Shown piece by piece: positions 1-64,000 of a stretch of DNA of 64,000 nt. A program made the position numbers and the translations under genes. The notes under the pieces were generated by a model. It saw only the letters and a list, made by a program, of their open reading frames with translations. It had not been told where the DNA came from and ran no database searches. The first letter of the stretch is position 1. Every line of letters begins with the position of its first letter. The stretch comes from Utricularia gibba. Taxonomy: Eukaryota; Streptophyta; Magnoliopsida; Lamiales; Lentibulariaceae. The DNA lies in contig NEEC01000030.1 in assembly GCA_002189035.1 (NCBI GenBank), positions 310,001 through 374,000 of the forward strand. The letters run 5' to 3'.

Positions 1-1862
1 CCAGAGATTTCTGGAAGGGTTGTCAAATGGGTGGTCGAATTGAGTACAATGGATATTGAGTTTAAATCGATAACAACAATCAAGGCCCAACCTCTTGCCA
101 ATTTTGTGGTCGAAATGACAAGGCCTATAGACCGTTTTGAAGAAGCCAATGACCGATGGGCCATGCACGTTGATGGCTCGACGTACAACGGTGTTGGAGG
201 AGGAATAGACATCCGAACCCAAGATGGGGAACACATTTATATCACGGTGAAATTCTTATTCCCAGCCTCCAACAATGTGGCCGAGTATGAAGCTTTGATT
301 GAAGGAATGAAAATTGCCAAGGAACTAGGAGTGGCGGAGCTCGACGTCTACACTGATTCACGACTTGTGCAAGGACAGTTTTCAAGTGAATACGAAACCC
401 ATGACTCCCTCATGGCTCTGTGCCATATTCAGGTAAAAGAGCTGGCAAAAACCTTCAAGGAATTCACCCTGTCGCACGTGGCACGCGAGGAGAACGGATC
501 CGCAGATAGCCTCGCCCGATTTTCTGCAGGGTTTCATGAGCTGAGGGAGGGAAGTGTGATAATTCGGCTGCGGGATCAACCTTCAGTGACCTTGCGAGCC
601 GTGAATTGTATTACCCAGCAACCAGGAAATGATATCTCTCCACAACTGAGTCATCTCGATGATTGGACATCACCCTACGTCCAGTATCTACGAAATGGAG
701 AAACACCATCTGATAAATCAAAAGCTCGACAGTTAGAGATTAGAGCAAAGAGATATACACTGGTAGATGGAATTCTTTATCGCAGATCCTTAGATGGACC
801 CTTCTTGAGGTGTATCGGGGCAAAGCATTCTCAAGAACTTATAACCGATCTGCATGAAGAGGAATGTGGCAGCCACGTCGGCATACGATCCTTATGCAGG
901 AAAGCCTTGAGAACGGGTATTATTGGCCAACTATGGAGCGGGATATTACCGCCAATACCATGCGAGTACACCAAGAAAGCTGGTAAATAACCTGACCCCT
1001 CTTCCATTCTCATGCCCGTTCGATCGATGGGGAGTGGATATTATGGGGCCATTCCCCCAAACCTCGGGCCAAAGGAAATTTGTCATCGTGGGAGTCGAGT
1101 ATTTCTCCAAATGGGTGGAGGCTGAAGCCGTGGCAAAAATATCAGAGGAGACCGTTATTCGATATCTGTGGAGAAATATCTTCATCCGGTTCGGAATCCC
1201 TCAAGAACTAGTGATCAATAATGGAACCCAATTCGCTGGAGGAAGAATGGAGGCATTCCTGGATAAATATACGGTCAAGCACAACTTCACCTCGGTGTAT
1301 CACCCGCAGAGCAATGGTCTCACAGAGGTGACGAATCGAATGCTCAGGCTAGGAATGAAGACTAAGCTTGAAGATTTTGGAGGATCATGGGCAGATCGCT
1401 TGGATGAATTGCTGTGGTCATATCGCAGCACCCTCGGACCACCACAGAAGAATCCCCGTTCTTATTGGTTTACGGTTCAGAAGCCGTATGCCCTATTGAA
1501 CTAACCCTGAAAAGCTATCGGGTGGAACATTATAATGGAGAAGAAAATGCTGACCTGCGAAAACTGGAGTTGGAGCTGTTGGAAGAAAAACGGAAAAGTA
1601 TTTATAGCCGACTAGGGGCTCATCAGAGAAGAATGGAGAAGAGATATAACAAGTCGGTAGCCCCAAGGGAATTCTCTGATGGAGATTTGGTGCTTCGAAG
1701 CATTCAACCACAGAGACATGTTGGAAATTAGATCGCAAGTGGGAAGGCCCTTATCGGATTTCAAGGGTAATCGGGAAAGGAGCATATCGTCTAGAACAAT
1801 TAGACGGCGTGGAATTCCCAAGGTCGTGGAATGCATCACACCTAAGGAAATTCTACACCTAG
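1..1862 (+). pseudogene. Tat-type polyprotein remnant: RNase H and integrase, frameshifted
   Basis: Three overlapping frames together cover the end of a gypsy polyprotein. Residues from about 40 of the first frame (31-990) form a plant-type RNase H with its acidic residues in place (MHVDGS, AEYEAL, TDSRLV). The zinc-binding integrase N-terminus (DGILYRR, then H and C residues) is broken by a frameshift near 920. The integrase core follows at about 990-1440 (DRWGVDIMGPFP, NGLTEVTNRM). The second catalytic aspartate is replaced: the motif reads VINNGTQF where the family has a D before NGTQF. A further frameshift near 1430 moves to the frame with SPFLLVYGSEAV, and the C-terminal module (KWEGPYRI, ASHLRKFY) ends near 1862. 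The element cannot encode a working integrase. Confidence 0.9.
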
Positions 1863-2674
1863 CTAGCCCAATGTCAATCTCCATCACAGGATTGCGCAGA
1901 ATTCGGTATTCTCTTCTTCAAAACAACAACGCGCCTATAAATTCCTCCAAAGTGGAGATGGGTAAACGAAATCGTAAGCTCTGGCTGAGTCACGTAAGCC
2001 CAGGCAGACCCTCAGAGATCTCAATCACAAGCTTTGGCCAAGTTACGTAAGCCCAGGCGAATCTCCAAAATCGGCATCCCCTGCAGGATACAGCAAATCA
2101 ACTCGGGGTCTCCCCCGATATATATATGTGATCCCCAAAACCCAGGCGTTAGTAACAAGAATAAGCCCTGGTACAATTCAGGCACCGGTTTATATGAACC
2201 ACACGCGTAAGCCCCGAAAAGCCCTTAAGTATTGACCTTATTGTCGAAATCTCGAGGCGGCAAGAGCACCCGGAGCGAATCCCCCCATATTCAAAACAAT
2301 GGGTTGTGGCCAGAAGAGGGCCCTTTCGGATTGGGGAAGTCGCTCAACCCATGAGGGGTTCCGACCTACTTCCCTAGCAGCGGTTCAGCTCGCATAAGGA
2401 AATACTAAGGCAAACTAAAATCGAAAAGCCCAACCAAAGGGTTGGCCCTTAGACACCCACCCTCGGATCACAAAAGCATAGGCGAACCTCCCAAGTCTAG
2501 GCACGTAATAGACATAACAAACCAACTCTGGGCTTCCCCAGAAACATGATATCATCAAAGGCAAAAGTGATGCACAAAAAATGGAGTAAATTAGAAGGAA
2601 ATCCCGAACCGGGATATCAAAAATGTTCAAGAAGCCCCACAGCAGAGGGAAAATACACCAAGTTAAAAAAGTCA
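1863..2674. other. Non-coding 3' spacer of the Tat element
   Basis: Between the end of the integrase and the opposite-strand gene I see no supported coding frame. Short phrases of the type 'cgtaagcccaggc' recur around 1995, 2048 and 2210, suggesting small degenerate repeats. Such spacers are usual in Tat elements. Confidence 0.5.
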
Positions 2675-4765
2675 CTAAAGTGCTGGAGGAGATGAGGGGT
2701 TAATGGGAGGATTGGTAGAGGAACCGGTATGTCGCTCCATCCTGGCTCTCAACTTGGCGTCATTCTCTCTCCCTATCCTCGCCCGAATCAGTGCAATCAG
2801 CCGCTCCCGATCAACTTCGAACCCAAACTCCGGGGCCTGGAAAGTATCTACAATAACATCAAGCATGTTCTCATCCTTCGTCAAGGGGTTAATCCTATCG
2901 ATGCGCGGATCCATGATTGAAAGCCCGAATTCCCGGGTGAACTATCGTCTCTGACGATATAGAAGTAAGCAGATTAAGTCTCCTGCATAGATATCGGAGA
3001 GTTCGGCGAAACAGGCCGAGTTGACAAAGTCATATAGAAGACCCTGCCGAGATGCTTTTCGATCAAGTAATTCGGCCTCTAGTGCTGAAATGCGGCCCCT
3101 GGCATGCTCTAGTTCCGCTTCTCGAACAACTTTATCTAGGCGTTCTGAGCCACAACCTGGGCTTGAAGCCGAGAGACTGCCTCCGATTGAGAACCAATCT
3201 CTCTAACTATTCCCCACCCAAGTTAAAGCCTGAAAGAATATTCCAAGTCAAGGACCGACTACTTAGAATTTAGAAGAGGAAACGGGATACGTACCTGCCA
3301 GATCCCTTCAAGTACCGTCTCTGGCCGAACATCCGAGGTACTAGGCATAGCTCCATCCAGGATTCTCCTTAGTTCAGCTGGAACTAAAGGTAGAGGAAGC
3401 ACCGGGTTATCCCTTACTTCTACGAGGGCAGAATCCCTCTATATCTCGATTGGGGGAGCCGATATTGAAGCACCAGCCGAAAAGAATCTCGTATCAGGAA
3501 TGGGAGTATCACTGAGATCGGGTGATGGCGGAAGTTTCTCTTTCCCTTTCCCGGCTGAAGGACGGGGAGTCAACTCCCGGATCTCGGAGACTTCTACTAT
3601 TTGATCTTCCCCCGAGGAAGGATCGGCGGCGTCCAGCTGAGCTCCAATCGTATCAGCCTGAAAGAAAAACCGAAGAAAGGTTATAATCTGGAATTCGCGG
3701 TAACTGTTAAATAGGGGACAGACTGGAGCAGGGGAGGACTCCTCGAGTTCCTGCATCCTCTGCATCTCGGCAGAGAACCGCGCCATCACCGAATCTTCCA
3801 GGGAGCTTCTTCGAGCCATCTCTTCAGCTGAAAACGAAAATAGGAAAAGTGATAAGGCATAGTGCCGATTCTAAGACTCGGGAAAGCTGAACCCGACTAC
3901 CTCTTTGCCTCTTTGAGGGTTTGTGCGCAACTGCCTTAACCCTCTTCTTTTTCTTGGGGGCCCCGGTTTGAACAGGTGGGGGGATCGAGGGTGAAGCCGA
4001 AACAAGAGGGAAGGATGGAGAGGGGCTAAGAGGAAGGTTTCTCAAATCGGTGCCGTCGAAAGGAATGATATCGGGCCAATGGGGGTCTCGAGAACGACCG
4101 ATAATACCTGATCTTTTCAGCGACTCACCCGAGAACATCAAGGCACGAGACTCGTACCGAACTGAGCCTCGACTAAGCCTCTCGTAAAGGGCTTCACGAG
4201 AGTCGGAAGAAGACCGATGCGCACCAAAGATTTTGATCCTGAAAGGAGTTGGGGGATCAACTGGGAAATTCCACCGAAAACCCAAAGGGGGAGCTACCCA
4301 AACGAAAGAAGACCACCAATCATGGTGGGTATCGGGGGCTTTAACAACAAAGTTGGGGTTATCTTCAAATCGGCGGAATTGAAAATGAGATCGGCCATCC
4401 ATCGAGGACTTCGCTTTACGCACGGCAACCTTGAAGAGATGGAGGAAATCTACTAGAGTCATAACCGGATCCATACCGACCGAATAGAAGAGGAAGGTAG
4501 TGAAGCAGAATATGGAATTCGGGGCGAGGCAATAAAGCGGAATCGCAAAGGTATAGAGAAAGCGGACTATTAAAGGATGGAGTGGGTAGCGTAAACCACT
4601 CTCGAAATAGGCAAGCGGAACCGGAAGATTGAATGGAGGCAGGGGGTCCTCGCCTATCCCCCAACGAATTTCGGCATCCTGAGCAGGAGAAAGTTGATAC
4701 TCAGCAGGGATCGAGTACCAAATGTGAAGAGAGGGGATATTAAGTTCACTAGATCTCCTACCCAT
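2675..4765 (-). pseudogene. Opposite-strand accessory gene of the Tat element (putative plant transposon protein, PF04195-like)
   Basis: On the minus strand the first exon (from 4765) encodes about 290 residues that resemble the plant transposon-protein domain: a start like YQLSPAQDAEIRWG, then PLAYFESGLRYPLHPLIVRF and a WxxxFxWV-type segment (WWSSFVWV). It ends in a basic stretch (KKKKRVKAV, KPSKRQRG). Splice-like joints are visible: donor GAG|GTAGTC near 3905, acceptors TTTTCAG near 3831, TTTCTTTCAG near 3660 and TTCTTTCAG near 3229, and donor CAG|GTACGT near 3293. Downstream exons encode an acidic, Ser/Pro-rich linker, a heptad-like region (LEHARGRISALEAELLDR) and an end with INPLTKDENMLDVIVDTF. 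Stop codons and shifts interrupt the later exons. The function is unknown. The call rests on position, strand and domain resemblance. Confidence 0.7.
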
Positions 4766-5311
4766 TTTCGAAAAATCGAAAATGACTCAAGTACGGCGGA
4801 AGTTAGAGAGGGTAAACGACTCAGAAAGGCGATAGCTACCCGTGAAAAATTCCCAAAGACCTAAAAGAGAGTTAAGCAACCGTAGGGATGCAAAAAGTTA
4901 CGGAGAAGGAGTGGATACCTGGAAGATCTGTAATCTCCGGCGGATAACACGGCGGCAAGCACGGCGGAGTTCAAAGAGCGTTGGAATCTCGAGAGCGAAT
5001 AAAGAAAGCAAAGAGGAGAAATGACAAGGGGTGCGGATATTTATAATGGAAGGACTCAGGAGACGAAGCGACGCGACGTTTGAGGTACCCCGAATGGGCG
5101 GGAAAAAACGCGGTATATTTACGAGCCGACGTTTTATGGCTCATGCATGGAAGGCGGCATCTCAAAAGTCGGCGTTATAGTGATTCTGATTCCCCGACTT
5201 ACTCTGGAAGGGCCAATATCGGCAAATCAGAGGGGCTGAATGATAGGGGATAAATCGGTCAAGGGTAACCGGTTTCTAAAAGGCTGTCAAAAGGGGACTC
5301 TGAGGGGATAA

Positions 5312-5769
5312 TGCCAGTCGGCAGACCGATATCTGTCAGAAATCTGACAGGTATGGCCATATGACACAGTTTGGAAAGCGGACGAATTACGGCATAACAG
5401 GCGGTCGATATCTGAAAAGCGAGATCGTATAGCAGTTGCAGAAAGCAACCGGTATTTGCAGATGTCAGGGTTCAGTCAGATTGAGCTCTCCTATAAATAG
5501 AAGGAATTATGACGAACGCCGAAAAGGAGAGGGGGGAAAAAAAAGAGGATTCTTCAACTTGTATTCTCTTCTTCACCACCTCCATCTAGTGGAAACCTTT
5601 TCCGGTGAGCTCCGGTAGCTCCGTAGTTTTTCCGCTTTCCGGCGGTTTCCACGTAAAAATCTTTGCTCATTTTTACTTCAATTGAACCAACCGTGAAAAA
5701 CGCGACTAAGTGCGACATTCCGATCGCACCTAACACCTTAAATCGGCCTCCCGCCGAATACCGATTTCA
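5312..5769 (+). repeat. Probable 3' LTR of the Tat element
   Basis: A purine-rich stretch (GACTCTGAGGGGATAA) ends just before TGCCAGTCGG at 5312, which is a plausible polypurine tract and LTR start. The region holds a TATA box, and the retroelement character ends near TTTCA at 5769, after which poly(A)-binding-protein intron sequence begins. Neither end can be proven because the partner LTR is outside the window; an alternative start is TGTCAG near 5334. Confidence 0.5.
5492..5500 (+). promoter_or_regulatory. TATA box in the Tat LTR
   Basis: TATAAATAG lies in the middle of the proposed LTR in the orientation of the element, which fits a U3/R promoter. A CT-rich stretch with a probable start region follows about 50 bases later. 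Confidence 0.55.
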
Positions 5770-5930
5770 CTCGTAACAAGGTGGAAGAGTTTATCCAGGG
5801 AAATGATCCAGAGCAAATGTTGGTGGAAATTAGAAAATCCGAGGCCATTTTTCTTGGCCCAATGAGTCTATTAGAAAATCGCATTTCTCATTGCTTCAAA
5901 TGCATGGGGACATAATCATCCTTGTTTCAG

Positions 5931-6760
5931 CCGGGGTTTTGTTGCCAACAGGAACTTGTTCCTGTCCTGAGGCCTGCTGAAGCACTTATGCCAAACATAT
6001 TTGTTTCCAAGGTTCAACAAGGTCCACGGGGTGGACGGAGGAATTATGCTGCTCCATTGCAGCCAGGCCATAAGCATGTGCCTATGATGCAAGAACAGGT
6101 TGACAGAGATTCATTTCAGTAGGCTTTTCTTGTTTCTCTTTCAAGTTCTTGTATCATTATTTTATCTGTGCAGATGATTCCATGGGGTAGAGGTTCCTGT
6201 TACCCTTCTGGCCGTGGTATGCCTGATGTTCCCCTGCAAAGCAGTATGGCTGGAGATATGACATATGAAATGGGTGGTTTTCCATGGGGTGATATGGAAC
6301 TACTACAGCCAAGCCTAATGAGTGCCCTGGCATCAGCTCTTGCAAATGCTTCCTCTGTTGATCAGAGAACAGTGAGCTTTTTCTTTTCATAAATTGCCGT
6401 ATTCTGTCTTTTATTTCCTCTTTTTTATGGCTGTGCACGCGCCCCCCACCAGATATTCGTCATCCGTACCGTCAGGATTCATTTATGCACATTGGATTCC
6501 TTAACAAAACCCTGGATTCCAACTGTGTTTGCAGACGTTGGGTGAAAATTTGAATTTATACCCACTGGTGGAGCAGATGGAGCCTGAAATGGCAGCTAAA
6601 GAGTCACTGGCATGCTTCTGGACATGGACCAGGTACTGAGGTCCTGCACCTGCTGGAGTCACCAGAAGCTCTCGAATCCATAGTGGCCGAGGCAATGCAA
6701 TGGATGTCCTCAAAAAACGTGGCGCTTCACCAGGGTAACCCTGCAGATGCGATCAGTTAG
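5931..6760 (+). pseudogene. Poly(A)-binding protein gene, 3' fragment (linker and MLLE domain), broken
   Basis: Three exon-like blocks with intact splice sites match the C-terminal half of cytoplasmic poly(A)-binding protein, which coats mRNA tails. Exon 5931-6098 follows TTTCAG and encodes QQELVPVLRP and GPRGGRRNY, as in the proline/glutamine-rich linker. Exon 6174-6371 (introns GT...AG on both sides) includes MGGFPWGDMELLQP. The exon from 6535 encodes the peptide-binding MLLE domain (LYPLVEQMEPEMAAK, then HLLESPEALESIVAEAM), but two small insertions shift its frame and it stops early at 6758. All RNA-recognition motifs are missing: the upstream side is cut at the Tat LTR. Retained introns show that it came from genomic DNA and not from reverse-transcribed mRNA. 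It lies tail to tail with the WSD gene. Confidence 0.85.
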
Positions 6761-7053
6761 TTGCCTCGTCCTTGAACGAGTGAGGGACACTTGGCTTTTT
6801 CTACAGAAAGATGAACCCTCTTCTGGTGTGCCATTTTAGTCCTCGTCAGGTTAGGTGTATGGGTTTGCTCAGTTCCCCTCGAGTGTCTGCCAGACTGAAT
6901 TTGGTCAACGAATATGGTTTTAAGTTATTGAACCGGTTCGTTCCATGGAAGTATTGAATTTTCGAGGCAGCTGTTGGTAGTTCTTGTTTGGCGCCATGAA
7001 CCTAGAGATTGAAAGATCAAGCCCTCCATCGCAAGAGCCGGCTATTGGTAGCA
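6761..7053. other. Intergenic stretch between converging genes
   Basis: This holds the likely 3' untranslated remains of the poly(A)-binding protein relic (+) and of the WSD gene (-). No coding frame or repeat is supported here. Confidence 0.5.
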
Positions 7054-8963
7054 TTAGTGACTCTTCCTATTCGATTCTTGTTGACTGGAGCTTCTGGCAG
7101 CTCTCTTCATTTCAAGCAGGGCATCCTCGAAGCATCTGGCAAGAACTTTGGGATCCGGAATTATTTCCTTTGCAACGAGGATCTGCATTTCGGCAACTCC
7201 TGCGTAACTGATCATGTGCATCGTGATGGCCTGCACGATTATCTCAAAGTAAGAAGACAAACCGCGACGCCCGTCATGGGGGTGCCATGAGTGTGCACGC
7301 AGATATATACATATATACGGTCGCAAACTTACATGCGGGAGGCTGCTGGAAGTTACCCTGATGGAAGACATGGGGATGTTGGCCATCATGATCTTCTCCC
7401 TCGGCCCGACGATGTTCGACATTGTGAAACTGGTGTTGCAGATAACGCGGTAATTCAACAGCGCTGCTACCTACGGAAACAACCCAGTTTCTTGAATTTT
7501 GATGTGTTGTTGCAGATGAACAGGATGTCCATTGGGGTTGGGGTAATGAAAAAGCGAAGAAGACTAACTCTGGGTCCAAGAAGAGAAAGAATCAAGTCTC
7601 CAATATGGTAGCTGAATAAAGCTTCCAGTGAGAGCTTCTTATTATCCAACATGGATTTCGATCGCTTCAGAAACTGAATTGGATCGGAGTCACGCTTGTA
7701 GTAGTACACAGGCAAAAGCACGATGCCGAACATGTTCCCCCACCGCGTTCCGGAACCTGGAGCCATCAGCCTGGACAGATCCTAACCAGAAGGAAAAAAC
7801 AAAAACAGTTTTATAGTATTTACAAAAAAAATAAAGAAAAACGCATTTTAGTAACCTGCAATCCCGATTGCGGCCTCAAATTTACCATGGCGAGGCCCGT
7901 GACACGAAGCCCTTCCGTCAGCGCTGCATCGATTTATGCTAACATATAATTGCGAAGCTATATCCAAGGCATGAGTATCTTATTACAACAAGTTGGGAAG
8001 ATTTTCTTACCTTGCGGTGATGTGATGTCCAAGTACCTCGACAGCCCTGATGAGATGATCCCAAAGAGCACGTCGTTTATCGTCTGCCAATTTCACAAAA
8101 AACAACATACACGCTTTTATAGAGAACAAATTTTAGGTGTTTTCCTATTTTACTATTTTTGCGCTAACAGAATACGCATCTTGTCAGAACAAAATGAAAA
8201 TTGATCTCCTGAGGTTGTTATTTGAAAATGACGTTACCGCTTTCTCCAATGAGCCTTTGACGACTTTCATATCGTCCAGCCGGAAGCGCGCTGTCGCCAG
8301 CCGTCGGGGCCAGAGCTCCACCCCGGCGCCGCCGCGGATCGCCGTGTCTTTATCTCTCAACCACAATATCCGGGCCACAAACTCCAGGGCGTAGATGAGA
8401 GTAAACCACAGGACCATGGCCAATTTCAACGCACTCCACCGACGCGGCGGGCCAGAACCTGCACCGACCATACTTGGTGCTTGCGACGGATCATTGATTT
8501 TCCGGCAACAGGACATCATAAGTGACATCAGAGATATTCCATCGCCAAGCGCGTGGTGCACACGGAACACGATTGTTTTGTGCGCTAAAAGCAAGTGCAT
8601 CTCCCACAGAGGCTTATCGATTGGGAGCGGCGAAGAAACGGTTAAATCGGAGATGTAATCATTTACGGCGTCGCAATCGGAGACGCCTGAATCATCGGTT
8701 AGTCTCTCGAATCGGAGGATTAGGTGTTGATCTATGTCGATCTCTGTTTTTCGCCAGAATTCACGGCCGGCGGCATCTCTGACTAGGAGACTGCAGAATC
8801 TAGGGTGCTTCACCATGAGTGAGTTTCGGACCTCACTTTTAATTGTTTCGACGGCGTAGTGATGCTCTAATTCGACCGCGGTGTTGATGACCTGGTCCAT
8901 CTCTGTTCGCAAGAAGAGACGACCGGCCGGAGTCAACGGCTGGTCTGGCTCCGCCGTATTCAT
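7054..8963 (-). CDS. WSD: Wax ester synthase/diacylglycerol O-acyltransferase (WSD family), six exons
   Basis: The exons are 8238-8963, 8011-8083, 7856-7923, 7569-7781, 7333-7470 and 7054-7230. All junctions have GT...AG on the minus strand and the phases add up to 1395 nt, a 464-residue protein close to the usual family length of about 480. Bifunctional WS/DGAT enzymes join a fatty alcohol or diacylglycerol to an acyl-CoA, making wax esters or triacylglycerol; plant members act at the ER in cuticular wax production. The catalytic HHxxxDG motif is present (HHALGDG, residues 136-142) after PLW (118-120). The family blocks INDVLFG (from 244), GLAMVNLRP, GTRWGN and SNIVGP follow in order, and the C-terminal half has MHMISYAG and FEDALLEM. 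No disabling change was seen. A hydrophobic stretch (LAMVLWFTLIYALEFVARIL) may hold it to the membrane. Start choice: first ATG of the long exon, just before the acyltransferase block. Confidence 0.93.
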
Positions 8964-9175
8964 CGCCGTTATTTACGTCAGCCGCCGAATAATCGTGTGG
9001 TCGGAGGAGGAGAATCGGCAGAAGGGGGCGGTTTCGATATCCCCTCACGCGTTTGACGTCTTCCGGGTTGATAGAAAGGGACAAATAACGTCTTCTATTT
9101 TTGTAATCAATTTTAGCGGCTCTTTGGTTAACAATTTCATCGGATACCAACAGGCATTGAGTGTGGACACCCAAT
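8964..9175 (-). promoter_or_regulatory. Presumed 5' region of the WSD gene
   Basis: About 200 bases lie between the WSD start codon and the beginning of the MULE terminal repeat. I found no clear TATA box, so the transposon end sits very close to, or inside, the promoter. The regulatory role is inferred from position only. Confidence 0.35.
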
Positions 9176-9323
9176 GAGTAAATTGGCCGAATAGCACTCT
9201 GCAAAAAAAGTATTGGCTGAATAGCACACGTCTGAAAAATGTTTGCAAAAATAGCATTTTTATGATTTTTTTAATTAATTTTATTCAGTATACTTTATTT
9301 TAAAACAAAAAAAAATACAAATG
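9176..9323 (+). repeat. MULE terminal segment, copy 1
   Basis: Begins GAGTAAATTGGCCGAATAGC and contains the phrases 'ctgaatagcacac' and 'caaaaatagca', ending in 'aaaacaaaaaaaaatacaaatg'. The same order of phrases is present at 12052-12208 in direct orientation. Repeated 'aatagca' units are typical of some plant MULE ends. Confidence 0.65.
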
Positions 9324-10190
9324 TATATTATATTTTTATATTTTTTTAAAACAAACATTTATAAATAAAATTCAATGCATTATATTTTAATTTTTTATAT
9401 AAAAAATATATGTGATACTCATTAAAATCATATATATTAATTATTTATACTAATATATGAATAACTATGAATAGAGAATCTTTTAAATTAAATCCTTCAT
9501 TGAATGCTATAAGAAATAAATAATATAAGACATCCAAAAAAATAGAGATAGTAATATTTCATTTAATTTTGATTTTTAAGAAACTAAAATTATAATTTAT
9601 TGATATGCAAAAACTAATACTATGGAACTTTTATCATGTGTTACATTATTGAAGGATATGACTAAAAGTCAAACAAATATTACTTTGTATCAAATTAGTG
9701 TTGCTTTTAAATAATTCATCCAACTTTAAATCAAATTATTTTTGCTTTAATCAATTCATGCTTTATGTCAAATCATTGTTCCTCTAATCAATGCTAATTT
9801 GGCCATACTCGTTGATCTAAGTCTATAAAATGGTGCACATTCTGCTCATTTTCTATCACAAGCCATCTTGAGTCATAAGTCAAAATAGTGGTTTTCTATT
9901 TTCATCAATGGTCATCCTCCCGGTTACTCCTCCTTAAGTCTATAAGGAATGTAACCAACCTTGGTATTGAAGGCGTGTGCCCCTCTTCACCTTCTACGAG
10001 ATAGATCACAAGTTTGTTGATCTACAATCCCATCCGTTGAAGAGACCCAATCTGACTTTCTATGTCAGCCACTGCCATTTGTCTCAATTAGCATCAACCC
10101 TCTCTCTAGAATTTGGCTTTTGCACCTCTATAATCCTACCCTAAATATTCTCTTTTATTATCTTGAATTTTACATCTTTTTAGGGGTTCT

Positions 10191-12012
10191 AATGTCTGAA
10201 ACTCTTATAAATGTGCGAGTTTTCTATGGTGTTAATATCTCAAATGATATATATGGGCATATGGTGTATTCTATTCCTCCAATAGCATCTCTTCGTTTGA
10301 AAAGAAATATTTCTTATGAATCATTTATTCGTCGGATTTATGCGATTCTAGATGTTGAATCCACGCAGTACTCCCTTGCATGCTTTTTATAGTTCTTTGA
10401 AGGTGAATTAAGCACTGTCAATTGCCTTCATATTACAGATGTCGGCACACTACGGTATTTGTTTCAGCCAAATCACACAGGCTCAGGAGTAGACATATTT
10501 GTTGAAACTGAAGCTATCATTACACAACATCAAGCATCATCTTCAAGAAACATAGGTATGTTCTTTATATATATATTTATATATTTAATCATAAATAATT
10601 ATTTGATTTTTGTGCATACTTAAGACGTAGGCTGCCAACTCAACTTGAACCACTCTACGGAACCTCATCCAAGTCAGCAACATGAAAGGCCACGTGGTTA
10701 GTCTCTTCATGCATTTTGTAGTTTCTAGAGAATTCATTTAACATATTTATTTTCCTTATTTACTTTATAAGTATTAAATTTTCATAGAATTTGTAGTTTA
10801 GAATACTTTATAATTTTTTATATTTACAGAATATTGACTTCTCATTTTTCATTTTATCTCCATTTTTTAATATTGAAATTTTATTAAATATTTATTATTA
10901 AAGCTTTTTAAATTTTATATCACATTTTTTTGATAACCAAGTTTTAATTTTTCATTAGATTATTTGTTTTTTCCTGATAACTCATATCCACAAAATATTG
11001 GATGGAACCAAGAGGATTTTGAGCATGTTGAACGACGTGACAATCTTCTAGTTACAGATGAAAATGAATATCATGGAGTTAGTATCCATGATCAAAATCC
11101 AGACCCTGCAATTCTGCAAGATGATATCCCTTTTACAGATTCTGAGAGCGAGATTGTTCCAGACACTCTTTGGAGTGAGGATGATGATTTGCAAATGGTT
11201 GAATCTGATAGTGAGCCCAACAATGAATCTCTTCCTATTGGGCGCAACCCGCCAATGTGGCAAGATTCAGCTGATCTCTCGGAAATTGATTCATCTTATA
11301 ATGCCACCACAATGCTTCTTGCTCCCGGATTTACCTTTGATAGCAAGGATGAGTTGAAAGATGCAGTCACAAAGTATTCTATTTTTGTGGTGAGAAGAGA
11401 GTTTCATGTGTCTAGAAGCAGTAATTCAATCTATCATCTCATTTGCCGTCAAAATCATGAAAAAAAGTCCAGATGTTCATGGCACTTGAATGCGCGCTTC
11501 CAAAATAGGACAAAATTATGGAAGATTACAGATTTCCAAGAACCTCACACATGTGATGTTCGGAGTTCCTTGGCAAAGGAACATGTAAATCTGCGAAAGG
11601 ACTTCCTTGCTCGAGAAATAATTGACTTGATCAAAGACCGACCAAGAATCAAGGCTTCCACAATTCAGGGAGAAGTTTTAAAACAATTTAAATTCAAAAT
11701 CTCTTATTGGAAGGCTTGGTCCATCTTGATACAAGGTTATGAGCTTGTGTACGGCACTTGGCAGGATTCTACAAGAGAATTACCAAAGTATTTGCAAGAA
11801 GTAGAGAGGCAAAATCCTGGATCTGTGGTAATTTGGAAAAATGCCAGTGATAATAGGGGAGGGCCAGTTCTACACTATGTTTTCTGGGCATTTGCGCCAT
11901 GTATTGCTGCATACAAACATTGTCGTCCAGTCATACAAGTAGATGAGATGCATTTATATGGCCAATACAAATACAAACTACTAATTGTCGTTGCCATGGA
12001 TGCTGGTGGACC
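10191..12012 (+). pseudogene. MULE transposase (MuDR type), truncated in the catalytic domain
   Basis: Exon-like blocks are 10191-10554, about 10625-10697 and about 10959-12012, with GT and AG at the inner borders. The first block has an in-frame stop at 10390. The third block begins with a long acidic region, then a MuDR DNA-binding domain (APGFTFDSKDELKDAVTKYS, VRREFHVSRS, CSWHLNAR, HTC) and the start of the MULE transposase domain (PVIQVDEMHLYGQYKYKLL, VVAMDAGG). The usual DGTHL is DEMHL here. The protein breaks off right after MDAGG, so the second and third catalytic acids and the SWIM zinc finger are absent. The following frame runs into terminal-repeat sequence without homology. Confidence 0.85.
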
Positions 12013-12228
12013 AACTCGGCCGACACGCAATCAATGTGCACGCCTTGGGCCGAGTTGGTCAAATAGCATTCTGCCGAAAAAGTATTTGCTGAATAGCACA
12101 CATCTGAAATATATTTGTAAAATAGCACTTTCATGAATTTCTTGATTAATTTTATTCATTACTTATATAAATATATATTACTCTATTTTAAAACAAAAAA
12201 TACAAATGCGTCCACCAGCATCCATGGC
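11993..12228. repeat. Nested inverted repeats at the MULE break
   Basis: A 19-base perfect inverted repeat (11993-12011 and 12210-12228; GCCATGGATGCTGGTGGAC) encloses a second, 13-base inverted repeat (12009-12021 and 12048-12060; GACCAACTCGGCC). The outer arm is transposase coding sequence, so a piece of the coding region exists here in both orientations around the terminal segment. Confidence 0.85.
12052..12208 (+). repeat. MULE terminal segment, copy 2 (direct orientation)
   Basis: GAGTTGGTCAAATAGC, then 'gctgaatagcacacatctg', and an end in 'aaaacaaaaaatacaaatg' match the left terminal segment at 9176-9323 in the same direction. It is flanked by inverted copies of transposase coding sequence (11993-12011 and 12210-12228). 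Confidence 0.7.
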
Positions 12229-12419
12229 GTTAACTATTATGAATATCTACAAATTTTATAAACAAGTCAAAAATTAAGATTTCATTATAAATTTTAAATA
12301 ATTTCACATTCAATTTTAAATAATATATATAAACTTATAAAATTACCAAATAATTGTGTTAACTATTATGAATATATACTTTTTAAATTTTTAATCAATA
12401 TTATCAATTATTTGAATGT
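12229..12419. other. AT-rich non-coding stretch
   Basis: AT-rich sequence between the MULE break and the solo LTR. The phrase 'gttaactattatgaatat' occurs twice (near 12229 and 12358), which suggests a small internal duplication. No gene seen. Confidence 0.45.
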
Positions 12420-12424
12420 ATGAT

Positions 12425-13782
12425 TGATAAATGGAAAATATCGTTGCAATAAAATCAAATTCCGTATCAAATAAATTTATAAATCCTACTATTTACAAAA
12501 TACAAGTTCAGAAAACATTCATAGCAGTTTTCGGGATCGATTACAAGGAACGAATGCTTGCTATGTGTTCTAGTCTATGCAAGATCTCAAAATGATTTCA
12601 ATTTTAGTCTAAGGTCGAACTAACAGTAACAGACAAATTCGTGAAGTAAAGTCAAGTTGCAGAGCAGAAAATAACAAGTGGTGGTTCTAAGTACAAGGTA
12701 ATACTAAGATGTCTTAAGTTAATGAAGGTGATGTGGTGCTAAGATACCTAATTTAATTTATCATATTCTTATACTCACAACTCCAAATAACCTAAGTACA
12801 CCCATGTAATTCATCATATTTTCGGCTAATCTAGTTCCTAATATCATCACCAATATTGTAATTAGGTCTACCTGCATAAAAAAGTATATAGAACTAGGTC
12901 TACTCGATTTTACTGATTCTACCCTGCACTAATACGTACTGCTCCTGTCTTGATTTATTGATTTACCTCTAAATCAAGCATCTTAGTTGTGAAGCCACTT
13001 GTTCCCCTCCTTAGGTGTACCTGAGGATTGATCGAAACAAGAACTAAGAGACACAGATCAATTGCATTATTAACCTTAGACCCATATCACCATTCTACAC
13101 CTTAAGGCATCCCTAAAGTTTTAGCTACTAATGTATGGAAAATAAAGCAAGATTTCATAGTCATAAACTGAAGAAAATATTCCCAACATTGTCAAACAAA
13201 CAGCCAACAAAAGTAAAGTTTCAGCAAACTAAGTAAATAAAGTGTTCTGTTTTTCATTTGCTACTGTTTACAACGTGGAATAGTAGCACTGATTGGGTAT
13301 TGGTAGTTTTCTTGAGGCTAGAGAGTCTCCTTCTTCTTCCTTCTGGTTCGGTGTTCGTAGTGTTGGAGGAGCCCTCCCCCCCCCACCTTGTGATTTTCTC
13401 TCCTTCAAAAATTATCTTCTCCTCTCTCATTTTCCAAGGCAAGTACTATCTATGACAACATTGATGCTCCTACCTCTGACTTGTTGACTGCTGCCGTGAT
13501 AGTGCACTCATTGCTCCTTCTTTCATGCTGCCTTTCCTTCTGCAACTTGATGCTTGCACGAAATCCATATTATCTCCCCTGATTTTTGGAAGTTGCTACT
13601 AGACTCAAAACACATTAGTAACATAGAATGAGCTAAATTCAAAGATTTAGCCCATTTGCACACAAAATTCATATATTCACTAAATTACATAAAAATACTT
13701 AAAACTATAAAATAAACAAACAAAACATAATTAAAACTTATAATTTTCATATCATAAAAATCGGAAATTTTGTGTACTATCA
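12425..13782 (-). repeat. Solo LTR of an Athila-like family (family Z), target duplication atgat
   Basis: It starts TGATAAATGG and ends TACTATCA on +, and is flanked by a perfect 5-base duplication atgat (12420-12424 and 13783-13787). The start (TGATAAA..., 'atcaaataaatttataa', 'cttgctatgtg') follows the same course as the LTR at 60715-61885, which adjoins an Athila-like coding region. With a single LTR and both duplications present, recombination between two LTRs most likely removed the interior. The orientation is assigned from the 60.7-kb copy. Confidence 0.8.
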
Positions 13783-13889
13783 ATGATGATAATTCTACAA
13801 TTACACAAAAATCATTGAAATAATAAATAAAGATCGTTTTCATGACATCTATCTTGATTTTAATGAACAAATCGGCCACACCCCTATTC

Positions 13890-14870
13890 AAACCAGTTAA
13901 TGGATTATGACAAGGTGAACCTTTATCTCCTTTCCTATTCCTTATAGTAGTTGAGCATCTAAATCTTCTCCTTAGTAGGGTAGTGAGTGTAGCTATGGTA
14001 AAGGGAGTGAGGGTGGGAAAGGAAGGGTGTGATATTTTAATCCTCCAATATGATGATGATATTTTTACCTACACTCAGGATGCTAATAATCTCACTAACA
14101 TCACAATGGTGCTAGAGTATTTCTATCATGTTTCAGGCTGAAGGTGAACTATGGAAATACAAAGCTTGTTAGTGTGATTGTTCCAAATGATGAAGTTAAT
14201 AACATGGTAGAGATGATTGGCTGTTGGTTCATGCCAATCAATTCCATGGGATTACCAATTGGTGAGAGGCTGAATCGTGTGTCTTCATGGAAAAGCTTAT
14301 TGGAGAAAATGAATGAGAAGATCTCAGGTTGGAAACATCACAATGCATCAAAAGGGAGAAAGCTAACTATTTGAAAAGCTATACTAGAAAGCATTCCTCA
14401 ATTTCATTTTTTCTCTATTTCAGGTGCCTAGATTAGTCTGTGCTCAATTACAACAATCTCGGATGCAATATTTTTGAAGGGTGAATCAGTGGGATAAGAG
14501 GAAAATCATATCAGTATCCTAGGGCAAGATGATGCAACCTTATGAGCAAGGACGACTCAACATTACTAGTATATGCATGGCAAATTTGTCCCTCTTAGTA
14601 AAATGGTGTTGGTGGTAGAAAACTTGAGGAGGAGTTTGGAGAAAAATAATCAATCCAATCCATTTAGGCAGGGGAGACGGATTGAACAATCCAATTGGGC
14701 GACGCTTGGACAACATGGTATAGGGTAAGATTGTAGGAGTACGAGATAAAAATGAAAAGTTTCATCCTGAGGTGGACATAAATTCCTGGTTCCACCACAA
14801 ATGGGGGACGAGAGGATGTGAGATTTTGGGAGGATTATGAAGAAGACATATGCTACCAACACATGCTTAC
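13890..14870 (+). pseudogene. LINE (L1-type) reverse transcriptase fragment
   Basis: The broken + strand frames follow the order of a plant L1 reverse transcriptase: LRQGEPLSPFLF, the catalytic box ILQYDDDIF (the family has YADD), SGLKVNYGNTKL, LPIGERLNRVSSW and KISGWKHHNASKG, then a weaker KWCW and WGTRG region. Several stop codons and shifts interrupt it. No poly(A) tail or target duplication was recognised. LINEs copy themselves by target-primed reverse transcription; this one is an old fragment. Confidence 0.75.
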
Positions 14871-14899
14871 AGACAGAAGTTGCAAACCTCTCATAACTC

Positions 14900-15190
14900 A
14901 CGCATGGATGACGTGCTTAGGATCATGTGCTTGGCATGATCCCTGAAGGTTCGAGAAGTTGGGATATTTTACTTCACTACTTCCTTAGTCATTGCTTATA
15001 AATACTCGAGTCTTGTTACAATCTGTTTGCTAGGCAATTCTGGTTTTATTATTAAGTTTTCTTTCCATTCTCGTGATGCCCAACATCGATTGACTCAGCT
15101 CAATCCCAGAGCATATTCTGATCCGTTAGAGCACCACTCTTGAATTTGTTTATGTTGTGGTGAGTGTGGAGTGAACCTTGAAATCTAACT
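14900..15190 (+). repeat. Possible LTR of the split copia element
   Basis: The stretch holds TATAAATAC at 14997-15005 and lies directly before the start of a copia gag frame, as a 5' LTR would. No second copy was found within the window and the ends are undefined, so the call is an inference from position. Confidence 0.4.
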
Positions 15191-15197
15191 ACCTGAC

Positions 15198-15427
15198 ATG
15201 GATCAACATGAAATGCAATCTCAATATCGTAGCATCAATTCGCTCAATCCGCTAGCAGATTTGCACAGAGCTAATCCACTACAACTGAGTGGCTCTGATC
15301 ACCTGAACGTGTCACTGGTGAACGATATGTTGACAACGCACAACTATTTTGATTGGCGTCAAGGTGTACGACTGGCGCTAAAAGCGAAGAACAAACTCGG
15401 TATTGTATATGGAGGCGTTAGAATTGG
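15198..15427 (+). pseudogene. Ty1/copia gag N-terminus, cut off
   Basis: The frame from ATG 15198 reads NPLQLSGSDHLNVSLV, then NYFDWRQGVRLALKAKNKLG, the conserved start of Retrofit-type copia gag (family pattern: W, R, ALxAKNKLGF). The match stops at about 15427, where hAT terminal sequence begins. The copia zinc knuckle and pol reappear at about 19440 in the same orientation, so both pieces may belong to one element split by later insertions. Confidence 0.75.
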
Positions 15428-16985
15428 GCACAAATATGGGTTGACCCATTACCTGTATCCACCCAAAATGGTTACGGGATGGGTTGGAGGTGTACGGGTA
15501 TGAGTCGACCTGGCATTTCAGCCCAAATGGGCCTATAATGTAGTCTATCAAGTAGAGTTGGGCTGCTCAATTGTTGGGCTCAATCTCTTTAATGTATATG
15601 AATGTTATAAAGGCCCAATTCACTAGAATATAAATACATGGACTAATAATATGTTTTTCAAATGCTTGTGCCCCTCCCACTTTACATTTTCATGTGTTGT
15701 TCATTGCACATTTAGAAGATTAATTATGCATTATTGAAGGCTTTCAAACCAAAATTGAAGCTGAATCCCTAAAACCCACGTGTTTTGCGGTGTTTGGAGA
15801 CCTTTCAAATTGTATGTGTGTGACTATCCAAAGAGAAATGGAAGCATGTGTATGTGCGGTTAATAGTAACTTATGTAAGGTTTGGAAATCATTTGTTTCT
15901 CCCAATTGTGTTTCAGGTAACCCAATATGGAAGAATCATATCAAAGTATGACACCCTCACATGAGCAATATCCGGAGTGTGATATTGAGGTGTTGGGCGA
16001 TGGGGAAGATGTCTCTTTCACCTCAAACGAGATGCTTCATGTAACAATTGGCATGAACATTTCAACCACGACAAGGAGGGCAAAATGGTATGTTGTAAGT
16101 ATTGCGGTATCGTGTATGATCATGGTAAGAGTGGTTCAACTTCCAATTTCATTCGTCACATTAGAATTAAGCATATAGACAAGACATGTACTTCATTGAG
16201 ACAACCTACCTTGAATTTTGTGCATGGCCATGTTTTGAGCTTTTCATTTGATATTGATGTGCTGAAGTGGATTATGTACTTGTATTGATTGTTAGTGAAA
16301 AGCCTTTTGTAGAAGTACAGAATCCATTTTTTTGACATTTTTATCAATCTAGATTGCAATGTAGATTTGCTCCCGTGTCTAGGAGAAAAGCGATTAGAAT
16401 TGCGTTAAAACAATTCGAAGAAAAAAATCACGTTTGATCTTTGATTTTCAATCTATGAAATGCAAATTTGGTTTAACTTGTGATGGTTGACATGGTATAA
16501 GTGGTGAGAATTATTTAGTTGTAATTGCTTATTGGATTGATTGCAAATGATTTATACAAACGAGAATCCTTGAGTTTATGGATTCTCCACACATAAGGAC
16601 AAAAATTTCTGAATTTGTTACTTCTATATGTATTGAGTATTCAATTGTTGATCGTGTATTTAATATAAATCTTGATAATACCTCCAATAATATTGCTGCG
16701 ACATCCATGCTGAAATCATCTATGAATCCTATTTTAGGTGGGTGTTTCTTTAGGTGATGCATTTGTCATATTTTGAATTTATGTGTATAAGATGCACTGA
16801 ATGTAAATGATATTGAGGCTGTTTTGTCTAGTGTGTGTCGGATAGTTTATCATGTGAAGATGTTTAGCACAAAAGGGCATCTTTTAAGCATTTATGTGAG
16901 TTAAAGAATCTGCCATTCCGAACTCTAAAAATAGATTTACCAACACGATGGAATTCTACATTTTTTATGTTTCACTCTATATTTT
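15428..16985 (+). pseudogene. hAT-family transposon relic with BED zinc finger transposase
   Basis: A BED zinc finger is readable at about 16045-16220: W/H residues, then MVCCKYCGIVYDHGKSGSTS and HIRIKH, which gives the C2H2 pattern. Further on are hAT-like blocks in changing frames: NYLVVIAYWIDC near 16510, and FKHLCELKNLPFRTLKIDL followed by PTRWNS near 16880-16955. The C-terminal dimerisation region is not visible and many stops are present. The upstream part has repeated 'gggcc/gggct' phrases as in hAT ends. No 8-base duplication could be fixed. Confidence 0.7.
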
Positions 16986-16989
16986 TATG

Positions 16990-17262
16990 CTTCAATCCCT
17001 CCAGGCACTGCAAATATACCATCGCGGTGCTTGACATTAGAAGGCTTCAATGTCCTCCAGGCACCGCAAACATGACATCAAGAGGCTTCAATGTCCTCCC
17101 GATACCAAAAACATGCCAATGTGGTGTTTGAACATTAGAAGGCTTCAATGTCTTTTAGGCACCACATGCAGGTCATTGTAGTGCGTGGACATCAAAAGGC
17201 TTCTATGTTTTTGGTTCAAGCACCGCAAATTTATTGTTGCGATGCCTAAACCAGGCAATCTA
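16990..17262. repeat. Array of imperfect palindromes around GGCACCGCAAA
   Basis: Four to five units of about 55 bases carry 'ccaggcaccgcaaa', about ten bases, a reverse partner such as 'gcggtgct', then 'gacattagaaggcttcaatgtcct'. Each unit is an imperfect palindrome. Related motifs occur at 24236-24436 and 28440-28790. The array lies just downstream of phosphatase copy A, which suggests a subterminal repeat region of that transposon. Confidence 0.65.
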
Positions 17263-17419
17263 TCTCAATGATCTCCATGCATTATAAATGTAAAGAGGCA
17301 GAATTGCATTACGAATGTGCTACAAAACGAAATCAATGTTTCAATGAAAAATGCATTACAAGTTTGGAAATTTAGAAATAAGTTGCGGATGGTGTCCCTT
17401 CTCTCAAAAAATGCTATGC

Positions 17420-19046
17420 TTCATTCACGAAAGTTGGCATATTGGAGGCCACTACTAGTCCCTCCAAGAAGTTTCATATCTCACCTCCTTTTGCCAAGGC
17501 AATATCCTCAATATTTTTATGGGTGTATGGCATAAGAAAGATGGCATTATCATGCTGTGGAACATCCAAAGTTACAACTGGTAAGTATGCTGACACAAGA
17601 GTGTAACATATAATATTCAGAGAATTACCATCAGTAACTCGATTCCTAATACACTTGAATGGTGAGTCATCAATAAGTAGTGTATGGTTACTATGATACT
17701 TTCCTTGGAATCCTGCATCTGGATGTCATCAGTGCTCCAACTCTTTTAGCATCACATTCTTTGCATGATTGTTATGAACATCTACATCTATTTCGCTGTT
17801 TTTTGAGGCATCCCATATAAAAGCCAATCTGTTGGCCTCCATAAAGCCAAAGACCCACTTCACTATCCCATCAAGTTGTGCCCTATAAGAGAGTTTCAAC
17901 ATAAGTCACATGTATCAAACAATGAAATATGCAATAAAGTTTATGATGTCAATATTATGCGCCCCGTGATGACCATATCCCCACGTCAAGGTGCTCCATA
18001 CACCATTCAATAAACTATCGGGCATGAGGTTGTAAGAAAACTATAAAAAAAAAAACACAAAGCATTGCATCAGAGCCGTATAATGTATAAACACTGAACA
18101 TATTATCTTCACCTTACCATATCTACCATAGATGACTATGCATAAACACTGAACAGTCTTTGAGATCGACCTCAAAACACAATATCAGCCAACACACCAT
18201 TTACATCTAATACAATCAATTTCCTAGGAGCTTCCACAGCAACGGGTTAGGGGCCACCATAGATCCATCAACTCTCATACCACTCCAATTTTTCACAAAG
18301 TGATATGTTTTCTTCTAGTAGATGACTAACATCTATCTACTAAATCTCTTGATGGACTCGAGTATTGTTACTGGACTCTTCTACAACATCATCATCAATT
18401 TCCTCAACGTGTGCTTGTAGGCATTTACGAGACACCCTAGTTTGACCACATCAAAAGCAACAAGTCCCTATGAAATTGACATATGGTGGCAATATATCAT
18501 TCAAAAATAAACTCTTGTAACCGAAAATATCAAGGAGCGCATCTACTCCTTCACGGGGTATCCTCTCAAACCCTGCGCTAATTTTTAAGTGAGTCAAATA
18601 AATTTTGGATGAGTGTTTTACTTGTGATACAGAAAAAATACCATACCCTTTACCTTTCCGACAGTAGATGAAGACTCAAGTTGTGTGGGAAAATCTAGTT
18701 CTTTCGAAGGGGACACTCACACGAAACTAGTCCACCAATTATTATACCCACTATGCACGTCTTCTACCAATGTTATACTTGGCTTTCCTTTCAATGAGAA
18801 GTGGTTGGTTCTCCAATTTTTCTTACATTTGCTAACTGCAAAAAAAACTAGAAGAGCAAGTACAAGGCGTTCTTTGGCACACACGCTCATGAATGATAAA
18901 ACATATGTGACCAGACAACAAGTTAAATGAGAAAACGGAACTTCTAGGCAATTCACTAATTCAACTAAAAATAGCTCCATGGGCAATCTCAGTCCATGTT
19001 GAAAGTGTTTCGTACTAACCGCAAAACCCAACGGTCCAACCCGCAA
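17420..19046 (-). pseudogene. NIF/FCP1 phosphatase-like transposon gene, copy A
   Basis: On the minus strand the order is: (1) 19046-18717, a transposon-protein-like domain (STKHFQHGLRLP, SHLTCCLVTYVLSFMSVC, NHFSLKGKPSITLV, WWTSF); (2) a short exon ending STVGK|GTAAAG; (3) about 18570-18350, GVDALLDIFGYKS, DILPP and a zinc-knuckle-like CCF.CGQTRVSRKC; (4) from about 18240, the phosphatase start KLIVLDVNGVLADIVF; (5) about 17910-17420, QLDGIVKWVFGFMEA, HTLLIDDSPFKCIRN, PQHDNAIFLMPY. NIF/FCP1 domains of the HAD superfamily remove phosphate from proteins such as the RNA polymerase II tail; motif I is DxDxT, with DxN variants in plant relatives. Here DVNGVL and DDSP remain, but stops and shifts break the frame. 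The same order recurs in copy B at 24.6-27.7 kb on +. Confidence 0.7.
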
Positions 19047-19439
19047 TGGAAGGTCACCATCATTGGTCTCCTCATCCTCCTTGTCCTATAGGAAGAAGCT
19101 GTCGGGTATTATGACCCACAGCCTCAACTTGTCTGATGTGCGCATCGTCTCGAGTGTGTGTAGTGCTACTTCAAAATTTAAAAAACCACCTAACAAACCT
19201 TTTCTCCAGCTCCTTGCCAACTTGCGCCTTCAACCTTTCTTGGTATGCGTCACAATTCAAGGCAATTATCATAATGATTTACACTCTGTGAAAACGCGTT
19301 TGTAGTGTGTCGAGCGGCGAGTTGTAGTGTGTGTTACCATGGGTGAAAAGTGTGTGTTTTAATTGGGGTGGTGAGGGTTTCAATGAATATATATAATATT
19401 ATTAAATTTTATAAAAAAAAACGGCCGTTCATGCTAACT
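19047..19439. other. Non-coding stretch
   Basis: No homology recognised. It probably includes the upstream end of the copy A transposon and the junction back into the copia element; 'acggccgtt' at about 19422 lies at the junction. Confidence 0.4.
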
Positions 19440-22030
19440 CTACAATGCTAGCAAGGTCATTGCAAATGCAGATCACTAATGCACAGAGACAAGATACTTG
19501 GTATTGCATAATTTGTAAGAAGGCAGGACACATGGCTAAGAATTGTTTCACCATAAAAGAGCCACCGCCTTGATGGAGGAAAAAATATAGTAAAACCAAC
19601 AATTCTTACCAGCGGTCCCCAAGGCAACATAACCATCAATAATAATATACATATGCTCAGCCCCCACAAGCTTGGGGTACTCTATTCACTCTACCTAGAT
19701 AGTTGGGAACTTATGAGTCATATAAACCTATGGCTTATTGCATGGAGACTTCCATGGATGAATCGTCTCATTTGATTTCCCATGATCATAACCCCACGTA
19801 CTTTGACTATGTGCAGCTCATTCAACGGTAACTTGGCAAGCTCTTGAGTGGGAGTACTCACACACCAGCACCTACCACAGGCAACATATAGTAAATATGA
19901 CTGAGTTGGAGTTCACAGGTACATATTTTGACTCATGCATGGAAAATGACATTTCCACGAATTGTACGTGTAATACTTGGGAGTGGATATTGGATTTTGG
20001 TGCCACAACACACATTGGATACTCGAGTGCCTTTTTTGGCTCTCTACACCTTGCTGTCAACATCCAAGTTCGATTGCCAAATGGACACTCTGTGCCGGTG
20101 AACTACTTTGGTGATATATTCCTCACCGATAGAATTCGATTATTACACACTCTTTGTGCCATAGTTCAAGTTTAACCTTATATCAGTGAAGTGGTTGATC
20201 GATGATGCAGGTATATTGGTTACTTTCTTCAGCCAATATTGTACTTTGAAAGACCGGATTACAAATAAAGTTCTTGCTGTTGGGAGACTCAAGAATGGCC
20301 TATACATTCTGTATAAACGCTCATTCATGTCAGCCCTACTTGACAGTTTTTCTGCATTGCATGGGACAAAGGAGGTAAAGAGTGCTCTCACAAATGTCTT
20401 GCTACCAAAGCTATGCTTCTATGCTGCTAGTTTACAGCCTAATGATGAAAGTCTTTTATGACACTACCATCTTGGCCATGTGTCTGACTCTAAGTCCATG
20501 CATTTGCCCTTTGCTTGTGGATTGAATGGCACTCCCTGTGATGTTTGTTAGTTTGCTAAGTTTCACAATCATTCGTTTTCTTTAAATGCATCCAGAGCAC
20601 CTCATGTCCTCTATCTCATACATTGCGACCTATGGGGACCTTCTAAGTACTTTCTCACGATTGTAGACGATCATACTCGGGTCACTTGGACCTTCTTGGT
20701 CAAGAAGAAGAGCATGGTCAAGGACTAATAGCTGCATTCCTCAGCTATGGGGAAAATCACTATGAGCATACTACCAAGCATATATAGTCTGATCAGGGGG
20801 GGGGGGGGGGGCGAAGGAGTTTTTGAATTCCATGTTTCTGACAGCCCACATGTGCAAGGGCATTCATCATCAGTTTTCGTGCACCCGAAAACCCTAGAAA
20901 AATGTGCGGGTAGAATGGAAGCACAAACACCTGTTAGAAGTGACCTGCATGCTGATGTTCGAAGCCGGCTTACCCAAGGAATTCTAGTGCGAGGCTATCC
21001 TTACTGCAACGTATATCATCAACTGCCTGCCCTCCTTTGTGCTGGAATGGAAAACACCTTTTGAAATTTTGATAAACAAGCCTCCTAACTTTGATCATCT
21101 ACACGTATTTGGCTATCTTGCGTATGCTGGTAATACAAACGAGGACAAGTTGGTGCCTAAAGCATGGAAATATATTTTCCTTGAGCCTCAGGATATGGTC
21201 TCTCGAGATCTAGCCTCATACATTCCTGGGCATAATTTGCCTCAGGCCGATTCTGATCTATCTCCCCACAACAACTCCATGGGCAGTGCTAGGTCTGATA
21301 ATTCAGAGGGTCCTATAGCCCCTGTTTGTAATGAAGACCCTGTGCAGCACAATGTTCCGGACACTAATAATCATATGTTGAGGCACAGTGCTTGCCTATG
21401 TTCCTCACTAATCTATTTACACGACTATTCCACATACCAGATTGATGCTTCGGAGTCTAATGAGCCTTGCTTACTCACAAAGCCCAGGCATTATAAGAAG
21501 GCATCTCAGCATCGTTCTTAGCATGATGCTATGCAGTAGGAGCTGTGTGCTCTCGAGTAGAATCATGCATTGAAATCAAATGCTTGCGATTGTTTGCCTT
21601 TACCCCAAATCAAATGCAGCATCGTTCTTAGCTGGGACATAGTGCCTTTACCCCTCAACAAGCTTGCGATTGTTTGCAAGTGGATCTATAAAATCAAATG
21701 CTTGAAAAATGGACAAATTTTCAGATACAAAGCTCGCCTGGTGGCTAAGGGTTACACACAGGTTGAGGGCATTGACTTTCATGATGTTTTTCTCTTGTTG
21801 CAAAGGCAACCACCATCCGCATCCTCATGGCTCTTGCAGTGCTACATCGGTGGCATCTCCATCAGGTAGATGTCAATAACACCTTTCTCCATGGGTACTT
21901 GGATGAAGAGACCTACATGAACCCCATGAAGGCCTCTCGTGTTGGGTTGGGAACATTTGCTTACTAAGAAAATCCTTATACAGTTTGAAGCAAGCCTCTC
22001 ATCAGTGGAATCTTTGAGATAACAAAGTCC
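19440..22030 (+). pseudogene. Ty1/copia polyprotein relic (gag zinc knuckle to reverse transcriptase)
   Basis: Read along + in shifting frames: a gag zinc knuckle (WYCIICKKAGHMAKNCF, near 19500); a protease block (WILDFGATTHI, near 19990) in which the catalytic D-S/T-G has become D-F-G; an integrase N-terminus (HYHLGHVSDSKSM, CDVC) and core (LIHCDLWGPSKYFLTIVDDH, near 20620-20690); a tail (HLHVFGYLAYAG, near 21095); and a reverse transcriptase start ([47 protein letters not shown]). The match ends near 22030, before the YVDD box. Stops, shifts and a run of 16 G disrupt it. Confidence 0.85.
20796..20811 (+). repeat. Run of 16 G
   Basis: An uninterrupted G16 tract lies inside the copia integrase remnant, right where the frame is lost. 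Such tracts can form quadruplexes and are prone to slippage and sequencing error. Confidence 0.9.
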
Positions 22031-22069
22031 TTCATGGGACAACGAGTCTTGCACCTTTTGATGCATTCC

Positions 22070-22276
22070 ATTTCGTTTTTCATCAACTGTTGTGTTTTAG
22101 AGTCGAGCATGTGCGTGTGAGTGCTTGCACCTAAGGATTTGTGGTAAAGCCTTACTTGCACAAGTCTTGCACGTGTGACTGTCTTATTATGTTGTTTAGT
22201 ATTTAATTTGAGGTTCGATTCTCTTTTTTCGCAACGTTTTCTTAACTAACGTGCTCTCTAGTACCGCATAACCTTA
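22070..22276 (+). repeat. Family Y LTR, middle part, left of the Harbinger insertion
   Basis: The phrases 'gcacctaaggatttgtggtaaagcc', 'cttgcacaagtcttgcacgtgtgac' and 'gtgctctctagtaccgcataac' follow the course of the Y LTRs at 33090-33260 (+) and 55160-55330 (-). The match stops at 'accttaa' (22276) and resumes at 29972. The 5' part of this LTR is missing or unrecognisable. Confidence 0.7.
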
Positions 22277-22857
22277 AAGCCCTCATTTTTCAGGTGGGTT
22301 TAGCCCTCTAAACCCTTAGGTAAAAAGTGTTGTATGTGTTTTTTGTGGTGGTTTAGTAAAACCCAAGGGTTTGTATTGTCCCGAAATAAGCTTGTAGCTG
22401 ATGGTTTCACACAAATACAACTTTTTCGATAATACCCTTCTACTCCATAAGCAAATCCACAACAGTAAATCTGTGTATTTTTTCATCCTCTTCAACACAA
22501 ATCTGTTGGGTTTTTGGAGGTACATGGTGAGTGAGTTCGAATTTTGATATTTCGATGAAAACCCATACTTCAATTTAAGCCAAGAGTTCTTATTTTTTTT
22601 TTTTTCGCATATGATGGAGTCGGGTGATTTTTTTTTTTTTTTTGAAAATCACAATAGGTTGTGTGTTGCTTATTCAGGCTATTGCAATGCTTTCAAAGAA
22701 GATTATTTTGGCTGCCCTTGTTGCGGCGCATTGCGTTGGTCAACACCTATGCGTTATGCGAATTATGATTGTTATAATGTTGCATTTCTTTTGTACACCC
22801 ACCGATAGGAGAATTCGGTTCTCATAACGAGAAAAGATACCGTGACAAATAGAGTAT

Positions 22858-23970
22858 TTGTCTGCCTTGATATCTTATTCAAGGAGTGCTTGTCTTGAAA
22901 ACTTACGCTTAAGTGCAAATGTCTTCAACAAGTTATGCTATGTTCTTCGAAGTAATGATAGACTAACCACTTCAAGGTATGTTGATGTTCCAGAGCAGGT
23001 TGCATTGTTTTTGGGTATTTTAGGTCATCATAGGAAAACAAGGCAATAAAAATTCGAATTCATGCGAAGTAGCTGGATAGTGTCCAAATATTTCAATGTG
23101 GTATTGTCGGCGATGCTGTCATTGCATCAAAATTTACTTAAGACACCTGTGTCAATTGATGTTTCTGATCCTAATTCTAGCTTCAGATTTTTTGAGGTAT
23201 GCAAGCAGATTTTTCATTGTAGTTCTGTATTCTGCATGCTGTAACTCTCTTGTCTATTTTTTAGAATTGCTTGGGTGCATTGGATGGCTCATATTTCTAG
23301 GTGAAAGTCAAGAATTAGGATAAACCAAAGTGGAGGAATCGTAAAGGAATCGTGTCCACTAATTTGCTAGGAGTGTGTGATGATAAGCTCATGTTCATCT
23401 ATTTGTTGTCCGGGTGGGAGGGATTCGCTGGTGATAGCAGGGTGCTACGAGATGTAGTTTGTTGACAAAGAGCATTCACTATACACAATGGTAAGTGCTT
23501 ACAATGTGTAGAAGTCCATAGTTATGAGTGACTTTCATGCATTCCATTTTTTTGTAGGGCATTATTACTTTTGTGATAATGGCTACACAAACGTAGCGGG
23601 ATTTCTAGCACCCTACAGGGGTGTTCGGTACCATCTGAAAGAGTGGGGTGCTGGGTCCAATGCTCCACAGAATGCGAAGGAATATTTCAACATGCGCATG
23701 CTTCTGCGAGGAATGTTATTGAGAGGGCATGGCGTTTAATGAAAATGAGGTGGGATATTTTACGAAGTTATAGTTTTTATTCGATGAGAAATGCCAACTG
23801 ATCCATGGGAAGAAGTCATTCCGGAAGAGTACCACAATCCGGATTCACAGGACTACGAAGATGATGAACATATTTCCTCCATAGGAAACTTAGAGGAGTG
23901 GACACAGTGGCAGGATTCAATGGCTGAGAGAATGTTTGCGCAATGGAGAGAGACCACACGAAGAAGGGTA
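22858..23970 (+). pseudogene. PIF/Harbinger transposase (HARBI1-like nuclease), broken
   Basis: In successive frames: CLENLRLSANVFNKLCYVLR and PEQVALFLGILGHHRKTRQ (22880-23045), MRSSWIVSKYFNVVLSAML, CLGALDGSYF (first catalytic D, near 23285), RNRKGIVSTNLLGVCDDKLM, LSGWEGFAGDSRVL, then CDNGYTNVAGFLAPYRGVRY (second D, near 23580) with HLKEW (candidate E), and ARNVIERAW...MRWDILRSYS. The C-terminal segment MPTDPWEEVIPEEY...WTQWQDSMAERMF at 23791-23973 is as in plant HARBI1-like proteins. Several stops and an intron-like gap (23195-23260) break it. The catalytic motifs can still be seen, but no continuous frame is left. Confidence 0.85.
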
Positions 23971-24235
23971 TAAAGTGTACTAATAAACACTGATGTTTTA
24001 TTGGTTTGGCTTAAAGACATTTCATTTCATTTTCCAATAGTTGATAAGCATTGCCCTGTGTTGTATTCATATTGTGCAAACACATGAGTTATGCTAGACT
24101 ATTGTCACAACAATGTGATACATTCATTGGAAACTGGAATTTGCAGTGCTTGGAAAGATAGGATAACTTGAAGGATGCTTTAGGTTTACACACACCGTTC
24201 ACTCATATGTATAGGTGCAACTATTGCATGCTCTA

Positions 24236-24436
24236 CACTATCTCCATGTACATTGGAAGAATTGTGTTCCAGGCACTGCAAATTCCTGCTCTCGGTGTCT
24301 GGATGAAATGCATTCCTAACACCACAAAAACGCCCCTCTCAGTGTCTAGGAGACATGCCTTCCACGCACTATAGAATGCCGCTCTCACCATCTGGAAGAC
24401 ACGTTTTAGGCACTGCAACCTTTGTTCGTGGTGCCT
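24236..24436. repeat. GGCACTGCAAA palindrome array, left of phosphatase copy B
   Basis: About four units of roughly 55 bases: 'ttccaggcactgcaaattcctgctctcggtgtctgga', and variants at about 24310, 24365 and 24408 ending 'gtggtgcctgga'. A related phrase (tttgcagtgcttggaaagatagga, 24143) matches the array at 28485 in the same direction. The array flanks copy B on its 5' side. Confidence 0.6.
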
Positions 24437-25074
24437 GGAGCAATCATGGGCCGGAATGAATATTAGGCCTCGCTTATCTGGGCCTCATAAGAAACCCTCC
24501 GGCCTAGTCGTCACTTCCCTTCACCACGCACCTAATCGCTGCTCACTGCAGACCAGGGCACACTGTCCTCACCTCAGCCACATGGTCCCTCCACCATTTG
24601 CTTCCCTCAAGAAATGCTTACTTCCAAGAAACTCCAAGTTCGGTTCGCAATTCCAAAGACGTACAATCTATGGGACAAGGCAAGTGATGACACGATTGAC
24701 GGTGAGGTTTTGTCTAGGGTTGGAGTGATCGGATTTTCGGTGTCCACCGAACACTTTCGGTGTGGACTTCGCTTGCCACCACCACCATTCATATGCGAGT
24801 TGCTAGCATGTTTGGAGGTCCCATTGTCCCACCTGACACCCTGCTCAATCGCTCATGTGTTGGCCTTTTTGAGTGTGTGCATGGAAGAACAAATTACTCT
24901 GGCCCTACCAGTTTTTTTTTGCAGTGAGTGTGTGTATTCGAAACTGGAAAACTAATCATTTCTCACTGAAGGGTAAGCCAGGTATTGCACTTGTGAATTC
25001 TATTCGGAGTGGACATGATGCATGGTGGACAAGCTATATTTGGGTGTGTGACGAACGTTTAGAATGAGGTTGCT

Positions 25075-26330
25075 AAATGTTGCGGTCTAGCACATTCAAT
25101 GCATCAAAAGAAATTTATAAACCTAGCTATTCTACTACAAAACAAGGGTCGAATCCACAGGGATTAATGTAGTGTGGCAAGCAAGGGTTGAATCCACAGG
25201 GATTAATGTAGTGTGGCAAGCAAGGGTTGAATCCACAGGGAATGTTTGCAATTTCCTGAAGTTTATCACATTTACTGAAAACAGAGGGGTTTCCTAGGGT
25301 TTAGTTCTAACACGGATAAGACCTAAAATAACAGTGACTGAAAGAAACGAGTTGCAGGGATGAAGAGACACTTAAATTAACACGAATGCATAGGAAACAT
25401 AAAATAAAAATGATTTTACTGGGTTTTACACCAGGGTCTAGCTCTTGTGTCACTCAAGAGAGCCCATAGGCTTAAGTCTAGCTTTGGAACGCTTAAAAAC
25501 AAGGCAAGGGTTTGTAGACACAGAGTATGGGTTCGTAGGACCAGTCAATAGCATATTAAGCTTAAAAGAAAACGTGAAAAGCTTAAACAGAAACATGTTT
25601 ATAAGCTAAAGCAAGGTTACAAAGAGTTTCCCGTTCATAGCAAGGTACCGAAATGCAGCATAAAGCATAAAAACCAAGACAGTAGCAGTAGCAAGTTCAC
25701 GCAGAAATAGAAGTGCAGAAAATGGAAAATAAGGCGTCTAGTGGTTGCTCTCGGTCGAAGATCTGCTGAAAATCAAGTTTCTGGGCAGAATGACGGTGTA
25801 GAAGTGTAGATCTGGAGGTCGCCGAAGATGTTTTCCAGAGAAATGAAGTTCTCCTCACTCCTGCTCCTACTGTTCGCTGTCTGTGCACTCTACGTACACA
25901 GTATGCTCTCCCTTCTCTCTCCCTTCCTTTTTCCTTTTGCCACTAAAAAGCAAGGGTAGCTTTGTCTTTTCCCTAGGCTTCTAGAAGGGAGATCTCTGCT
26001 CCAAATCTTATCTTCTCAGAAGAGCGGCTACTTTCAGCGGAAAGTGACTTTTGCACAGCTTTTCTGTTCTATTTGACTTGTCAACACGGAAAGTGCGCAG
26101 TTACAGTACTAGCTCTTACCCTGGTAAGACTTAAAACACAGACTAGACGAAATATTACAGTTTTCGGTTCAATTGTTTCCAATTGAGCCTGTTTTCACAA
26201 TAAACATATTTCAATAGTCTAAATACGCAAAAGAAGACATTTTAGCACACTAAACAACATTTAACCCTACAAAACACACTTAAAAACATATATAAAAACA
26301 CAATAAAAACACAATAAAAACGGTGTTTTC
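25075..26330. repeat. LTR-like insertion inside phosphatase copy B
   Basis: The stretch interrupts copy B between WWTSYIWVCDERLE and the exon ending KTIGK, where copy A has no such sequence. It has features of large gypsy LTRs (a 'gaatccacaggga' phrase near its start, a CT-rich core near 25870-25940, AT-rich ends). The bases 'ttgct' occur at both borders and may be the target duplication, but the TG...CA ends are not clear. Confidence 0.45.
25143..25241 (+). repeat. 39-base tandem repeat, 2.5 copies
   Basis: The unit beginning CAAGGGTCGAATCCACAGGG is repeated at 25143, 25182 and 25221 (third copy partial), with only a c/t difference between the first and later copies. The near identity points to a recent duplication within the LTR-like insertion. 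Confidence 0.9.
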
Positions 26331-27667
26331 ATTGTGTTTGCTGGAAGACCTACGAATTCCAACTACTCTCGGCTCCTTCAAGACAATCGGAAAGGTAAAG
26401 TGTAATGTGTGATGTAGTATGGTTGCATGGCTAGTGTACTATGATTTATGTTATTCAATTATTCATGTTGTAGGATTTGATAGACTATCGAAGCAGGGGT
26501 GGATGCATTGTTGACTATGTTCGATGAAAAGAGTGAGGCGTTGAGTGACATACTACCCCCTGTGGTGGACGCTGCCAGTACTCGCCACTTCTGGTGTGGT
26601 CACGGCAGAGTGATACGCGAGTGCCCAAAGCCTGACGACATGATCATTGAGGAAGAGATGTCACTAGCATTTGCATCTTATTGACAGCGGAATGTAGGGA
26701 GCAATGTGGAGGATACATTGGCCCCAGCTACGTTCAAGGCTAGATTGGTATGAAAGTAGGTGGGCATACACTGGACCCAGTTCATCGCAAGCAACAAGTG
26801 CGCAAGCTCCTTGTGTTGGATGTCAACGGAGTGCTAGCGACATTGTCTTCAAAGCCAAGTACTAAAGGTTGCATCGGAAACTAGACGCTGTGATATATGA
26901 GCGAAATAGTAAGACACCTTAACATTGTCTCATGGTTGTGTCATGTTCAACTGATCCATTAGTTTTTCTCGCTTTGGCAGTCTTCCTCAGGCCCTTTGCT
27001 CACGAGTTCATTGAATGGTGTCTTGGAAACTTTGATGTCGACATATGGTCTTCAAGGGGCACGTAAGTCCCACTCCACAAAATCTGCAGTGCATGCGCTG
27101 CTATCTAATACTCTAACATCTCTCTAGGTTCTATAGTGCACAACTACATGAGATCATCAAGTGGGTGTTTAAGCCAGATGCAGACACCTCACTAGCTTTC
27201 ATATGAGATGCATCAAAGACCACCTAAACGCATGTACGTGTGCATGATAATAGGTCAAAAGATGCTATGTTGAAGGAGTTGTCATGGATTTGAGGGGAAG
27301 ATGAAGGCTTCTTGGGTCGGTATGATGCAACCAACACCTTACTTATTGACTCCGTTCAAGTCCATCAGAAACCCAGTTAAGTCAATCTGCAATCATATGG
27401 TCTGGTACGCATGTTTCTTGCTGACACTTAGGCCATGGTCTTATTGTGCCACAGCATGACAACGCTGTCTTCCCGACGCCATACCAGTACACGGATGTAA
27501 GAGATGCTGCGTTAGCTGAGTGTGGAGAAATACGCATATTCCTTCAAGGTCTACTAGAAGCAAATGATGTACCAAGTTTCGTGAAGCATGCACGAATTGG
27601 ACAGCCTCCATTGGATGCTAATCACCCCTATGGGATTATTACAAAGTACTTGCTTGAACATTCATAG

Positions 27668-28439
27668 CATGTAACAATGGTTTGAATTTCGGAACATTAT
27701 TATGTGACTCAGTCTATTTTAATCATGGATTTTTCAATATACACTTGATAAATTAAAATAAGTAAATATATGTTCTCAAATATTCTTATATGCATATTTA
27801 TTTTAAATAATACCTTGATTTAATATCTTATATTTCTTAGACTACTTTGTTTACTACAATGCCAAAAGAATCCGTTTTAATAATTGGATTCAAAACATCT
27901 TTTATTTATTACACGTTTTATTGATCATGTATAATATTTATTAGTTTTTAGAAGTATAATCTTTTTACTTATTTTCTTTATGAATTTTAAATATTGACTC
28001 TACGAAACAAATTTAAACATGTGGTAACATTCAAAATAAATGAGAACTAAAACAATCTTGAATCGAAAATTCCATGTAAAATATTACATGTTTTTATAAA
28101 TAAGAAATTTATCAAAAACTTGATGCAAGTTAATGAATTTTTCTTATTGAAAATTCTACATATCCGGATTGTATGTGAACACGTAGTCATCATATATTCA
28201 ATTGTCAGGAAACAAACTAATGGAAATTTAAATATTTACACTCTTACACAAATTCTTGAAAGTCTTATTGAATAAAATTGTGTCTATTTAATTTCCATAA
28301 AATACACATAGGATGTGATCAATCAAACTTGTTGTTATTCGATATGTATGTGCATTGGACATATTTTAATTTATGATAGTTGTTGTAATTAAAATAGATT
28401 ATTATAGAGATATAGTGAATTTACATATCATAATATATG
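27668..28439. other. AT-rich non-coding stretch
   Basis: Strongly AT-rich sequence after the stop codon of phosphatase copy B. I see no coding frame or recognisable repeat. Confidence 0.5.
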
Positions 28440-28790
28440 CACACAGGCACTCAGTTGGGGCATCGATGCTAGGTACTGCAAGCGCATATTTGCAGTGCCT
28501 AGAAAGATAGGATGCATGCATCCGAAGGACAATCCAGTGTAGTCAATACTTCAAATCGCATGTGGGAGGTCATGCTGGGTGCCACACACAGCAAGACTCA
28601 GTTGGCGCATCGATGCTAGGCATCGCAAGTGCATATTTACGGTGCTTGGAAAGATAGGATGCATGCCTCCGAAGGGCAATCCAGTGCAGTCAATACTTCA
28701 AACCTAACAGTGGGAGCTCGGGCTGAGTGCCACACACATACACTCAGTTGGCGCATCGATACTAGGCACCGCATGTGCATATTTGTTGCA
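28440..28790. repeat. Tandem repeat of about 155 bases with GGCACCGCAA palindromes
   Basis: Units start 'actcagttggcgcatcgatgctaggca(c/t)cgcaagtgcatatttgcggtgc' and continue with 'aaagataggatgcatgc' and 'gaaggacaatccagtg'; starts are near 28446, 28600 and 28740, giving about 2.3 copies. The core pairs 'aggcaccgcaa' with 'tttgcagtgcct' as an imperfect palindrome. It lies 3' of phosphatase copy B. Confidence 0.75.
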
Positions 28791-29020
28791 TCAGCCTGCA
28801 TCAGCCACAGAGTACTCAGCCTGCTTTGTTGCATCAGTAGCATCAGGGACACATTCTGCAAATTCTCCAGTGGCTCTATCTTTACCAAAGATGATGCACC
28901 AATCTGGATAGTAAGGCTAGCGCTTAAACCGCAACAAGTTTTACACATTCTCATTGTGCTGCACATGTAATCCATAAGTGTACATTAATAATCTCATAGG
29001 AACGACCTACTACATATACA

Positions 29021-29345
29021 TTAGAACAACAATACCTGTTTGAACTCCACCCACAAATCCTCACTAGCATCTACCATGTTTGTTGAGTTATCATAGCCGG
29101 TACATGACTTGTTGAGAAAGTCAGATAGGGTATTGTAATCTTTTTTCCAGTTATGAATCTTTGATTGCATATGGGGAGTGCCTCTGATATCTGACCCAGG
29201 ACACAATTTGAGGAACGCTTCCTCTAGTACTTGAAAGTAATTACCTTTGAATCCATTCTTTGCTTTCCACCCACCTTGAATGATATCCTTTAGAGCGTGG
29301 ATCAGAAAGTGCTCTTCATCAGGTTTCCACTGTCTTTTGGTCTTA
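29021..29345 (-). pseudogene. Myb/SANT-like DNA-binding protein of the Harbinger element
   Basis: On the minus strand one open stretch reads RQWKPDEEHFLIHALKDIIQ, GGWKAKNGFKGNYFQVLEEA, FLKLCPGSDIRGTPHMQSKI, then NWKKDYNTLSDFLNKS. This is the Myb/SANT-like domain (PF12776-like) found in the second protein of PIF/Harbinger elements, which binds the transposon ends and brings the nuclease to them. The domain is continuous here, but the exon start (a splice acceptor or start codon) and the C-terminal part are not recognisable. It lies on the strand opposite to the transposase, 5 kb away. Confidence 0.75.
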
Positions 29346-29971
29346 ATGTTGTCACCACTTCTTCCTCATTTTGTTGTAGGGACGTTTGCTCCAACCATGC
29401 CTGCAACCAATATGTAAGTGCACAACCAATGACAAAACCACGATGCACAGGTAGCTGAATATGGCACAGGAAGTATAACAACATTATATGGGTTTCAAGG
29501 GCACCATTCACATCCATATTACTCAAAAAACATCACACACTAACACCCAGTCACTCAATCTATGTGGTTAAGGTCATTCAAGGGGAAAATGAAATAAACA
29601 CCTCAAATTTGAGAAAAAAATACCTGGTGCATCACCCAATACCCAATTTTTCGGTAGATCAAACTTGCTCCCGGAGTTACATGAGCCGAAAATCCATGAT
29701 ATTACATCGCAGATCGATGGTTTCGAATTCCCCAATCTGTGAATCTCACATTTCTATATGTGGGTTTAAAACAGGATAATAAGATATTATATTATGCATA
29801 AAGGGTATATTAGAGAATTCCTTTATTCTAGTATTGAGAACCTATACATAAATCCTTCTAAAAAACATACAAAATTGATAATCCCATATAATTGAACCCT
29901 ATCTACCAAATACATAATTCATTCTAAACCATTATTTATGGGATACAAAAAACTAAAATAATCTAACAAAC
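29346..29971. other. Right end of the Harbinger element
   Basis: Non-coding sequence leading to the terminus CTAACAAACATGGC at 29958-29971. The 150 bases before it are AT-rich, as in Tourist-like ends. No gene beyond the Myb-like domain is supported. Confidence 0.45.
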
Positions 29972-30460
29972 ATGGCTGAAGGAGTTTGAAAGAATCAAAG
30001 TTTGGCCTTAAGCACCTAAGAAGAAGGGCTCAATTGAACATCATTATGTCTAATCTATTTACGAGATGTGAGGTATAGGGGTTAGATTTGGGTGCGGAGA
30101 AAATATGGGTTATCACAATAGGTGACAAAGCTCTGGTGGGATGGTTGATTCTATAATCATACTAAACGATGGACGGTGCTATAATGGTTACAAAGTAGTA
30201 CTATTTTAGAATAACACCCCAAAAGCATGCGCAACCAGGTCAGTTTTCATGGTTTGCACACACACACAAGAATGAGTTTTAGACAAGGTGGATGCTAGAT
30301 CCAAAGCCATTTTTCTATATAGTTTTAAAACCAATCTTTCACTTTATTTTTTCTTTTTTGAGTCATTGTTTTGAAAAGAAAATTCCAATAACAATTTCCT
30401 GTGGATACGATCTTTATTTATTAATTCGAGGGTCTTTGTACACTTGATAAATTAACACCA
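29972..30460 (+). repeat. Family Y LTR, 3' part, right of the Harbinger insertion
   Basis: 'ggccttaagcacctaagaagaagggctc', 'gaggtataggggttagatttgg', 'ggacggtgctataatgg', 'gtagtactattttagaataac' and 'cctgtggatacgatctttattta' follow the Y LTR at 33280-33462 plus 34535-34833. It ends at CA (30460), directly before a degraded primer binding site, which identifies this LTR as the 5' one of a Y element. Confidence 0.75.
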
Positions 30461-30462
30461 AG

Positions 30463-30485
30463 TTTTTGGTGTTGTTGCTCAGGAA
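30463..30485 (+). promoter_or_regulatory. Degraded primer binding site of the Y element
   Basis: TTTTTGGTGTTGTTGCTCAGG can be read as the common plant gypsy primer site TTTTGGCGCCGTTGCCGGGG after several C-to-T changes. Its position two bases after the LTR end supports this. Such changes are expected from decay of methylated cytosine. Confidence 0.5.
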
Positions 30486-31229
30486 TTATATTCCTTCGAA
30501 ATCTCTTTTCTGATTTTTTTTTCTTTTTATTTGATATTTTTCTGTTATTTTCAAGAACTTCATACTTAGCGCACAAGGAGTTGCTTTTGACTAGTGTTGC
30601 ATGCGCAAGCATAGGGATTCAACTGAGATGTACTCATTGTACCTGGAAATTGACAGGACTTGTCAGAGAATTTGGTTGGAAAATCATTGAGTGCAAGCGC
30701 AATGAAGGGAAAACATGTTTCGGAGGCATTCTAGACATGAGGAGGACTTTCTATAACATTTGAACTAGATAGCGAATGGGAACAGATGCCAAGACATCAG
30801 CCAAACAGGGCAACTAGATCAACCTTGCTGATAAATCAAAGGGGAACAGGTATAGACAGATCTTCTGCTCATCCTGATCGTGCAGGTTCATATCAAAGGC
30901 CTAGTGACGGATTTGATCAAGGGCATGCACGAGAACAAATAGCTACAAGGTTGGGATCAAATCAAGGGGTGGAACTTCTCTGAGAAGGACCCACTAGTTC
31001 ATTATTAGACTCGGAACGAACCAACAAGGCACTGGAACATGATCTAGGAATGCACAAGCACATAGGAGTTAATGAAGGCCATTTTCAATCAGTGCTTACG
31101 CAAGAATGGCAAGAGAACAGAGCTTTTGTACCTCATCAATGAGGGCATCATAGAGTGAAACCGATGCAATAATTGAAATACTCATCATGAGGAGAGATAT
31201 GAATTAATAGAGGATTTTGAAGAGGAAAC
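30486..31229 (+). pseudogene. Internal region of the Y element, left part (possible gag remnant)
   Basis: Short open frames only. The stretch MPRHQPNRATRSTLLINQRG at 30786 onwards and the later acidic run (EELIEDFEEE-like, near 31200) resemble the charged N-terminal part of gypsy gag proteins, but no conserved block is present. It continues after the solo LTR at 32577. The whole interior is only about 1 kb, so this Y element was non-autonomous or has lost pol. Confidence 0.35.
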
Positions 31230-32576
31230 TGTTAAGTGTCATTTTCTTATTATTTCTTAGGTTGTTTTTATGTTTAAATGTGATTAGAAGTGTCTAATTA
31301 GGAGTCTATAATGTGATATTTGGGTTTTTATCTAGTTTAGGGTAATTATCCTAAATCTTGTATTTTATCTATTAATTTTACTAGTTTTAATTGAGTTTTT
31401 TTAGAGACGCACACGTGGCAGGAAGTGAGAGAAAGAGGGCATTAGATGGCGACAAATTGGATCTTCCCGAGCTGACATTCCCTTGATTTCCGGAAGACTG
31501 TAGACGCCTAATCATGAGCTTTGACGTGCGGAACACGAGAGTCTCTGACAGGCGGCATCATTAGCGTACCAGTGTCAGACGTTGCTTGCAAGTCATCCCA
31601 AGTTCAGCAGAATCATAGGGACACGAAAGCTCAGACTCTCAATGAAGTTTAGTTCTGTTCAGACAAGTTTAGTTTTACCTTCAGTTTAGTTTTCCCTTTT
31701 GTTTCTCTCTCTAGAGGAATTTTCCTCTAGCTTCTCTCTAGAACCTTATTTCGTTTTCTTTAGTTTGTATGGCCGTTCGCGGCTAGAAACTTCCGTTTCT
31801 GGGTTGGAACACCCCCAGATCTATGTATCGTTAGCTTATCTTCACATTTTCTCTGAATCTGAACGGGTTTCGTATGTCTTCGTTCGACCATGTTGCAGTC
31901 TTTCTGTAATAGTCCCCTTGTTCAAGGTTCATGGTTAGCTGATCACTACCCGCGGATTTTGGAGAGGAGCAAGGTGGAAAGCACCAACTCGAGCCCTTTT
32001 GGCAGGAGGAAGACAACGTTTTGTCTATGCCCGTACCTCAGAATCAATGGACAGGTAGTGACCTCGTATCTGGACTCATTGGGTCATTGGCAACACTCGG
32101 GCACACGCGCGCAATTCGGCCGTGAGGGTACGCTGGCAGGACCTCTTATTCTCACGTTCGTCCAAGGAGGAGCAACATCGGGCTATTCCCGTGCCTTCTT
32201 GCAAGAGAGTGTAAGGGAGGGTAGGCAATTCCTTACTCCTATAACCGAGTACTCGAGAGGACCAGAGAAGAGTGAAGACGCAACGAACATAGCTGGACAT
32301 GATTCCAAACCCAGGAACATTTACTTTATTTAAGGTTCATCGCTTACGTTCATTTTAGTTGTTTGCTCAAAACCCCTCTCATTCCCTTACTCAAGCTTCA
32401 TCATCAATGTTTCTCGCACCTTTACTTTCAAAACTGTTTACAAATCGTGACAGTTGTATTCAGGGTGCCTCATCTTTCACTCAAAAACAACTCCCTGTGT
32501 TCGACACCCGTACTACGCTTTTGTGTTTTACGAGTTTTAAAAGTATTAAAATTTGTTGTGGAAACGACACGCATCA
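31230..32576 (+). repeat. Solo LTR (family U), target duplication gaaac
   Basis: Starts TGTTAAGTGTCATT, ends CGACACGCATCA, and is flanked by a perfect five-base duplication gaaac (31225-31229, 32577-32581). Inside, a CT-rich stretch (31650-31750) and the U5-like phrase 'ctccctgtgttcgacaccc' near its end are typical of large plant gypsy LTRs. Only one LTR and no interior are present. The host sequence reads on across the insertion in the Y interior. Confidence 0.85.
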
Positions 32577-32581
32577 GAAAC

Positions 32582-32773
32582 CCATGGGAGGCAAACACTA
32601 ACACACAGAAGGAATCCACGTGCTAATGAACCACCTAACAAAGATGAAGGACCAACACATGGTAAATCACTTGCATAAGCCAAGAGTCATTGCGTAGAAA
32701 GAGATAGGTACGTGCATAGGGAATTGAATGCCAACAAACTTGCTGTTGATCCTTGAGATGAAGTCTCTTTAGT
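32582..32773 (+). other. Internal region of the Y element, right part
   Basis: Continuation of the Y interior after the solo LTR. No conserved protein block recognised. Confidence 0.35.
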
Positions 32774-33462
32774 TGATAATTTTCGACACACAAGGACACC
32801 AAGTCCAATTACTACACCCAACCTTCGCTGATCACTATGGTGCAAAAAAGCCTGTTTCAAAGGATGAAAATTTGGTACAAGATTTGTGGATAAGATAAAG
32901 ATTTGAAGATGATCTATGAAAATCTAGATAAAAGATTTCAATAAAAGATCTTATCCAAGCTCAGCAAACAAGATCAATACGAAGATTCGAATCTTCTCTA
33001 ATATAAATACTCCACTCTCTTAACCATATCAGACATCTATAGACTATTTTTCCTTTTTATTTTTCCTATTTTCAAATTTATTTTCATATTAGAGTGAAGC
33101 GTGCATGTGTAGGCGTTTTTAGCTGAGGATCTATGGTGAAGCCTTCCTTGCGCAAATCTTGTGCATGTGATTGATTTACCATGTTTTTTGACATTTAATT
33201 TGACGTCTAATTCTGTTTTTTGAAACGCCTTCTTTACAACATGCTCTTTTTACCACATAACTCAAAGGGAATGTGGGAGAATCTCGGATTGGCCTGAAGT
33301 ACCTAAGGAGAAGGGTTCAATCATACATTGTTGGTAAGACACAATTTGTCTGCTCTGTCTGTGAGATGTGAGGTGTAGGGGTTAGATTTGGATGTAGGGA
33401 AAATACGGATTATCACAAGAGGTGAAATGTCTCTAGTGGCATAGTTGATTCTATAATCTCAC
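32774..33462 (+). repeat. Family Y LTR, 5' part of the 3' LTR
   Basis: The match to the complete minus-strand copy (54671-55821) is clear from about 32860 ('atttggtacaagatttgtggata', 'aaaagatcttatccaagc', TATAAATAC at 33002-33010, 'cttaaccat', 'gaggatctatggtgaagcc', 'gatttggatgtagggaaaata', 'gttgattctataatc'). The start at TGATAAT (32774) is a guess because the first about 80 bases have diverged. It breaks off at 33462, where a solo LTR is inserted, and resumes at 34535. Confidence 0.75.
33002..33010 (+). promoter_or_regulatory. TATA box of a Y LTR
   Basis: TATAAATAC. The same box is present on the minus strand in the complete Y LTR (55422-55430) and as TATAAATAG in the fragment near 58947, so it is a conserved promoter element of this family. 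Confidence 0.6.
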
Positions 33463-34534
33463 TGATAACACATATTTTTGAGTATTTAGGAGTAACAAAA
33501 TGTCTAATATTTTGCCAAAAAACTCAAATTCTGGCATGAATTTCTATGCTTTTTTTGACTAATACTGCAGTCACATCTTTTATTCCTAATTGGGACTAAA
33601 TATAGCTTTAGTCCCAATCTTAGTTCTAATTTTTTCCTAGAGCGATGCACCAGTTGTTAGTCAACCCAAATCCTGAGGAGCCAAAGAAGAACAGTGTAGT
33701 TGTAGAAAGTGTGGACAAAAGGGTGAATGGAGTACAACCAAATCCCAAGGAGAAAAAGAAGAGAGATTTTGGTGATAATGAGAGAGAAGGATCTTCCCAT
33801 TGGAGAACATGACACACACTAGAGGGGAGGAGATGTGGGATGAACTAGGAAGAACAATGAAGAAGACATCTTAGGAACAAAGCTCATGTCTGAATACTGT
33901 CTTTAGTTTTCTATTGGACTTTTTACATTCTATGGTTGTTTGTTTTTGGTTATCGAACTTTGATATGAGTACAACATGGATGATATTTTATGTTCTATTT
34001 TCATTTATCTTAAGCATGAGTGGCTAAGCATTTACGGGTGTCTTGGAGGAAGGGGGAGTAGTGTGCTAATCAATCTTTATACCTTGTTAACCATAAATCA
34101 CACTATTTCCTTAACAAAACAAGATAGATCCAAGAGGAGAAAGTAGTGAAACTCATCTTAACAACCTTAGTTAGAGCTAGACTAAAGATTGGGGGGGAAA
34201 CAAGATCTAGACTTTGTGAGACGTTTGATTTGTGGTTTAGGTGAGAGTGTTTTAGAGATAAGCATACATCCCCTGAAAGTCCCAAGGCATCACCTGATCT
34301 CATTCTAGATAATGTTACATTTTTACCTGTTTACTACCTTTCTGCATGTTATTACAAGCTTTTTAATCCTGGCCTAGACTAAATCTCTTAGTTGTGACAT
34401 CTATTGAATGCATTGATTTTCACATAATCACTATGCTCATAATTGTATTATGCTTAAACATGTATTAGGTTTATAAATTTTATTTGATAGAAGAATTTGT
34501 AATTTTGACAACGTTGAATTTTTTTTGTTTATCA
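33463..34534 (+). repeat. Solo LTR of family Z inside a Y LTR, target duplication ctcac/cccac
   Basis: It starts TGATAACACATATTTTTGAG and ends TTGTTTATCA. It is flanked by ctcac (33458-33462) and cccac (34535-34539), a five-base duplication with one change; the undisturbed Y copy reads 'aatcccactaaacga' at this point. It is the reverse of the LTR at 60715-61885, including the block with 'gatgccttgggactc' (here on the minus strand near 34290). Confidence 0.88.
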
Positions 34535-34833
34535 CCCACTAAACGAGGGACGGTGCTATAATGATCATCAAATAGCACTATTTTAGAATAACATACTAGA
34601 ACTTGTTAAAGCAGGTAGTCTTCAAGGTTTACACACACAAGTAAGGGTGAGTTTTGAGCAAGGTGGAACTTAGACCCAAAGTCGCTTTTTATATTGTTTT
34701 TAAAACCAAACTTTTGTTTTTTTTTCAGTCTTTATGAGTCTTTGTTTTAAAAAAAAATTCCAATAACAATTCCTTGTGGATATGATCTTATTTTATTGCT
34801 TCAATAATTTCTGTGCACTTGTAGAATTACTAC
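34535..34833 (+). repeat. Family Y LTR, 3' part of the 3' LTR
   Basis: 'cactaaacgagggacggtgctataatg', 'aatagcactattttagaataac' and 'ccttgtggatatgatcttattttatt' continue the Y LTR interrupted at 33462. The match fades near 'gtagaattacta' (about 34833), where the element probably ends. The five-base duplication of the whole Y element cannot be tested because its 5' start is lost. Confidence 0.72.
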
Positions 34834-35959
34834 GAGAGCTCTTGTACCTTGGTTTCTCCAAAGTGAATTGCTGCTTACTTGGGGTGAACCCAAGCCCAGG
34901 ATGTTTCCTAGTTTACGGGTTTTTATATTTTTTCCGGTTCATAACAGCACCTGACATGCTAGGGGTTTGTGATACACTTATTTTCTACACCAATAGCTTC
35001 TCTGTGTTTTAGCAGTAACTAGTTGTATGTTGGAGTTGATAGGAGGAGTTGTTCCTAAACTTCATTTTGGAGAATTGCTCTCATATGTAGTTGTAGAAAC
35101 TCCAAGGGAAGTAGGTAGTTCTTCTTCAATCCAGTTGCAAAGAGAAAAGGATATCCTCTTTTTGCCTCAAACCTCACACAACAGGAGGGATTTAGCATTG
35201 GAAATATGATGCAAATAGGTAGGAAGTTTGGAACAGAACAACATACAATAATTCAAGGGGCATAAGAAACAGCCACCCAAATGATAATAACAAAAAGACT
35301 CAATAAATCCAAACTATGTCCCAACGCACTAGAATCTAAATAGAAACTAGTACACGAATCAACTTCTAGGATCGATTTGCGAAGAGGTCAATAGGAATGG
35401 CCAGAAAATAGTAGCAAAACACATAAATCAGCGTAGGCTGCCATGAGTACATTGCAGAACACCAATGTGCCCAAGAATAATGGACTCTTGACCTTTTGCT
35501 GTTAGTCATACAGTCTTGAAACAAGAAAACAAATCAATGGAAGCACTCTTTCTAAATCTCTCTACTAGGAGATTCAAGAGAAGGAGAAATACCAAATTCT
35601 CAAAAGGTAAATACCTCCCTTTCACGTGTGCTTCCCTTAGGTTAAATCAGTTATCATGGGCTTTATATATGAGGCTATGTCCCAAATCCATGGCCCACAT
35701 AAAAATATCTGATTGAAATGTACAATAGAGAAATTCACAAATCATTCACTTCATTCTCTGTATGAGAGAAGTTCAAGAGCTTAATTGAGCCCATCCATTT
35801 CATTCCATCGTAATCGCAGTCTCTCCATCTCTACATTTCATCAACTATTGTGAGGACCTGGCTCTACATTGCTGGCTTTCCATAGCATCTCCTTGTGCCA
35901 ATATCACAATCTCTGAAATACAAAGAAGAATCAAAACCCACAAGCGAATATCACTTTCA
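34834..35959. other. Unassigned stretch, possibly old LTR sequence
   Basis: No coding block recognised. On the minus strand CATATATAAAGCCC near 35658-35671 looks like a TATA box, followed by sequence that could be an LTR leader, but no partner copy is in the window. Confidence 0.35.
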
Positions 35960-37125
35960 AGGAAAAATATAAGAAAGAAAAGCAATAAATCACTGAACTC
36001 AGTTGTTGTCTAAGATGAGATGGGGGATGCCTTGGGACTCCTAGCACTAGCATGCAAATTACTACAACTATCTCATGTAAACCATAAACCATTCACCTAA
36101 CAAACAAAGTATTAAATCTACCCAAACCCTTGTTTTCCCTAATTTTTTGTCTATCTCTAATTAAGATTGCTCTAGTGAGCTTCACTATTTCCCCCTCTTC
36201 GATCTATACTAATTTGTTTAGGAAATAATATGATGATGTGGTAAATGTGTTTTAGTGAACAATAAACATATTAACCCCTCTTACCCGAAGGCACTCATAG
36301 GTGCTTAGCTACTCATACTAAAGGAAAATGAAACACTTTCATAACATAACATGAAAACCATCTTCATTCCACAACTTAACAGCAAGAAAAAAAAAACAAC
36401 AAAATAAGCAGTAAATGGAATCATAAATAGTTGGATGAAAAAGCCAAAACTAATCTCAACTAGAAGTAATGTTCTTCATAAGCAAAAGAAGTCTGCAAAA
36501 GAGGGCTTTGTTTCTGGTTTGTCTTCTTCATTCTTTCTGTAAGTTTTTCCCCAATCTCTCCTACAGAAGTTTGTGGCATGTTGTTCAAGGTGATGGAGAT
36601 ATTTTTTCTCCCTCTCATTATGTCCAAGATCCATTTTTTTCTCTCCTTGGATTTTGGTGTACTTTCATTTAGCTTGGTCTTCCTTTTGGAGAAATCGCCT
36701 TCATCTTCCTTCTTTCGTGCTCTTCCTCCCCCTCCTGGAGTCTGGTCGTGTTCTCTTCCTTTTCTCCCTCCAAAAATATCTCCCTTTCTTTTCTTTTCAT
36801 TTTCCAAGGGTAGTACACTGTTCCTGGCCTGAATCTACAGACTGTAGGTGACTGAATATTAATCATGTCTCTTCCTTGTGTTTTGTACCCAATCGAATTA
36901 TGCTCATAAACTAGCTAAATATGATCCATAATGCTACTACTAACACTTGAAAGAATATTAGAAATCATAGTATAGACTAAATCAACGATTTAATCTATAT
37001 TATGCATAAAAATACAAATAACACTACAATAACAAAATATTAAAAATCATAATTAAAACACCTAATTTTATCATTACACATATCAATTTTATAACTTAAA
37101 AACACTAATGAAATGTGGGTTATGA
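35960..37125 (-). repeat. Family Z-related LTR, diverged
   Basis: 'aagaaaagcaataa', 'gatgccttgggactcctagca', 'aaatctacccaaacccttgttttcc', 'ctctaattaagattgc', and the later CT-rich block with 'attttccaaggg' follow the LTRs at 60715-61885 and 12425-13782. The start is missing and the end is unclear, so no target duplication can be given. Confidence 0.65.
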
Positions 37126-38905
37126 AAGCACCAGCTCCTTGTGATTAATCCCGAAATCTACTATACAAGTTTTCTAAATTTATATTTTGTGTAGATTAGA
37201 GGTTATAAATTTATTTGATGCGAAAATTTGATTTTATTGCAACGATACAAAAATTTTCGTTCATCAATATACATTAGGCAAAACAGTCCATATTGCTATG
37301 CCTGTCTCAAAACCAATTACAAGAGGCCATGATGGATCAGAGATAGTTCCGATGATCCAAATTTAGAGGAGCCTATCAGCAAACGCCATTTCTTAAATTC
37401 TTCTATCTCTATGATTAGTGATGTGTCAACTTAGTTGATTGTAACAAAATAAAGTGTGGTGGTGGGTTAATCTCTCGTGTGATGTGTTTGTAAAGATTTT
37501 GGTTTCATGACAATTGATATTTATTTACTACAGATTTTATCTTGGTTATCAATAGTTTAGCATATGTTTAAATGTTATATTATTTCTAGACTCAGGAAAA
37601 GAGGATATAGAGTAAGCATTTGGGATGACAGCAAGGGAATGAGTTAGAGTTAGTGGGATTTTAAGGATGGTGTGTAAGGTTGGCCAATGAATGGCTCACA
37701 TTTTTCACATTTGAAGCAGTGCATTTTTATCAAATAGAGGAAAGAAAATGACGGATTATAGCAGAAATTTTAGATGAGCATTTAGGCAATGTTAAAAGGG
37801 AAATTCAGTTTAGATGGGAATAATGCGTCAGAAAAATCTTTGTCTTCAGGTGTTTGCTTTTGGTCGCTTCTGATTCAGAATTGGTTTCGATCAAAGATAG
37901 TGTAAGTGGGAGGATTGCTATTATTTAGGTTGACTTGCCTGTTAGAGTCACTTCATGAGACAGGTTTTTGATTCGTAATGTTTTAATTTTTCTGTTTCAA
38001 ATGGCTTCGAATTGGGTTAATTGATGTGCATGAACATTATATTCTTGAATGTAGTTTCTGAAACGTTTTAGTTTTCTCAAAAACTCCAACATGTGTAAAA
38101 GTTATTATTTTTACAAGCGAAGCTACTCGAGGTTATGACCTGTTTTATGAAATTATTTTTTGAGTCCCAATAAAAAATTCTTATCTTTTTATTGAGAGTT
38201 TTATTTTATGTGTTTTCATTTTTGAATGAAAGCTTTTCTTGTTGGCTATGAAATGATACATGATTCATGATTTTTGAGCAAGGTTCTTGGGAGATATACA
38301 TTTTTTTCGCTATGTGTATGAACTGTTCTATATGTTGTTTTGTTTACGTATAAGAGGCGAGGTAGTGTGGACACATACTCTTGGAAACCTGGCTTTGCCA
38401 AGGGATTCATGCTAAAGATTCACACATGTCTGAGGTATCATTTCAGTAGATTTGGTTGGCCTCAAATATGAGATAGCAACAAAGTAACAGACGTCACTCA
38501 AGGGTGACAGAGGCTTAAGCTTATGATGGTTTGGCTTTTGGGTGACTCCTTTGGTTGAACTGCTACAAATGAGAGCATAGATAGTTCTACTCATGCTCCT
38601 ATAGTAAGAATAATACCTAAGTTCGAGAGGGGATGTGCAAAGTTAAATTTAAGGGACTCACTATATGCTTATTCTTGTACATATCATTGTTAATGGTTTT
38701 TCTTGTTTTCTTATCAACAATCCAAAATACTTTTTACTCGGTTATTTTATCTATTTCAGGTGAAAGGGGGTGAGGAGTAAAGCTTGTGATCAACCAAGTC
38801 TCCTAAGGCCTAGTTAGTATCCAAGGAGTGGCCTAGTTAGTATCCAAGCCACTCCAGTGGTAGTTAAGTTGTCTATAACTAGCTTAGGTTATGTTTTGTT
38901 GTGAT
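37126..38905. other. Non-coding stretch without recognised features
   Basis: Mostly AT-rich sequence. I found no conserved protein block on either strand. A small direct repeat ('ggcctagttagtatccaag', near 38810 and 38831) lies close to its right end. Confidence 0.45.
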
Positions 38906-38910
38906 GATAT

Positions 38911-39085
38911 TGTTAGAATACATAATACCACATCGGAAAATGAAAGTGGAATAGTCTAGTATATAAGAAACTACATATCACAAGTAATTGGTTGGACCTA
39001 ATCTTTTCTATTATGATTCACGTTTCTTGTGTACTTGGGCTTCACGTGTGCGTTCGCCTGACCCATCGGATCCCGAATTTCAACA
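38911..39085 (+). repeat. Short solo LTR, 175 bp, target duplication gatat
   Basis: TGTTAGAATACATAATACCACATCGG...GAATTTCAACA, flanked on both sides by gatat (38906-38910 and 39086-39090). It contains 'tagtatataag', a likely TATA box. The short length, TGTT...AACA ends and the perfect duplication fit a solo LTR of a small copia or TRIM-type retrotransposon. Confidence 0.85.
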
Positions 39086-39090
39086 GATAT

Positions 39091-39949
39091 ATGGTCTTAT
39101 TTATACTCTGTATGGCTTAGGGAAAATTGTTAAATCACGTGTACCTTAGCTAGATTCTTTTGTGGTCGTAGTGTTATGGTAGCAATGGTTGAGCAATGTT
39201 TCTCCTGATTTTGCTTCGCATTGCTAGTTTGCTTTTCTTACATAATAACCAATAAAAAATAGCTTAGATAAAAAATTGAAATGTTATGTTTCTTTTCGTT
39301 CTAAGAAAGGTTCATGCTTGGAATTTTTAGAATCCTATGCCTTGAGTTTTGCCTTATAAAATTAAAACTCAGTGGTCTCACCTCGTATTTTGGAGCCTTG
39401 AATACGGGTCATGACAGGTTTTCAACGAGTCCAATTGTCATTTCTTTCAATAAATGGAAATTCTTGTGGGTAAGTTTGACGGTAATGAAGTTGGCAATGT
39501 CGATCCTTCTCCACTCACCATTGTAGTTGTGTGGACTGTGGATGAAGGCAGAAGTGTGAATAAACGTATGAAAAAAAAAAATGATAGAACAAGTAAAAAA
39601 AAATACTTTGATACTAATAAGAAAAAGAATTGAGAGAAATAATAGCAATGTTATGTGCAACATGGGTTCCAAGCCACAATGATTCATCATATGAAAATGA
39701 ATACTAAGAGTAGAATAAATAGAGGGCAAATGCGAAACTAATGCCTAAAAAGGTGTCTTCAATTTGTATAAAATCTTCTTTTTAAGTCTTGGATTATTGT
39801 GGTAATGAGACTATCACTCCTCTGAATCAGGTAATGTTGAAATATTATCAAATTTTCCATCTTTAACATTGATAGATCCATCTTGTTATCTCTCTAAACC
39901 TGATTTCCTTTTTCTTCCTTACTACTTCAATGACCTTTTTCTTCAACAC
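39091..39949. other. Non-coding stretch without recognised features
   Basis: AT-rich sequence with short homopolymer runs. No gene or repeat family recognised. Confidence 0.45.
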
Positions 39950-40689
39950 GAGGAACTGTGTAAGACCTTGTTGTTGACTCCCCTTCTTGAAAATCTATTG
40001 TAAGAACATGTCTAAAATCAGTCACTGATTCTATTGAGATCCAAAAAAGGAGTAGGATGAGCAGTCATAATTTGATTATTGAGACAGTTGTGAGATCCTC
40101 GGATCCAATCAAAAATTGTTGTCATCGATCAACGTTTTCTCTAATTCGTAGATGCTCCCCCAAATCTCATCGGATGAAAAGAGAGAAGACATAGAGCATC
40201 CAACTCATTCCAAATCTTGTTTAGTTTAGAGAAGTAAACCATGATTGGGTCATCTTTCTATGAAAGAGACTTTAGTTCACCACGAAGGTGAAATTTTGAA
40301 GCTTTAAAGAAGCACGAAATCGACATTCGATTTCAATCCCCATGTTGGGTGCATCAGAAGAAAAAACAAAAGAATCGGAAATCTCTAGCTCAATAGAATT
40401 TAGAATCTATTTCATCATTGATAATGTGCTCTTTTTTAGTCCTGTTGCAATTTGGCGGAAGCTTGCCAAGTGCTCATGGGCTGTCATCGTCTCCAATTTG
40501 CCGTCAGGTATTGGTTTGGGACCCTAAACAGGGGCTGCTTCCATTGTTTCGATACGACCCAGCAAATCGCAGCAATTCAAAACAGATCAGCACAATCGCT
40601 GACTACGCGAGGTAGTTCTGGCCATTAAATGGTTGGAAACAAGGGAAGGAGAAGAATTGGATGCCATTTGAGTAGTAGCTCTAACACCA
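39950..40689 (-). pseudogene. Copia gag remnant with primer binding site
   Basis: On the minus strand the frames contain KDDPIMVYFSKLNKIWNELDA (near 40230), the typical copia gag segment (family: VxxYFxxLxxLWxEL), and upstream LGKLPPNC-type residues. At 40678-40689 the minus strand reads TGGTGTTAGAGC, a two-base variant of the copia primer site TGGTATCAGAGC, just before the gag region. Pol is absent. Confidence 0.6.
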
Positions 40690-40722
40690 TGAAGAAGAAG
40701 AAGAAGAAGAAGAAGAGGAAGA
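40690..40722 (+). repeat. GAA microsatellite
   Basis: Eight or more GAA units and a purine-rich tail directly beside the degraded copia primer site. It probably lies at the LTR border. Confidence 0.8.
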
Positions 40723-41264
40723 GAGAGTGTTGGACAAAAGTGTGTTGCATTCAACCCATATGGCGGAAGGGAATTACCATATACAAGCTATACAAATTAT
40801 CAAAAAAGATGAGTGCATGGAAAGAAATTTTTTCAACAAGCTCTCTGGCATGAGCATGCCGGAGGGAGAGTCAGCATGGCGCGCTTATGCTATTTTCTTT
40901 CTTTTATTTTTGAAACACATACTGACAATTATTCTTTTTTTTTTAGAGTGATTATTGGATAATTGGAAACACGACATGGCAAGCAATAGAGTAAAAATCA
41001 GTGTGAAATAACTTGATCGGTAAAGATGAAGAATAAGGAACAAATGAAATGAGTGTAATCAATCATCCAATCTCCCTCGGTTCAGTCACCACCCAGCAAA
41101 AATACCAGAAGCGGCGAAGCCCCATATTTTGTGCCCTTGAAGTATCTCCGGCGAGCATCGGATAGTCGAGGAGGAATGCGCACCTCGAAAAGCCGGAACG
41201 TCTGGGCATGAGGCTTTCTTTGGTAAAGAATCAAGAAACAATGAATCGCCACCACCACCAGCCC

Positions 41265-44200
41265 TTACTCTAAACCTCTTGAACTCCGCCCCAATTCCCG
41301 CTGACCTTCTGGTGGCTCGGGAAAAATCTCATTAGAATGCCGTCTGGATGATGAACGACCGTTTCCGCTTTCATGTGAGCCGGGTCCCTGGAAGCTGCCT
41401 CCTCCTCCACCTTCTATTCGGAGGGAGGTAGAGGCAGCTGCAGGAGGAGGAGGAGCGACATCGGAAGAGCTGCGTCGCCAACTGCCAAAGAGTACTGCGT
41501 TCCAAGAGCTTCTGGAGGATGTTGCTCTGAGCCTTGCGGAGTTACTGCTTTCTTTGTCTTCCCTTACAACCTTAAGAGGGTTCTCCAACGCTTTAAGAAT
41601 GTATCTCATGAGGGGGCGTCGATTCGCCCTAGGATTCAGACAAGACCGAGCCACGATCGCCATTGCCCAGACCTCCTCCAGATGATCCTCATCTATGATC
41701 AACGACGGATCGAGGATGTTTGACACGAGGTCCTTGTCGTAAATGCTGATGTTCGGCAGTATCTCCTCCAAGAAATCCTTCACAACAGAATCAGTGGATG
41801 AGCTGATCCCGATCTTTCCTGTTACCAGCTCTAGTAGAACTTTTCCGAAGCAGAACACATCATAAGCACATGTTGCATTATTGTTCCCTGAAAAACATGA
41901 TAGAAGCAGCAAAAGGGGTTATTAGTCTGAATCAAAGGCGCCAACTTTCAAGAGCAAAACTGACAGATGCAACCACTAGATTTCCGAGATGCCGTGGATT
42001 TGATATACCTGAAGCACCCGGCTCTGGTGCCCTGCATAAAAAGAGCATTTAAGTGAGACTTTTGTATACCCGCAGAAAAGCCAGGTCTTTTTTCAAGCAC
42101 GAAATGCGGCACCACATGATGTTCAGAATGTGGAACCGAATACTCACTGTGGAAGCCGCAGCAACCTTGTGAACATCCTTTGATAAGTATCACCCTCCTG
42201 ATAACAAACCTCACTCAAGCTTCCTAATCGTACTTCATATTTATCATCAAGAAGTATGCTGCTTGCTTGAATATCCCTTGATGCGCGAAAAACGGCAAAC
42301 AGAAAAAAATCAGAATGATAAAAGCGTAGCCGTGTTCTGCTGTAATGTAAACAGGGCTATGGTTATAGGCACAATCCGAGATAAAAGGAAATAAGTATTA
42401 TCTGTTGACACCAAAGGAATTTTCGGGTGCAATCTTGAAGCAATCTACAAACCTGTGAACAAGTGGTGGGCTGCACTCATGGTGCAAGTAGGATAGAGCC
42501 TCTGCAGCTCCAATGGCAATTTTGAGCCTAGTGATCCAGTCGAGCGACTGTAAACCGTCATCTCCAGCCTTTGTTTTCTTGAACAAAGAACTAGCAAGAT
42601 CCCCATATGGCATTTGTTTGTAAACAATAAATTTTTCATTCTCATTCTCTAAGCAATGCCCCAGGAGAGGGACCAATCTAGGATGGGAAACCTTGCTGAG
42701 AATTTCCAACTCTAGCTTGTAACCTTCCTTTTTGGCTGATGACTGCAAATCAGTCCTTTTGATTATTACCGGAATCCCGCTAATGAGCTTTCCAGTAAAG
42801 AGATCGCCCGAATGCCCATGCTTGATAAGATTCAAATCATTCAGTTCTCCTGTGGCTTGAAGAATCTGCTGATATGTGAATGCATCTCCAAGGGTAGAAA
42901 GGTCAAGTGATACTCTGAGACCAGGCGAACTACCAGAAGGTACAGGCTCCAGATCATTAACTCCGGTAATAGCTTTTTCTTTGCTCTTGGACAGCAAAGC
43001 TATGATGATTAGCGGAAGTACAATAAGAACAACGCCTCCTAATACAGACGCTAAAATGATAGGTTTTCTTCGGTCATTCCAGAAGGTTGAACGCCTTGCA
43101 CCCAAAGCCACTCCAAAATTATCAAACACAAGGCGCCTTTCAGCATAAAATGTGGAGCAATCTAAAGCACTCCTCTGATCTGTCAAATTTCTGAGACAAT
43201 TCCCGGATAATGATGCATTGCCATTTGCACTAATGGGAACTATGCCTTGAAAGTAATTCCTTGACAAGTCAATAAATGCGAAACTCCCTATTAAAGGTGT
43301 CAGATTTCCATATAACGAATTACCGGAAAGATTAAAGAAGCCTGTGCGCAGATTAGCGTTTGAGCTCATGTTGGGCAGCAGGCCAGTGAAATTGTTTGAT
43401 GATCCATCAAGGAACTGTAACAATGGCATTGACCACAAGATATTTGGAATAATTCCACTTAAATTGTTATGACTCATGACCAGGAACTGCAACTGAGTCA
43501 AAGGCTCAAATATACTGTCCTGTAGCAACCCTGAAAGCAAATTGTTTCCTATGTGCAATCTCCGCAAGTTTCTCAAGCCTGCCAATTCAGGAGGTACAGA
43601 TCCGGAAAATGTATTAAATCCAAGATCAAGTTCAACCAAACTGTGAAGGCCACCAAGTGATGCAGGAATGGTGGATGAAAAACTGTTCCCTGAAAAATTC
43701 AATGACTGCAACCTCGGCAAAGACCCCAAGCTGGGAACAATCTCATCAGATAAGAAATTCATGGACATATCTAACACTGTAAGATTGAAAAGACTGCTGA
43801 ATGTTTCTGGAATAGAGCCAGTAAGAAAATTCCGCGAAAGATCAAGCACAGAAACCTGAAACAGCTGGCCTAAACTGGGAGGAATTATGCCAGTAAGATT
43901 GTTGTCAGATAAATATAGTTCAACCAAGCTACTTAAATTGCCAAGAGTGGATGGAATGGGACCATTTATGGAACAAGACCGAAGATCAAGCACTTGAATT
44001 GAAGGAAGCTGCAATCCAAACCATGCAGGAACTTGCCCAGGCAGCAGAAAATGTGAAGCATTGAAGTATGACAAATGCGGCAGATTTCGAAGGGAATCCA
44101 CTGAGAACTGAGGGTTCATCATACCCAACCTCGTTCTCCTGAATCTTGAGATGTTGATCTCAGTAACATTGCCATTTTTGCACTGGATTCCAACCCATGA

Positions 44201-44380
44201 GTTACATGGGTCGGATTTGATGGGCCATTCTCTTCCCCTCAACCCTAATGTAGATCTCAATCGAAGCAAAGCATATCTTTCTTGTCTCGATATCACGAAT
44301 TGCTGCTCCAATGTATGACCAAACAAAAAGCAAAAGAGACTCAGCCACCAGATGAACACTGCCCAGCTCCCCCGATCCAT
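41265..44380 (-). CDS. LRR receptor-like kinase with a degenerate kinase domain, four exons
   Basis: The exons are 42453-44380, 42148-42276, 42009-42031 (only 23 nt) and 41265-41887. All junctions are GT...AG and the phases add up to 2703 nt, 900 residues. A signal peptide (1 to about 23) is followed by an N-terminal LRR cap with WVGIQC, about ten leucine-rich repeats (roughly 100-385), a juxtamembrane region, a membrane span at about 440-464 and a kinase-like domain at about 500-790. The tail is rich in Ser, Pro and Gly (APPPPAAAS, EGGGGGS). The layout resembles Arabidopsis At2g16250. The lysine of VIIKR and the HRD motif (R643, D644) are kept, but the glycine loop is only GHSGDL, the catalytic-loop Asn is Ser (ASSILLDD), and the DFG triplet is replaced (VRLGSLSE). 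It probably signals without, or with little, phosphotransfer. The start is the first ATG before the signal peptide. No disabling lesion was seen. Confidence 0.93.
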
Positions 44381-45100
44381 GTTTCTGCCGCAACTTCATT
44401 GAAACTTCAAGATAAAAAGCAATTCAACCAAGCAACGGCACTTGCTTCCGACCCACATTTGACAAAATTATCCGCTACGACCCAAAAAAGTCATCACCAC
44501 ACCAAATCAGACCACCGAAATCCTTTTTTCCTTACATCAGAATACAAAAAAATTAAAAAAAAAAAAAGTAATCCTCAACTCATTTACTCTTCAACCTCCT
44601 CTTGACAAACAGTGGTTCAATTAACGCGACTGGGAGATGAGCTTTGACTCCAGACTTCTGGACTTGGTAAGAAAGAGAGAGAGATAATGAACGAAATAAA
44701 AAAACGCCTACTGCAGGCTGCACAATGGGCACTAGAGATGATGACGATGGGGTGTGTAATAGAGAAAGCCTTTCAGTTTCTCTCGCGCTCTCTCTCCCCC
44801 CATAAAGCGAACCCTACAGCGTAAAAATAGAAAACCCGAACACGATATTGCCAAAAAGGAAGCTTTTTATCATCTTTCTCCTTCCTCTCCCCAGTTTCTT
44901 TCTCACCATTAAAAAAAACAAAGAAGCAGCCAAAAGCCTTTGCACGGCCGCAAATGGGTCGGGTGTTGGAATTCGGGTTCTGGCTAATGACTGAAAGTGA
45001 TGATGTCGAACTCGCATTTCCCCGACGGAAATCATCGTTGGCCATTAATCATTCCATGCTTAGTAGACCATTGCTCTTTTAAGCCGTCATTCTTTCACAC
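44381..45100 (-). promoter_or_regulatory. Upstream region of the receptor-like kinase gene
   Basis: Contains GA/CT-rich microsatellites on the + strand ('gagagagagata' near 44677, 'tctctcgcgctctctctc' near 44778), common in 5' leaders of plant genes. No clear TATA box at a fitting distance was found. The promoter role is inferred from position. Confidence 0.4.
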
Positions 45101-46139
45101 AAATATTCAGCTTTGAGGACTACTTTTGTAACCTCGTGTCCAAGTCAAATCTATTTAATGTTTTTTAATATTTTGGCAAATTATACGAATATATTTAGTA
45201 GAATAGTATAATTAATAATGTATTTGAATTATTCATGTATTATGTAGTTAATATTAAAATTTTTTTATACATAAGTTTTGAATATATATATATATATATA
45301 TTTAAAATAACATTATGTTTTGTAGATGTATTTAACACTTTATAAATTTTGTTATTTAATAAAATTCATTTAAAAGGTGTATTTTTAAATTAGTTTACCG
45401 AACATACATTATTATTAATACACGAATATTTATACAATTAAATTAATTTATCAAACACCTCCTAAAATTCATAATGAAATCTATTTATATTTTTTAAAAA
45501 AATCTCAATTATCTATACTGGCTTTTAATGTTCACAAACGAGTTTTATACCCTTTTGCGTATTATTTTGTATTATGTGCCATAGTCTTTTCAATTTCGCT
45601 CTCTCAACTTAATTTCACAAATCAGACATGTAATGTATGTGAGTGGGGGCTATATCTTGAGTGAGAATAATAAACCTCCCACCCCTAGGAGGAGGGTGAT
45701 CCCACACGCACAACACAACGCATTTTCATTTTATATCTATTTCAACTTCTCGTATGTAGTTGGGATTGATTTAATAAGCAAGCACGCTCGAAACATGGAT
45801 ATATGCCAATAGTTTTATTACGTTAAGCTCAAGAAATGGAATGCATTAAATATGCTTTTGTGTGTGGCTTTGTCTTATTTCTCTTCTCCTCTCTTGTAGG
45901 GTAGTTCCTTAGTTCCCGTGTGCTTCTTCCCTGAGCAACCCACTCGCCACACCTAAAGGTTGCTCATTGCATGTAGGATTTGAAGCCTCATTGTGCGGCC
46001 ACCACGGAACGATAAGTAGAACAATACTTGGGGCTAAAGTGAAGGGATATCGACTATGGGAAAGAACGTAATCCTACGCAAAGAGCCTTTGTGAAAGAAG
46101 TGTTGACAATCAAGCGATGATCATATAGACGAAATACTA
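45101..46139. other. AT-rich intergenic stretch
   Basis: Contains a short TA microsatellite near 45286-45301. No gene recognised; the right part may already belong to an old copia LTR. Confidence 0.45.
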
Positions 46140-46360
46140 TCCTACACCAATTTGGTGTTTCATTTGCTATCTGTTGTTTTGTGATTAATGCACACAAACG
46201 AATTTCCAAGTAAAAACCCCACCATGGGAAAACCTCTTGTTAGGCTCGAGGATTTACTATGATTAGATACAACACAACTCAATGCAACCACACAGCATCA
46301 ACCCAGCACCCACTTTTGCTATTGCAAAACTAGTACTTCAGCAGCCACCTAGACAGAATC
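46140..46360 (-). repeat. 3' LTR of the older copia element, part separated by the inner copia
   Basis: This continues at 51365-51498, where the LTR ends in TTGTTGCA next to a purine-rich tract on the minus strand (TAAGGGAGGGATTG, 51499-51513). The two parts are split by the complete copia element and join at the gaatc target. The left boundary is approximate. Confidence 0.5.
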
Positions 46361-46681
46361 TGTTGGATTTGACGATTTGCAAAAAAAAAAAAAAAAAGAA
46401 AAAAAAAAGAGAAAGAGCAAGGACTCCTTAGAAGATCAACAAACTCCCTCCAAACATTCTACATCAATGTCGTAGCTAAGAGAATAAGATAACCCAAATA
46501 CATATGCCACGTCCCATACCTATTACACTCATTACATTTATATTTAATGGTCACGTGGACTTCACACAGCAAAATACAAATACTCATAATGATAAAGCAA
46601 TTACTTCCTAATCTTCAGGTTTTGCTTTCAATGTATTTCTTTCACTGATGTATCTTCAATTCTCCACTACGATCTCCATCA
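46361..46681 (-). repeat. 3' LTR of the complete copia element
   Basis: The longer of the two LTRs because of an expanded A-rich run near 46381-46410. TGTT...ATCA ends on +, duplication gaatc on its left. Confidence 0.92.
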
Positions 46682-46730
46682 CTCCCCCCATCGCCGTAGG
46701 CTGTTAAACCTCCAAATTCTTTTCCATCTA

Positions 46731-49700
46731 TCACCCCAATTTGGATCTGAAACCAAGGAATTGGTTTCTCCCTAATGCTTTCATGAGAGGATCTACAATT
46801 TGAGAGTGTCCAGGTATATACTTCACTGAGATTTCTTCTCTTTTAACATAATCTCTAATCACATGGTATCTAATACGGATATGTTTTGCCTTCCCAAAGT
46901 GAGTTGGATCCTTTGCAATCGATATTGTTGCCTTATTGTCAATGCTCAGCGGAGTGTCCTGCATCTATATAAATCCAAGTTACTTAAGAGTTTGCCTCAA
47001 CCAAATACAATGATTCGCTGCTTGAGTTGCTACAATATATTCAGATTTTACAATTGATTGAGCAATCACGTTTTGCCGTTTTGTATACTGGGAAATTGGG
47101 CATTAGTTCAAGAAGATGATGAACCCAAATGCACTTTTTGAATCTTCTGCCATAGCATAATCAGCATCAGAAAAAGCCTTCAATGTAAGTTCTAGACTGT
47201 TGCTTTCTGAAGGATAGAAGATTCCAAAATTCATAGTAGATTTTATGTACCGTAATAATCTCTTGGCTGCTACCATGTGAGTTTGCTTAGGATTTTTCAT
47301 ATACCTGGATAAAACATTTACTGAATAGTAGATATCTGATCTGGTATGTGATAAGTAGATTAGACAACCAACCATACTTCTATACGTATTTACATCAGCA
47401 TCCTTTTCACTGTCATCTTTCGTGAGTTGAAGCTTGTATTCCATTGGTGTTTTGGCAATATTGGCTTATGATAATCCAAATCTTTCCAGCAATTCTCTGT
47501 AATATTTTTTTCTGTGAGGTAAACATTCCTCGATTAGGAATTTGTTCAACTTCCAACCCCAAGTAGAGAATGACTTCACCCAAATCACTCATTTCAAATT
47601 CTTGCATCAGTTGTTTCTTCATTTTATCAAATTCTTCCACATGGTTGGAGGTGAGCAAAATATCATCTACATAGAGACTCAAAATGAAAACCGATGAGTC
47701 AATTTTTTTGTAGTATAGACTGTGATCTCCATGAGTCTTTGAAAAACCAATAACCTTTAGGTATTTGTTAAATCTCTCATTCCAAACTCTAGGAGCTTGC
47801 TTTAGTCCATATAAGGCTCTTTTTAACTTATAAACATGATTTTCCATACCTTCTTGTATGAATCCTTCAGGTTGCTCTACAAATATATCCTCTTCCAAGT
47901 ATCCATTTAAGAATGCAGTTTTGATGTCTAGGTGATGCACTTTCCACTCTTTTACAGAGGCAATAGCCAGCAGTAATTTCACGGAGTCCATTCTTGCCAC
48001 TGGTGCTAAAATGTCTTTGTAGTTCACCCCTTGAACTTGGGAATAACCCTTAGCAACTAGTCTTGCCTTGTAGATATTTATAGATCTATCGGCATTTAGT
48101 TTTGTTTTGTATATCCACTCGAGTCCTATTGGTTTGAAAGTTGCTTCTTTAGGTCTTTCCACCAATTCCCAAGTTCCATTCTTTTCTATTGCTTCAATTT
48201 CCTTTTTCATTGCAATTTTCCATTTTCCATCGTTGATAGCTTAAGTAAAGGATTTTGGGTCATCCCTTCCCATGCACGATAGGATTTCATAGTCCACCTC
48301 ATGATTGATATTGTGTAGATCATTTATTGTTCTTGTTCTTCTGACTGTACGAGCTCTATCTTGGGCTTCTCTGTAGTCCTCATATCCATCATCCTCAGAT
48401 GAAGATCCTGAATAATTATGATAATTAATATTTTCATTATTGACTTCCTCTTGTTCTTCTAATATAGAGTTTCTTGCTCCATTGGCATCAAGACTAGTCT
48501 CATGATTTTCATTATTCAGATTTGCTTCCTCTTCTTCAGATTTATATATAACTTCTTCTTCTCTTTTGGCATTCACATCTGCAGGTAAACAAGAGATTTT
48601 ATTATTCTGCAGGTATAATAAAATCTTTACCTTCATCAAAGATTACATGTTTGCTGACAACAATAGCTCCAGTCTCTGGTAATTAAACTCTATATCCTTT
48701 TGTTACATTGCCATATCCCACAAAGATGCTGCAATTAGATCTTTTATCCAACTTTGCTCTAACTGGGGTGGGAATTAGAACATGACAAAGACTACCAAAT
48801 ATTCGTAAATGAGAATAGTTGGGTTTCTTTTCATGCCATAATTCATATGCTGTCTTTCCAAGGGTAACTTTAGATGGTGCCTATTCAACAAGTAGACTGC
48901 TTTAGCAGTAGCTTCTGCCCAGAAATATTGAGGCAAGTGTTTTTCATATAATAAATATCTTGCCATTTCTAAGACCATTCGATTTTTCCTTTCAGATACT
49001 CCATTTTGTTCTGGAGAATATGGAGCAGTGAGTTCATGTATAATACCTTGATTTTTGCAGAAGGCCTTCATTACATGGGAAAGGTATTTCCCTCCATTAT
49101 CTGACCTTAGGATCTTGATCTGTATGCCACTTTGTTTCTCAACCATGGATTTGAATGTCTTAAATATGTCAAAAGTCCGAGCCTTGGATTTTAAGAAATA
49201 TACCCAGCAGTATCTTGTGAAATCATCTATAAATGTAATAAGATATTTGCTGCCGCCTAGAGATGCTTGATTAAATGGGCCACACAAGTCAGAATGTATT
49301 AAATTCAGTTTCTCACATGATCTGTTGGTAGACACTAGATATGCCTTTTTCACTTGCTTCCCTTGTTGACATGTTGTGCACACATGATCAGCGAAGCATA
49401 TATCCCTGAGTTCCATGACTTCAGCATTTTTTTGCAGAATACGTAAATTCTTGAAGCCATAATGCCCGAGCCTCTTATGCCATAAATCACTTTCTTTACT
49501 TACCGTGAGATGGCATTTCTTCTGCTCATATGTATCAATTTTGAGTAGATTATTGGCAACAAACATTGCATTCACAAATATCTTTTTCTCAGGATTGATG
49601 ATGACACAGTTGGTGATTTTTCCATGCAAATTCCGTCCCAACTCAATATTGAAACCTTGTTTTATCAACTGACCGAAGCTTATGAGATTCTGGGATACTC

Positions 49701-51005
49701 TCGGAGCATAGTATACATTCGTTATTTCCAGGAAACCTTGTTCAACTAGTAAACAAATGTTTTCTATTCCAAGTATTTGAACTCCATCACGATTACAACT
49801 ATACATGTCCATGCAGTATTCCTTTTTCAATGATGTGAACAATGATAAATTTGAGCATAAGTGATTAGATGCTCCACAATCAAGATAGCAACCCTTGTCT
49901 TTAGTTTTGTTGGTTGTTAATGCGAAATTCAATTCAATTGCTTCTTCAAATGTAATTTCTTTTTCTCCTTCAAAGAAAGTGAAATTTGTAGTTTGATGTG
50001 AGCTTTTTGCAACTTCATTCTGTTCTATGGCACTTTTGCTCCTTTTCTTCATGAGACAAACTCTTTCCATATGTCCCAACTTTTTACAATCTGAACAAAT
50101 AACATCAGGTCTTACCCAACAGTATTTTGATTTATGATTTTGTTTCTTGCAATGCTTGCATGCATTAGAGCTTAGTGACTAGCAATCTTTAGATTTGTGA
50201 TTGATCTTCCCACAATGTCTACAATTTTCTTCTCTGTTTTGAGTGTCATAGTTCTTAGGTTTTCCTTTGTTCATTGAATCTAATGTTGGAGAAGCTTTCT
50301 TGCTGATAAGTGCAAACTCACCTTTCTTGGGTTCCCCTTCTAAACATATTCTAAAATTAAGCCTTTTTTCCACAGATCCTAGCTCCAAAATAAACTCGTG
50401 GAATGTTGGATCTGCAGTTTTCATATACCTAGGTAGAGTCATTTCTAGCTTCCCCTCAATAAGCTTCCTCATCTTTTCTATGTCTTCAAAAGCAATGATT
50501 TTGGCTTTGAATTTACTTGGTAGACTCATGAGTGCTCTATCAATTACTTTGCTATCATCAAGTTTTTTCTCCCAAAGCTCTGATTTCATTTACCATTCTA
50601 GAGCTTCTCTCATAATAATCATTCACAGATTCTCCTTCCAATATTTTTTTCTCTCAAACTCATCCAACTTGATTTTTAGAAGAAACTTTCTTGATTTCTC
50701 ATCACCTTCGTACATTTCACTGAGTGCATCCCATATTTCCTTGGCTGTTGAGTATAATGCAACTTTATCAAACATTGGTTCAGTCAATGCTTGATAAAGT
50801 GCATTCAAGGCTTCTACCTTTTTGTCAAAAAGCCTACTTGCTTGCTTGATTTGCTCAGGCGTTGAAGCATCCGTAACTCTTGGATCTAGAATATTACTCT
50901 CAACAACATCCCACCACTTCTTTACCTGAAAGTATGTCTTCATCTTCTTTACCCATTTGTGATAGTTGGTTCCATCAAAGATGGGAGGACCAAGATGGTT
51001 GCTTT
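46731..51005 (-). pseudogene. Gag-pol polyprotein of the complete copia element, frameshifted
   Basis: Read on the minus strand. Gag starts PPIFDGTNYHKWVKKMKTYF without a visible start codon upstream and shifts frame at an A-run near 50640 and again near 50585. Three CCHC knuckles follow (CRHCGKINHKSKDC, CKHCKKQNHKSKYC, CSDCKKLGHMERVC; 50240-50045). The protease has LDCGASNHLC, with Cys for the usual Ser/Thr after the catalytic Asp. Integrase has the HxxH/CxxC zinc site and D, D and E in HSDLCGP, RSDNGGKY and NGVSERKN. Reverse transcriptase (48210-47413) keeps YVDD (LYVDDILL). RNase H ends the protein (FSDADYA, then DNKATISIAKDP). Stops near 50179, 48640 and 47100 and several shifts mean that no full polyprotein is made. 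Confidence 0.93.
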
Positions 51006-51049
51006 GAGATATTTTGAGACCTTATCTTCTTCACAGGTTCAAGATGTTT

Positions 51050-51061
51050 GCTCTGATACCA
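51050..51061 (-). promoter_or_regulatory. Copia primer binding site (initiator tRNA-Met type)
   Basis: The minus strand reads TGGTATCAGAGC directly after the LTR end CCAACA. This is the standard copia primer site for first-strand synthesis. Confidence 0.9.
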
Positions 51062-51364
51062 TGTTGGATTTGATGATTTGCAAAAAAAAAAGAGAAAGAG
51101 CAAGGACCCCTTAGAAGATCAACAAACTCCCTCCAAACATTCTACAGCAACGTCGTAGCTAAGAGAAGAAGATAACTCAAATACATACGCCACGTCCCAT
51201 ACCTATTACACTCATTACATTCATATTTAATGGTCATGTGAACTTCACACAACGAAATACAAATACTCATAATGATAGAGCAATTACTTCCTAATCTTCA
51301 AGTTTTGCTTTCATTGTCTTTCTTTCACTGATTTATCTTCAATTCTCCATTGCGATCTCCATCA
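51062..51364 (-). repeat. 5' LTR of the complete copia element
   Basis: 303 bp, same ends as the other LTR, followed on its inner side by the copia primer site at 51050-51061. Duplication gaatc on its right. Confidence 0.92.
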
Positions 51365-51498
51365 GAATCCTTACCCATCCATTGCACATTTTTCTCCCAC
51401 CATGGCTGCCTATTGAAGCCATCACTCATTCCATAACTACGATAGACACGTGGGAGGATTGAGTTACTTCTGGCCCGCACCACTGTAGATTTGTTGCA
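51365..51498 (-). repeat. 3' LTR of the older copia element, part next to its polypurine tract
   Basis: Ends TTGTTGCA on +; on the minus strand a purine tract TAAGGGAGGGATTG precedes the LTR start TGCAACAAATC. It joins the part at 46140-46360 across the inner copia. Confidence 0.6.
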
Positions 51499-54225
51499 AC
51501 AATCCCTCCCTTAGACCAGAAATGATTATTCTTTAACCCTGGAGTATCAACCCCACCTCTTGCATCAGCATGACTTGCATTGAAGAGGCTAGTACTTTTG
51601 TCAATAGATTAGCTAGTTTATGCTCTATTATCACTTTTCCCAGCTCAAATCTCTGCACTTTGAGCATATCTTGAATCCAATGGTATTGTATATCGATATG
51701 CGTTCGAGAGTGATAAGCAACATGTTTACACAATGCTATGGCACCTTGAGTATCACACAAAATCAGAACCTTCTCCTCTTGCGATTTTAAACCCACTTGC
51801 TGGAGAAATCTATCCAGGCACAATGCCTCCTAGCCAGCTTCAGTAAGAGCCATGTACTCAGCTTCAGTGGATGAGAGCGCATCACTTTTCCATAGTGTAG
51901 ATGTCCAAGATACTGTTGCTCCTACTAAAATGGTAATTAGGCCAATAGTAGACCTTCTCTTGTCAATGTCTCTAGCAAGATCGGAATCCATGTACACATA
52001 TGGTTCACAGTTCTTGAACCCAAAACATAACCAGAATTATGTTGTGCCTTTAAGGTACCGAAGCAGCCATTTTGCTGCATCCCAATGAACCTGACCATGA
52101 TTTGCCATAAATCGACTTAAGCAGCTCACAATATAGGCAATATTAGATCGTGTACTGGCCACCATGCACATAATTGAGCCAATCACATACGCAAAAGGAA
52201 ACTGGCTCATTTTGTACCCTTTCTCCCTCAATGTGAGGGCAGAATCCAACATATAACTTCACGGGTTTACTGTCCATCAATCCAAACTTCTTCACGATCT
52301 ATTGAATATACATACTCTGTTTGAGGCTCAACTTTCCAAGTTCCTGATTTCGCATTATATCAATGCCAAGAAATCCATTTAGCAGCACCCCGATCCTTCA
52401 TCTCAAACTCCTGGCTAAGTTGCTGCTTCAACTTATTAATCAACCCCAAAATGCGGCTAATCAACAACATGTTGTCAACATACGGTACGAGTATCACAAC
52501 TCCATCTACGAATCCCTGGAAATACACACAAGCATCAGATTCAAACTTGAAATAACACAATTTCATCATATAATTTTGATTCCACTACCTTGGAGCATGC
52601 TTTAATCCATATAAGCTCTTCTTAAGCTTGCAAACCAGATGCTTCTTGTTTTCCTTGACAAACCCGGGTATCTACTTTATAAATATCTTATCCTCAAGCT
52701 CTCCATGCAAAAATGTTGTCTTTTCATCCATCTGTTGCAATTCAAGGTACGACGTTGCAACAAAGACTAATAGGATATGTATGACAGCAACCTTGGTGAC
52801 AGGGGAGAAAATCTCCTTGTAGTCAACACGTACATGCTGTTTTGCCACACAGACGTTATTTCATCTTCCATTGCCTCAATCCACTTGATCTTATCAGGTA
52901 CACACATTCGTTCATCCACATTTTCTAGCTCACAAGTTTATGTAATCAGGATAAAATCTGTTGAAGCATATCTGGTCCAAGGCAACCAGATTTTTGGACG
53001 ACCGCCTCAATGTTGCACCTCTTTTGATGTACTACGTTGGTGTGTGATAGCATCGCTTGGCAACACCTTGACATGGGAACCCACTTCTAGTGCAAAATCT
53101 GATGAATTGGGCTATTCAATTTGTTGTTGCCCCAGAGACTCCAAAGTTAGTTGGATTTCTGTGTTTGCATTTACAGGTTTTACATTTGATCATTTTTTGT
53201 CTTCTAAAAACTTCACATCTTTATATCTGACAATTTTCCTTGCTGCTGAATCCCACAAACGATAGCCAAGCTCACTCTCCCCAGAACCAAGAAAAATACA
53301 CAGCTTGGAATGATCATCAAGCTTTTTCCTCTTATCACTAGGAACCAAAACAAATGCCTTGCATCCAAATACCCTTAAATATTGGAAGCTAACCAGTCTT
53401 CCAGTCCACAATTCTTCAAGCACATGGAAATTTAGAGTAGCCTTCGGACATTGGTTTGACAAATAACATGTTGTCTTTAAAGCTTCTCCCCAGAAGCGAT
53501 GTTGCAAATCAGCTCCTTTCAGCATACATCTCACATTGTCAAATTATGTGCAATTAATTCTTTCAACAACCTGATTGTGCTGTGGCATTTCAAGTTCAGT
53601 AGCAACTTTCTTTATCCCCACATCTAGGCAGCATCGCTTGAATTCCAAGCTGCTACACTCACCATCATTATTAGTGCATTGGCATTTTAGTTTGGTTTTT
53701 GTCTCCCTTTCAACCATAGCATAAAACTGTTTGAAGCATTCAAACACTTTCAATTTTTGAGTTACCAGATAAACCCAGGACTTGCGCATACCATCATCAA
53801 CGAATGTCAAATAGTGCTTCACTCCTCTTGCAATGGGTGCATTCAATGGACCGCCCACATCCGAGAAAACTTTAATCTAGCTTCTCTTTACACTCTTGCA
53901 TAGTGGATCTAAAAGTCACTCTATGTTGCTTGCCGTAGATGCAACTTTCACACACACTGCAGGCACTCCAAGATTTAAGGCTCCACTATGAACCAATTTC
54001 TGAATCCTTGTCTCATGCGACAACTCATAGGATGAATCATGCTCCAACGCTTCAATTGTATTTACCACCTCAGGTTTCAGCACTATTTTGTAGCACCGGC
54101 CCACTATAGCACCATTTGTCACCTTCATCTAACCCCTAATTAATTTTTAGGTCTTGACACCCAAACTATGGTGATATCCAGGAACATCTAGCTCACAAGC
54201 AGACAACAGATTCACATGTAGAGCT
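51499..54225 (-). pseudogene. Older copia element: integrase to RNase H remnant
   Basis: Minus-strand frames contain, in order: a weak pre-integrase region (54128-53916); integrase (HYLTFVDDGMRKSWVYLV; the second D motif is disturbed, TNNDGE for SDNGGE; HNQVVERIN keeps E); the integrase tail (YLRVFGCKAFVLVP); a reverse transcriptase with YVDN in place of YVDD (52470); then the connection and RNase H (TRSNIAYIVSCLSRFMANHG, CDTQGAIALCKH, HIDIQYHWIQDML). Gag and the 5' LTR are missing; the match ends near 54225 at another LTR. It is more degraded than the copia inserted in its LTR, which fits the nesting order. Confidence 0.85.
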
Positions 54226-54670
54226 GGGAGATGGTGTATCTCAATCAGCACTACTTGGGCACCCAAATTTGTACCCTCAATATTGGGTTTCTCATAGATA
54301 TCGCATGTCAGAAAAGAAAAGCGGAATTTAAAATTTTTTTAGAAAACTCAAACGTAGATCTTTCAATACGGTATACATTACATAAGGTGATTTTGAGAAT
54401 ACCTTTCAATGCACTCCGTTATTCACCAACCGCCAATAGTAGATGGCCTCTACAGTATCCACATGTGAAGCACTCCATCAAACCTCCTCAAGGTAGAAGA
54501 ATGATGGTCGATCTACTTAGGTGCTAGTAGAGAAAGTTGCCCCTTGTAAATAAATCTCAGAGAGAATGAGGATTTGAAAAATCTCCGTGGATCGAATCTT
54601 TTGATAGATACTTGGTAATATATCAAATCAAATCTCCGTAAACATCTTCTGCTGTAGAGATATGTGTATG
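54226..54670 (-). repeat. LTR family V, part separated by a Y LTR
   Basis: This stretch and 55822-56370 flank the Y LTR. It carries leader-like phrases on the minus strand (GAGATTTATTTACAAGGGGC) as in copia LTR ends. That both parts form one LTR is inferred from their position on either side of the Y LTR. Confidence 0.45.
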
Positions 54671-55821
54671 TGATGGTGATTCTGCAAGTGAACAGAAACT
54701 GTCGAAGTAATAAAATAAGATCTTATCTACAAGGAATTATTATTAGAATTTTCTTTTCAAACAAAGACTCAAAAAGACCGAAAACAAAAGAAAGATTTGG
54801 TTTTAAAAATAAGAAGAAAAGTGGCATTGAACTTGGGATCCATCTTACTCAAAACTCGCCCAAACTTGTGTGTGTAAACCTTGAAGACTGACCTGCTTGC
54901 GCAAATTCTGGGGGTATTATTCTAAAATAGTGCTACTCGGTGACCGTTATAGCACCATCCTTCGTTTAGTGGGATTATGGAATCAACCACGCCACCAGAG
55001 CCATTTCACCTCTTGTGATAACCCATGTTTTCCCCACACCCAAATCTAACCCCTACACTTCACACCTCGCAGACAGATTAGACAGAATGTGCCTTACCAT
55101 CGATGTCCGATTGAGCCTTTCTCCTTAGGTGCTTGAGTCCAACCTTTGATTCTCCCACACTCCCTTAGGGTTATATGGTACTAAAGAGCACGTTGATAAA
55201 GAAAATGTTGCGAAAAACAAAATCAAACCTCAATTTAAATGTCGAAAAACATAGTAAAACAGTCACACGCGCAGAACTTGCGCAAGCAAGGCTTCACCGC
55301 AGATCCTCAGCCGCAAGTGCCTACATGCGCAAACTCGACTCAAACATGAAAATAGACACGAAAATAGGAAAGATTCAAAGTAAAAGTGGTCAAAGACGTC
55401 TCTAATGGTTGAGAGAGTGAGGTATTTATAGGAGAGTAGATCCAAGTATTTGTATTGAGCTTATTCGATGGGCTTGGATAAGATCTTCTATCCAAATCTT
55501 TTATTCAAATCTTCAAAGATCTTCTTCATATCTCTATCGTATCCACGAATTGTGGACCAAATCTTCATTGTTTGATCGAGTCTTGGGTTGAGATTCGTGG
55601 TCCATCAAGTCCATAATTTGGTGGGTCTTGATTTCTCCTCAAATTGATCCAAAAGTACCCTAAAAATTCACAAAATACACTTTCTCTCTAAAAAGATCAA
55701 AATAGTGTGAAAGATGCAAAATCAATTGAGAATAATGAGAAAGTGGAGTTTAAGATAAGTAAAAACAACACTCAAGAGTAGTGGAAGAACATGTTTTGGA
55801 ACGTCACAAAATCACTTATCA
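54671..55821 (-). repeat. Complete family Y LTR
   Basis: On the minus strand it starts TGATAAGTGATTTTGTGACG and ends AATCACCATCA, with TATAAATACC at 55421-55430 and all the blocks seen in the + strand copies at 22.1, 30.0, 32.9 and 34.5 kb. It served as the reference for reconstructing the interrupted copies. Flanks gtatg and gatct do not match, so either the ends are shifted by a few bases or the duplication has decayed. Confidence 0.7.
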
Positions 55822-56370
55822 GATCTTTTATTTTGAATTAATCAATATTAATCTCAAAATAACTCTTTATTTAATTTATCCATTTTACCAATTACATTTC
55901 ATGTAATTGTGTCATTTTATTTTATATCGATGAGTGACTCTACTATTGTGTGTGACCCTATAGTCTTTTTCAATCAAGTCCGTAATAATGGATTTATTAA
56001 TTAACTTTTAATTAATGAAATCCATCATTATCGATCATGAGTGATGTCTAATCAACATCCACAAATAGGTTCAAGTAATCTCATTACATCAATTGTGAGA
56101 ACCATTGCCTAAATAATTTAGGAAAATCAATATGTGTCCGCTTATTCGTATTTGTGATATCCTCATTTTACAAATACTCTAACTAAGGAATTTTTAACTT
56201 GAACATAAATGATTAAAGAATCTCACATTATGATCTCATCATAATTTCTATAGCACATAGATCAAGTAAAAAATTTTATCAATGATATAAATTTTATCAC
56301 AATTTAAAGTAAATATTAATAGATAAGATTTGTCAATTAGTTAATTGTCTCTAGAACACATACACCAACA
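55822..56370 (-). repeat. LTR family V, start
   Basis: On the minus strand it begins TGTTGGTGTATGTGTTCTAG, a typical copia LTR start, and continues with AT-rich sequence containing weekly spaced phrases such as 'gtgaccctatagt' (+). One arm of a 45-base inverted repeat (56219-56263) lies inside. Confidence 0.55.
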
Positions 56371-56603
56371 TTCAAGTCGTCAATACCCATATTTTAGAAA
56401 CTGAATGGTTGCCCGTCCTCACCGTATTTGAATCACATTTCTTGTCATTCAACATCCCTATTTTGGAAGGTGATGCATGAAACGATGGTGCCGAATGAAC
56501 GAACCATGAATTACTCAATCATGTTTCCCCTACCTCCGCCACTAACAGCACCAATACGGATCTATGTGCTATAGAAATTATGATGAGATCATAATGTGAG
56601 ATT
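56219..56603. repeat. 45-base perfect inverted repeat
   Basis: Arms at 56219-56263 and 56559-56603, beginning AATCTCACATTATGATCTCA and its reverse complement, separated by 295 bases. The first arm is part of the V LTR; the second lies outside it in otherwise unrelated sequence. Confidence 0.92.
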
Positions 56604-57030
56604 TGGACAAGCATATGTTAGTGGCATTATGGGGTTTCAATATTCAGCTATAGTAAAAAATGGGATATCAACTTTTCTAAGTTCTTAAGCTTCGAAAATC
56701 AATTAGTATCATCTATAACTAATATTAAAATAGTAGAAACAAAAAATACCTAAAATAAAAAGGATTGAATATTAAATACATTTAATATGTCAAAACTTGG
56801 GAACTAAATATATTTGATACATCAAAATTTGAAACTAATTATGCAAATGAGGATTCAATATATCATTTTTCATAAATGCCGCAATTTTGCCAAATTTTTG
56901 AATAGTTGTTCTATGCTAGAAATTATTTCACATTCCATAGCAATTGAATTTCTCTGTTCTTCACTTCTTTCTTTTCTTCGAAGATTTCATTGAAGAGTGA
57001 TCCAAGCCTCTCTTGGAGGTTTCTAGTAAT
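56604..57030. other. AT-rich non-coding stretch
   Basis: No gene recognised. Confidence 0.45.
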
Positions 57031-58160
57031 TGATAAATGAAAATTTTTGTAATATTTTAAAAAAATATGAAATCTTTAAATCAAATAAATTTTATAAATT
57101 CAATTTACATAAGATCACTTTCAGAAATGAAAGTGTATAGTGTAATCAGAATCAAACGTAAAAAGCTATTGCTTGTAATGTGCTTTTTAGATGCAGAATT
57201 ATCAAAGAATTTCACTTTAAGTCTTAGTATGAACTAAAAGTTGCATACAAATTCAGTAAACATAATTAAATGTAAATGTAAGAAATAACAAGTTCGGATT
57301 TGACATCAAATAAAACAATGATGCCTTCAAGTTGATTTAAGTGGTGTGGTGAATAAATTCAGAAATCCAAGCTACATCTTTACACATATACAACTCAAAT
57401 AATTTAAGTTTATTTGGGTTTTTTCCTAGATTTTTCGGTTACAATATTCTCTAGTATCCACACACCTATTCATGAAATAAATAAAACTAGGTCCCTCAAT
57501 TTATAAGTTTCTATCCAAGAATATTACCTATTTTACTCATCTCTATTCTTTACTCTACCTTCAAATGGATTTTTCCAAGCTATATTTTAAATTATTTTAC
57601 TCCTTCAATCTACTCGAGATATGGTAAAATAAATTAAAAAATGTGTAAAAATGTAGATCAGAATTAGAAACATGAATTCCATACCACATTTGCACACCTA
57701 AAGGCATCTCATATAACTTAGACATATTGAAAGTAAATGTATAATTTCACAAACTTAGTCTACTCTCATTTGAAAAACTATGTTGTGAAAAATATACTCT
57801 TTTTGTCTATTTCCGTTTTCCAAAACATCTATTATATCTGAATTATGTACTACTAATACCTTAAACCTAAAAACTAGTGGCAAAGATAATCCTTTATGCC
57901 ACCCCTTCATGTAAATGCCTCCTCGACTTGATGTACCTAATTCCAGCATGATTTGTATGCTAATCATGCCGTTGAGACTTAACTAAATGTTCATAAACAG
58001 AAGGTGGATTAAATCAATAGGTTTAGTCCCCTATACACCCAAACTGCGAAATAATATAAATAACATTAAAATATTAAAAAATCACACATAAAACACCTAA
58101 ATTATAAGAAAATCTAATTCAAAGATAATTGTTAAAGTACAAAAAAATATACCATTATCA
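57031..58160 (-). repeat. Family Z LTR, diverged
   Basis: Starts TGATAAATGAAAATTTTTG and has 'atcaaataaattttataaattc', 'cttgtaatgtgc', and near the end 'atcacacataaaacacctaa', the same course as the other Z LTRs; ends CATTATCA. Flanks gtaat and ttgcc do not match. Confidence 0.6.
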
Positions 58161-58689
58161 TTGCCTATGGTTAATTATTTTATACTCAGCCAGTTTTATC
58201 TTTGATTTCATTTTTCTCTCATTCATTTGCGTAATTAAATAAGGTGGGCTTGTGTGATTGGACTTTTTTTAGGTCCAGATTGTATGAGTTCAAATCCAGT
58301 ATTACTAATACTAATTCTCTTACCCTTTTTTTCTTTATTTTTCTTTTGCAAGGGATCAGGTGTTCCATCTTCCAGATCAGCTAGAAATTTGTCTCATATT
58401 CATCATCATCATCCATCATAAATCAACCTATTCGAACAATTTACCTTAAATTATGATAAGCCACCAAGTACTGAAAACTACATTGTTGGACATAGGCTTC
58501 ATTTTAATAATATTTTAAATCAAGAGCATTATGCTAACCCCAACATTAAATTTAAATAATATTTTAATCTTAGAATTTTAAGGCTTCGTTTTTGAAGTAG
58601 TCCTTTTCAAAATAAAGGATTGGATATATAAGCCTTTAATAATATTCTAGTATTTTAATGTTAGAATTTTAAAAATTTCATTTTTACAT
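58161..58689. other. Non-coding stretch
   Basis: No gene or repeat family recognised. Confidence 0.4.
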
Positions 58690-59160
58690 TTATTTGATTG
58701 TTTGGAAAAAGCGTATTCTATGATTTTTTAGGGCATTTTAGATCAATTTGAGGAGAATCAAGATCTCACTATATATGGGTTTGAGAACGTACTAATCTGA
58801 GATCAACAATATGTCAAATGATAAAGCTTTTGTCCAGAATTCATAAATGAGATAAAGATTTGAATATGATAATGGAAAATTTGTATAAAAGATCTTATTG
58901 GTCCCATCAAAAAAACTCAAAATAAGACTCAAATCTTTTTCTCTATAAATAGCTTAATTCCTTAACCATTAAAGATGTATTTGACTATTTTGCTATTTTT
59001 TTTGTATGTTTATATTTATTTTCATGTTAAAGTCACGCATACATGTATAGGCACTTACGCCTAAAGATTTTTGGTGAATCACTTGTGCAAGTCTCTATGT
59101 GAGACACTAATGTTTTATTTTATTCTAATTTTTTTATGGTTAGGTTTTAGTAAAATAGTG
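58690..59160 (+). repeat. Family Y LTR fragment
   Basis: 'tttttagggcattttagatcaatttgagg', 'aaaagatcttattgg', TATAAATAG (near 58947), 'cttaaccattaaagatgtatttgac' and 'aggcacttacgcctaaagatttttggtgaa' follow the complete Y LTR. The 3' half is absent. Confidence 0.65.
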
Positions 59161-60714
59161 CACAAATTGTTTAATTATAAAGGGAAATAACTCAAAGAGT
59201 ATGGACTCCAATTTTATGTGAATTAAGTTTGCTTGGACCTAATTTTTCTTTAATCTGATGTAATATGGGCCTAATGTCCTTTTGAATCTATATGGGTCCA
59301 GTCCATTTGGGTTGAGCCGCATTATCTAATTAGTTTGCAAAGCTATTCTTAGAACATGTATAAAAGTAGAATTACAAAACTATATGAGAAGTCAAAGCAG
59401 TGTTTGAAAATTTTTAAAATATATTTCTACTTTTCAGAAATAAAAATATTTTTGCTCTAGAATACTTTTAATTGTAAAAGTAATTATATCAAAAAAAATT
59501 TTAAAATTACACTACAAAAGTTATTTTTTGAAAATTAAGTAGTTGGTCACTTTTACTTCTTATTTCTAATTTTCTAAAATAATTTTGAAAAGTAAAATAG
59601 GTTTAAAAATTTTTCCAAAACATTACTTAAATTAAGAAGAAAGAATATTTTCTAAGCAGGGGTTAGAAGAGAAGAAAAAGTGATTTTTTACAAGCAAAAA
59701 GCCAGATACTAACAACTATGACTTGTATGATGATGGGCAAACTAGAATGATCTGGTTGAAAGTAGAAAAAAAAAATTATCAGAATACAAAGGGGGCGATT
59801 CCCGAGGGAAGGTCCATAGACGAAAAGGGGAACTCTCATTGGAGAAGGAGAATTTTCGGTGACTTTTAGTAGAGAATAACGTAGATAGTGACGAACAGCA
59901 TTTTCAGATAGACAAGAAAGATGAAGATGAGTTCGAGCATGAAACTGGAACAAAGCTTCGGCATTTCGATGTTTTGTGGAGATGTAAGGAAAAGAAGTCT
60001 TGCAACCAGCTTATTCAAGAAGAGATGGAGAATCTACTATACATTTTATTTTATGCACCTTTATTTCTCTCACTTTTTACTTATGCATGCATGACATTAA
60101 CATTTCCTGCTTTTAACAACTAGTTGGATTTCTTGTTTTGTTCAAATGAAGGTGTTGCAACTTATGATTTCATTATTGTTCACTAGTATGACTCTAGAAT
60201 AGGATTCAAACCTCACAATGAACTTTTATTTGTTTTCGTGAAGTTAAACTCCTGTTTGAATGCAAAACCAACTAATTGCTATTTGAAATTCGATTGATGC
60301 ATTCTTTTTTTCTTTGCTTTTTAGTTTAGAAGCTAGTAGAAGAATTTTATTAATTTAATTAGAGTAAAAACCCACTTCTAGATAAAGCTCTTTGTTTAAT
60401 TCAGCTTACAAATAGAACCAACAACTAAAAACCATGTACTCAATGTGGATTGACTTGGACTTACTATTACTAAATTAATTTCTTTGTGAATTTTATGTGG
60501 TTTGTATGTTTTGAATACAAATTATTTTTTATGAGAAAACCTTTAGGCTCACAATACCTTCATAATTTTCATTCCATCTAAATGGCAGTGTTGCATGGCA
60601 GCAAGGTGTTTTTTAGTTGTTATTCATGCATTTACGTTCTTTTCTTGGTGATACTCTTATGCCACTTGATGTGGACATTTTGAGAACCACAAGGGAGCAA
60701 AACAAACATGGAAA
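59161..60714. other. AT-rich intergenic stretch
   Basis: No conserved protein block on either strand. This is the sequence flanking the 3' LTR of the Athila-like element at the window's right end. Confidence 0.45.
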
Positions 60715-61885
60715 TGATAAACGAAAAATTATGCAATGTCGTTAAATGCAAATTTTCCTATCAAATAAATTTATAACCTAATACACATTAAAACATAATA
60801 CAATTATGAGCATAGTGATTAGTGTCGAACACGAAGAGCAAGTGCTTGCTATGTGAAAGTTGATGCATGAAACTAGTGTCACGTTGGTAAAATTGGTCTT
60901 AGCTAGGATTAAGGTACAACTAAAACAAAATACAGTAAAGAAAAGTAATAAGTTCTAGAGTTCGATTGTTTCTGGAATGGAATGGGTGATGCCTTGGGAC
61001 TCCTAGGGGATGTATGCTCATCACTAAACAAACTCACAAAAAACACAAATCATACAACTAACTCACAAGATCTAGGTCTACCCGGATTCTTGTTTTTCCC
61101 CCTAATCTTTGGTCTACCTCTAATTAGGGTTGTTAAGTTGGGTTTCACTACTTCCCCATCCTGGATCTATCCTGGTTTGTTAAGGAAGTGGCGTGACTCA
61201 TGGCTGTTTAGATCTAAATGTTGATTAACATGTTTCTCCCCTTTTTACCCCAAGGCACCCCCCTAAGTACTTAGCCACTCATGCTTAAGGTAAAAGAAAG
61301 TGGAAAAGAAAACATCACCCACAGTGTGCTCATTTCACAATCAAATACCAGAAAGCAAACAAGCAAGTAATGTGAAGTGTCAACAAAAACTGAAAAACGT
61401 CATTAGCTACTCTTAGCTAGGAGTAATATTCTTCGAAAACAGAAAATAATCTTGAACTTCAGCTTCGTTCCTGTTTGTCTTCCTTCTTCCTCCTCCCCAG
61501 AAAACCTTCTCCCCTGAAAATGTGTTCGTGAGTCTTCAAGGGGAGATCTGCCTTCTCTCCCCACCTTTCTTCCTTTTGTCCAAAATCTTCCTTTTTCACC
61601 TCCTTGGACTTTGTGTGTACTCTTTTTCAGACTTCTGTCACCTTTTCTGCTACCACACTGTTCATACTCGGCTCCTGGGATTGGTGTTGCGACCTATGCT
61701 GCATTGCTCGAAGGGAACTGTTAGAAGGTTGGGACTAAATCACAGATTTAGTCCCAACTAAGACTAAAAGTGCACTCCTACGGTACTTATGTGCAAAAAT
61801 ATAAAAACAGGCAATTAAGCTTAATTTTTGTAGCACAAAATGAGTAAATTCCATGCATTGAGCCACTCAAAAATATGTGTTATCA
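60715..61885 (-). repeat. 3' LTR (family Z) of an Athila-like element
   Basis: On the minus strand it starts TGATAACACATATTTTTGAG (61885) and ends TTCGTTTATCA (60715). The minus strand just upstream reads CGTGAGGACAAGTCC, similar to the 'gaggac' phrase that precedes the 3' LTR in plant gypsy elements. It lies downstream of an Athila-type open frame on the same strand, which assigns family Z to that lineage. The 5' LTR is beyond the window. Confidence 0.72.
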
Positions 61886-62814
61886 CATTATGCTACAACG
61901 ACACTGGACTTGTCCTCACGTCCTAACTAAGACTAATAGGAGGTAAATAGTCAATGAATTTCCTACAGAGCGATGTGGATGCTTAACATTCAGCTAAAAA
62001 CGCATGAGTTGTAGGGGTGCTAGTGTGCATGTGAGGGTGTCACTCAAGCATACATGACAATTTCATCCTGAAAGGTGCATTCGAAGATTAAATGAGCAAA
62101 AATGGCATGTGCTTACCTCCAAAGATTGTCACTACTGTTTTTTTTTCTTTTCTTCCTCCTTTTTTTTTTCTACAGAGATCGAAACTAGGGAGAATTTAGA
62201 GTTCAACTCAGGTATACTATTGCTTCCCCTCTTTGTTTGTGAGTGTGGGCTATGCACTCTCCTCCTTATTCCTCCAGGGGTCCCTTCTACTCCTCTAAGT
62301 TGTTCTCATAATCCCCCCTGTGCTCTTTACTTTGTCGTCTACACACACTCTTTTGTTGTGTGTTGCCTTTCAAGACGTGGGTCTCATCGCTTTTATGTTG
62401 ATGATGCTTTTTTTTTTTTTTTTTTGCTATCTACAGATTTCGTGACAACCAATCCCCCATGAAAAATCAACACATGCCAATCTACTAAAAAAATCTTGAA
62501 TGCACCAATCTGACTACATTGAACATGTTGCTATCTCACAAAAATAATCAAAGGGAAAAACATGCTCACTGGTTCATAAAATGGTCATAACAAAATTCAT
62601 GCATTTCGTGCATCATGAAAAACATCCCATGCTTGTAAGGGAATCCCTCAACCATTCACAAAATCCTCCTGACCATAACGTCTCACTACTAAATTACTCC
62701 TAGCTTAGACTAACGCCATAAAATTGAAAATAAAAATAAAAATAAAAATAACAATAGAACTAAAGATGAGGCAATGCAGCGATGTTACTTGATCAGGGAG
62801 GAGTCCTTCACCCC
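61886..62814 (-). other. Non-coding 3' spacer of the Athila-like element
   Basis: Between the open frame and the 3' LTR. It contains long T runs on + (62139-62170 and 62408-62425) and an 'aaataa' microsatellite near 62725-62750. Long untranslated 3' regions are normal in Athila elements. Confidence 0.55.
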
Positions 62815-63867
62815 CTACTTCAGTTCCTTCACTTCCCTTAACAAGTCCCCCAGCCTGTCATATAGCATATCAATTCTTTCCTTGCAGCAGCAGTCCTTTC
62901 CTTCCTTCACTTTATTTGGTCCTTGTCGAGAAGTCCCTGCTTTTGCTTTCGGTGCAGGCAGGTTGTTGCAAATTCCTGCTAGAGATTTAAACACAAAACT
63001 ACTCCCCTTTGCTTGGATTAATGCAGCGGTTTTAAGGAAATGAGCATTCAAAGGGAATATTTTTGTCTCCACATGAAAATATTCTAGCTCATGAATTCGA
63101 TCAGCACACAGTCTTTGACCAAGGAAAGTGATTACATTACCAAACCCGAGATTCAATGATTTCTTGTGCAACAAACACCACATGACAAATAATTCACGTT
63201 TATATAATGTATTGAATCCTAGAGCTCTTCCAAATAGCATGGAAGAAATCAGCAAATGGACATATCATGCAGCAGGTTCTGTAAATAAATCAGCTTTTGC
63301 ACCCTTAGGTTTAAATTCTATCATATGCTGACTAGTTAACATCTCATACACTTCCTCAGCATTGAAATCATCAGGATAATCAAATAAGGAGGTGGCGAAC
63401 GCATGCAAGTCGACATGCTGCTCAGAGCAGAATCCTAAGGTTACACACCATTTAGCAATCGAGAGGGAAAATTCTTTTCCTAACAACCTAAATGTAATTG
63501 CTCCTGGTGTAATCACAGTTTCTGGTTTTTCATAACAGAACGTGGAAGCAAATTCATATACAAGTTCAACATAAGAAGGGTAATTCATATCACACAAAAT
63601 TGGCAGCCCAGAATTTTCAAACATTGAGTAAACTTCAGTAACTATTCCCAATTCCACCAAGATCTCATAATCGATGATGCGGCAAGGCATCACCTTTGTC
63701 CCTTTTACCTCATCATACCTGGTGGCGAACTCTTCATCCTCAAACTGAAGATATTTCAGGTTTAACATCTCTGCATGCTGCTTAAAATAAGGAATGCCCT
63801 TGCTAGTCATTCTTCGTTGTGATTTCCCTTTCTCTTCCTCTTCAAGCTTACCTGAACTCAAGAACAA
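62815..63867 (-). pseudogene. Athila-type ORF (plant retrotransposon protein, PF20167/PF03078-like) with one in-frame stop
   Basis: Minus strand, one frame through 351 codons, with a single TGA at 63265-63267. Readable blocks: LKYLQFEDEEFATRYDEVKG, VELGIVTEVYSMFENSGLPI, YVELVYEFASTF, ITFRLLGKEFSLSIAKWCVT, LGFCSEQHVDL; after the stop YVHLLISSMLFGRALG, KRELFVMWCLLHKKSLNLGF. This order is that of the Athila ORF-1/transposase_32 family, whose role is not known. The stop can be explained by CGA to TGA at a position followed by YVH. The C-terminal part is lysine-rich with a short helix (RIDMLYDRLGDLLREVKEL). The frame is probably spliced or continues upstream of 63867, toward the window edge. Confidence 0.78.
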
Positions 63868-64000
63868 CGGGATAAGGTTAGGTAAAAAATTTCTCTTTTC
63901 TTTTGTACCTGTTCCTCCCCCTCACTGGCATTTTTCTCCAATTCCTCTATTTCTGGTTCAGGTTCTTGCTGCTGCTTTGTTCTGCTCCTTGTTCTTTTTG
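63868..64000 (-). other. Upstream part of the Athila-like coding region
   Basis: The minus strand encodes basic and glutamine-rich residues and a possible splice site (GTAAGC, 63846-63851). The element continues outside the window. Confidence 0.4.

Follow-up and report, generated by a model that had tools for sequence, protein, structure and literature searches.

Plant PIF/Harbinger elements ordinarily consist of a transposase gene and a Myb ORF, and VANC is a protein of another family, carried by MULE-type elements. In the VANDAL elements of Arabidopsis, this non-transposase anti-silencing protein binds motifs in noncoding tandem repeats of its own element (PMC5735166). In fungal DNA transposons, TET/JBP dioxygenase genes are an accessory gene that has passed from superfamily to superfamily, hAT and Harbinger among them, and for which an anti-silencing role has been inferred (PMC12730594). 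TRP28 is a widespread transposon domain of flowering plants, of unknown function, for which DNA binding has been predicted in Retand elements (PMC11963269). It is encoded by antisense ORFs of Retand/Gypsy LTR retrotransposons, and about half of the Retand clusters carry tandem repeat arrays in the same region as these ORFs (PMC11963269; PMC7264820). According to the Retand paper, TRP28 lacks similarity outside TEs, and the region lacks similarity to other known TEs (PMC11963269).

The window analysed here, a stretch of 64,000 nucleotides from Utricularia gibba, contains two transposons, each with a gene that joins a TRP28 domain to a phosphatase-type domain of the NIF/FCP1 kind (below, NIF). 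This gene shares with the Retand ORFs the Pfam domain and the character of a plant-transposon accessory ORF, but its carriers are class II elements (hAT and Harbinger), its TRP28 part is fused to NIF, and it has introns. Compared with the TET/JBP genes, the enzyme and the kingdom are different, and no cis repeats in common are described in the accessible text on those genes (PMC12730594). VANC binds its motifs; for the present gene, binding and anti-silencing are a proposal. The Harbinger element of the window, element B, has both genes and the TIRs of an ordinary PIF/Harbinger element, but adds a third gene between them. A literature search found no paper describing a TRP28-NIF fusion.

Two elements of different superfamilies

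An earlier note had read copies A and B as inverted, diverged copies of one transposon lineage located at 17420-19046 and 24614-27667. The strands (A minus, B plus) and the shared domain order were confirmed, together with DVNGVL and the splice donor GK|GTAAAG in both copies. However, these intervals are gene fragments within larger elements (Table 1), of which A belongs to the hAT and B to the PIF/Harbinger superfamily, and one recent duplication, already discounted in the note, was rejected as their origin. Both copies are real, as pseudogenes with stops and frameshifts. The TRP28 domain claimed for both exceeded the Pfam cut-off in B, but not in A. As for the zinc-knuckle-like segment, a CCHC knuckle of the form CX2CX4HX4C was rejected, since W-C-G alone is conserved, the remaining Cys/His positions differing from copy to copy.

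Table 1. Features of elements A and B in the window (positions of the window; a dot marks features given without strand)
Feature	Position	Strand	Evidence or remark
hAT element remnant with copy A	15419..19421	-	homology to L072, L073, L074 ends near these points
BED zinc finger piece, hAT transposase of element A	15989..16288	+	PF02892 E 1.3e-6
Decayed hAT transposase, element A, tail to tail with gene A	16136..16877	+	
Repeat region of element A	16989..17424	.	CCAGGCACCGCAA-like units at 17001, 17057, 17216
Gene A, last NIF exon	17420..17563	-	tblastn with L072 exon
Gene A, NIF exon with LIDDSP (motif IV)	17630..17881	-	
Gene A, NIF exon with IWSSRG	17955..18038	-	
Gene A, linker exon, coiled-coil-like stretch (by eye) and motif I DVNGVL	18157..18573	-	
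Gene A, TRP28 (PF04195-like) exon	18720..19145	-	E 0.0052 alone, below cut-off
PIF/Harbinger-type element with copy B	22279..30030	+	TIRs related to GGCCTCGTTTGTTAGGTGGG
Decayed Harbinger transposase, element B	22813..23492	+	C510:332813-333492 matches L069 transposase
Upstream repeat-motif copy (CCAGGCACTGCAA), element B	24269..24312	+	
Gene B, TRP28 (PF04195) exon	24614..24952	+	PF04195 E 7.9e-9
1.28-kb insertion in gene B exon 1	25050..26332	.	absent from L069-L071
Gene B, linker exon (matched part)	26490..26630	+	motif I DVNGVL then near 26807
Gene B, NIF exon VFLRPFAHEFIEWCLGNFDVDIWSSRGT	26980..27063	+	PF03031 E 0.0088 on piece alone, below cut-off
Gene B, NIF exon	27138..27350	+	
Gene B, last NIF exon	27446..27655	+	111 matches in genome
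Two 147-bp-spaced repeats, element B	28449..28805	+	direct repeat D3
Myb/SANT-like gene, element B	29024..29365	-	PF12776 E 3.1e-11

Of the termini and target duplications that the note had proposed to look for, TIRs were found in A-type and B-type elements and TSDs in A-type ones. Element A is a remnant that keeps one TIR, the 3' TAGAATTGGGCACA at 15419, the 5' end being lost at about 19421. In its complete relatives L072 and L074 the TIRs resemble TAGAGCTGGGCACGG, and the 8-bp TSDs of each match at 7/8 positions. The transposase of element A (C510:326136-326877) matches that of L072, and Dimer_Tnp_hAT was detected in L012 (E 1e-9) and L072 (E 1.8e-11). By the BED finger, the C-terminal dimerisation domain, the short TIR and the 8-bp TSD, element A and its relatives belong to the hAT superfamily. 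In gene A, motif I runs from 18225 downwards, and the TRP28 exon is homologous to that of the close relative L072 (PF04195 E 2.9e-8; 34.2 bits against a cut-off of 26.2).

Element B is homologous to L069, L070 and L071 over approximately 22272-29966, and TIR-like ends are present in all four. Pieces of the L069 transposase match PF13359 (DDE_Tnp_4, best E 8.4e-14); this transposase and the Myb/SANT-like gene place element B and its relatives in PIF/Harbinger, and the same pair was found in L076. The TSD, for which 3 bp of the form TWA would be expected, was TAA/TAA in L071 and had one mismatch in L069, and none was recognisable in L070 and B. At 28616 and 28762 the repeats of element B carry degenerate motifs resembling CAGGCACCGCA, and the repeat unit also occurs in L069.

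Distribution, constraint and descent of the gene

A 100-Mb sample of one genome, that of U. gibba, was searched. The TRP28 part matched at 141 merged places, and the NIF part followed downstream on the same strand in 74/141, against a mean of 1.0 and a maximum of 5 in 200 shifted sets, which excludes chance for this pairing. A Harbinger transposase was located upstream of TRP28 in 40 places (shifted mean 1.7), a reversed Myb gene downstream in 42 (shifted mean 2.2), and a hAT transposase upstream on the same strand in 14 (shifted mean 1.4). The A-type hAT arrangement was assigned from aligned complete elements and not from position counts, by which it was called in 5 places, a number equal to the shifted-set maximum (5); one of these places, C402:2512242 (L064), groups with the second hAT type (hAT2) by gene sequence. 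In PIF/Harbinger elements the gene stands between transposase and Myb gene; it also occurs in two hAT arrangements, and order and orientation are largely constant within each carrier type.

The order within the gene is TRP28 (PF04195), a linker with a stretch judged coiled-coil-like by eye, and a NIF domain (PF03031) of the DxN type, with introns. PF04195 was above the Pfam cut-off in B, L072, L075 (E 1.6e-10) and L076 (E 1.8e-9), and PF03031 scored 27.5 bits in L072 against a cut-off of 21.8 (exons joined, X at two stops). None of the copies read has an uninterrupted full gene, and L072 itself has two stops in exon 3. A protein database search with a 499-aa L072-derived query yielded nothing at E<=1e-3 among the 7,999 candidates scored, those sharing most words, nor did a 7-row TRP28 alignment among 2,104 candidates. 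The PDB searched by sequence gave two weak matches (best UBLCP1, E 0.12), and structure prediction of the TRP28 domain reached a mean pLDDT of 52.5 with 18 rows.

Saturation of synonymous sites left most between-family pairs without a YN00 estimate of dN/dS, and codon-position counts were used instead. The third position was the most changed in 37/38 between-family comparisons, and the three positions differed at p<0.05 in 33/38, the pairs not being independent. In one TRP28 comparison, for example, 39/27/88 differences by codon position were counted over 144 codons (p 1.5e-9). The third-position excess between families was seen in every exon group. Within families, none of 17 comparisons reached p<0.05; in pooled counts a slight excess at the third position remained for some exons but not for others, and median dN/dS ranged from 0.39 to 1.17. 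These patterns support the view that both domains evolved under constraint between families. For the phosphatase part, on which the earlier note had proposed a dN/dS test, the signal of constraint lies between families but is weak within them, where copies are decaying. Long-term retention of a phosphatase-type domain by transposons, as the note had supposed, is supported by the many copies, the several deep families and the purifying codon patterns between families, but not in a single transposon lineage; a one-off Pack-type capture was rejected on the same grounds. It is very probable that the accessory gene is common to two superfamilies and was under past selection. In our reading, plant DNA transposons have long carried it as an accessory gene, and it is not a casual passenger.

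In the TRP28 tree (36 rows), A-type hAT copies grouped with B-type Harbinger copies and second-type hAT copies with other Harbinger copies, with a 95/93 branch between the two groups. This topology supports at least two switches of superfamily by the accessory gene. The NIF tree was poorly resolved and does not by itself force two switches. The carrier assignment of hAT2 and Harb2 rests on order and spacing, since single copies did not reveal where L075 and L076 end.

The host NIF gene L077, of the DxN-type NIF/HAD class, is 32-42% identical to the transposon versions and shares with them the NIF domain, a DxN motif I (DLNGLL in the host) and three intron sites and phases as read by eye. It differs by a basic N-terminal region and by two additional introns within its NIF part; no TRP28 was seen in it. 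Two further host NIF candidates lie at C505:1969226 and C1:1523897. We take Arabidopsis At4g26190/At3g29760 to be host plant NIF/HAD proteins of this DxN type. The NIF part presumably came from the genomic DNA of the host and was fused to a TRP28 domain of transposon type. As regards the independent capture that the note had set against its own reading, the NIF part does not follow the single host gene sampled, one outlying family excepted.

The palindromic repeats and possible roles of the protein

A 35-bp palindromic unit is repeated beside the gene (CCAGGCACCGCAA..TTTGCGGTGCCTGG in A-type hAT and B-type Harbinger elements). It is the only detectable non-coding sequence common to an A-type hAT and a B-type Harbinger element that were compared. 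All 12 of the nucleotide matches between hAT L072 and Harbinger L069 (E<=1e-3) fell within the gene, at 58-64% identity, or within the repeats, at 74-88%, and four chosen repeat units were identical at 30-31/35 positions across the two. Because BLAST selects short matches by their high identity, and the units of one tandem array are not independent of each other, better preservation of the repeats than of the gene is a lead and not a test. The exact palindrome (27 fixed letters) occurred 5 times in 100 Mb and its reversed control 0 times; three sites are in A-type hAT copies, one is in a B-type Harbinger copy by position, and one is unexplained. With the same caution about tandem arrays, AGGCACC was found 7 times in second-type hAT L075 (expected 0.3), which has only a variant motif and no full 35-bp unit at <=2 mismatches. 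It was not enriched by this count in element B of the window (2, expected 0.7) or in the one full Harb2-type locus, L076 (1, expected 0.8). Repeat units are few in B-type Harbinger elements (2.4 copies in L069). The gene and the repeats occur together in A-type hAT and B-type Harbinger elements, with a variant only in L075 and absence in L076. The palindromic repeats could also be a minisatellite spreading by itself.

By analogy, the protein may work in the manner of VANC, as an accessory factor recognising the element that encodes it. It would enter the nucleus and bind the palindromic repeats of its element via TRP28; the NIF domain, brought to the repeats, would act on or dock to a phosphorylated host factor of the transcription or silencing machinery, and the element would stay expressed, by a logic like that of VANC. 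To this explanation as a whole, from the old accessory gene to its action at the repeats, we give an even chance. That recognition of own-element repeats counters silencing or drives expression is possible, at somewhat less than an even chance. We only tentatively propose, and consider rather unlikely, that hAT and PIF/Harbinger share an exchanged kit of a sequence-specific regulator, with a DNA-binding TRP28 domain and a NIF (DxN) domain of host origin, plus palindromic target repeats. If such a kit exists, one protein could serve elements of different superfamilies and maintain their activity, and hAT and Harbinger elements would be linked to the TRP28 ORFs of Retand retrotransposons. If the repeats are targets of the protein, plants would have, next to VANC, another system of anti-silencing or self-regulation, and with it an example of an accessory gene that moves from one transposon superfamily to another. 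The occurrence of TRP28 in two class II superfamilies, with a NIF fusion and a palindromic repeat, offers a concrete and cheap test of the binding target.

The fixed place of the gene beside transposase and Myb genes would also suit a transposition cofactor that aids the transposase by multimerisation, nuclear import or dephosphorylation of the transposase or Myb protein, the repeats being internal binding sites that serve transposition and not expression. General help of this kind is plausible for a gene common to elements with quite different transposases. However, 38/114 Harbinger transposase places have the Myb gene without the accessory gene in the searched range, so that not every Harbinger needs it; moreover, the TIRs differ between hAT and Harbinger, and motif copies adjoin the gene and not the TIRs. 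We consider a cofactor unlikely.

Catalytic NIF/FCP1 domains have a motif I of the form D-x-D-x-T/V. Here D-x-N was found in place of the catalytic D-x-D, the third place being Asn in 36/37 readable rows (of 45) and in host gene L077. Phosphatase activity appears doubtful for a motif I without the second Asp, as does ordinary FCP1-type catalysis with a DxN motif I like that of the host gene, and action on RNA polymerase II, raised in the earlier note, is speculation. This motif would be expected of a pseudophosphatase scaffold or decoy, whose NIF fold would bind host proteins in their phosphorylated form and block them, with no catalysis involved. Yet the first Asp is kept in 34/37 readable rows and motif IV LIDD in 21/26 pattern-matched rows (of 40; rows with LVDD escape this pattern as well), residues that a pure decoy may not need. 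The scaffold or decoy is unlikely, and it is compatible with a VANC-like protein acting at its own repeats.

The gene and the palindromic repeats, the only sequence common to L072 and L069, might themselves form a small mobile unit inserting into other transposons, for which a palindromic unit would be fitting. This is quite improbable, as order and orientation are largely constant within carriers and motif copies flank the gene on both sides in L069 but on one side in L072. Plant DNA transposons often capture genes, and repeated neutral, Pack-type carriage of a captured host gene fragment would agree with the decayed copies and the near-neutral codon patterns within families, but it is highly improbable in view of the same fusion in three carrier arrangements, the many copies, the third-position excess between families and the conserved motif residues.

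Gene anatomy and carriers of the two copies

Two opposite-strand copies with one common domain order, as claimed in the earlier note, were confirmed in the window, and both are pseudogenes. Copy B exceeded the cut-off of the PF04195 profile and copy A alone fell below it; the A-type relative L072 exceeded the cut-offs for both PF04195 and PF03031. No intact gene was found among the copies read in this one partial genome. The reading of a zinc knuckle was dropped, since W-C-G alone is conserved and the remaining Cys and His positions vary among copies. Exon 1 of gene B contains an insertion that is missing in the B-type relatives L069-L071 and includes a 39-bp tandem repeat; because 441 of its aligned bases are 82% like the start of locus L045, the insertion is itself a repeat.

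Coordinates of the features (window positions unless a locus or contig is named) and introns shared with host gene L077
Feature	Position	Strand or phase	Remark
Copy A	17420-19145	minus	TRP28 (PF04195), linker, NIF (PF03031)
Copy B	24614-27655	plus	TRP28 (PF04195), linker, NIF (PF03031)
Insertion in gene B	25050-26332		1.28 kb
Element of copy A, cut end	~19421		hAT
Element of copy B	~22272-29966		aligned with L069-L071
Complete hAT element, L072	2683-8333
Complete hAT element, L074	3687-8573
Copia-like fragments	19800-22100		between elements A and B
~200-nt repeat family	30042-30264, 33251-33463, 34617-34830, 54676-55584
283-bp direct repeats	46399-46681, 51082-51364
Second TRP28 gene of L075 (G000:C213)	7888-8283		PF04195 E 1.5e-11
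Shared intron 1	after YGR/HGR stretch	phase 1	L072 and B vs L077
Shared intron 2	after WSSR	phase 2	B vs L077
Shared intron 3	at NP|GT	phase 0	L072 vs L077

The two copies had been taken for copies of one transposon, which did not hold: A lies in a hAT element and B in a Harbinger element. The element of copy B aligned with L069-L071 (longest blocks 85-92%) and has ends related to GGCCTCGTTTGTTAGGTGGG. In it, the gene is preceded by a Harbinger transposase (DDE_Tnp_4, E 8.4e-14 in L069) and followed by a Myb/SANT gene in reverse orientation (E 3.1e-11). The window copy of the A carrier is cut, and its relatives L072 and L074 are complete, and in them the hAT transposase and the TRP28-NIF gene stand tail to tail. 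The search for termini and target duplications succeeded for these two hAT elements, which are bounded by TIRs like TAGAGCTGGGCACGG and by TSDs of 8 bp with 7/8 matching, but gave weak TSDs in B-type elements (L071 with TAA/TAA, L069 with one mismatch) and none at L070 or window copy B.

Copia-like retrotransposon fragments, recognised by eye, adjoin element A where its 5' end has been lost. Elsewhere in the window, the ~200-nt repeats are 71-84% alike, with two clusters inverted relative to each other, and the two 283-bp direct repeats, which are separated by 4.7 kb and 94% identical, are possibly the LTRs of one retrotransposon.

Distribution in the genome

The window's own genome, apparently a partial sample (100,091,633 bases, 516 contigs), was searched with the TRP28 domain of B, which gave 150 matches (150 of 258 candidates being scored) merging to 141 places, and with two NIF queries, one yielding 35 matches and the other 111; of these 146 rows, 145 were merged into 115 places. 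Among the matches listed, 74 of the 141 TRP28 places were followed on their own strand by a NIF match at 0.6-4.5 kb (median distance 1,511 bp). When positions were shifted by 20-300 kb and strands randomised, 200 such sets averaged 1.0 with a maximum of 5. The fusion recurs elsewhere in the genome. The other 67 may be truncated, too diverged for both queries, or TRP28 only. Three pairs of places had equal scores (C41:31473 and C451:3877277; C304:866361 and C304:971643; C244:1592324 and C247:25875) and probably arose through duplication in the assembly or recent segmental copying. Because a few places duplicate each other, the counts are slightly inflated.

A same-strand Harbinger transposase upstream and/or a reversed Myb gene downstream was detected at 53 of the 141 listed places, a same-strand hAT transposase upstream (the second hAT arrangement) at 14 and a reversed hAT transposase downstream at 5, with no such neighbour within reach at 69. 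Observed numbers exceeded the shifted sets for upstream Harbinger transposase (40 vs mean 1.7, maximum 6; best 150 of 163 Harbinger matches), reversed Myb (42 vs 2.2, maximum 6) and upstream hAT transposase (14 vs 1.4, maximum 5), and wrong-orientation controls gave 3-5 each. The reversed downstream hAT count was not significant alone (mean 1.4, maximum 5), so the A-type hAT carrier rests on the aligned elements.

L076, of the second Harbinger family (Harb2), contains a Harbinger transposase, TRP28 and Myb. L075, the second hAT arrangement (hAT2), contains a hAT transposase, the TRP28-NIF gene and then a second TRP28 gene; 7 of 37 further PF04195 places sit 2.6-3.9 kb downstream of a first-list TRP28 place, five of them with a hAT transposase upstream. 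The gene is not in every Harbinger: among 114 Harbinger transposase places (best 150 of 163 matches), 33 had gene and Myb, 15 the gene only, 38 Myb without the gene and 28 neither.

A protein database searched with an L072-derived 499-aa query and a 7-row TRP28 alignment gave no match at E<=1e-3 (among the 7,999 candidates with the most shared words and among 2,104 candidates, respectively). The literature searches listed no report of a TRP28-NIF fusion; TE libraries may already contain an annotation of it.

Constraint, origin of the NIF part and probable changes of carrier

The comparisons supported past constraint, superfamily switches and repeats shared by two carriers. Single copies of different families were compared 38 times over four exon groups, in pairs that are not independent; the third codon position was the most changed in 37 comparisons, and positions were unequal at p<0.05 in 33. 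Differences by codon position were 39/27/88 for TRP28 in A-type hAT (hAT1) v B-type Harbinger (HarbB) carriers (144 codons, p 1.5e-9), 30/24/58 for the NIF exon in hAT1 v Harb2 (82 codons, p 1.5e-4) and 24/16/41 for the last exon in hAT1 v HarbB (61 codons, p 2.4e-3). The sole exception was the linker exon in hAT1 v Harb3 (62/38/61); one NIF exon gave p 0.15 in Harb2 v hAT2. Between families the codon pattern was that of purifying selection; within them 0 of 17 comparisons, with few differences in each, reached p<0.05. Pooled within-family counts showed a mild third-position excess in some exons and none in others, and median dN/dS was 0.39 to 1.17. All rows were gathered by protein similarity, which somewhat favours conserved sequence. 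Our reading is that the gene was probably constrained during the families' active life and that the copies have been decaying since.

Host gene L077 (contig C4) has a NIF domain (E 1.6e-17, exons joined) whose motif I is DLNGLL; TRP28 was absent from the 4 kb read. L077 and the transposon genes have three introns in common by position and phase (splice sites read by eye), and L077 has two more introns. The shared positions and phases suggest that the NIF part was captured from the host as genomic DNA. The NIF parts did not track the one sampled host gene, except in outlying family L024, which grouped with L077 on long branches in a 12-row tree; transposon NIF parts share 35-66% identity between families and 32-42% with the host (12 rows). 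The third place of motif I is Asn in 36 of 37 readable rows (of 45) and deleted in one; in the remaining eight the matched piece stops before the motif. L024 belongs to a separate small NIF family (C142:581408, C451:5585060, C255:1398378, C98:2188751 and C1:4735088, the last being L024), with 75-86% identity to the query copy.

In the TRP28 tree (36 domains), a branch with support 95/93 has the A-type hAT and B-type Harbinger copies grouped on one side, and on the other the copies of second-type hAT and of the remaining Harbinger elements; well-supported branches force two changes of Harbinger label. The less resolved NIF tree (28 rows) forces one change and does not contradict two. Both trees are unrooted, with labels assigned from neighbour genes and four unlabelled rows each. 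The gene also lies in opposite orientation to the homologous transposases in hAT1 and hAT2. Taken with the TRP28 tree, at least two switches between superfamilies fit best.

Shared palindromic repeats

Repeat units lie beside the gene, of 56 bp in hAT1 (8.7 copies in L072, 8.6 in L074 and 2.7 in L073) and of 147 bp in HarbB (2.4 copies in L069), and the palindrome CCAGGCACCGCAA-nnGCATnT-TTGCGGTGCCTGG is present in both units. Between L072 and L069, every one of the 12 nucleotide matches (E<=1e-3) fell within the gene (58-64% identity) or the repeats (74-88% over 32-61 bp), as did all 15 between L072 and L071 (repeats 68-86%). Four chosen units across hAT1 and HarbB carriers were identical at 30-31 of 35 positions. 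Since the gene's third codon positions have almost saturated between these families, such good preservation of a non-coding unit points to function or later exchange, although short matches are selected for high identity.

Against 30 Markov simulations per sequence, AGGCACC was enriched in two hAT1 elements (13 and 12) and three HarbB elements (10, 7 and 5; expected 0.5-0.8 throughout), in window copy A (2 vs 0.2) and in L075 (7 vs 0.3). Enrichment was absent in L076 (1 vs 0.8), window copy B (2 vs 0.7) and two long window stretches outside the elements (2 vs 1.5, 3 vs 1.7).

In the proposed mechanism, TRP28 would bind the repeats, the NIF domain would act on or dock to phosphorylated host proteins, and the outcome would be continued expression of the element. 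Models for this action are VANC, in whose published outline the element's own protein binds motif-rich tandem repeats (PMC5735166), and the fungal TET/JBP genes, described as common to hAT, Harbinger and others (PMC12730594). PF04195 is said to be restricted to flowering plants (PMC11963269); TRP28 of Retand retrotransposons is described as having predicted DNA binding, and about half of the Retand clusters as carrying tandem arrays in that region as well (PMC11963269; also PMC7264820).

The exact long palindrome occurs five times in the genome, and its reversed control not at all. Three occurrences (C402, C414 and C451:4973628) are within hAT1 copies and one (C1:5419490) is, by position, within a HarbB copy; C451:5844782 is the sole match without a listed gene copy beside it.
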